From Bacteroidales bacterium (lineage in GTDB: Bacteria; Bacteroidota; Bacteroidia; Bacteroidales; UBA932): a stretch of DNA of 36,665 nucleotides. The notes beneath the pieces were generated by a model. The model was given only the letters and a program-made list of their open reading frames with translations, searched no databases and was not told where the DNA came from. The position numbers were made by a program, and so were the translations under genes. The DNA lies in NCBI GenBank assembly GCA_017439305.1, contig JAFSJK010000004.1:1-36665 (forward strand), written 5' to 3'. Each line of letters starts with the position of its first letter. Position 1 is the first letter of the stretch. This document shows positions 1 through 36,665 of the stretch, one piece after another.

Positions 1-614
<614 letters not shown>

Positions 615-654
615 GGTACTTCTATTAGGTTATTAACTCAATCACACACTTATT

Positions 655-680
655 CCGCAAATTTACAATAAAATCTGCGG
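655..680 (-). promoter_or_regulatory. ppdK promoter -7 box inside a 26-bp inverted repeat
   Basis: On the minus strand TAAATTTG (658-665) matches the Bacteroidota -7 consensus TAnnTTTG, about 45 bp before the ppdK ATG. It lies in an inverted repeat whose arms, CCGCAGATTT and AAATTTGCGG on the minus strand, form a 10-bp stem with one G-T pair. The repeat could be an operator or an RNA hairpin at the end of the phoH transcript; no U tract follows on the minus strand, so a terminator is less likely. Confidence 0.5.
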
Positions 681-708
681 AAAAACGAAAAAATGTGACA
701 GGAAGGCC

Positions 709-2034
709 CTACAAAAGCTTTGCGGCGATGTCGGAAAGTTCGGATCGCTCGCCCTTCCGGAGGAAGATGTGCTGGAACAGGGCCTGTCCGGTCATCTTCT
801 CACCCAAGTGCGTAAGGCCGTTGGACCACTGGTCCAGATAAGGTTGGTCGATCTGGAAAATGTCGCCTGTGAAGACCATCTTCGTGCCTTCTCCGGCCCG
901 GGTGATGATGGTCTTGACTTCATGCGGGGTAAGGTTCTGCGCCTCGTCCACGATGAAGTACACCTTGCCCAGGGAACGTCCGCGGATGTAGGCGAGGGGC
1001 GAGATGAGGAGCTTTTCCTCCTTGAGCATCGCTTCGATCTTGAGGGCCTGCTTGGAACCGGGCTTGAAGCAGTGGCGGATGACATCCAGGTTGTCCATCA
1101 GCGGCTGGACATAAGGACTCATCTTGCTCTTCTGGTCACCCGGAAGGAAACCGATATCCTGGCCTCCGAGCACCACCGTGGGCCGGCTGAGGATGATCTG
1201 GTCGAAGTTCTTTTCCTGCTCCAGGGCCGCTGCAAGGGCGATGAGGGTTTTTCCCGTTCCGGCCCCGCCGGTCAGGGAGACGAGCGGAATCTCCGGGTTC
1301 AGGCAGGCGTCCAGCGCGAACCGCTGTTCGTCGTTGCGCGGACGGATGCCGTATGCTTCCTTCGAGCGGACGAGTACGATCCGGTTCTTTTTCGTGTCAT
1401 ACCGTCCGAGGATGGTCGTCCCGCCCAGGTCGAACTTATACATCTGGTTCGCCCGGGGTTCCTTCCGGGAGATTTCCCGCCAGTCGATGCTGTTGTCCTG
1501 CCCGTAGGCCAGTTGCTGGACAACCTGCGGATCGGCCTCCTCGAACAGCACTTCCCGTTCGAGGTCGTAGAGGGTTTCATCCTCCACCCGGTCCTTCAGG
1601 TAATCCTGGGCAGGCATGCCGGCGGCCTTCGCCTTGAGCCTGAGGTTGATGTCCTTGGTCACGAGGGCGACGAACCGGCCGGGATTCTGCTCCCGTACCC
1701 ACATCGCCGTGGACAGGATCCGGTGGTCCTGGGTGTCGTCGCGGAAAAGGTCGGCGAATTCAGGGGCGAAAGGGTGGTTGGGTTCGATCTTGAGGTTGCC
1801 GAGCCGCTTGCCGAGGGAGATCCCTTCCGGCCCGAACTCCCGCTTGTCGGTGAGTTTGTTGATGTCGCGCATGAAGGCGCGTGCATTGAAGGAGAGCGCG
1901 TCGTTGCCCTTCTTGAACTTGTCCAGTTCCTCGATGACGGCGATCGGGATTACCAGGTCGTTGTCCTGGAAATTCCGGATGGCATTGTGGTCGTGCAGGA
2001 TGATGTTGGTGTCGAGGACGAAAATCTTGGCCAT
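709..2034 (-). CDS. PhoH family protein with N-terminal PIN domain (PhoH2/YlaK type)
   Basis: A 441-residue two-domain protein. Residues about 1-140 are a PIN-type RNase domain: FVLDTNIILHD at the N terminus, an EELD motif near residue 36 and a D-rich segment (TQDHRILSTA, then TKDINLRLKA). Residues about 230-441 are a PhoH ATPase with Walker A GGAGTGKT (Lys262), Walker B FIVDEAQN and a TGDIFQID sensor region. PIN-PhoH proteins couple ATP-dependent RNA unwinding to sequence-specific RNA cleavage in the characterised mycobacterial PhoH2; the role here is inferred. Length is normal for the fusion. The start is 14 bp after the stop of the upstream PurL-like gene on the same strand, so the two are probably co-transcribed. 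Confidence 0.9.
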   Translation of the reverse strand: MAKIFVLDTNIILHDHNAIRNFQDNDLVIPIAVIEELDKFKKGNDALSFNARAFMRDINKLTDKREFGPEGISLGKRLGNLKIEPNHPFAPEFADLFRDDTQDHRILSTAMWVREQNPGRFVALVTKDINLRLKAKAAGMPAQDYLKDRVEDETLYDLEREVLFEEADPQVVQQLAYGQDNSIDWREISRKEPRANQMYKFDLGGTTILGRYDTKKNRIVLVRSKEAYGIRPRNDEQRFALDACLNPEIPLVSLTGGAGTGKTLIALAAALEQEKNFDQIILSRPTVVLGGQDIGFLPGDQKSKMSPYVQPLMDNLDVIRHCFKPGSKQALKIEAMLKEEKLLISPLAYIRGRSLGKVYFIVDEAQNLTPHEVKTIITRAGEGTKMVFTGDIFQIDQPYLDQWSNGLTHLGEKMTGQALFQHIFLRKGERSELSDIAAKLL

Positions 2035-2048
2035 GGGTCTTTCAGTGT

Positions 2049-3173
2049 TTAGTCTTCCCCCTCCAGGGAGTTCATCAGGGATTCCAGGATGCCGGTGATG
2101 CTGTTTCCGCCCGAGAGGACGGAGACGCCGGGCGTTCCCGGGACCGGATGGCCCAGGGGGAAATAGGCGATATCCTGGAGCAGGAGCTCCGCATCCACGT
2201 AGTCGTAGTCGATGTCGGCGATCTGGATCAGCACCCCCGGAACCTCGCCGAACAGGACGCGGACCTGGAGTTCGCCGCCATAGGCGCGGCAGATGTCGTT
2301 GACCGTGATCTCGGCTCCGTTCACGGCGGCCATCGAACGCAGAGCCTGCATCAAACCGCCTTCCAGGACCGTCGCGCCGGCCTTGACGATTCCGTCCTCC
2401 ACCAGTTCCCGGACGATCTCATAACCGTCGATGAAATAGTCGGCGTCGCCCACGTCGGGCGGCGTGCCCCGCCTTTCTCCGATGGCGGCGGCGAGCAGGG
2501 ACCCGCCGAGGCGGTAGTCGCAGGTGTCCATCGGAATGTAGATAATCCAGTCGGAGGCCTCCGGCTGGAGGGTAGCCGGACAGCGGCGGCGCCTGGAAAT
2601 CCGCGGGTTCGCCGTACGGAAAGGGAGCTCCCGGATGATGGAATCCTCCTCATCCTGTGCTTCTTCCTCCGCCGTAGTGGTTGCTTTGAACGACACGGAA
2701 CAAGGGCCGCACGCCACTTTCACCTCATTGATCTTGAGGCCCAGGGCGTCGATATAGTCGGCGGCACCTTCGACCGAAGCATAGAAGGCCGCCTGATTCC
2801 CGATGGCACCGTCGTTCCAGCGCCAGTCGGCTTTCAGCGTGAGGTCGCCGAGACGGAAATGGCCGCCCATCCAGATGGCGTCCAGAAGGGACTTGGCAAC
2901 CCGGGCCCGGGTGATCGGGGCGGCAAACGGCAGCGGGAAAGGGGGGCGGGGAGAAGCGGCGACGGCATCGGCATAGGAGTCGATGGCTTCGTCCCGGAAG
3001 TCGAAAGGCGTCGGGGCGATGTCCACCGTCTCGTCGGCCACGGTTCCTGAATCGGTCCGGGGCGGAAGGGCGCCCGGAACCGTGCATTCCTGCAGGAGCC
3101 CGGCGGGCGTCAGGGCCTGGGAGAGGCCGTCGATGATGTAGGCGTCGTATAGGTTGGGTGCTTTGTCGGCCAT
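2049..3173 (-). CDS. AIR-synthase/PurL-like protein of unknown function
   Basis: A 374-residue cytoplasmic protein resembling the second PurM-like half of FGAM synthase (PurL). The segment DTCDYRLGGSLLAAA, the PPDVGDAD stretch, then VRELVEDGIVKAGATVLEGGLMQAL parallels PurL regions where the ATP-binding LGGS loop is followed by an AHDVSDGGL signature; here that signature is degenerate (ATVLEGGL, no His-Asp). VRVLFGEVPGVLIQI matches the late LF.E.PGR stretch. I chose the ATG at 3173 (MADKAPN) over an in-frame ATG 51 bp upstream, because the upstream one would lie across the promoter. The missing catalytic residues make a purine-synthesis role unlikely; it may bind a nucleotide. It sits 14 bp before phoH and diverges from folC. 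The family call is from pattern memory only. Confidence 0.6.
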   Translation of the reverse strand: MADKAPNLYDAYIIDGLSQALTPAGLLQECTVPGALPPRTDSGTVADETVDIAPTPFDFRDEAIDSYADAVAASPRPPFPLPFAAPITRARVAKSLLDAIWMGGHFRLGDLTLKADWRWNDGAIGNQAAFYASVEGAADYIDALGLKINEVKVACGPCSVSFKATTTAEEEAQDEEDSIIRELPFRTANPRISRRRRCPATLQPEASDWIIYIPMDTCDYRLGGSLLAAAIGERRGTPPDVGDADYFIDGYEIVRELVEDGIVKAGATVLEGGLMQALRSMAAVNGAEITVNDICRAYGGELQVRVLFGEVPGVLIQIADIDYDYVDAELLLQDIAYFPLGHPVPGTPGVSVLSGGNSITGILESLMNSLEGED

Positions 3174-3194
3174 TCTTCCGTTTTTATTTGTCGT

Positions 3195-3225
3195 CAAAAA
3201 TAGGTAATTTTGTGTTGAAAACAAA
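3195..3225 (-). promoter_or_regulatory. Promoter of the PurL-like/phoH unit
   Basis: On the minus strand TTTG (3225-3222), a 19-nt spacer and TATTTTTG (3202-3195) form a full match to the Bacteroidota promoter pattern TTTG-N19-TAnnTTTG, ending 21 bp before the ATG at 3173. Confidence 0.6.
3205..3212 (+). promoter_or_regulatory. folC: Candidate folC -7 box
   Basis: TAATTTTG matches the Bacteroidota -7 consensus TAnnTTTG and lies 25 bp before the folC ATG. A T-rich tract lies where the -33 TTTG would be expected. The box is only 2 bp from the -7 box of the divergent unit, so the two promoters overlap and cannot easily be occupied together. A GAGG just before the ATG is a short Shine-Dalgarno-like match. 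Confidence 0.5.
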
Positions 3226-3237
3226 AAAACGAGGCTT

Positions 3238-4614
3238 ATGGAGTATTCGGAGTCCGCCTACGGACGGCTTTTGGAGGAGATTTTCCAGCGGTTCCCGTCG
3301 GTGCAGAAGACGGATTTCGCGGCGGCCTACAAACCGGGGCTGGAGGGGATGGAAGCTTTCTGCGCCGCCCTGGGGCATCCCGAGCGCGCCTTCCGGTCCA
3401 TCCATGTCGCCGGCACCAACGGAAAAGGTTCCGTTGCCAGCCTGCTTGCATCGGCCCTGTCCTCTACCGGCCTGAAGACCGGTCTCTATACTTCTCCGCA
3501 TCTCCTGGATTTCCGGGAAAGGGCCCGTATCATCCCGGGCCGGGAAAACTTCAGCCTCATCCCAAAGGACTACGTTTTCGGCTTCCTGTCGACTTGGAAG
3601 CCTTATTTCGAGGAGCATAACCTGTCTTTCTTCGAGATTACCACCGGTCTCGCCTTCAAATGGTTCGCCGACGAGGGCGTGGACGTGGCCGTTATCGAGA
3701 CCGGCCTCGGCGGCCGGCTGGACTCCACGAACGTCCTCACGCCGGAACTGGCTGTGGTCACCACCATCGGCCTGGACCATTGCGCCCAGCTGGGCGATAC
3801 CCTCGAGGCGATCGCCGGAGAGAAAGCGGGCATCTTCAAGCCCGGCATTCCCGCGCTCGTGGGGGAGAGCAATCCGGAGACCGATCCGGTGTTTGACGAC
3901 AAGGCCTGGATGAACTGCCCCCTCACTTATGCCGACCGGGTCCGCCCGTCCCTGTGGCACCGCCGGCAGGAGATCCTCCGCAAGATGGACCTGCAGGCCG
4001 CCGTCCAGGAGAAAAATCTCCGGACGGTCCTCGCCGCCGTGGACATCCTGAAGGAAATTCCCGGATTCAAAGCGCTTTCCGACGTGCAGGCGGTCCTGGA
4101 CGGAATCGTCCGCACCGCCCGCCGGACCGGCTTCCGCGGCCGCTGGGAGCGCCTTTCCGACCTTCCCTTCGTCCTGGCGGACATCGGCCACAATCCCCAG
4201 GCCCTCCGGTACAGTTTCGACCAGCTCCGCCATTATGTGGAGGAAGGCCGCTGCAGTTCCCTCATCATCGTGTACGGGGTGATGGCCGACAAGGACCTGG
4301 ATTCCATCCTTCCCCTGATGCCCGTCGACGCCACCTACATCTTTACGGCTCCGGATACGCCCCGGGCGCTTCCCGCCGGCGAAATCCTGAAACGCTATAC
4401 CGCCGCCGCGAAAAACCGGCCCGCCGGTTCTCCGCCGGTCCGGGCCTTTGAAGTGGGCACGGTGCGCCAGGCCGTCCAGATGGCCGTCCAGCTCGCGCAG
4501 AATGTCGCCGGGCAGCCGGCCCGCTCCGCATCCGCCGTGAAACCCGCCCCGCCACTGGTTTTCATCGGCGGTTCCGCCTTCGTCGTTGCCGAAGCCCTGA
4601 CCCTGTTCCGGTAA
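3238..4614 (+). CDS. folC: Bifunctional folylpolyglutamate synthase/dihydrofolate synthase
   Basis: A 458-residue Mur-ligase-family enzyme that joins glutamate to dihydropteroate and extends the polyglutamate tail of folates, using ATP, in the cytoplasm. Visible landmarks are the ATP-binding HVAGTNGKGS loop (about residues 60-69), YTSPHLLDFRERARI, the ETGLGGRLDSTN segment, the TTIGLDH Mur-type motif, and GEKAGIFKPG. The C-terminal domain starts near residue 290 and includes LADIGHNPQAL, the usual DGAHN-type region. Length is in the normal range, though the tail near residues 400-440 is alanine/proline-rich and somewhat long. It has its own promoter and is followed 44 bp later by the A2M gene. 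Confidence 0.93.
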   Translation: MEYSESAYGRLLEEIFQRFPSVQKTDFAAAYKPGLEGMEAFCAALGHPERAFRSIHVAGTNGKGSVASLLASALSSTGLKTGLYTSPHLLDFRERARIIPGRENFSLIPKDYVFGFLSTWKPYFEEHNLSFFEITTGLAFKWFADEGVDVAVIETGLGGRLDSTNVLTPELAVVTTIGLDHCAQLGDTLEAIAGEKAGIFKPGIPALVGESNPETDPVFDDKAWMNCPLTYADRVRPSLWHRRQEILRKMDLQAAVQEKNLRTVLAAVDILKEIPGFKALSDVQAVLDGIVRTARRTGFRGRWERLSDLPFVLADIGHNPQALRYSFDQLRHYVEEGRCSSLIIVYGVMADKDLDSILPLMPVDATYIFTAPDTPRALPAGEILKRYTAAAKNRPAGSPPVRAFEVGTVRQAVQMAVQLAQNVAGQPARSASAVKPAPPLVFIGGSAFVVAEALTLFR

Positions 4615-4658
4615 CGGTACGGTTGTTGAAGAGTGCATCTTCAGAATAATTGAACGCT

Positions 4659-7600
4659 ATGTTACGATATTTCCGGACAGCCCTTGCGGCCGTCGCTTTC
4701 TTATTGACAGCCCCTATGATGAACGCCCATCCCGCGACCGACCAGGACGGCCACGTACTTACCGCCCTGTGGAAACAGTATGAAGACGCCTCCAAGGCGG
4801 ACCGCCCCCAGAAAGAGGCGGAAATCCTGGCAAAGATCAAGGCGGAAGCGCAGAAACAGCACCTCGCCGCCGACTTTTATGATGCGGCGGTGAAATACGT
4901 GGAATCGGTGCAGCGCCGCGAATGGAAAAAGCGGGACGAACTCCGGACGAACCTGCAGAAGGAAGTGGAGGCGTTCGCCGATCCGATGGTTACCTATCTC
5001 TGGATGGGCGACTATGGCAATGCTTCCTCCGATGAACGCTGGGCTTTCGTGAGGGACCGGTCCGATGCGTTCCGCACCGGTCACAACCCCTCCCTGTATC
5101 GCGGAATCGGCGGTTTGATGGGCGGGGCTTTGAAGGATTTCGTGGCCTCTGACTATGAATATGTCCTGTGGCATCTGCTGGGGGCACGCCGGTATGAGGA
5201 TCCGGAGAAGGATGAAATCTACCGGACCTTGAAGGACGAAGTCGCCGGCAAATATCCCGGAGAAGGCTATCTGGCCTATTATCTGGCTGCGCGGAATTCC
5301 GATAAGGACGCCCGGAAATCCGCTTTGGAGGCAGTGGCCTCGAAGTATGCCGGCAAAGCCGTCGCCCTTTGGCCCCGCCAGGACCTGCTCCGGATGGAAT
5401 TCGACGCGCTGAATGAGGAAAAGGCCGGACAGGCCGCCTATCAGGCCCTGTACCGCAAGTGCCTGGATTATGAAAAGGAGCGCACGGCCCTCAGGGGAGA
5501 CGAGGCGAAGATCGCAGAAGGATGCGACGCCGTCAGGAACCTGACGAAAACGCTCACTTCGCAGGCCGTTCAGGTCCAGGTCGTGGACAAGGAAGCCGTG
5601 GTTACCTTCCGTAATCTGGACAAGGCGACCCTGACTCTCCGGCAGGACAAGAAGTCCCTGAGGTCCTGGAATCTCTCCAACCCCACCCGGAGTTTCTTTG
5701 TGATGGACACCGTCAAGGTGGCGTTGCCGGAACTCGGGGACGGGGCATACTCCCTGGAGGCCGTGAACGGAAAGTTGACCGGAACGGGTTATTACAACCA
5801 GCATACGCTTTCCCTGGCGGTCCGGCGGGAGTCGGAAGGATACGCCGCCTATGTGGCCGACTATGTGTCCGGCAAACCCTTGGACAAGGCGAAACTGATC
5901 CTGTGGAAAGGAGATACCGAGGTCGCCAGCGAAACGGTCCGGTTCGACGGTTTCACCCAGCTTCCGAAGAAGTTCCAGCAGACGGTCGGGAACAGCCGGA
6001 ATGTCTATTACACCCTTTCGGCGGAAACCGGTTCCGGGAAGGACCTGCGCGCCAGCCGGAAGCTGGGCATCCGCGACTATGGCTATTACCCGGATTCCGA
6101 CGACCGCTCTGACGACATCTACTGCAATATCTACAAGGACCGCGGCGCCTACAATCCCGGCGATGTCCTTCAGTTCAAGGCGGTTGTCTATCAGGGCAAC
6201 CTCGTGGACAAGGTCTCCGTCGTTCCGGACAAGGAGGTCCAGGTATCCCTCTTCAATACCGAGGGAAAGGCCATCGAGCGTTTGAAGCTGAAGACCAATT
6301 CCTTCGGCTCGGTCTCCGGTTCTTTCACCCTTCCTACGGGCGAGCGCAACGGGTATTTCAATATCCAGGTCACTTCCGGGAAGAAGCATCTCGCAACCGA
6401 CGATTTCCGCGTGGACGAGTTCGTCCTTCCTACCTTTACGCTCTCCTTCGATTCCAACGACAGGCTATACTTGCGTGGGGACGAGGTGGTCGTGAGCGGA
6501 AAAGTGAAAAGTTATTCCGGCCATTCCCTTACCGGCGCCGACCTGTCGGTGAAGGTGGAACATTGGGGTAATGTCATTCTGGAGCAGCATGTTACACCCG
6601 CCGCGGACGGCACCTTCTCCTTCGCTTTCAAGGCGGAGGAAACCGGCTGGTACAACATCGGTGTAACCGCTACCGACGCGACCGGTGAAATGCAGGAGTT
6701 TGGCGCCGGCGTGTATGTGAGTGAGCACATCTCCGTGTCCCTGTTGATGGAAAATGCCGCCGAAGGGGAATTCGTGACCTTGGAAGAGAAAGACCTGAAC
6801 GGCCCGGCCCGGTATATCGGCCGCCGCTGGCGTCCGTCCCCGTCGAAATACATCGCGACGGAAAAAGTCGCCCGCGTCAAGATGCAGGTGGACAACAGCG
6901 ACGGGAACCGGATCGATGTCCCGGTAACGTATAAACTGTTCTCGGAAGACAATTCCGTCGTCCGGGAAGGGAAGGCGGCTTCCGGAGAAGTGGTCTCCCT
7001 GGATCTGGCCGGACTTCCTGACGGCCTCTATACCCTGCAGGGAAATGCTTCCGAAAGGGGCGCGGAGGATGAGGTGAAATGCTTCATCCTGAAGATGTCC
7101 CCGGACGGGAAGGTCCTGGACGCCCCGGTCCGCCGCGTCTTCCTGACCGGCCCTTCCGACGTGCCGGTGGGAGAGAAGATCCATCTGACGATGGGGACCG
7201 CTGACGGGGCCGAATATGCCATCGTCACCCTCTTTGGCAAGAGCCGGCAGGTGCTGGAGACTCAGAAGGTCGTCCTGAAGGGCGAGCGCGCCAAAGAAGG
7301 ATCCCTTATAAGTGTCGACCTGGACTATAAGGCGGAATATCCCGATGCCGTACGGCTTCAGGTCTTCTACTTCAAGCGGGGAGAATCCATCACCTTCGAC
7401 AAGGAGTATTCCCGTACCCGTACTCGCTTGGCGCTGCCCTTGAAGTTCGACCGCTTCGTGGACAAGGCTTTCCCGGGAACGTCCTATACCTTCACCCTCA
7501 AGACCGACCCGGGCGTCGAAGCCCTGGCGGCGGTGTACGACAAGAGCATCGACGCCATCTCCGGAAACTACTGGCCTGTGGTCACGTTGCGGGAATTCAG

Positions 7601-9932
7601 CGTTACCTATGTGAATATCAATTCCGTGTGCGGCCGGGTACAGGGGGATGACCCGTACGATGACGACCTTATCCTGGAAGACGCGGTCGTCGCCTATGGC
7701 GCGGCACCCATGATGAAAGCCACCCGATCCGCTTCCATCAACATGGCCACGATGGACATGGCCGCAGAGGAAGAGGCCATCCCCTTCCAGATGGCTGAAC
7801 AGAAGGCGGAGTTCGAGGCCGGGGCCGATGTCACGGTCCGTTCCAAGTTCGAGAATGCCCTGACGTTCCAGCCGCACCTGCTCTCCGACGCTGCCGGCAA
7901 TCTGTCTTTCACCTTCAAGACCTCCGACAAACTGTCCACTTATTATGTGGCGCTCTATGCACACGACAAGGGGATGCGCAACGCGTATCTCCGGGACGAG
8001 ATGGTTGTCAGCATCCCGGTGAAGGTGGCCGTTGTGGAACCGCAGTTCCTCTATGTGGACGACACTTACGAGGTCGCCGCCACCGTATCCTCCAACTCTG
8101 ACAAACCGGTGGAGGGGTGGCTGTACCTGTACACCTATCCGTCTGCGGAATACGAAGGAGTTGAGCCGGTGAGTGTCCAGCGTGTGGCCGTTACCGTCCC
8201 GGCCGGCGGGGTGGAAAGCCACCGCTTCCCGGTCCGGGTACCGTCCGTCGAAACCCTGGGTATCAAGGCAGTCTTTACCGCCTCCGACTTCTCCGACGCC
8301 GTATTCCTGCCGATCCCGGTAAAGAAGCCTGTCCAGACGCTTACCGAAGCCCATTCCGCCGTCCTCCGTGCCGGCATGAGCCGCGAGACGCTGCTTGCGG
8401 AACTTCGGAACCGTTTCGTCAATGTACCCGCCTCCGAGGCGGCATTGACCGAAACCACCCTCCTCGACCTCGTCCGTGCCGCCATCCCTGCCAAGGCGGA
8501 GCCTGAAGGCAATGACGTACTTTCGCTTTCCGAAGCGTACTACGTGAGACTGATTACCGCCATCATCCCCGGCTCCACCAAGACTCTTCCGGAAGGGACG
8601 ACCGCCCTTCTGGAGAAGGTCCTTGCCTGCCGTAACGCCGACGGCGGATTCGGCTGGTTCGAAGGGATGGATTCCTCGCCGGTCATCACGGCGGTGCTGC
8701 TTTCCCGCTTTGCGAAACTCCGCGACCGGGGATTCGAGGTGCCGGACCTGACTTCGGCCGTCAAGTTCCTGGACAACAGCCATTTCGCGACGGAACTGCC
8801 TTATTGGCGCGGTTATCTGACCGATGCCCAGTATCTCTTTGTCCGGTCGCTCTACCCGTCTGTCCCGTTCGAGGTCAAGCCGGTGACAAAGGAAGGAAAG
8901 AAGCGTTTCGCCGATTTCCAGAAATACGTGAAGGGCTATCTCGTTCCGTCCGCGAAGGATGGCCGCGGCCTGCAGGGCCAGATCATGGCCAAGGCCCGCC
9001 GGGTCCAGACGTTGCTCAATCTGTCTTCCTCCAATGACGGTGTTTTCCTGGCAAAGGCCTGGGGCGTGAAACTCGCCGCCAAGTCCCGGATGGAAGCCTC
9101 CCTGAAGGCTGACATCGCCTCCTTGAAGGAATATGCCGTGGAGCATCGCGATGGCGGCTGGTACTACCCGAACGCCGTCATGCCTTGGCGCGGCCTTCTG
9201 GAGACCGAGGCTGATGCGCACGCCCTCCTGTGCGGCCTGATGAATCCCTATGCTCCGGAGATTTCCGACGGCATCCGCCTGTGGCTCATGCTCCAGAAAG
9301 AGACGCAGAAATGGGATGAGAGCCCGGCCTTTGTGGATGCCATCACGGCTATCCTGGACGGCTCCGACGGCATCCTGTCCACCTCCATCCTGTCCTACTC
9401 CGCCACCTTTGCGAAGCCTTTCTCCGACATCAAGGCGGCGGGCAACGGATTCACCATCGAGCGGAAGTTCTTCCGGGAAAAGACGGTGGAAAAGGTCTAT
9501 GACGACCGCACCTCCGACAAGAACAACCAGGTGACCGAGCGCGAGGAAATCAAGCCCGGAACCCCGGTGGCCGTGGGGGACAAGATTATCGCCGAATACC
9601 GGATCTGGAATCAGGAGAACCGCAGTTTCGTGAAGGTCGACGCCTTCCGTGAGGCCGCTCTCCGTCCTGTTGAGCAGCTGTCCGGCCGGACCGGTTGGGG
9701 CTGGTGGAACTGGCGCCGCCTCTCCTTCACCCCGCAGGGCTACCGCAACGTGAAGGCCGACCGCACCGAGTACTACTTCGATTCCTTCCCGGAGGAGAAC
9801 ACGACCTTGACCGAGGAATTCTTCGTCACCCAGGCTGGAACCTTCACGGCGCCCGTCCTCACCGTCGAATCCCTCTACGCTCCGCACTATCGCGCCAACG
9901 ACGCTTTCCACGGCGTGCTTTCGGTGGAGTGA
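4659..9932 (+). CDS. Alpha-2-macroglobulin family protein without thioester motif
   Basis: A 1757-residue secreted envelope protein. I use the ATG at 4659 (MLRYFRTALAAVAF), which gives a signal peptide ending near MNAHP; a TTG nine bases upstream is in frame but less likely. The MG2-like region (about 480-590) has DRGAYNPGDVLQFKAVVYQGN, matching the MG2 pattern of bacterial A2Ms. A Met-rich segment near residues 1015-1050 may be a bait-like linker. The A2M core follows (VRSKFENALTFQPHLLSD). The helical toroid domain has NADGGFGWF but no CxEQ, so it cannot form the covalent thioester trap. It ends with WWNWRRLSFTPQGYRN and a receptor-like beta domain. Bacterial A2Ms are thought to trap proteases in the periplasm. 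It converges on pbpC with one base between the stops. Confidence 0.88.
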   Translation: MLRYFRTALAAVAFLLTAPMMNAHPATDQDGHVLTALWKQYEDASKADRPQKEAEILAKIKAEAQKQHLAADFYDAAVKYVESVQRREWKKRDELRTNLQKEVEAFADPMVTYLWMGDYGNASSDERWAFVRDRSDAFRTGHNPSLYRGIGGLMGGALKDFVASDYEYVLWHLLGARRYEDPEKDEIYRTLKDEVAGKYPGEGYLAYYLAARNSDKDARKSALEAVASKYAGKAVALWPRQDLLRMEFDALNEEKAGQAAYQALYRKCLDYEKERTALRGDEAKIAEGCDAVRNLTKTLTSQAVQVQVVDKEAVVTFRNLDKATLTLRQDKKSLRSWNLSNPTRSFFVMDTVKVALPELGDGAYSLEAVNGKLTGTGYYNQHTLSLAVRRESEGYAAYVADYVSGKPLDKAKLILWKGDTEVASETVRFDGFTQLPKKFQQTVGNSRNVYYTLSAETGSGKDLRASRKLGIRDYGYYPDSDDRSDDIYCNIYKDRGAYNPGDVLQFKAVVYQGNLVDKVSVVPDKEVQVSLFNTEGKAIERLKLKTNSFGSVSGSFTLPTGERNGYFNIQVTSGKKHLATDDFRVDEFVLPTFTLSFDSNDRLYLRGDEVVVSGKVKSYSGHSLTGADLSVKVEHWGNVILEQHVTPAADGTFSFAFKAEETGWYNIGVTATDATGEMQEFGAGVYVSEHISVSLLMENAAEGEFVTLEEKDLNGPARYIGRRWRPSPSKYIATEKVARVKMQVDNSDGNRIDVPVTYKLFSEDNSVVREGKAASGEVVSLDLAGLPDGLYTLQGNASERGAEDEVKCFILKMSPDGKVLDAPVRRVFLTGPSDVPVGEKIHLTMGTADGAEYAIVTLFGKSRQVLETQKVVLKGERAKEGSLISVDLDYKAEYPDAVRLQVFYFKRGESITFDKEYSRTRTRLALPLKFDRFVDKAFPGTSYTFTLKTDPGVEALAAVYDKSIDAISGNYWPVVTLREFSVTYVNINSVCGRVQGDDPYDDDLILEDAVVAYGAAPMMKATRSASINMATMDMAAEEEAIPFQMAEQKAEFEAGADVTVRSKFENALTFQPHLLSDAAGNLSFTFKTSDKLSTYYVALYAHDKGMRNAYLRDEMVVSIPVKVAVVEPQFLYVDDTYEVAATVSSNSDKPVEGWLYLYTYPSAEYEGVEPVSVQRVAVTVPAGGVESHRFPVRVPSVETLGIKAVFTASDFSDAVFLPIPVKKPVQTLTEAHSAVLRAGMSRETLLAELRNRFVNVPASEAALTETTLLDLVRAAIPAKAEPEGNDVLSLSEAYYVRLITAIIPGSTKTLPEGTTALLEKVLACRNADGGFGWFEGMDSSPVITAVLLSRFAKLRDRGFEVPDLTSAVKFLDNSHFATELPYWRGYLTDAQYLFVRSLYPSVPFEVKPVTKEGKKRFADFQKYVKGYLVPSAKDGRGLQGQIMAKARRVQTLLNLSSSNDGVFLAKAWGVKLAAKSRMEASLKADIASLKEYAVEHRDGGWYYPNAVMPWRGLLETEADAHALLCGLMNPYAPEISDGIRLWLMLQKETQKWDESPAFVDAITAILDGSDGILSTSILSYSATFAKPFSDIKAAGNGFTIERKFFREKTVEKVYDDRTSDKNNQVTEREEIKPGTPVAVGDKIIAEYRIWNQENRSFVKVDAFREAALRPVEQLSGRTGWGWWNWRRLSFTPQGYRNVKADRTEYYFDSFPEENTTLTEEFFVTQAGTFTAPVLTVESLYAPHYRANDAFHGVLSVE

Positions 9933-9933
9933 T

Positions 9934-12084
9934 TCAGATTACCGTAAACCCGACTGATACCGAATGACCGTCACCGTCCACCACGGTGACGGCGTGTTTT
10001 CCGGGGGCGGGACTCAGTTTCATCTGATGGATGAGGCGGGTCTCGCCCAGATACTCATTGTCCAGATGCCAGTAGAGCGTGGCATCCGGATCCCGGTGGA
10101 CCACTTGGAAAACGGCGCCTCCGATACTGCCGTCCAGCTGGCGCGGAAGGGAGAGGACACTGCCGGACTCGGGGTACAGGAATTCCATCCGGGATTCGTT
10201 TCGCTCAGGTTTACTTACTTGATATTCAGGATGATAGGCCTTATAATACCATTCCATGGCAGGGGGGAGGCGGAAGACCCCGTCCTGGTGATAGGGGCAG
10301 ACCGCGCTTTCCGCGGCCCGTTCCGGAAGCCGGATGCTCTCGGAGTCGGGACAGCCGGGACTCCGGAGCATGCCCGATGCCGGACAGACCTCCAGGAAGA
10401 CGCCTCCTTCGAGCGGCTCATCGAACCAGTCGGCAGAGGGAGGCAGCAGGTTCAGCAGGTCGAACAGGACAGGTCCGGCCGTTGCGGCGCCGGTCATGCC
10501 GGCAACCCCGTGCCCGTCGGCGTTTCCGCACCAGACGCCTACCGCGTAGTCGGGCGTCACGCCCACAGCCCAGGCGTCACGGGATCCGTAGCTGGTCCCC
10601 GTCTTCCAGGCGGCTTTCCGGACGGAACGGATGAGTCTCCAGTCCATTTCGTCCGGCCGGTTGACCTCTTTCAGGGCTTCGAAGGTGTACCAGAGGGCAA
10701 TCCGGTCCCGGAACGGGGTCGTGGCCGGCAGTCCTTCGTAACTGCGGGCCATCCCTGCATAGGCCCGGGTGATGTCCTGCAGCGTTCCTTCGCCGCCGCC
10801 GAGAATCAGGGACAGGCCATAGTAGGAGGCATCCCTGTTCAAAGTGGACAATCCGGCCTCCTGCAGCACTTCCAGGAACCGTGGCGCCCCGAAAGCGCGG
10901 AGAAGATGGACGGCGGGAACGTTGAGTGACCGGGCCAGGGCCTCGGCTGCAGGAACGGCCCCATGGAACTGAAGGTCGTAGTTCTGTGGCGTGAAGCCAT
11001 TGAGATTCACGGGGGTATCTTGCAGCAGGGTCCGGGGCAGGATGGTTCCGTCTTGGAGCGCAGCGCAATAAAGGAAGGGTTTCAGGATGCTTCCTGTGCT
11101 GCGGGGAGACGTGGCGATATCCACTTCAGAACCATGTCTGGCCCGAAGCGGAGAGGCATTGCCCACATAGGCGATCGTTTCACCGCTCCGGATATCCAGG
11201 ATGATGGCGGAAAGGTCGGCGATCCCGCTCAGGGCGAGTTCGTCCGACCAGCGCGTCGTCGCATCCTCAACCTGCCGCTGGAGCGGAAGGCGGATCTCCG
11301 TCCGGGTCTCTACGCCATGCGGCTGTCGTTCGACCAGTTGTCTCGCATAGTTCGGCAAGGGATAGGGAGCTTCCGGAAGGGGCTCAGCCAAAGCGTTTTC
11401 CAGCGTGGATGCATCGATGAAGCCGCGCTTGTGCAGCCGCTCCAGCAGCCGGTTCCGTTTTTCCAGGAGTTGTTCCCTTCCTTTCCCGGGGTGGATGGAA
11501 GCCGGCGCGTTGGGCAGGACGGCAAGGGTGGCGGATTCCGCCCAGGACAGTTCTCCGGCCGGTCGGCCGAAATAGCGCCAGGCAGCGGCCTCCAGGCCCA
11601 CGACATTTCCTCCGAACGGGGCATGGGACGCATACAAGGCCAGGATTTCTTTCTTGGAATGCCGAAATTCCAGCCGGGTTGCCAGGACGGCCTCGACCAT
11701 TTTCTGCCCAAGCGTCCGTTCCTTTCCCCGGGACAGGCGGATCACCTGCATCGTGAGGGTACTGCCGCCGCTGACCACATGTCCGGCCCTGAGGTTGCTG
11801 ACGACCGCCCGGCCGAGCGCAGCCGGATCGACACCCGGATGCCAGCGGAAATGCCGGTCCTCGAACTGGATCAAGGCCGTGGCGCAACGATAGGGAACGG
11901 TGTCGCACGGAGGGAAGCGCCACTGCCCGTCATCGGCGATGCGGGCGCCCAGCAGTTCGCCGTTCCGGTCCGTGACGACGGTGGCGTAGGATACACCTTT
12001 GAAAAGGTCCCTCGGCAGGCAGCATAGCCAGCCTGCCAGAAGGACCTCGAAAATCAGGAGAAGTACTGCCTTCCGCCGGCTCAT
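9934..12084 (-). CDS. pbpC: Penicillin-binding protein 1C (glycosyltransferase/transpeptidase)
   Basis: A 716-residue bifunctional peptidoglycan synthase anchored by one N-terminal membrane segment (VLLLIFEVLLAGWLCCL). The glycosyltransferase domain (about 55-235) has FEDRHFRWHPGVD with catalytic Glu75, GGSTLTMQVIRL and RHSKKEILALY. The transpeptidase domain (about 290-560) has the acylated Ser332 in TGSILKPF, an SLN motif in ARSLNVPAV, and KTGTSYG. A C-terminal Ig-like BiPBP_C domain follows (about 640-716). The set and length fit PbpC. Its ATG overlaps the stop of the upstream A2M gene by 4 bp (ATGA), the same pairing as yfhM-pbpC in E. coli, where the A2M is thought to guard or assist cell-wall repair. 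Confidence 0.95.
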   Translation of the reverse strand: MSRRKAVLLLIFEVLLAGWLCCLPRDLFKGVSYATVVTDRNGELLGARIADDGQWRFPPCDTVPYRCATALIQFEDRHFRWHPGVDPAALGRAVVSNLRAGHVVSGGSTLTMQVIRLSRGKERTLGQKMVEAVLATRLEFRHSKKEILALYASHAPFGGNVVGLEAAAWRYFGRPAGELSWAESATLAVLPNAPASIHPGKGREQLLEKRNRLLERLHKRGFIDASTLENALAEPLPEAPYPLPNYARQLVERQPHGVETRTEIRLPLQRQVEDATTRWSDELALSGIADLSAIILDIRSGETIAYVGNASPLRARHGSEVDIATSPRSTGSILKPFLYCAALQDGTILPRTLLQDTPVNLNGFTPQNYDLQFHGAVPAAEALARSLNVPAVHLLRAFGAPRFLEVLQEAGLSTLNRDASYYGLSLILGGGEGTLQDITRAYAGMARSYEGLPATTPFRDRIALWYTFEALKEVNRPDEMDWRLIRSVRKAAWKTGTSYGSRDAWAVGVTPDYAVGVWCGNADGHGVAGMTGAATAGPVLFDLLNLLPPSADWFDEPLEGGVFLEVCPASGMLRSPGCPDSESIRLPERAAESAVCPYHQDGVFRLPPAMEWYYKAYHPEYQVSKPERNESRMEFLYPESGSVLSLPRQLDGSIGGAVFQVVHRDPDATLYWHLDNEYLGETRLIHQMKLSPAPGKHAVTVVDGDGHSVSVGFTVI

Positions 12085-15000
12085 CGGGTGACGGCCGTCG
12101 TTCCGGATGCCGTGTTGGCGGCAACGTTCGGGCTGTACATCGCCGAGCAGGTGATGGCCGGAAGGGTATAGGTTCCCTCATAGGCGGCGCGGAGCTTCAG
12201 CGTGAAGGTCTTTGTTGCGCCATGGGGCAGGTCGAAGAACCAGTCGCAGCGGTCGTCCCGGATGTCCCGGTAGTCTTCGGAACGGTCTCCGCCGCCCCGC
12301 AGCCGGTCATTGAGGATTTCCCAACCGGACGGAATCCGCTCGCTGAGGGCGAGGGAACGATAGTCGTTCGTGGTGGGGTTCGTCACCTTCACGACGGCGG
12401 TGAATTCCTTGCCCTGCGGGATGGCGTTCGTCTTGACGGGAGTTCCGTCGGCCTGCTGATAGCTGACGGCCAGCTTGAGTCCTGACGCGGCAGCGGCGAC
12501 CGGCGTCCCGGCAGGAGCCTGACCGACAGTTGTCAACGTGGCGTACAGGATGTCTCCGGCCGTATTCTTCACTTCGACCGTTCCGGAAACCGGCTCACTG
12601 TAGACCGACTTGGCCGAAACGACTTCCTTTCCGCCCACGGTGGCCTTGATGGCCTGGGTGCCCACCTTGCCGAACAGCCGGTCCATCGCCATGGCCGCAA
12701 AAGCGGCCTCCTGGGTGGAATAGTAGCCCTTGTTGATGTTGTCAGCCACTTCAAGGGCGGCCGGGAGGGCTTGTCCCAGATTGCCGGACAGGGCCAGTAC
12801 CTGGAGGACGACGGCCTTGTCGCGGAGGCTGGAGCCGAAGGTGAAGTCGGCATAGCCGTATTCCCCGGTGGCAGTCCCGCCCTTCTGTACGATTTCCTGC
12901 GCCTGCTTGGTCTTGCCGCTGACGGCATAGGCTGCGGCGAGCATCCAGTCGGCCCGGGTGTCCAGACCGCCGGATTCCTTGAGGCGGTTCATCGCCGCCT
13001 GGGAAGGAGCACCCGCAACGGCCAGGGAATAAAGCCGGTAGCACTCGTCCAGCTGGCTGAAGGCGGCGTTGCCCGCGAAGCGATAGGCCTGGCTCAGGTT
13101 TGTCTGGAAACGTTTCCAGCGGCCCAGGACGTCGGCCTGGACCTCGAAACCGGCCGCGGAGGCCTCCGCGAGGAACTGGCCGGCCATGGAGCTGGCCCAG
13201 CTGTCGGAGACATTCCCGCCGGTCCAGTAGGAGAAGCCGCCGTCGCTCCGCTGCCGGGTATAAAGCTGATGGATCAGGCCCGGTATGAGTTCCTTGGCCT
13301 CCTTCGCATCCGCTTCGGAAAGCTGCGGAAGCAAGTGCAGGAAGACGAGTCCGCGGGCGGAGAGCTGTTCGGTGCAGGCGTACGGGTAGTTCTTCATGGT
13401 GCGGAACATACCGGCCGCATCGACGGCGGGGAATCCGGCCAGCGCGAGGGTGGAACCGGTGCCGGCGTCAAAGCTCACGGTCTTTCCGGAATCGATCTTC
13501 CTCGAGCGCACCGTGACGGTTTCGGGATTCGGGTTGACGACTTCGATATCGATGGTTTCGGAGGCCTTGCGGGAAGCACCGGCTGCCGAGACGGTCACCT
13601 TGGCGGATCCTTCGCCCTTGGTCTTGAGGGCAAAACGGACCACCGTGTCGCCGGGCTTGTCAAAGTGTGCCGTCGCCGTGGAAGGGCCGTCCACCTGGAG
13701 GGCGCCTTCGACCTTCACGGTCACCTGCGCATCCTTGACCTGGTCCTCGAGGGCGAAGACATTGACCGGAAGGACGACGTTGTCGCCGGCGCAGACCTGC
13801 CGGGGCAGGCTGGCAAGCACCATCAGCGGCGATTTCACCGCAACGGTTTTCGCCGCATTCCCATAGGCGCCGTCGTGGCCGGCGACCACCATGACGCGGA
13901 GGCTGCCGACATACATCGGAAGCTTGATTTCATGCTTGCCGCTTCCCTTGTTCAGCGTGAACGGGCCAAAGAACTGAACTACCGGGTTGAACCGGTTGTC
14001 CTTCCTGGCGGCGCGGATGTTCTCCTGGTCACCTCCCACGGAGACGGTCGGGGTGAGGCGGCCGGAATAGGCTCCGAACACCTGGTCGAACAGATCCCAG
14101 GTCTTGACTCCCAGCGCCTCCGTCCGGTACATCTCCTCCCAGGGGGCCGGCGTCTTGAAGGCCGTCAGGTCCAGGAGACCCTCATCCACGACGGCGAGGG
14201 TATAGGTCATCGGCTTGCCCGATTTCTCGGATACCTGGATGGTGAACCGCTCCTCCGGCGCTACGGAGTCGGCCACTTTGATGACCGGTTCCAGGTGCGA
14301 AGCCGGATTCTCCACGGCCAGCCGCTTCACGCCGTACAGGCGGAGAGGAAGGTCGTTCGCCGTGTTCATATAGGGCTGGACCAGGGTGATGTGCACGTAG
14401 AAGTTCGGCGCCATCTCCGGGGTGACGGTGAAGGTCCAGGGCGTATCTTTGTATGCATGCGTGGAAACCCATTCGCGGGCTATCACGCCGGAACCGTTCT
14501 CCAGGCTCACGAGCGCCTGCCCGCCCTTTGCGGCGGGAATGTACACCGTGGCCTTGTCTCCGGCCCGGTAGCTCTCCTTGTCGGCGGAGAAGGCAAGGAT
14601 AGTCTCGGCGTTCGGATTCTCCCGTCCGGAACGGCCGCGGTAGGCGGGCCAGTCGATAATGACGGACTTGCCGGAAACATGGCCGCCGGCAACGTCGCGG
14701 ACGACCACGAGATAGCGGCCCCATTCGTCCTCGGAAGCGCGCAGGGTGAAGGTGGCGTCCTGTTCGCCGGAAGTGAGGACGCCGGAGGCGACCGGCTTGG
14801 CTTCGTTCCCGTTTACGTAACCGGCCAGTTCATCGGGATTGCTTTCCCACCACCAGCTCCAGTTCAACTTGAACACGCGGAATTCCAGCTGCCGGCCGGC
14901 GAGGCGTTTGCCGGCCGCATCCACTACGGCGACGCGGACCGTGTGCTCCTTGTCGGTTTCCAGTTCGCCGTCGGAAGGGAACTTGACGCCCACATAGGCC

Positions 15001-17456
15001 GGGAACGGGGAATAGGGGACCGTCTGGGTCGAGAAGCTTTCGTCGCCGCCGCTTTCCAGGACGGACGTCACGATAAAGGCCTGGAGCAAGCCGGGAGCAT
15101 CTTTTGCGGCCGGCAGGTCAAAGGTCGTCGTGGCCGTTCCCTGGCCCGAGAGAGTGGTCTCGAACAGAGGGTGTTCGCTGGCTTCGAAAGTAGTCGCCGG
15201 GTTGCGGAAGATATAACCGTCAAATCCCTTGAAGGAAGCGGGTCCCTTGCTCAGGGTCATCGTCGCGTGCGCCTTGAGCCCGGAAGCCGGGACGCCCGTA
15301 AGCCAGGACGACGTCACTTGGGCCGTGGTCTTGGTACCGCCCTGGAGGAAGTCTCCCGGCAGATCCAGTGCCACCTTCAGGCGGTTGGGCTTGACGGTCT
15401 CGATGTGGAGGCTCTTGTGGAAGGCGGATCCGCCCACCTTGACATAGGCGTTCCACCAGCCGGTGGGATCCTCGGAAGAAGTGACGATCGGGAAGGTGTA
15501 GAATCCGTCCTGCCCGGTCGATACCATGCGCGTGTAGAACTGTCCTTCAGGTGTATAGAGCTCCAGGGCGGCCGGGTGGCCCTCCGGCAGGCGCTGCATC
15601 TTGTCGGCGAGGATCATGGTCACGTGGAGGGTGTCGCCCGGACGCCAGACGCCGCGTTCACCGTAGATGAAGCCCTTCAATCCCCGGGCAACCGCCTGTC
15701 CGCCCACATCGAACCGGCTCATGGACTTTTCCTGGCCGTCGGCGAGACGGAGGTAGCCCGTCGTCCGGCCCTTGCGGGCAAGGAGGACGAAGGGTTTGCG
15801 GGAAACCTTGATTTCGGCGAGGCCCTTTCCGTCGGTCCGGGCCGATCCGACGCGCTGGAGTTGGTAGTCATAGGCTTCCAGGTCCACCCCCGCATAGGGC
15901 TTGGCGCTCCCGATTTCGGTCACCGCCGCCCAAAGGGTGTTGCCGTCGGCATACTGGGCGAGGAGGCCCAGGTCGGAGGACAGCAGGTTCACCGAAGGGA
16001 ACCGGCTGGAAATCATATAGTAAGTCGGGGTTTCGGGATTGTCCCGGTCTTCCCATTCGTAGTAATCCCAGTCCGTGAAGTTGTCCCACCAGTAGCTCTC
16101 CTGCACGTCCCATACGGCGTTCTCCTCTTCGGAGGGTTTCCCGCTTTGGACGGGAATCATCTTCGGCGCTTCCTTTCCTCCGTACAGGGAGTATTCCTGC
16201 CGGAAGGACAGGAGGATGCGGTAGATGGCCCCCGGCTCCTGCTTGAACAGGCCGGACAGGTCGATGCTGAAGGTGTTCCATTCGTGCAGGTTCTTGGTAC
16301 CGTCTTCCGTCAGGGGGATTTGCCGGCTGTACACCAGACGTCCCGCTCGGCGGAGGTCGGAGGCCCCGCCGAGATCGTTCTCCTGCAGGAACAGGAGCAT
16401 ATTGTTTTCATAGACCTTGATGATCCGCAGGTCCACGGCCGACAGGTTCACGGCGTTGAAGGGGAGCACGAGACGGCTGTCGTCGGGCAGGATGTTCCCG
16501 TCGATGGGGATGTTTACCGCAGGCGCCGGGTCGACGGCGGGGAACTGCGTGCGGAAATCCTGCGCAAGATCCTGTCCATCAGCACTCTTTACCCCACGGT
16601 GGACAGTCAGGGTCAGGTCGCCGGGATTCCCTTCGAAATAAACCCGTGCGCAGTTGTCCCGGATGTCAACGGTCTGCCGGACGGCGCCGTCGAGTTCGAT
16701 GAGGCCTTCCCGGGAAGCGGCGGGCGAGAGCGGTTCGCTGAACCGGACCTCCACGCAGGGATTGCCGCTCCGGATAATCCGGGTGTCGACGACCTTGAAG
16801 GCGCCGGCGGCCGGGATGACGGTCTTGAGTTCCGGCTCGTTGCCGAAGCCGTTGACCTTCAGGTGGAGCTTGACGTTCCTGTCGGATTGGGAACGGGCGA
16901 TCGGTGCGGTCTCGAACCGGTACAGGTTCCCCTCGCCGGAAAGGTTGACGGCTGTCTGGGGATCCACGGTCAGGGAGATTTCCTCCATCGCGGCCGGAAC
17001 GCTCAGGCGGACGGTTCCTTCCAGGATGGCGTCATCCCGGATGGTGATGCCCTCCAGGGACAGGGAAGCCGTCTTGGGAGCGGCCTGGACGCGGAAGGGG
17101 AACTGCTGGCAGGTCTTTTCCTTGACTGGCAGTACTTTGCCCACTTCAAAAATACCCTCGTACACGGTGCCGGGCTTCCAGGAGTCGGGCACGAACTCGA
17201 CCACGGTCGGGCTCAGCCACCGTTCGGTTCCGGACAGGGCGGGCCGGAAAGAGAAGAGACCGTCGGTCTGGCGTTCCATCGGAACCGGGGTCGCCAGCTC
17301 GATGCGGAGGGCTGTCCCTTCGGAGACGACTCCTCCCGTATAGGCTTGAACATAAGCGGCAAAGGCCGGATCCGGGGTGGAATCCACCCGCTTGGGACTG
17401 CACGCTGCGAGGGCGGCAAAAAGGGCTACGAAGCCCCAAATACGGAGAGTGCGCAT
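12081..17456 (-). CDS. Alpha-2-macroglobulin lipoprotein with CTEQ thioester (YfhM-like)
   Basis: A 1791-residue lipoprotein. The ATG at 17456 gives MRTLRIWGFVALFAALAAC, a lipoprotein signal with Cys19 as the lipidated residue; an in-frame ATG 99 bp upstream is not used because the promoter lies between. MG1-MG2 modules occupy the N-terminal half, with YGERGVWRPGDTLHVTMI near 590-610. The A2M core has FFGPFTLNKGSGKHEIKLP and VGSLRVMVVAGHDGAYG. The thioester domain has YACTEQ with Cys1361 and Gln1364, followed by QRSDGGFSYW. This is the layout of bacterial protease-trapping A2Ms, which become covalently linked to attacking proteases. It is co-transcribed with pbpC and diverges from the VOC gene. 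Confidence 0.93.
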   Translation of the reverse strand: MRTLRIWGFVALFAALAACSPKRVDSTPDPAFAAYVQAYTGGVVSEGTALRIELATPVPMERQTDGLFSFRPALSGTERWLSPTVVEFVPDSWKPGTVYEGIFEVGKVLPVKEKTCQQFPFRVQAAPKTASLSLEGITIRDDAILEGTVRLSVPAAMEEISLTVDPQTAVNLSGEGNLYRFETAPIARSQSDRNVKLHLKVNGFGNEPELKTVIPAAGAFKVVDTRIIRSGNPCVEVRFSEPLSPAASREGLIELDGAVRQTVDIRDNCARVYFEGNPGDLTLTVHRGVKSADGQDLAQDFRTQFPAVDPAPAVNIPIDGNILPDDSRLVLPFNAVNLSAVDLRIIKVYENNMLLFLQENDLGGASDLRRAGRLVYSRQIPLTEDGTKNLHEWNTFSIDLSGLFKQEPGAIYRILLSFRQEYSLYGGKEAPKMIPVQSGKPSEEENAVWDVQESYWWDNFTDWDYYEWEDRDNPETPTYYMISSRFPSVNLLSSDLGLLAQYADGNTLWAAVTEIGSAKPYAGVDLEAYDYQLQRVGSARTDGKGLAEIKVSRKPFVLLARKGRTTGYLRLADGQEKSMSRFDVGGQAVARGLKGFIYGERGVWRPGDTLHVTMILADKMQRLPEGHPAALELYTPEGQFYTRMVSTGQDGFYTFPIVTSSEDPTGWWNAYVKVGGSAFHKSLHIETVKPNRLKVALDLPGDFLQGGTKTTAQVTSSWLTGVPASGLKAHATMTLSKGPASFKGFDGYIFRNPATTFEASEHPLFETTLSGQGTATTTFDLPAAKDAPGLLQAFIVTSVLESGGDESFSTQTVPYSPFPAYVGVKFPSDGELETDKEHTVRVAVVDAAGKRLAGRQLEFRVFKLNWSWWWESNPDELAGYVNGNEAKPVASGVLTSGEQDATFTLRASEDEWGRYLVVVRDVAGGHVSGKSVIIDWPAYRGRSGRENPNAETILAFSADKESYRAGDKATVYIPAAKGGQALVSLENGSGVIAREWVSTHAYKDTPWTFTVTPEMAPNFYVHITLVQPYMNTANDLPLRLYGVKRLAVENPASHLEPVIKVADSVAPEERFTIQVSEKSGKPMTYTLAVVDEGLLDLTAFKTPAPWEEMYRTEALGVKTWDLFDQVFGAYSGRLTPTVSVGGDQENIRAARKDNRFNPVVQFFGPFTLNKGSGKHEIKLPMYVGSLRVMVVAGHDGAYGNAAKTVAVKSPLMVLASLPRQVCAGDNVVLPVNVFALEDQVKDAQVTVKVEGALQVDGPSTATAHFDKPGDTVVRFALKTKGEGSAKVTVSAAGASRKASETIDIEVVNPNPETVTVRSRKIDSGKTVSFDAGTGSTLALAGFPAVDAAGMFRTMKNYPYACTEQLSARGLVFLHLLPQLSEADAKEAKELIPGLIHQLYTRQRSDGGFSYWTGGNVSDSWASSMAGQFLAEASAAGFEVQADVLGRWKRFQTNLSQAYRFAGNAAFSQLDECYRLYSLAVAGAPSQAAMNRLKESGGLDTRADWMLAAAYAVSGKTKQAQEIVQKGGTATGEYGYADFTFGSSLRDKAVVLQVLALSGNLGQALPAALEVADNINKGYYSTQEAAFAAMAMDRLFGKVGTQAIKATVGGKEVVSAKSVYSEPVSGTVEVKNTAGDILYATLTTVGQAPAGTPVAAAASGLKLAVSYQQADGTPVKTNAIPQGKEFTAVVKVTNPTTNDYRSLALSERIPSGWEILNDRLRGGGDRSEDYRDIRDDRCDWFFDLPHGATKTFTLKLRAAYEGTYTLPAITCSAMYSPNVAANTASGTTAVTR

Positions 17457-17481
17457 GGGGATGATGCTTTTTCTATTGTTA

Positions 17482-17489
17482 CAAAGATA
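17482..17489 (-). promoter_or_regulatory. Candidate -7 box for the A2M-pbpC operon
   Basis: TATCTTTG on the minus strand matches the Bacteroidota -7 consensus TAnnTTTG, 25 bp before the A2M ATG. No TTTG is visible at the expected -33 spacing. Confidence 0.5.
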
Positions 17490-17544
17490 TGAAAAATATG
17501 GGTATCCTGTCCGGTATGGGTGCCGTAGTTTGGACAAAATATTG

Positions 17545-17552
17545 TAAATTTG
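17545..17552 (+). promoter_or_regulatory. Candidate -7 box for the sulfonolipid/Hdr operon
   Basis: TAAATTTG matches the Bacteroidota -7 consensus, 23 bp before the ATG of the first gene. A TTTG at 17529-17532 is too close (12 nt) for a normal -33 element. No other promoter-like site was found inside the run of genes up to 28577, so this may drive all eleven. Confidence 0.5.
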
Positions 17553-17575
17553 CATGTTTGAAATGAAGATTCATC

Positions 17576-18661
17576 ATGGCGGAAAAGTGCGGATTCAATA
17601 TCTCCGGCATCCAGCAGGTGGGCGTCGGAACGGAAAACTTCAGGAAATCCTGGAACTGGTTCATCGAGATGTTCGGTACGGACATCCGGATTCTGGAAGA
17701 TGACACGGTGGCGGAGCGCATGCTCCCCTACACGGGCGGACAGCCGCAGAAACGGCACGCCTGCATCGCCGTGAACCTGCAGGGGGGCGGTGGTTTCGAG
17801 ATCTGGCAGTATTCGGAAAGGAAACCGCAGCCGGTGGGTTTCGAAGTAGCTGTCGGCGACCTGGGCGTTTTCGCCGCCAAGGTCAACTGCCGCGACGTGG
17901 CCGCCTGCCAGAAGGCCCTTTCCGCCAAGTGGGAAGCGGTAAGTGCCCCGTCCGCTCTTCCGGACGGGACGCCTTGTTTCTACGTGAAGGACCTGTACGG
18001 CAACTGTTTCCAGCTGGTACAGACGGATTTCCTGTACATCGACGAAGGAAAACTGACCGGCGGGATGGCCGGCACCGTCGTCGGGGTGACAGATATGGAG
18101 AAATCCATCGCCTTCTACCGGGAGATCCTGGGATATGATACCGTGAAATACGATGAAACAGGGGTGTTCGGCGACTGGTCCGTCCTCCCCGGTGCCGATG
18201 GAAAATACCGCCGGGTGCTCCTGGCCCCGTCGAAACCCCGTTCTGGCGCCTTCTCCGGACTGATGGGACCGGACTGCATCGAACTGGTGCAGGCTTTGGA
18301 CCGCACTCCCCGGAAGATCTACGAAGGGCGCTACTGGGGTGATCCCGGCTTCATCCAAATCTGCTATGACGTCACCGGGATGCGGGAACTGGAGAAGTTC
18401 TGCGCGGAAAAGGGCCATCCCTTCACCGTGGACAGCTGCCCGGGCGGCATCACCTTCGACATGGGCGACGCTTCCGGCCACTTCACTTACATCGAGGACC
18501 CGGACGGTACGCTCATCGAATTCGTCGAGACCCACAAGGTGCCGGTCGTGAAGAAACTGGGCTGGTACATCGACATGAAGAAACGCGACCCGCGGAAGCC
18601 CCTCCCGAAGTTCCTCTTCCGGATGATGGGACTTGTTTCCCGTGAAAAGATAAAACTTTAA
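17576..18661 (+). CDS. Double VOC (glyoxalase-fold) domain protein, unknown function
   Basis: A 361-residue cytoplasmic protein with two vicinal-oxygen-chelate modules. Module 1 spans about residues 7-150 (ISGIQQVGVGTENFRKSWNWF to DLYGNCFQLVQTD); module 2 spans about 160-325 (GTVVGVTDMEKSIAFYREILGYD to DPDGTLIEFVETH). In typical VOC enzymes a His near the start of the module and a Glu at its end bind the metal; here the starts read QQVGVGT and GTVVGVT, so the usual His is missing and a metal enzyme role is uncertain. A basic tail (about 330-361) follows. It heads the operon, 14 bp before the alpha-oxoamine synthase, so it may bind or modify an intermediate of that pathway; this is inference. 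Confidence 0.75.
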   Translation: MAEKCGFNISGIQQVGVGTENFRKSWNWFIEMFGTDIRILEDDTVAERMLPYTGGQPQKRHACIAVNLQGGGGFEIWQYSERKPQPVGFEVAVGDLGVFAAKVNCRDVAACQKALSAKWEAVSAPSALPDGTPCFYVKDLYGNCFQLVQTDFLYIDEGKLTGGMAGTVVGVTDMEKSIAFYREILGYDTVKYDETGVFGDWSVLPGADGKYRRVLLAPSKPRSGAFSGLMGPDCIELVQALDRTPRKIYEGRYWGDPGFIQICYDVTGMRELEKFCAEKGHPFTVDSCPGGITFDMGDASGHFTYIEDPDGTLIEFVETHKVPVVKKLGWYIDMKKRDPRKPLPKFLFRMMGLVSREKIKL

Positions 18662-18675
18662 ACCACATCATTGAT

Positions 18676-19941
18676 ATGCAGACAGACATTTTTGAGAAGA
18701 TACGCCGTTCCACCGGCGGTCCCATCGGCCAGTACCGCGACAAGGCGGACGGCTATTTCGCTTTTCCGAAGCTGGAGGGTGAACTCGGCCCCCATATGCG
18801 TTTCGCCGGCAAGGAGGTCCTTTGCTGGAGCCTGAACAACTACCTGGGCCTGGCGAACCATCCGGAGATCCGGAAGGTCGATGCCGAGGCCGCCGCCCGC
18901 TGGGGCATGGCCTACCCGATGGGAAGCCGCATGATGACCGGACAGACGGCCCTCCATGAGAAGTTCGAGCGGATGCTTGCCGATTTCGAGAAGAAAGAAG
19001 CCGCTTTCCTGTTCAACTTCGGCTATCAGGGCATCCTGTCCACGATCGATTCGCTGGTTAGCCGTCACGACGTCATCGTCTATGACGCCGAGTGCCACGC
19101 TTGCCTGCTGGACGGCATCCGTCTCCATATTGGCGACAAATTCAAGTTCCGTCACAACGACGCGAAGGACTGCGACCGCGTCCTGGCCCGCGCCACCAAG
19201 GTGGCCGAAGAAAGCGGCGGCGGCATCCTCGTGATCACCGAGGGCGTGTTCGGCATGACCGGCGCCCTGGGCATCCTGGACGAGATCGTGGCCCTGAAAA
19301 AGAAGTACAGCTTCCGCTTCATGATCGACGACGCCCACGGATTCGGCGTGATGGGCCCCCACGGCCGCGGCACGTCCGAGCATTTCGGCGTGATGGACGG
19401 GGTGGACCTGTACATCGGCGCCTATGCGAAATCGATGGCCACCATCGGCGGTTTCGTCGCCTCCGACAAGGACATCATCGACTTCCTCCGTTATAACATG
19501 CGCTCCCAGATCTACGCCAAATCCCTCCCGATGCCCATCGTGGAAGGCTGCATCAAGCGTCTGGAAATCATCGACTCTCCGGAAGGGGACGAGCGCCGTG
19601 CCCATCTGTGGAAGGTGACCCGCCGCCTGCAGGAAGGATTCCGCGAGATGGGATTCGACATCGGCCCGGCCGAGGCCTGCGTGACTCCGGTCCACGTGAA
19701 AGCCGGCCTGGAGCAGGCGACGAACATCGTCGTCGACCTCAGGCAGAACTACCGCATCTTCTGCTCGGTGGTCATCTACCCGGTCATCCCGCTGGGTATG
19801 GTCATCTTCCGCATCATCCCGACGGCCGCCCATTCGATGGAGGATGTCGAGCGCACCCTCGCCGCTTTCAAGGAGATCAAGGAGCGGCTGGACCGCGGCG
19901 ATTACGACAAGCCGATTCCGGACATCTCCCTGTACAAATAG
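18676..19941 (+). CDS. Alpha-oxoamine synthase; likely cysteate acyltransferase (3-ketocapnine synthase)
   Basis: A 421-residue PLP enzyme of the alpha-oxoamine synthase family (BioF, KBL, serine palmitoyltransferase). It decarboxylates an amino acid while joining it to an acyl thioester. Landmarks are LNNYLGLANHPE, the PLP-stacking region DAECHACLLDG, IDDAHGFGVMG (Asp219, His221) and the PLP lysine Lys252 in AYAKSMATIGG. Biotin and threonine genes are absent nearby, while an SDR follows directly and a cysteate-synthase-like gene lies downstream. In Alistipes and Flavobacterium an enzyme of this family condenses cysteate with acyl-ACP or acyl-CoA as the first committed step to sulfonolipids. 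I therefore favour cysteate over serine as substrate; serine palmitoyltransferase for sphingolipids is the main alternative. The SDR start codon follows the stop codon with no gap. Confidence 0.75.
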   Translation: MQTDIFEKIRRSTGGPIGQYRDKADGYFAFPKLEGELGPHMRFAGKEVLCWSLNNYLGLANHPEIRKVDAEAAARWGMAYPMGSRMMTGQTALHEKFERMLADFEKKEAAFLFNFGYQGILSTIDSLVSRHDVIVYDAECHACLLDGIRLHIGDKFKFRHNDAKDCDRVLARATKVAEESGGGILVITEGVFGMTGALGILDEIVALKKKYSFRFMIDDAHGFGVMGPHGRGTSEHFGVMDGVDLYIGAYAKSMATIGGFVASDKDIIDFLRYNMRSQIYAKSLPMPIVEGCIKRLEIIDSPEGDERRAHLWKVTRRLQEGFREMGFDIGPAEACVTPVHVKAGLEQATNIVVDLRQNYRIFCSVVIYPVIPLGMVIFRIIPTAAHSMEDVERTLAAFKEIKERLDRGDYDKPIPDISLYK

Positions 19942-20727
19942 ATGGAGACCGTCTGGATCACAGGTGCTTCCTCCGGTATCGGGGAAGCCTGCGCATACCG
20001 CTGGGCCCAAGGAGGGGCACGTCTCGTCATTACGGCCCCTACCGCGGAAGAACTGGCGCCGGTCGCCGCCAAATGCCGGGAGATCGGTGCCCCCGACGTG
20101 GCCGTCCTTCCCTATGACCTCAGTCGTCCCGACGGCATCCCGGACCTCGTCAAAGCGGCCTGGGAGGCCTTCGGGAGCATTGAGACCACCTATCTGAACG
20201 CCGGCATCAGCCAGCGCACGTCCGTGGAGGACACGTCGATGGACATGCTCCGGACGCTGATGGAAATCGACTATTTTGCCCCGGCCGCCATCGCGAAGGA
20301 ACTTTTGCCCCGGATGGTAGCGCAGGGCGGCGGCCATATCGGCGTTACGACTTCCATCGCCGGCCGGTTCGGTTTTCCGCTCCGGTGCGGTTACTGTTCC
20401 GCCAAGGCCGCCTTGTACGGATTCTTCGAGTCCCTGCAGGCGGAATCCTATGACAAGGGAATCCGGGTGACGATCATATGCCCGGGCCGCGTCCGGACGA
20501 ACATTTCCCTCCGCGCCCTGGGCAAGGGCGGGAAGCCCCACGGGAAGATGGATCCCGGCCAGGCCGGCGGCATCACCGTCGAAAAGGCCGCCCGGAAGAT
20601 CGTGAATGCGATCCGCAAGGGACGCCGCGAAGTCCTCGTCGGCAGCAAGGAACTGCTGATGGTGTATGTGAAACGCTTTTTTCCCGGCCTCTGCGCCCGA
20701 CTGGCCCGGGTTATCAAGCCCATGTAA
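19942..20727 (+). CDS. Short-chain dehydrogenase; likely 3-ketocapnine (3-ketosphinganine-like) reductase
   Basis: A 261-residue classical SDR. It has the cofactor loop TGASSGIG (residues 7-14), the NAG motif in TYLNAGISQ, and the catalytic triad Ser138, Tyr151 and Lys155 (YCSAK). The region after the active site (CPGRVRTNIS, then GKMDPGQAGGITVEKAA) resembles DHRS7-like and 3-ketosphinganine reductase-like SDRs. The hydrophobic, basic C terminus (YVKRFFPGLCARLARVIKPM) could touch the membrane. Directly following an alpha-oxoamine synthase, the likely reaction is NADPH-dependent reduction of the 3-keto group of the new long-chain base. No residue visible here proves the substrate; the pairing is the evidence. 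Confidence 0.75.
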   Translation: METVWITGASSGIGEACAYRWAQGGARLVITAPTAEELAPVAAKCREIGAPDVAVLPYDLSRPDGIPDLVKAAWEAFGSIETTYLNAGISQRTSVEDTSMDMLRTLMEIDYFAPAAIAKELLPRMVAQGGGHIGVTTSIAGRFGFPLRCGYCSAKAALYGFFESLQAESYDKGIRVTIICPGRVRTNISLRALGKGGKPHGKMDPGQAGGITVEKAARKIVNAIRKGRREVLVGSKELLMVYVKRFFPGLCARLARVIKPM

Positions 20728-20733
20728 GGAAGG

Positions 20734-21429
20734 ATGGACCATCTGTTCGAAGAACTGGAGAAGGACTACCGTTTCAAGGAAGGGTATCACACGTGCATCA
20801 ACTGCGGCACGTGCACCGCGGTCTGTCCGGCGGCGGAATTCTACCGGTACGATCCCCGGAAGATCGTCACCATCGTCCAGACGCGGGATGATGCGCAGAT
20901 CGAGGCACTCCTCAAGTCCGACACGATCTGGTACTGCGGGGAATGCATGAGTTGTGTCACGCGCTGCCCCCGGAAAAACGGCCCCGGCATGGTGATCATG
21001 GCCCTGCGGGACCTCAGCATCCGCCTGGGCTTCTTCACTGAATCCGAGAAAGGCCGCCAGATGCTTCCGCTTACCCGCACCTTCGCCCGGAACATCCTGG
21101 AATACGGTTATTGCGTATATCCGGAGACCTTCGACTGGAATGACCACAAGGAGTCCGGCCCGGTCTGGAAATGGCATATGGACCACCTGGACAAGAGCCT
21201 GGCGCGACAGGGTGCCAATTACCAGGGCGAAGGCCCTGGCGTGCTCCGGAAGATTCCCCAGGAGTCCCTGGATGAGCTCCAGGCCATTTTCGACGTGACC
21301 GGTGCCACCCGGCGGATCGAACAGGTGGAGGAATTCTCCCGCCAGAAGGCGGAGCAGATGGGCCTTTCGATGGAAGAATATGCGAAAACAGCGTTCGAGT
21401 ACAGTTCGGACAAACATTTCAACGAATGA
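20734..21429 (+). CDS. HdrC-like 4Fe-4S protein (C1)
   Basis: A 231-residue iron-sulfur protein with two 4Fe-4S cluster motifs in the first 85 residues: CINCGTCTAVCP (about 22-33) and CGECMSCVTRCP (about 69-80). This spacing is that of HdrC, which passes electrons between HdrB and HdrA. The remainder is a longer than usual helical tail rich in aromatic and charged residues, ending with an amphipathic helix. It starts 6 bp after the SDR stop with AGGAAGG just ahead, and overlaps the HdrB gene by 4 bp. Length is above that of typical HdrC (about 180-190). Confidence 0.85.
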   Translation: MDHLFEELEKDYRFKEGYHTCINCGTCTAVCPAAEFYRYDPRKIVTIVQTRDDAQIEALLKSDTIWYCGECMSCVTRCPRKNGPGMVIMALRDLSIRLGFFTESEKGRQMLPLTRTFARNILEYGYCVYPETFDWNDHKESGPVWKWHMDHLDKSLARQGANYQGEGPGVLRKIPQESLDELQAIFDVTGATRRIEQVEEFSRQKAEQMGLSMEEYAKTAFEYSSDKHFNE

Positions 21430-22496
21430 TCTACGAGGGAAAGCAGAAGATCTGGCGGGACTACCAGAAAGAGATTCCGGACGACCATTGGTATTATGTC
21501 CGGAGCTGCATCCGGCAGAATTTCTTCCCGGCCAGCGAACGCAAGTTCACGGACATCACACAGCAGGTGCTGGGCAAGGACGTGTATGAAACCCCTTACC
21601 ACACCACCTGCGGGGGCATCGCCTATCACTGCGACGCCATCCCGCAGGAGACGGTGATGACCATCGTCGCCCGCCAGTTCGCCCTGATGACGGAAGCCGG
21701 GTACGAGAATTACGTGCCGAGCTGCGTCACCTCGTTCGGCAATTACGTCGAAATCCTGGAGACCTGGCACGAGTTCCCGGAACTGGAGACCCGCATCCGG
21801 GAGCAGTTGTGGAAGGCCTGCCGCCGCGAGTTCAAAAAGCCCAAGTACCTGGCCCATACGAGCGACCTTATCTACCATTGGCGGAACGAGATCGCTGAGA
21901 AGGCCCGCGTCCGCCTCATCGACAAGGAAACGGGAGAACCGGTCCGGATGTCCGAGCATATCGGCTGCCATTATGCCAAGATGTTTCCGTCCAAGGGAAT
22001 CGGAGGCGCCGAGTACCCCTATGTCCTGGCTGGAATGATCGAAAGCTGGGGCGGCCAGGTCGTAGACTATCCCGAGCGCAGGCATTGCTGCGGTTATGGC
22101 TTCCGGCAGTACCACATGAAGGCGAACCGGGGCTATTGCGTTTCCAACACCCACAAGAAATTCGAGTCCATGGAACCGTACGGGATCCAGGCCATTCTCA
22201 CGAACTGCCCGGGCTGCTGCTATTTCATGGACCGCTGGCAATATGTCATCGCCGAGCAGACCGGCAAGACGTACGGGAAGGACGGGTTCGGCATCCCGGT
22301 GTTTACGTACGAGGAACTGGCCGGCCTGGTGCTGGGCTACGATCCCTGGGACCTGGGGCTTCAGCTGCACCAGGTGGCCGTGGAACCATTCCTGGACCGG
22401 ATCGGCGTGGAGTACGACCCGAAAGCGAAGTATCTGGGTCTGAACAGGGAGGATATCCTCCGTCCCGAACTTCCCACCAACCTCAAATGCTTTTAG
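21426..22496 (+). CDS. HdrB-like CCG-domain protein (B1), first CCG domain degenerate
   Basis: A 356-residue protein with two CCG domains, the module that in HdrB holds noncubane 4Fe-4S clusters where the disulfide is reduced. The second domain is complete: IGCHYAK, then RRHCCGYG, then NCPGCCYF. In the first domain the pattern is Cys28, Thr61-Cys62-Gly63, Cys100, Ser103, so the usual CC and CxxC are reduced to TC and CxxS. Loss of one site suggests one working catalytic cluster. It overlaps its HdrC partner by 4 bp and is followed 3 bp later by HdrA. The N-terminal 27 residues are an extension without recognisable motif. Confidence 0.85.
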   Translation: MIYEGKQKIWRDYQKEIPDDHWYYVRSCIRQNFFPASERKFTDITQQVLGKDVYETPYHTTCGGIAYHCDAIPQETVMTIVARQFALMTEAGYENYVPSCVTSFGNYVEILETWHEFPELETRIREQLWKACRREFKKPKYLAHTSDLIYHWRNEIAEKARVRLIDKETGEPVRMSEHIGCHYAKMFPSKGIGGAEYPYVLAGMIESWGGQVVDYPERRHCCGYGFRQYHMKANRGYCVSNTHKKFESMEPYGIQAILTNCPGCCYFMDRWQYVIAEQTGKTYGKDGFGIPVFTYEELAGLVLGYDPWDLGLQLHQVAVEPFLDRIGVEYDPKAKYLGLNREDILRPELPTNLKCF

Positions 22497-22499
22497 AAG

Positions 22500-23513
22500 A
22501 TGAAGGAGAACGTTGTGGTCATCGGCGGCGGCGTAGCCGGGATGGAAGCGGCCAGAGAGTTGCTGCTTCTGGGGTACAACCCCATCGTGGTGGAGCAGCA
22601 GGACCATCTGGGCGGTCATGTGGCGCAATGGAACCGTCTGTTCCCGGACATTTCTTCCGCCGGGGACCTGGTCCGGACCCTCGGGGACGGGATCACCGAT
22701 GCGAACATCTTCCTGGAGACGAAGGTGACATTCGTCAACCGTCTCCAGAACGGTTATCTGGTGATGCTCAGCAACGGCGTGAACATCGCCTGCCGTGCCA
22801 TCCTGGTCGCTACCGGCTTCAAGTTGTTCGACGCTTCCCGGAAAGAGGAGTACGGATACGGCGTGTACGACCATGTCGTGACGAATGCCGACCTGGAGTC
22901 GTGGTTCAACGGAAATGACAGCGACCGTTTCCCCGCTGCCCCCAAGAGCATCGGATTCGTCCATTGTGTCGGCTCGCGGGATCTCAAGGCCGGGAACAGC
23001 CAGTGTTCGAAGGTATGCTGCATCACGGCTGTCAAGCAGGCGATCGAGATGAAGGAGCGTTTTCCGGATGCCAGGGTTTTCTGCTTCTATATGGACCTCC
23101 GCCTGTTCGGCAAGAAATATGAGGATTTCTATATCCGGGCCCAGCAGGAATTCGGAATCCAGTTCATCCGGGGACGTGTCTCCGAGGTGGGCGAGACCTT
23201 GGAAGGCCGCCTGCAGGTCAAAGCGGAGGATACCCTGTCCGGGAAACCGTTGAAAGTGCAGCTCGACCTCCTGGTCCTGATGGCGGGGATGTCCTGCAAC
23301 CCGGAAGTGGCCGAGTTGGCACGGATGGCCCGGCTGGACATGGACAGCGACGGCTTCCTGAGGAGCCGGGACAACCTGGGCGGAATCAACGAGTCGAACC
23401 GTCCCGGCATTTTCTATGCCGGTGCCTGTACGGGTGCGAAAACGGTTCCGGAAACCTTGGCTGAGGCCCGCTCGGCCGCTTTGGCCATTCACCGATACAT
23501 GCAAGGACGATGA
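22500..23513 (+). CDS. HdrA/QmoA-like FAD iron-sulfur protein
   Basis: A 337-residue FAD protein. The Rossmann loop VVIGGGVAGMEAARE is at residues 5-19. A cluster motif typical of HdrA follows: CVGSRD and CSKVCC, giving Cys156, Cys169, Cys173 and Cys174. LDLRLFGKKYEDFY-like sequence (DLRLFGKKYEDFY) follows, and the second half of the FAD fold ends with GIFYAGACTGAKTVPETLAEARSAA. It lacks the extra ferredoxin domains and selenocysteine-type insert of methanogen HdrA, so it is closer in size to QmoA and sHdrA. It probably sits at the centre of the complex and passes electrons between the HdrC and HdrB branches; whether it bifurcates is unknown. Confidence 0.88.
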   Translation: MKENVVVIGGGVAGMEAARELLLLGYNPIVVEQQDHLGGHVAQWNRLFPDISSAGDLVRTLGDGITDANIFLETKVTFVNRLQNGYLVMLSNGVNIACRAILVATGFKLFDASRKEEYGYGVYDHVVTNADLESWFNGNDSDRFPAAPKSIGFVHCVGSRDLKAGNSQCSKVCCITAVKQAIEMKERFPDARVFCFYMDLRLFGKKYEDFYIRAQQEFGIQFIRGRVSEVGETLEGRLQVKAEDTLSGKPLKVQLDLLVLMAGMSCNPEVAELARMARLDMDSDGFLRSRDNLGGINESNRPGIFYAGACTGAKTVPETLAEARSAALAIHRYMQGR

Positions 23514-23827
23514 CGGATTTCGGATTCAAGCTTTCCAAGAGCGCCACCCTGGACCTGGACAAGGCGGACACCGGACTGTACGAAAGGCTGTGCAGTCTGG
23601 AGCCTGATGCACGTATCTGCATGAACTGCGGTTCCTGCAGCGCTACCTGCACGGCCGCCCCGTTCAGCGGGATGAGCCTCCGGAAGGTGATCCTGGGACT
23701 CCAGCGCGGGCAGGATGTCCGGCCCATGCTGCAAGGGTGCATGCTTTGCGGAAAGTGTTCCATGGTGTGCCCCCGCGGGATCAATACCCGTCATCTGATA
23801 TTGACTTTATGCAGGATCTATGATTGA
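23510..23827 (+). CDS. HdrC-like small 4Fe-4S protein (C2)
   Basis: A 105-residue protein with two 4Fe-4S motifs, CMNCGSCSATCTA (about residues 37-49) and CMLCGKCSMVCPRG (about 77-90). This is a minimal HdrC. It overlaps the HdrA gene by 4 bp and the membrane subunit by 8 bp, which suggests translational coupling and a fixed subunit ratio. As a second HdrC in one operon it repeats the C1-B1-A-C2-B2 order known from sHdr clusters. Confidence 0.85.
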   Translation: MTDFGFKLSKSATLDLDKADTGLYERLCSLEPDARICMNCGSCSATCTAAPFSGMSLRKVILGLQRGQDVRPMLQGCMLCGKCSMVCPRGINTRHLILTLCRIYD

Positions 23828-25649
23828 ACGCTTCTCATCCGGCTTCCATCCGTTCGTGCTCCCTTTCCTGGCGGGCATGGTCTTCGTGCTGGGGTATTGC
23901 GTCTACGGTATCGTCCGGATCCTGTTCCAGCTGACAGGGGAGGATCGCCGCCGTTTCTTCCTGTCTCTCATTACACCCAAGACGGCGCTCAAGAACATCA
24001 AGGACATTTTCTGTGACTGCCTTCTCCATGTGAAGCTGTGGAAGCGGAACCGGATGCTGGGCTTCATGCATTCGAGCATCGCTTTCGGATGGTTCATGCT
24101 CATCGTCCTGGGTCATGTGGAGGTGATGCTGTTCCTTCCGGAGCGCATCCGTCTGTTTTACTATCCGATCTTCTTCAACTTTTTCGTGGCGGAAACGGAT
24201 TCCACCATCCAGGGGTCGCTTCTGTTCTTCCTGATGGACTTCTTCCTGCTGGTGGTCCTGACCGGTATCGCCTTGGCGATGGTCAAGCGTGTCCGCTCCC
24301 GCCTGTTCGGTATGCGCCGTACGCCCCGTCCGTCCCTGTTGAACCGGATCGGGCTTTATTCCCTGTGGGCCATCTTCCCGCTCCGGCTGCTGGCTGAGAG
24401 CTTTACGGCCCATATCAGCGGCGGCTCTTTCCTGACCATTCCCGCCAACTGGGTTTTCCGCCAGTTCCTGGGCAACGACCTGAATATGCTCCCGACCTGG
24501 TGGGCCTATTCCATTGCGCTGGGCGTGTTCATGTCCGTGCTCCCTTTCACGCGTTATATGCACATCCCGGCCGAGATGATGCTCATCCCGATGCGGAATG
24601 CCGGACTGAAGGTCCGCAATGCCCGAAAGGGGTTCGCGCGCGTGCAAGTGTATTCCTGTCCGAACTGCGGCGTGTGCATCGATGCCTGCCCGATGAGCGT
24701 GGACAAGGCCAATCTCAAGGATTGCACCGTGTATCTGACCCGCCAGATGCGGCGGGGCCATGAACGCCGGATCGCGGAGATCAGCGACAAATGCCTCCTG
24801 TGCGGAAAATGCGAGGCGGTCTGCCAGGTGGGCGTGGAAGGACCGAAGCTCCGGCTGTTGAACCGCGCCGAGCGGAAATATGCCGTGAAAGCCGATTATT
24901 CCGGGGTGCCTGCGGCGGCGCTGGCCGAGGCGGCCAGGGGCAGCAAAGTCCTGTATTACAGCGGCTGCATGAGTCAGCTGGTACCCGCCGTCGGCCGGAG
25001 CATGGAATCGATTTTCCGGAAGGCCGGCGTGGATTATACCTGGATGGACCGGGACGGCGGTGTCTGTTGCGGCAGGCCGATGCTGACGGCCGGGCGCCTG
25101 GAGGAGGCTGCCCAGATTGTCCGGAAGAATACGGAAGTCATCCTGGGCTCCGGGGCTGACACGATGGTGGTCAGTTGCCCCATCTGCTACAAGATGTTCA
25201 CGGAGGAATATACCCTCCCCGGCATCCGGGTCGTCCATTATGTCGATTATATGGAGGAACTGCTGAAGGAGGAACGTCTCGTCCCTTCGCGGAGCGACCT
25301 CTGTTATGTATACCACGATCCCTGCGAACTGGGCCGGGGCTGCGGTATCTACGAAGAGCCGCGGCGCCTCCTGGGCAAGTTGGCAGGCATTGCCGAAGCG
25401 GAGAAAAACCGGTCCGAAAGCGTCTGCTGCGGCGGTTCCCTGGGTTCCCTGACGCTTTCTTTCGCCAAACGCGAGAAAATTACGCGGGCTGCCCTGGAGA
25501 ACCTCTATTCGAGCAAGGCGGATGCCATCGCCACGGCCTGTCCGCTCTGCACGGCCACCTTCGCCCGCTATGCCGACCGTCCGGTCCGGGACCTGGCGGA
25601 AATCGTGGACCGGCAGACCGTTGGAAAACTAAAACTTGATACGATATGA
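23820..25649 (+). CDS. Membrane subunit: cytochrome-b-like domain fused to ferredoxin and two CCG domains (QmoC/HdrDE-like)
   Basis: A 609-residue protein. Residues about 1-255 carry five or six membrane helices with histidines in helices (MHSSIAFGW, VLGHVEVM, RYMHIP) as in NarI/QmoC-type heme b subunits that exchange electrons with quinones. Next comes a ferredoxin domain with CPNCGVCIDACP (about 280-291) and CLLCGKCEAVCQ (about 324-335). Then two intact CCG domains follow: YSGCMSQ, GVCCGRP, SCPICYK, and HDPCELG, SVCCGGS, ACPLCTA. The fusion resembles HdrE plus HdrD or QmoC plus HdrB in one chain. It would link the Hdr complex to the menaquinone pool. It overlaps the next gene by 4 bp. Confidence 0.85.
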   Translation: MIERFSSGFHPFVLPFLAGMVFVLGYCVYGIVRILFQLTGEDRRRFFLSLITPKTALKNIKDIFCDCLLHVKLWKRNRMLGFMHSSIAFGWFMLIVLGHVEVMLFLPERIRLFYYPIFFNFFVAETDSTIQGSLLFFLMDFFLLVVLTGIALAMVKRVRSRLFGMRRTPRPSLLNRIGLYSLWAIFPLRLLAESFTAHISGGSFLTIPANWVFRQFLGNDLNMLPTWWAYSIALGVFMSVLPFTRYMHIPAEMMLIPMRNAGLKVRNARKGFARVQVYSCPNCGVCIDACPMSVDKANLKDCTVYLTRQMRRGHERRIAEISDKCLLCGKCEAVCQVGVEGPKLRLLNRAERKYAVKADYSGVPAAALAEAARGSKVLYYSGCMSQLVPAVGRSMESIFRKAGVDYTWMDRDGGVCCGRPMLTAGRLEEAAQIVRKNTEVILGSGADTMVVSCPICYKMFTEEYTLPGIRVVHYVDYMEELLKEERLVPSRSDLCYVYHDPCELGRGCGIYEEPRRLLGKLAGIAEAEKNRSESVCCGGSLGSLTLSFAKREKITRAALENLYSSKADAIATACPLCTATFARYADRPVRDLAEIVDRQTVGKLKLDTI

Positions 25650-26929
25650 GATTCGAACCTACCAAGTACGTCCTGAAGAATGTCGGCACCGGCCGCGAAT
25701 TCGAGGACAAGGGATGGACGCTGGGCGACCCCGAAGGAGGAAATCCCGCTCTGGTGCGTGCCGTCTATGAGAACAAGCGCTTCGTTCCGCGGGACGATCT
25801 GGACGGCATCTACCGCTATGCGGAATGGATGCCCATCAAGCGTACGCTCCGGAAGTCCTGCGCGCCGGTGACGTACAAGTCCAAGGGTCTCGCCCAATTC
25901 CTGGGCCTGGAGAACCTGTATATCACGTTCTCGGGATGGAATCCCCGGATCGGCGCGAAGATGCGCACCTGCTCTTTCAAGGAGACGGAAGCGTACTCCG
26001 TCCTGGCCCGGATGGACGAGAAGGAGAAGCGGATCCTGGTGGTCCAGTCCGCCGGCAACACGGCCCGGGCCTTCGCACAGGTTTGCTCCGACAACCGCAT
26101 CCCCATCGTCATCTGCGTTCCGGAAGACAATCTGCATGACCTGTGGTTCCGCCGGCGGCTCCATCCGTGCGTGAAACTGGTCGCCGCCCCGCACGGCTGC
26201 GACTATTATGATGCCATTGCGCTGGGCGAGAAGCTGGCCACGGACCCCCGCTATATGCTGGAAGGCGGGGCCAAGAACGTGGCACGCCGCGACGGTATGG
26301 GCACAACCCTTCTCAGTTGTGTGGAGAAGATGGGACGCATTCCTGACGCCTATTTCCAGGCTGTCGGTTCCGGTACCGGTGCCATTGCCGCCTGGGAGAA
26401 CGCCTGCCGACTTGGAGAAGACGGCCGCTTCGGCGAGAATAAGATGCGCGTGTATGTGGCTCAGAATGAACCTTTTACGCTGATGTACGACTCCTGGAAG
26501 GCCGGTTCCCGCACCCTGGCGGACCTGGATCCCGACAAGGGCCGGCATGAGGCCGAGGTCATCCTGGCCAGTGTCCTTTCCAACCGGAAACCGCCCTACA
26601 GCCTCGCCGGTGGCCTTTTTGACACATTGACCGCGAGCGGAGGCGATTTCTATCTCGCCACCAACAACGACATCATCTACTGGCTGCTCCAGTTCCGGAA
26701 CCGGGAGGGATACGACCTGCTTCCGGCGGCGTGTGTCGCAGTCACCGCCCTCGCGAAGGCCGTTGCGGATGGAACGGTCAAGCGGGATGAATACATCATG
26801 CTCAACTGCACCGGTGGCGGTGTCCTCGGTGCGATGGCCAGGGGCTTCGTCCTCAAGGAACCCGACCTGGTGCTGTCTCCGGACCTTCCCGCCGAGGAAG
26901 TGGTCCGGAAGGTCAATGACTTGTTCTGA
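25646..26929 (+). CDS. Cysteate synthase-like PLP enzyme (threonine synthase fold)
   Basis: A 427-residue fold-type II PLP enzyme. The lysine motif TCSFKETEA (Lys112), QSAGNTARAFAQV for substrate binding, GSGTGAIAAWE for the phosphate and a late NCTGGGVLGA place it in the threonine synthase/cysteate synthase group. Methanosarcina cysteate synthase turns O-phosphoserine and sulfite into L-cysteate and phosphate. An N-terminal segment (about 1-75) matches the extended N terminus of those enzymes rather than the classical threonine synthase start. Cysteate is exactly the amino acid needed by the upstream alpha-oxoamine synthase in sulfonolipid synthesis, which supports this call. Substrate is inferred from context and family resemblance. 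Confidence 0.78.
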   Translation: MRFEPTKYVLKNVGTGREFEDKGWTLGDPEGGNPALVRAVYENKRFVPRDDLDGIYRYAEWMPIKRTLRKSCAPVTYKSKGLAQFLGLENLYITFSGWNPRIGAKMRTCSFKETEAYSVLARMDEKEKRILVVQSAGNTARAFAQVCSDNRIPIVICVPEDNLHDLWFRRRLHPCVKLVAAPHGCDYYDAIALGEKLATDPRYMLEGGAKNVARRDGMGTTLLSCVEKMGRIPDAYFQAVGSGTGAIAAWENACRLGEDGRFGENKMRVYVAQNEPFTLMYDSWKAGSRTLADLDPDKGRHEAEVILASVLSNRKPPYSLAGGLFDTLTASGGDFYLATNNDIIYWLLQFRNREGYDLLPAACVAVTALAKAVADGTVKRDEYIMLNCTGGGVLGAMARGFVLKEPDLVLSPDLPAEEVVRKVNDLF

Positions 26930-26949
26930 TCACTAAAACCCGAATCGAT

Positions 26950-28290
26950 ATGAAATCAAACCTCTCCGACCTTTGGAAAAAGGAAGACTGGCTGGCCGTC
27001 TGGATCGGCTTCGCCGTCATCGCCATCGCGTGCATCGCGGTGCTTACCGGTGCCTTCGACTTCGCCGCCGCCAAGTTCTCCACCTGGCATCTGTGGGAAG
27101 GTGTCGCCGAGAAGAAATCCCTGCTGGAGCAGCTTAATGGTGCGTTCTGGGTGAAACTTCTCCGCACTTTCCTGGTGCTGGGCATCCTGTTCACCATCGG
27201 TGTCAAGCTGCAGGGCGGCAAGGTGAAGGAATACCTTCCGGCCTTCCTGGTCCTGTTCGTCCTTTCCGTCCTCGTCCGCCTCATCAGCGCAGAGTTCACC
27301 CTGAACCGCTATCTGGAATGGGCCTTCTGGGCGTTGATCGTGGGCCTGCTGATCTCCAATACGGTGGGCATCCCGGCCTGGCTCCGGCCGGCTATCCGGA
27401 CCGAGTTCTACATCAAGACCGGTCTCGTGATCATGGGCTTCTCGGTGCTGTTCAGCAACATCGCCAAGTTCGGCCTGTATGGCCTGGGCATCGCCTGGAT
27501 CGTCACCCCCATCGTCATCATCTTCATGTGGTGGTTCGGAACGAAGGTCCTGAAGATCGGCAACAAACCGCTCGTCATCACCCTGGCTGCCGCGACTTCT
27601 GTCTGCGGTACCTCCGCAGCCATCGCGACAGGTGCGGCGGCCGGCGCCAAGAAGAATGACCTCGGCATCGCCATCTCCATTTCCATCATCTTCACCATCC
27701 TGATGATGGTGTTCGAGCCGATGATCATCCGGGCGACCGGGATGAGCCAGCTGATGGGCGGCGCGCTCATCGGCGGAACGGTCGATTCCACCGGTGCGGT
27801 GGTCCTGGCCGGCAACGCGCTGGGACCGGAGGCCGAGCAGGCCGCGGTCCTGGTGAAGAGCATCCAGAACATCCTCATCGGTTTCATCGCCTTCTTCGTG
27901 GCCCTGTTCTTTGCCACCCGCGTGGACAAGTCCGAAGGAAAGAAAGTGGGTGCCGGTGAAATCTGGACCCGCTTCCCGAAGTTCATCATCGGTTTCTTCG
28001 TGGCTTCCCTCGTGGCCTCCTTCCTGGTTCAGCCCCTGGCGGGTTCCGACAGCGTGAAGGCCATCAACAGCGTCCTGGACCAGTACAAGAACTGGTGCTT
28101 CGTGCTGGCTTTCACCTCTATCGGACTGGATACCAACTTCCGGGAGATCGCGAAGCAGATGCAGGGCGGCAAGGTCCTCTGGCTGTACATTGTCGGCCAG
28201 GTGTTCAACATCGCGCTGACTTTCTTCGCGGTATGGCTCCTCCTCTCCGGCGTCCTCTTCGACATCCCGGTGCTGGACCTCTTTAAGTAA
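26950..28290 (+). CDS. YeiH-family putative sulfate/sulfonate transporter
   Basis: A 446-residue inner-membrane protein with about eleven hydrophobic helices. The segment AAATSVCGTSAAIATGAAAGAKKND and the MMVFEPMIIRATGM stretch are the hallmark of the YeiH/TauZ-like family (UPF0324), often annotated as putative sulfate exporters and found beside sulfonate degradation genes. Here it follows the cysteate synthase by 20 bp, so sulfite, sulfate or a sulfonate is a plausible substrate; direction is unknown. Compared with short family members (about 340 residues) it has an extra N-terminal cytoplasmic-periplasmic segment (about 35-75). Confidence 0.85.
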   Translation: MKSNLSDLWKKEDWLAVWIGFAVIAIACIAVLTGAFDFAAAKFSTWHLWEGVAEKKSLLEQLNGAFWVKLLRTFLVLGILFTIGVKLQGGKVKEYLPAFLVLFVLSVLVRLISAEFTLNRYLEWAFWALIVGLLISNTVGIPAWLRPAIRTEFYIKTGLVIMGFSVLFSNIAKFGLYGLGIAWIVTPIVIIFMWWFGTKVLKIGNKPLVITLAAATSVCGTSAAIATGAAAGAKKNDLGIAISISIIFTILMMVFEPMIIRATGMSQLMGGALIGGTVDSTGAVVLAGNALGPEAEQAAVLVKSIQNILIGFIAFFVALFFATRVDKSEGKKVGAGEIWTRFPKFIIGFFVASLVASFLVQPLAGSDSVKAINSVLDQYKNWCFVLAFTSIGLDTNFREIAKQMQGGKVLWLYIVGQVFNIALTFFAVWLLLSGVLFDIPVLDLFK

Positions 28291-28577
28291 TGGTCCCCGA
28301 CCGGCGCAGAAAATGGTATCGGGCGGTCACGGTCTTCACGGTCGTGGCCGTCCTCGGTTGCGCCGTGTACATCATGGCCCATCGGCTGGGCCTTGTCTCC
28401 GGCTACGATTTCGGGGCCGGAGCCTATTATTATGCCGATATCCCGGGCTTTGAGAACGTTGTCCGGGAGGATGCATACCAGACGGATATCCCTGTCTGGG
28501 TCCACATCGTCCTTTTCCTCGGCTGGGGCTGGCTGATGTACCGCCTCTGGGTCTGGATCGACTCGCGGAAGCCGTAG
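28290..28577 (+). CDS. Small two-helix membrane protein, unknown
   Basis: A 95-residue protein beginning MVPDRRRKWYR. It has two likely membrane helices, about residues 11-31 (AVTVFTVVAVLGCAVYIMAHR) and 69-88 (WVHIVLFLGWGWLMYRLWVW), with a Tyr-rich loop between. The start codon shares one base with the stop of the YeiH gene (TAATG), so translation is likely coupled. No family is recognised. It may be an accessory subunit of the transporter. It is the last gene of the operon. Confidence 0.7.
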   Translation: MVPDRRRKWYRAVTVFTVVAVLGCAVYIMAHRLGLVSGYDFGAGAYYYADIPGFENVVREDAYQTDIPVWVHIVLFLGWGWLMYRLWVWIDSRKP

Positions 28578-28613
28578 TCCTTCCGATTGTTAGGGAAATC
28601 AGGAAAGAATTGT

Positions 28614-28621
28614 TATATTTG
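28614..28621 (+). promoter_or_regulatory. Candidate -7 box for the Omp85-like gene
   Basis: TATATTTG matches TAnnTTTG, 30 bp before the ATG at 28652. An ATTG at 28586-28589 is a poor -33 candidate with a 24-nt spacer. A new transcription unit starting here fits the 74-bp gap after the operon. Confidence 0.5.
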
Positions 28622-28651
28622 CCCGTCAATCCGACTTAAACGATAACAAAT

Positions 28652-30088
28652 ATGAAGAAATTTTTGCTTTCTGTACTCGTCCTGCTTGCTGCGGGTACCA
28701 TGATCCTTTCCGCTCAGGAGAAAGAGATGAAGACCGGCTGGAGCTTCGGCCTCCTCCCGACCGCGACTTGGTCCACGGACAACGGTTTCCAGGCCGGCGC
28801 GTTCGGTGACGTCTACTATTACGGCGACGGCTCCACCTATCCGGATCCGCTCCACAAGATCAGCTGGGAAGCTTCCTACTTCACGCACAGCCATCGCATG
28901 CGCCTGTACCTGGCCTATGACTCCAAGTACCTGATTCCGAACATGCGTGTCAACGCGTCCGTGACCTATATGAACGACCCGCTGTACAGTTTCTGGGGCT
29001 TCAACGGTCCGGCGTCCGTACAGGATTACGACCTGTGGTCCAACCGCAACACCGGCGCGGGCCACCACCTGAACTACTACGGCATGAGCCGTGACATGCT
29101 CCGCATCCTGGCCAATTTCCAGGGCCGCATCACCGACAACCTGAACTGGGCCGCCGGCGTCAACTTCTGGCGCTGGAAGCTCGGGGACATGAAGGATAAC
29201 GGTGTAAAGGGAACCGGAGACACCAAGGAGTACTACAAGACCGACCTGACGCTCTACGACACGTATATCGCGCTGGGCGCCATCACGGAGGCCGAAAAGA
29301 ACGGCGGCAACGCCCTCGAACTGAATGCCGGCCTGGTGTTCGACACCCGTGACATCGAGGCGGCGCCGAACCGCGGCATCTGGGCGGAGGCCTACCTCAA
29401 CGGCAACGTCCTCCAGCACCGCTACCTGAAGGCCTGCGCCTATTTCCGTCACTACATTGACATTCCCATCCACCTTCCGGCCGGCGACCCGGTGTTCGCC
29501 TACCGCCTGGCCTGGCAGCAGACCCTTGCCGGCGAAACGCCGTTCTATATGATCCAGAACATCCCGCTTCTGGTCCAGCGCAACATGATCTCCGAGGGCT
29601 TCGGCTCCAGCGGCACCATCCGCGGCCTGCGTGAGAATCGGATCCTCACCGAGGGTTTCGCCTGGGCGAACACGGAACTTCGCGTGAAACTGGTGAATTT
29701 CAAACTGTTCAACCAGTACTTCTACATCGCCGTAAATCCGTTCTTCGATGCCGGTGTCATCACCAAGCCCTATCGGACGAAATATCTGGAGGGTGTCATC
29801 TACGACGAGGACCTGAAGGATTTCGATTTCACCGCCTATCGCAAGTTCCTGGAGAGCGATCCCAAGAACGCCGCGACGCTCGAGCGCTTCAACAAGGTCC
29901 ATGGTGCCGGCTATGACGGCAAGATCTACGACGCCGCCCGGGTGAAGGACTTCGTGTACAGCGGCGGTATCGGCCTCAAGATCGCGATGAACCAGAACTT
30001 CATCGTCTCGGCCGAGTACGCCCACTGCTTCTACACGCCGATGAATGCGGATCCCTGGATCGGCATCGGTATGAACTATCAGTTCTAA
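28652..30088 (+). CDS. BamA/TamA (Omp85)-family outer membrane barrel without POTRA domains
   Basis: A 478-residue protein with a signal peptide (MKKFLLSVLVLLAAGTMILSAQE). The strand-rich remainder ends in a C-terminal Phe (GMNYQF), typical of outer membrane barrels. GLVFDTRDIEAAPNRGIWAEA and SSGTIRGLRENRILTEG match Omp85 barrel strands and the conserved (V/I)RG(F/Y/L) loop-6 motif (Arg324). About 26 residues separate the signal from the first strand, so no POTRA domain fits, and it is unlikely to insert other proteins in the normal way. Passenger substrate is unknown. It converges on the MalY gene with a 4-bp overlap of the ends. Confidence 0.82.
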   Translation: MKKFLLSVLVLLAAGTMILSAQEKEMKTGWSFGLLPTATWSTDNGFQAGAFGDVYYYGDGSTYPDPLHKISWEASYFTHSHRMRLYLAYDSKYLIPNMRVNASVTYMNDPLYSFWGFNGPASVQDYDLWSNRNTGAGHHLNYYGMSRDMLRILANFQGRITDNLNWAAGVNFWRWKLGDMKDNGVKGTGDTKEYYKTDLTLYDTYIALGAITEAEKNGGNALELNAGLVFDTRDIEAAPNRGIWAEAYLNGNVLQHRYLKACAYFRHYIDIPIHLPAGDPVFAYRLAWQQTLAGETPFYMIQNIPLLVQRNMISEGFGSSGTIRGLRENRILTEGFAWANTELRVKLVNFKLFNQYFYIAVNPFFDAGVITKPYRTKYLEGVIYDEDLKDFDFTAYRKFLESDPKNAATLERFNKVHGAGYDGKIYDAARVKDFVYSGGIGLKIAMNQNFIVSAEYAHCFYTPMNADPWIGIGMNYQF

Positions 30089-31272
30089 TAGGATTCAAAT
30101 CCTTTCTTCAAGCGCCCCAGGGCTTCCGTCAAGGTGGTTCTGGGGCAAGCTATGTTCAGGCGTTCGAAACCTTCGGCATCGGCCCCGTAGATGGTGCCGG
30201 TGGAAAGGATGAGTTTGGCGTTGAAACGGAGATGGTTCGCAAAGCGCTCGGAGAAGCCCTCGAACGGCTCGTCCGCGTGGCGGGCGGCGCGGCAGTCCAA
30301 CCACATCAGGTAGGTGCCTTCCAGCGGGAGCGCCTTTACCTGCGGGATTTCCTCCTTGAGGTACTTGTACACCAGCTGCGCATTGTCATAGAGATAGGCG
30401 CGCAGGGCGTCGAGCCATTCCTCCGACTCGTTGTAGGCCGCTTCCAGGGCCGCGCAGCCGTACAAGTTCACGTCGCAGCACTCGTTGTCGTTGATGGCCC
30501 GGTCGATGCGGCGGCGGACCTCCGGTTCTGCGGCGAAGATGTTCGCGATCTGGATGCCGGCGATGTTGAAAGACTTGGTGGGGGAGATGCAGGAGGCGGA
30601 ATTCCGGACCAGTTCTTCCGGCAGGGTGGCCCAGGGCGTGTAGTCGTGCCCGGGATAGGTGAGCTCGCAGTGGATTTCGTCGGAAATGACGAAGACGCCG
30701 TTTTTCAGGCAGATCCGGCCGATGCGTTCCAGCTCCTCCCGGGTCCAGACCCGGCCGGCCGGGTTATGCGGGTTGCACACCAGCATCACGGTCGTCTTGG
30801 GATCCGCCGCCTTCTTCTCCAGGTCCTCCCAGTCAATGGTATAGGTGTTATCCTTATAAATCAAAGTATTGCATAGCTCCCGGCAGCCGTTGTTCCGGAT
30901 GGCCGGGAAAAAGGCGTTGTACACCGGCGTTTGAACGATGACGTTATCGCCGGTACGGGCCATCGCCTTGATGCATGCAGAGTAAGCCGGGATGACGCCG
31001 GTTGTCGGGATCAGCTGTTCCCGCGAGATCCCTTTCCATCCGTGCCTCCGCTCGAACCAGTTGCTGATCGCATCATAGTACGACTGCGGCACCAGCTCAT
31101 ACCCGAACACCCCGTGATCCAGGCGTTTCTGCAATGCTTCCAGAATGGCCGGAGCGGCCTTGAAGTCCATATCCGCCACCCAAAGCGGCAGCGTATCAGG
31201 CTCAAACTCGTCCCACTTCACACTGGCCGTATTCCGGCGGGGGATGATCTCATCGAAATTGAAAGGCGTCAT
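30085..31272 (-). CDS. MalY/PatB-family C-S lyase (cystathionine beta-lyase-like)
   Basis: A 395-residue fold-type I PLP enzyme. The start NFDEIIPRRNTASVKWD, LPLWVADMDF and DHGVFGYE are the MalY/PatB signature. NPHNPAGRVW, VISDEIHCEL and the PLP lysine Lys233 in SPTKSFNIAG follow. These enzymes split cystathionine or related thioethers to a thiol, pyruvate and ammonia. It follows the DUF3737 gene by 27 bp on the same strand. It may contribute to methionine synthesis or to thiol release; substrate cannot be told from sequence. Confidence 0.92.
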   Translation of the reverse strand: MTPFNFDEIIPRRNTASVKWDEFEPDTLPLWVADMDFKAAPAILEALQKRLDHGVFGYELVPQSYYDAISNWFERRHGWKGISREQLIPTTGVIPAYSACIKAMARTGDNVIVQTPVYNAFFPAIRNNGCRELCNTLIYKDNTYTIDWEDLEKKAADPKTTVMLVCNPHNPAGRVWTREELERIGRICLKNGVFVISDEIHCELTYPGHDYTPWATLPEELVRNSASCISPTKSFNIAGIQIANIFAAEPEVRRRIDRAINDNECCDVNLYGCAALEAAYNESEEWLDALRAYLYDNAQLVYKYLKEEIPQVKALPLEGTYLMWLDCRAARHADEPFEGFSERFANHLRFNAKLILSTGTIYGADAEGFERLNIACPRTTLTEALGRLKKGFESY

Positions 31273-31299
31273 GGTCTGTTCGGTTATTTCTATACCGTC

Positions 31300-32190
31300 C
31301 TAATATTCAACGATATCGGATTGCTGAGCAAGGTTGACATCGGGCTCGGACCAGGTGCGGATTTCGCAGTCGGCGGGCGCCTTGATGTTGCCGTCCAGGA
31401 TGATCTCGCCGTAACTGTCGGCATTGATCCGGCCGGTGCGGGGGTTCTTGACGCTCTTGACGGGGCCGAGGATGCTTGCCTCGACGTCCGAATACTCGAA
31501 GGCAAGGTCGGCGTCTTCTTCGAAGACACAGTTTTCCAGGACCAGGTCCTCGCAGTAGCACAGCGGCTGCGTACCGCCGATCTTGCAGTTCACCAGGCGG
31601 AGTTTCTTCGAATACCAGCCCAGGTACTCCCCGTTGATGTAGGAATCATAGACCGTGACGTTTTCCGCTTCCCAGAAGGCGTCCTTGGTGTCCATCACGG
31701 CGTTCCGGATGACAACGTCCTTGGCATACTGGAAGGAATAGTTCCCCTGGAGTTTGAACCCGTCGATCTTGATGTCCTCGGTATGCATGAAGATATAATC
31801 CCCCTTCTGGACCTCCACATTCCTGAGCTCCACGTCCTTGCAGTCCCAGAAGGTCTCCAGGGCGTTCGGAAGCTTCACATTCTCCGCATACACGTCGCTG
31901 ATGCGGCGGAACATCTTGGGCGCCTCCACGAGGGAGTCGTACATCTTGCAGCCTTTTGAATACCAGAGCGCTGCGCGGCCCCCTTCCCGGAAGATGCAGT
32001 TCCGGACCGTGAATCCCTTGCACTCCCAGAAGGGGTATTTCCCCTTGAATTCGCAGTTTTCCGCCTCGATGTCCGAGCCTTCCTTGAGCGAGGATTCCCC
32101 GGGACCGATGACGACATTTTCAATACGGAGGCCGTGCCGGGCATAGAGCGGGCGCTCGCCTTCAAAATACTGGTCCTTGATGATTTCCAT
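31300..32190 (-). CDS. DUF3737 family protein (right-handed beta-helix)
   Basis: A 296-residue protein with no signal peptide. It opens with EIIKDQYFEGERPLYA, and degenerate repeats with the core pattern (F/V)xxCxF or CxF recur about every 20 residues (ENCEFKGKYPFWE, RNCIFREGG, VNCKIGG, ENCVFEE). This is the DUF3737 family, whose repeats are expected to wind into a right-handed beta-helix. Its role is unknown; in other Bacteroidota and in Firmicutes it often sits beside MalY-type lyases, as it does here. Cysteine is frequent in the helix. The promoter -7 box is directly upstream. Confidence 0.88.
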   Translation of the reverse strand: MEIIKDQYFEGERPLYARHGLRIENVVIGPGESSLKEGSDIEAENCEFKGKYPFWECKGFTVRNCIFREGGRAALWYSKGCKMYDSLVEAPKMFRRISDVYAENVKLPNALETFWDCKDVELRNVEVQKGDYIFMHTEDIKIDGFKLQGNYSFQYAKDVVIRNAVMDTKDAFWEAENVTVYDSYINGEYLGWYSKKLRLVNCKIGGTQPLCYCEDLVLENCVFEEDADLAFEYSDVEASILGPVKSVKNPRTGRINADSYGEIILDGNIKAPADCEIRTWSEPDVNLAQQSDIVEY

Positions 32191-32214
32191 ACTTGGTTGT
32201 TCGTGTTTATCCTA

Positions 32215-32222
32215 CAAAGATA
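32215..32222 (-). promoter_or_regulatory. Candidate -7 box of the DUF3737-malY unit
   Basis: TATCTTTG on the minus strand, 24 bp before the ATG at 32190, matches TAnnTTTG. No clear -33 TTTG lies upstream. Confidence 0.55.
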
Positions 32223-32279
32223 CGAAAATGTCCGGGCAATCCCTGCAATCGTCCTGGTTTTTTCCCTGTCGGAGGGGAC

Positions 32280-32320
32280 TGACAAAATGTCACTCCATGG
32301 CACTTGGCACGGGCGTTGAT
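32280..32320 (+). promoter_or_regulatory. groESL control region: TGACA palindrome and sigma-54-like site
   Basis: TGACAAAATGTCA (32280-32292) is an inverted repeat of TGACA and TGTCA around AAA. It is followed by TGGCACT (32298-32304) and TGGCACGGGCGTTGAT (32305-32320). The latter has the sigma-54 -24 element TGGCACG and, at the right spacing, TTGAT in place of the -12 TTGCA/T. No CIRCE repeat is present. Function is inferred from the match and from lying 41 bp before the groES ATG. Confidence 0.45.
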
Positions 32321-32360
32321 TATATCCTGGCCGGAAAATGTATTTAAAAACCATCATACT

Positions 32361-32627
32361 ATGATCCGTCCGTTAGGAACAAGAGTCGTCATCGAACCCA
32401 AGGAGGCCGAGACGATGACCGCCGGGGGTCTCTACATCCCGGACAATGCCAAAGAAAAACCGCAGCAGGGCGTCGTCGTCGCCGTCGGCCCCGGCTCGAA
32501 GGATGAGCCGATGGAGGTGAAGGTGGGCGAAACCGTCCTCTATGGCAAGTATGCCGGTACCGAGGTCACCGTGGACACCAAGAAGTACCTCATCGTGAAA
32601 CAGTCTGATATCCTTGCAATTCTGTAA
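32361..32627 (+). CDS. groES: Co-chaperonin GroES
   Basis: An 88-residue GroES, the lid of the GroEL folding chamber. It starts [17 protein letters not shown]; an in-frame ATG 57 bp upstream would add non-conserved residues and cover the control region, so the ATG at 32361 is used. The mobile-loop region is [18 protein letters not shown], followed by VVAVGPG and the C-terminal [12 protein letters not shown]. Length is typical of Bacteroidota. groEL begins 3 bp after the stop. Confidence 0.97.
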
Positions 32628-34253
<1,626 letters not shown>

Positions 34254-34275
34254 TCCGTTGAACCATCATTTGAGA

Positions 34276-34314
34276 GAAAGTTGCGCGGGTTTTCCGTGCA
34301 ACTTTCTTATTTTT
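34276..34314 (+). terminator. Intrinsic terminator of groESL
   Basis: Arms GAAAGTTGC (34276-34284) and GCAACTTTC (34298-34306) pair perfectly, extended inward by four more pairs to a TTTT-containing loop, and are followed by TTATTTTT. It lies 22 bp after the groEL stop. The T tract also contains the -7 box of the next gene. Confidence 0.8.
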
Positions 34315-34315
34315 G
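34308..34315 (+). promoter_or_regulatory. Candidate -7 box of the GH2 gene, possibly leaderless
   Basis: TATTTTTG matches TAnnTTTG and ends 4 bp before the ATG at 34320. A start of transcription 5-8 bp downstream would fall on or next to the start codon, giving a leaderless mRNA. Confidence 0.4.
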
Positions 34316-34319
34316 TGCC

Positions 34320-36197
34320 ATGATGAAGAAAATGATGCTCCTTGCAGCCTCGTCGCTGCTCCTTGCGGTTGCCTGCGGCACCAAACCGGATGTCGGTTCC
34401 TGGTCTCCGGCCGATGTCCCCATCCAAACTCCCTGGGCGGCCGAAGTCTCCCCGGCGAATGCGCATCCCGAGTATCCGCGCCCCCAGCTGGTGCGGGAGA
34501 AATGGGCGTCGCTCAACGGACTGTGGGACTACGCCGTCGTTCCGGCCGATGCGTCCCGGCCCGCGGAGTGGGACGGGCAGATCCTGGTTCCGTTCTGCAT
34601 CGAATCCTCGCTGTCCGGCGTCGGACGGCGGGTTTCTCCGCAGGAAGCGCTTTGGTATTCAACTGCTTTCAAGGTCCCTTCGGCATGGAGGAAGCAGCGG
34701 GTGCTGCTTCATTTCGAGGCGGTGGACTGGGCGGCGGAAGTCTATGTCAATGACCAGCTGGCCGGCCATCATACCGGCGGGTATACGGCATTCTCCTTCG
34801 ATATCACGCCTTACCTTCAGGGAAAGGGAGAACAGCGGCTGACCGTCAAGGTCCTGGACGGGACCGATAATGGCGAGCAGCCCAGCGGCAAGCAGGTGTC
34901 GGAGCCTGGCGGCATCTGGTATACGCCGGTCACGGGCATCTGGCAGAGCGTATGGATGGAGCCGGTCTGCCATGCTGCCGTTACTTCCTATCTGGCGGTT
35001 CCGGACCTGGATGCCGGTGCTGTGGATCTGACGGTTTATACGGAGGGAACTACTGAGAATGACCGGGTTGAGGTCTGGCTCCGCGAAGGCGGCGTGGGCT
35101 ATTCCACGGAACGTCCCGGCAAGACATCGACGGTAGCTTTCGCTTCGGTCGTCCCCGGAAAACCCGTACGTCTGACAGTGGACGGGGTGAAGGCCTGGTC
35201 GCCGGAGAACCCTTTCCTGTATGAGATGGAAATCCAGCTGAAGCAGGGGAAGAAGGTGGTGGACCGTGTCCGGGGATATACCGCCTTCCGGAAATCCTCG
35301 GAGGTAGTGGATGCGAAGGGGTTCAAGCGTATCGGCCTGAACAACGAACCCTATTTCCAATATGGTCCGCTGGACCAGGGCTGGTGGCCGGACGGCCTGT
35401 ATACGGCACCTACCGACGAGGCCCTGAAGTTCGACCTGGTCAAGACGAAGGATTTCGGGTTCAATATGATCCGCAAGCACATCAAGGTGGAACCGGCGCG
35501 CTGGTATTACTGGTGCGACGTGCTGGGCATCGTGGTCTGGCAGGACATGCCGTCCATCGGCGGGACCTCCGGAGGACATTGGGAGCAGTGGGAATGGGCT
35601 TCGCCGGAGGATGACCGGAAATTGACCGATACGGCCAAGGGTACCTATTATAAGGAATGGGGAGAGATCATTCTCCAACTGCGGAACCATCCCTCGATCG
35701 TCGCCTGGGTTCCGTTCAACGAGTCCTGGTCACAGTTCGATACGGAAAAGGTCGTCGAATTCACCCGGTCCTGCGATCCCACGCGCCTGATCAATTCCGC
35801 TTCGGGCGGCAATTCCTTCCCGGTGGGCGACATTTTCGACAGCCACAACTATCCCGATCCCACGATGAAGTTCACCTCGGGCGGTCTCCAGATCGACGTG
35901 CTCGGCGAGTATGGCGGTATCGGCTGGCCCGTGGAAGGACATCTGTGGCAGGCGGACAAGAACTGGGGTTATATAGAATATAGGAGTGGGGAAGAGGTCC
36001 TGGCCCAGTATGCCGCTTATGCGGAGGCACTGAAGGCCACGGTCGCGAAAGGCGTTTCCGCCGCCGTCTACACCCAGACCACCGATGTGGAAGGGGAGGT
36101 GAACGGCTTGATGACCTATGACCGAAAAGTAATCAAAATGGACGAAAACAAGCTTCGCGCTGTAAATCAGTCAGTTATCGAGGCGCTCGAGAAATAA
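34320..36197 (+). CDS. Glycoside hydrolase family 2 lipoprotein (beta-galactosidase-like)
   Basis: A 625-residue lipoprotein. The signal MMKKMMLLAASSLLLAVAC has Cys19 in a LAVAC lipobox. The ATG at 34320 is used; a TTG upstream in the terminator stem is rejected. The sugar-binding jelly roll (about 50-215) has LNGLWDYAV and VYVNDQLAGHHTGGYTAFSFDIT. An Ig-like domain (about 215-330) follows, then a TIM barrel with acid/base Glu468 in WVPFNESWS and nucleophile Glu530 in LGEYGGIG. It lacks the large C-terminal domains of LacZ. Likely location is the outer membrane or periplasm; the sugar substrate cannot be assigned. It has no SusC/D neighbours and is monocistronic. Confidence 0.9.
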   Translation: MMKKMMLLAASSLLLAVACGTKPDVGSWSPADVPIQTPWAAEVSPANAHPEYPRPQLVREKWASLNGLWDYAVVPADASRPAEWDGQILVPFCIESSLSGVGRRVSPQEALWYSTAFKVPSAWRKQRVLLHFEAVDWAAEVYVNDQLAGHHTGGYTAFSFDITPYLQGKGEQRLTVKVLDGTDNGEQPSGKQVSEPGGIWYTPVTGIWQSVWMEPVCHAAVTSYLAVPDLDAGAVDLTVYTEGTTENDRVEVWLREGGVGYSTERPGKTSTVAFASVVPGKPVRLTVDGVKAWSPENPFLYEMEIQLKQGKKVVDRVRGYTAFRKSSEVVDAKGFKRIGLNNEPYFQYGPLDQGWWPDGLYTAPTDEALKFDLVKTKDFGFNMIRKHIKVEPARWYYWCDVLGIVVWQDMPSIGGTSGGHWEQWEWASPEDDRKLTDTAKGTYYKEWGEIILQLRNHPSIVAWVPFNESWSQFDTEKVVEFTRSCDPTRLINSASGGNSFPVGDIFDSHNYPDPTMKFTSGGLQIDVLGEYGGIGWPVEGHLWQADKNWGYIEYRSGEEVLAQYAAYAEALKATVAKGVSAAVYTQTTDVEGEVNGLMTYDRKVIKMDENKLRAVNQSVIEALEK

Positions 36198-36230
36198 TTA
36201 AAAAATTTTTTAAAAAAATCTCGAAAAAAG
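36198..36230 (+). promoter_or_regulatory. A/T tract upstream of the rRNA promoter (UP-element-like)
   Basis: Directly after the GH2 stop, TTAAAAAATTTTTTAA (36198-36213) is a perfect palindrome followed by further A runs up to the -33 box. Phased A/T tracts here are usual for strong rRNA promoters; the palindrome could also end the GH2 transcript. Confidence 0.5.
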
Positions 36231-36261
36231 TTTGCCAGTTCAAAAATAAAGTGTACCTTTG
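36231..36261 (+). promoter_or_regulatory. rRNA operon promoter
   Basis: TTTG (36231-36234), a 19-nt spacer and TACCTTTG (36254-36261) fit the Bacteroidota pattern TTTG-N19-TAnnTTTG exactly, with an A/T-rich upstream tract. It is the best promoter match in the window, as expected for rRNA. Confidence 0.8.
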
Positions 36262-36264
36262 CAA

Positions 36265-36326
36265 TCCCGTTCGGAAACGAGCGGGAATTTTTACGGCCGA
36301 GGCCGAAAGGCGGGCGGTAAAAATTC
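36265..36326 (+). other. Structured rRNA leader: GNRA hairpin with U tract, then a second inverted repeat
   Basis: TCCCGTTCG (36265-36273) pairs with CGAGCGGGA (36278-36286) around a GAAA loop, then AATTTTT follows, which looks like an attenuator or terminator. GAATTTTTAC (36285-36294) pairs perfectly with GTAAAAATTC (36317-36326) and so would hide that U tract, with a small GGCC-GAAA-GGC hairpin inside. The two stems overlap by 2 nt. Confidence 0.5.
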
Positions 36327-36331
36327 AAGAG

Positions 36332-36343
36332 AGTTCATTGAAA
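36332..36343 (+). promoter_or_regulatory. boxA-like rRNA antitermination element
   Basis: AGTTCATTGAAA resembles the boxA consensus (TGCTCTTTAACA in E. coli) at about 8 of 12 positions and lies in the rRNA leader where Nus-factor boxA is expected. From here to the 16S start (about 120 nt) only A/T-rich leader is seen, with no tRNA. Confidence 0.35.
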
Positions 36344-36462
36344 AGACTGAAAGGAAAGTACAAGCAAGTACCGAGATATTGTAACATATATCTTAACTTT
36401 AAACGAGCGTCGATTCTTTTTAGAAGAAGTGCCGAGGACAAGCTTAGAATTATATAGAATAT

Positions 36463-36665
36463 ACAATGAAGAGTTTGATCCTGGCTCAGGATGAACGCTA
36501 GCGGCAGGCTTAACACATGCAAGTCGAGGGGCAGCGCGGGGTAGCAATACTCTGGCGGCGACCGGCGGAAGGGTGCGTAACGCGTGAGCAACTTGCCCGT
36601 CACTGGGGGATAGGCACTGGAAACGGTGTGTAATACTCCATAACATATGGATTCACATGGATTTA
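36463..36665 (+). rRNA. rrs: 16S ribosomal RNA, 5' end (cut by window edge)
   Basis: GAAGAGTTTGATCCTGGCTC at 36468-36487 is the universal 16S start; counting back to the E. coli position 1 gives 36463. GCTTAACACATGCAAGTCGA and GTGCGTAACGCGTGAGCAA follow. The GATGAACGCTAGCGGCAGGC start is typical of Bacteroidales. About 203 of some 1500 nt are present. Confidence 0.97.

Follow-up and report, generated by a model that had tools for sequence, protein, structure and literature searches.

A heterodisulfide reductase-like gene block in a predicted capnine operon of Bacteroidales points to sulfite supply for cysteate

In this study, we report a block of five heterodisulfide reductase-like (Hdr) genes within a very probable capnine operon of an uncultured, gut-type Bacteroidales bacterium of the UBA932 lineage; this block is the new part of the operon. 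Capnine is the base of the sulfonolipids, which are immunoactive lipids of gut Bacteroidota. In surveys of loci and genomes, the Hdr block and a YeiH-family transporter were found to recur with the pathway, and by this recurrence they point to sulfite supply. The probability that the quinone-linked Hdr block serves the supply of sulfite for cysteate is put at roughly 0.55, judging from the gene sequences and their distribution. The parts of the open literature that were surveyed gave no account of the sulfite source for cysteate in anaerobes, and no paper joining sulfonolipid, sulfite and heterodisulfide reductase was found among the open papers.

Organisation of the operon

The window, that is, the whole stretch of DNA analysed, comprises 36,665 nucleotides (GenBank assembly GCA_017439305.1, contig JAFSJK010000004.1). 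Analysis of the window confirmed the single run of eleven same-strand open reading frames at positions 17576-28577 (+) that had been described from the sequence alone, with intergenic distances of 20 to -8 bases. From 5' to 3', successive genes lie 14, 0, 6, -4, 3, -4, -8, -4, 20 and -1 bases apart. Ten of the eleven gene assignments were consistent with Pfam and NCBIfam, and the run is almost certainly a capnine operon. A promoter and terminator scan of the operon performed no better than on shuffled sequence. An Omp85-family gene is located 74 bases past the end of the run and, among the fetched loci, adjoins it only in eight near relatives.

Related named contigs show the order VOC-SulA-SDR-(Hdr)-CysS again, and therefore the arrangement is not a product of chance. 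The Hdr complex, transporter and VOC protein that the sequence-only reading had added to the pathway, without naming a role for them, are indeed present, and they recur with it in the locus survey: VOC was found in 34 and Hdr in 23 of 35 full-context sulfonolipid loci, a set obtained by taking the best 80 of 142 CysS loci, keeping the 52 with enough flank and then the 35 with SulA or SDR (the 17 with neither were left out). Genes in the surveyed loci were called using a custom codon-score script, and the coding fraction was below 0.7 in five loci.

Enzymes of the capnine pathway

The oxoamine synthase gene (18676..19941, +) encodes, by its sequence, a SulA/CapB-type cysteate acyl-ACP (C-fatty acyl) transferase and not a serine palmitoyltransferase or BioF. 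Among solved chains, its product was nearest to SulA (7u7h, 573 bits) and cysteate-C-fatty acyltransferase (28eh, 549 bits), while serine palmitoyltransferase reached 227 bits and BioF/KBL 194 bits and less. K282 aligns with the diagnostic Lys of SulA (Lys281), where serine palmitoyltransferase 3a2b has Ala; this Lys is present in 78 of 80 aligned rows, the other two having Asn and belonging to 29-31% paralogues. The top NCBIfam model was serine palmitoyltransferase, whose score of 290 bits lay below its cut-off of 640, and both serine palmitoyltransferase and BioF were ruled out by the bit scores and the Lys.

The PLP enzyme (25646..26929, +) was nearest to archaeal-type cysteate synthase (CysS), with 427.5 bits for TIGR03844 (cut-off 324.9) and 497 bits (E 4.9e-148) for PDB 9k3c, 'Cysteate synthase'; threonine synthase was ruled out, reaching 41 bits only. 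The SulA and CysS identities rest on such pairwise and profile scores, not on a rooted phylogeny. The archaeal-type enzyme has already been noted for Alistipes and Odoribacter (PMC10191378). The third enzyme (19942..20727, +) is a presumed 3-ketocapnine reductase of the SDR family, assigned from PF00106 and its position in the operon. No NCBIfam family exceeded its cut-off among the matches listed for it (25 of 211), and the solved chains nearest to it were other SDRs, none of them above 85 bits.

The sequence-only reading had proposed that the operon makes cysteate, joins it to a fatty acid and reduces the product. The identities of the synthase and the acyltransferase support the first two steps. 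That the pathway is complete, as had also been proposed, is not supported: the SDR reached no specific model among the matches listed, and no N-acyltransferase family was recognised by Pfam and NCBIfam among ten of the operon proteins, the 95-aa protein being without a Pfam family. Judged on sequence, the operon should make capnine. CysS would convert sulfite and O-phosphoserine to cysteate, SulA would join cysteate and acyl-ACP to give 3-ketocapnine, SDR would reduce this to capnine, and N-acylation would take place elsewhere.

The likeness to the known capnine pathway (CapABC; SulA of Alistipes finegoldii) lies in the cysteate synthase, the cysteate acyltransferase and the SDR. The reductase genes of A. 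finegoldii and Chryseobacterium gleum lie apart from the other two pathway genes (PMC11211663), whereas here a single operon contains all three enzyme genes together with Hdr, YeiH and VOC. The neighbours of CysS in CysS-only loci (RlmD, Na/Ca antiporter and MgsA-type ATPase, typed in one locus) and those of SulA in as many as 16 regions (YfiO/BamD-like, Rpb6, Dfp, DUF4835 and RecN-like, typed in one locus) were set aside as apparent housekeeping genes.

Distribution of the Hdr block

The block has the order HdrC1-HdrB1-HdrA-HdrC2-HdrDE in 70 of 88 HdrB1 loci. In the window lineage it adjoins CysS, mostly with SulA too. In four other families (4 of 40 SulA regions, hand-picked for score and spread) it adjoins SulA in other gene orders, and in three further loci it adjoins CysS without SulA or SDR nearby; 13 of the 14 genomes in which CysS has no SulA nearby carry SulA elsewhere. 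On a tree of HdrB1, from which identical rows were excluded and in which at most 16 chosen CysS-survey loci were kept, the linked Hdr groups lie far apart, with at least four changes. The block also stands unlinked, since 38 of 40 HdrB1 regions, likewise hand-picked but from hits not beside SulA, had no SulA, CysS or TSL gene near; several regions of these two picked sets are truncated at contig ends. Five of these 38 regions hold only two of the five Hdr genes, and HdrB1 counts therefore overstate the full block. No substrate was suggested by the two-component genes (6-7 loci) or the MarR-type regulator that adjoin some Hdr blocks.

Across 294 genomes, SulA was present in 89 of 93 genomes with HdrB1 (odds ratio 13.8; Fisher p = 3e-11 one-sided, 5.6e-11 two-sided). 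Kinship was corrected in the Fisher tests only by counting one genome per family, which gave SulA in 34 of 35 with HdrB1 (p 0.0005). Presence was scored on draft genomes at E up to 1e-100 for SulA, 1e-60 for HdrB1 and 1e-15 for PF01507; one genome was scored as Hdr-less though a partial block sits at a contig edge, and the long-YeiH set of this comparison was read by hand from the open-frame listing.

The sulfite-supply reading predicted an anti-correlation of HdrB1 with PF01507 (PAPS/APS reductase, a family covering CysD as well as CysH), which was then tested. Among 213 SulA genomes, HdrB1 was found in 30 of 41 without PF01507 and in 59 of 172 with it (p 7.5e-6); counted per family, the figures were 13 of 18 and 21 of 69 (p 0.002). 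The search of the window genome yielded no PF01507 gene. FeFe hydrogenase, used as a control, showed no link to PF01507 absence (p 0.43). It is itself associated with SulA (odds ratio 3.25) and with Hdr (2.84); some of the co-occurrence may therefore stem from an anaerobic lifestyle. PF01507 is also carried by 59 of the 89 genomes with both SulA and HdrB1, and 11 SulA genomes have neither HdrB1 nor PF01507. In a wider sample of the phylum, HdrB1 was present in none of 197 genomes although SulA was present in 73, which indicates that sulfonolipid formation does not in itself require Hdr.

These distributions can also be read to mean that the Hdr genes form an anaerobic redox operon of general use, performing quinone-linked thiol or flavin electron transfer, that came to lie with the sulfonolipid genes for shared regulation and makes no sulfite. 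The unlinked regions and the many genomes combining SulA, HdrB1 and PF01507 fit such a role, but the presence of SulA in nearly all HdrB1 genomes, the scatter of linked groups over the tree and an anti-correlation missing for the control redox family do not, and we regard it as somewhat unlikely.

Features of the Hdr proteins

HdrC1 (20734..21429, +) is a two-[4Fe-4S]-type protein matching PF13183, with HdrC models matched below their cut-offs. HdrB1 (21426..22496, +; PF02754; 119 bits to a solved HdrB chain) has one complete CCG site, in which C181, C221, C222, C261 and C264 are kept in 88 of 88 rows. Its N-terminal site is degenerate, with Thr/Ser at position 61 and Ser/Thr at position 103 in all 88; Ser or Thr replaces here the final CxxC Cys of solved HdrB. 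The FAD protein HdrA (22500..23513, +; 337 aa) aligns over residues 5-329 with 6tjr (349 aa; 209 bits), which we take to be sHdrA, and thus has a single-domain layout and the length of sHdrA; other HdrA chains matched about equally well (218 and 202 bits). HdrC2 (23510..23827, +; PF13187/PF13183) is a small two-cluster ferredoxin-like protein whose eight cluster Cys are conserved in 97% or more of 72 rows.

The last protein, an HdrDE-like fusion (23820..25649, +), combines a membrane domain, with hydrophobic segments in its N-terminal part, two [4Fe-4S]-type motifs and two full CCG sites, seen as two CCG stretches in Pfam. Ten CCG Cys, eight ferredoxin-type Cys and H70, H84 and H248 are present in 82 of 82 rows. 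The best solved match of its profile was 9ojn, an iron-sulfur-binding reductase (74 bits), presumably EtfD, which acts as an electron wire; this match favours the general redox role considered above. Mycobacterial EtfD shares the membrane domain, two ferredoxin domains and two CCG domains, but at catalytic positions of its clusters it has Thr and His (PMC13083937). HdrDE shows no such loss, all ten CCG Cys being kept, and the retention of catalytic-type cysteines was counted in favour of sulfite supply by Hdr.

The block resembles the sHdr gene sets (type I, hdrC1B1A-hyp-hdrC2B2; type II, in which shdrB3 is a fusion of C2 and B2) in its single-domain HdrA and YeiH partner and, in part, in its C1-B1-A-C2-B2-like order, and it resembles type II in its C-B fusion, here inside HdrDE. 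It differs in that the operon is without hyp or lbpA, HdrDE has an additional membrane domain, HdrC2 persists as a small protein of its own, and the setting is lipid synthesis rather than energy metabolism. Methanogen HdrABC and HdrDE, whose layout served as a further comparison, share the CCG subunits and the HdrDE-type membrane link, but their HdrA chains are of 643-671 residues against one domain here. LbpA is called inevitable in sHdr clusters (PMC6067878). Pfam typing of the operon proteins found no lipoate-binding, TusA, DsrE or rhodanese family, and in the window genome GcvH gave a single full match, on a different contig, besides a weak and partial one. Elsewhere, possible sulfide detoxification has been noted for a heterodisulfide reductase system of Black Sea anaerobes.

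We propose that the five Hdr proteins would form a membrane complex releasing sulfite for CysS, built from noncubane-cluster-type sites (HdrB1 and HdrDE), the HdrA flavin, ferredoxin-type wires, a heme-type domain and menaquinone. In the favoured version, protein- or thiol-bound sulfane sulfur would be oxidised as in sHdr of sulfur oxidisers and the electrons passed to menaquinone; this oxidative direction is suggested tentatively. Alternatively, sulfite would be released reductively from thiosulfate or an S-sulfonate, menaquinol driving cleavage of thiosulfate or R-S-SO3- into the sulfite that CysS would use and, as the other product, a thiol or sulfide. The two full Hdr-type CCG sites and the membrane domain with three invariant His, presumably the layout of quinol-linked HdrDE, agree with this, and no lipoate carrier, of which the operon has none, would be needed. 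The gene order and single-domain HdrA resemble sHdr instead, and the reduction of thiosulfate by menaquinol is energetically unfavourable unless proton motive force drives it; we regard the reductive direction as unlikely.

YeiH and the VOC protein

The presumed sulfite transporter (26950..28290, +) belongs to a divergent long subtype of the YeiH family, with 173 bits for PF03601 and 86 bits for TIGR00698, below the cut-off of 232.6. It is followed, in the surveyed CysS loci reaching that far, by the gene for a 95-aa protein (28290..28577, +), which matched no Pfam family, was paired with YeiH by position and has one hydrophobic segment over the threshold of a hydropathy scan. YeiH drives sulfite resistance in Salmonella (PMC12880088), and in Hyphomicrobium denitrificans sHdr forms sulfite that YeiH probably exports (PMC12423496, PMC11582611). 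Here, YeiH may move sulfite over the membrane, as overflow where Hdr is present and perhaps as uptake where it replaces Hdr.

Within the 35 sulfonolipid loci, 19 had Hdr only, 12 YeiH only, four both and none neither. A pairs test of this complementarity gave three supported pairs and was not significant, reflecting few independent events. Among the 11 YeiH-only genomes, which are drafts of unstated completeness, Hdr was located elsewhere in two and HdrB1 was not found in nine. An ordinary capnine operon in which YeiH alone brings or removes sulfite and Hdr is a chance insertion in one lineage would account for these YeiH-only loci and genomes, but is very improbable given Hdr beside CysS in most of the 35 loci and beside SulA in four other families.

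The first gene of the run (17576..18661, +) encodes VOC, a two-domain glyoxalase-fold protein with PF00903 in its second half, and VOC also adjoins SDR or SulA in four of the other loci. A profile search of solved chains returned weak glyoxalase-fold matches only (best E 4e-4). Gln and Glu are kept at the likely metal positions (Q13/Q14, E75, E236, Q261 and E315), unlike the 2-His-1-carboxylate motif of oxygenases, but this pattern pointed to no function.

Conclusions

In anaerobic Bacteroidales, a membrane-bound, menaquinone-linked, lipoate-free relative of sHdr may give CysS its sulfite, replacing sulfate assimilation as the sulfur source of sulfonolipids in gut and rumen; we offer this broader picture as a tentative possibility. 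The origin of the sulfite becomes a testable claim on one five-protein complex, with CysS as its predicted partner and YeiH as its predicted substitute. If true, the Hdr fold, known for its roles in energy metabolism, would also have a biosynthetic function in sulfur metabolism.

The gene run and its host genome

The sequence-only reading had described a run of eleven closely spaced genes as a candidate complete sulfonolipid (capnine) operon, extended by an Hdr complex, a transporter and a VOC protein. The run was borne out, on one strand from 17576 to 28577 and with the spacing described (14, 0, 6, -4, 3, -4, -8, -4, 20 and -1 bases, in order). The draft genome to which the window belongs (as contig C50) amounts to 2.99 Mb at 92.6% completeness. 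Among named genomes it is closest to Bacteroidales MAGs, many of them of rumen or hindgut origin and several named Candidatus Cryptobacteroides. An Omp85-family outer membrane protein (28652-30088) starts 74 bases past the run and, among the loci fetched, was found adjoining it in eight near relatives only. A bacterial alpha-2-macroglobulin and the adjoining penicillin-binding protein (1C-like) between them occupy 9934-12084 and 12081-17456 on the reverse strand, and a second macroglobulin-like protein (1738 aa) lies on the opposite strand at 4716-9932.

Core enzymes of the sulfonolipid pathway

Among solved chains, the oxoamine synthase matched 7u7h at 573 bits and the cysteate-C-fatty acyltransferase 28eh at 549 bits; the 7u7h entry is Alistipes finegoldii SulA, as PMC9304779 confirms. 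A serine palmitoyltransferase identity was rejected, the best such solved chain scoring 227 bits against the 573 for SulA. The top NCBIfam model is serine palmitoyltransferase, which counts against the SulA assignment, yet the score was 290 bits against a cut-off of 640. The active sites of SulA and Spt are reported to differ by a single Lys (Lys281) replacing Ala (PMC9304779). This Lys is present in the window as K282; 78 of 80 rows in the alignment have it, and the remaining two are 29-31% paralogues with Asn. The PLP enzyme, CysS, exceeded the cysteate synthase equivalog cut-off (427.5 vs 324.9 bits) and matched the solved cysteate synthase 9k3c over its full length. The SDR is a generic SDR by sequence. 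The 3-ketocapnine reductase study reports a four-step route from L-phosphoserine to sulfobacin B, with reductase genes that lie apart from the other two pathway genes in both A. finegoldii and C. gleum, unlike the arrangement found here (PMC11211663). Family searches recognised no N-acyltransferase among the operon proteins. Given SulA, CysS and SDR as core enzymes, the operon should make capnine.

The heterodisulfide reductase-like block

Five genes, HdrC1-HdrB1-HdrA-HdrC2-HdrDE, are placed between SDR and CysS, and this order was found in 70 of 88 HdrB1 loci; seven had only C1-B1-A in a row, and the 11 with other orders include missed gene calls. HdrA has a single FAD domain. Along its length it aligned with the 349-aa chain 6tjr at 209 bits, taken here to be sHdrA from Hyphomicrobium denitrificans; portions of longer HdrA chains gave similar scores (218 and 202 bits). 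In HdrB1, all five Cys of the C-terminal CCG site are present in the 88 aligned rows, and the N-terminal site has Thr/Ser at 61 and Ser/Thr at 103 in 88/88, position 103 falling where a solved HdrB, in the alignment, carries the final Cys of its N-terminal CxxC. HdrDE conserves ten CCG Cys, eight ferredoxin-type Cys and His 70, 84 and 248 in 82/82 rows. It looks catalytic, because it retains the CCG Cys, whereas the related, menaquinone-linked EtfD carries Thr and His at catalytic cluster positions and is interpreted as an electron wire (PMC13083937).

Sulfur oxidisers have the order hdrC1B1A-hyp-hdrC2B2 (PMC6067878), with C2 and B2 fused into shdrB3 in type II sHdr systems (PMC11582611). The sHdr-like gene order and HdrA tentatively favour an oxidative direction, at somewhat less than even odds; a membrane part of the HdrDE type and the absence of a lipoate carrier speak for the alternative, that the block works reductively.

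Neighbourhoods of CysS and of the VOC protein

The survey of CysS kept the best 80 of 142 loci. Their forms included VOC-SulA-SDR-CysS-YeiH without Hdr, the same order with Hdr inserted, VOC-SulA-SDR-Hdr-CysS without YeiH, Hdr-CysS alone and CysS alone, some being reordered. SulA or SDR lay beside CysS in 35 of the 52 loci with enough flank; these carried Hdr only (19), YeiH only (12), both (4) or neither (0) (Fisher p 2e-6), and the window locus carries both. On the CysS tree (48 rows), Hdr takes at least six changes and YeiH at least four; the pairs test of Hdr against YeiH on this tree, with only three supported independent pairs, was not significant. Nine of the 11 YeiH-only draft genomes yielded no HdrB1; the other two have it elsewhere. 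SulA was located elsewhere in 13 of 14 genomes whose CysS has none near, in one of them as two fragments. At one locus (L058:3085-4300) SulA was recovered as two tblastn pieces of 99 and 97% identity, possibly through a frameshift or assembly error. Draft genome G340 has a VOC-SDR-Hdr-CysS locus (L082) and, as its sole oxoamine synthase found, a 34% match, SulA being lost or absent from the assembly.

VOC was present in 34 of the 35 CysS loci with SulA or SDR, whether Hdr was there or not, and adjoins SDR or SulA in four further loci (L159, L163, L164 and L191); it therefore seems to associate with SulA/SDR and not with Hdr. This two-domain protein (17576-18661), tied to SulA/SDR across families, has conserved Gln/Glu at likely metal positions.

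Co-occurrence across genomes

In a set of 294 genomes from the order to which the window belongs (Bacteroidales, judged from named relatives), HdrB1 was found in 93 and together with SulA in 89; SulA-type acyltransferases (E up to 1e-100) were found in 213, covering 133 of 177 genera. With one genome per family (112 families), SulA was present in 34 of 35 HdrB1 families (p 0.0005). Were Hdr a supplier of sulfite, it would be expected more often in genomes that lack sulfate assimilation, for which PF01507 (PAPS/APS reductase and CysD) served as marker. The window genome and 40 further genomes among the 213 with SulA gave no PF01507 match. HdrB1 occurred in 30/41 SulA genomes without PF01507 against 59/172 with it (p 7.5e-6), and per family in 13/18 against 21/69 (p 0.002); the long YeiH subtype, the window's own, followed the same trend (13/41 against 10/172). 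FeFe hydrogenase, used as the control, was associated with both SulA (odds ratio 3.25) and Hdr (odds ratio 2.84). It showed no link with PF01507 loss within SulA genomes (p 0.43), and the link of Hdr to that loss persisted within hydrogenase-bearing SulA genomes (p 2e-5).

A sample of 197 genomes from the wider phylum (the rows shown being other orders), 73 of them with SulA, gave no HdrB1; Hdr thus goes with the window's order and is no requirement of the sulfonolipid pathway itself.

Distant families

In four of 40 SulA regions examined (37 from other families of the order) the Hdr block adjoins SulA, with differing gene orders (L159, L182, L187 and L191). In three of these four, CysS is replaced by a threonine-synthase-like PLP protein (TSL) of 21-23% identity to CysS. 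TSLs with a Cys-rich N-terminus stand directly beside SulA in four of the 40 regions, at L156:7909-9138 (-), L159:7450-8670 (-), L182:8412-9641 (-) and L191:10851-12083 (+), and another is near SulA at L155:2422-3651 (-). Neither of the two TSLs scanned reached any NCBIfam cut-off. The TSL beside SulA is a candidate second, non-orthologous cysteate synthase.

Of 40 regions sampled around Hdr blocks away from SulA, two had CysS beside Hdr (L204 and L237); SulA, CysS and TSL were all absent nearby in the other 38, five of which contain just two of the five Hdr genes. On the HdrB1 tree (68 rows), linkage to SulA, CysS or TSL takes at least four changes (gains or losses), and two linked groups are far apart.

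Discussion

The core sulfonolipid pathway and the archaeal-type CysS are already known, the latter published for Alistipes and Odoribacter (PMC10191378). For Labilibaculum, capnine lipids and CapABC homologues are on record (PMC12927429), and Black Sea isolates including this genus have been reported to carry a heterodisulfide reductase system, possibly for sulfide detoxification (PMC11129491). In the portions of the literature searched, nothing was seen that connects Hdr with the synthesis of cysteate or sulfonolipids.

In Hyphomicrobium, sHdr is reported to yield sulfite, which YeiH probably excretes, the YeiH transcript rising 526-fold with thiosulfate (PMC12423496, PMC11582611); in Salmonella, sulfite resistance is driven mainly by YeiH (PMC12880088). 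With these precedents, a single operon brings together CysS, a predicted user of sulfite, YeiH, whose family transports sulfite, and Hdr, which is related to a complex that forms it. The two supply modules, Hdr and YeiH, each occur without the other. On our reading the Hdr block would be the source of sulfite in the operon, to which we give a probability of roughly 0.55.
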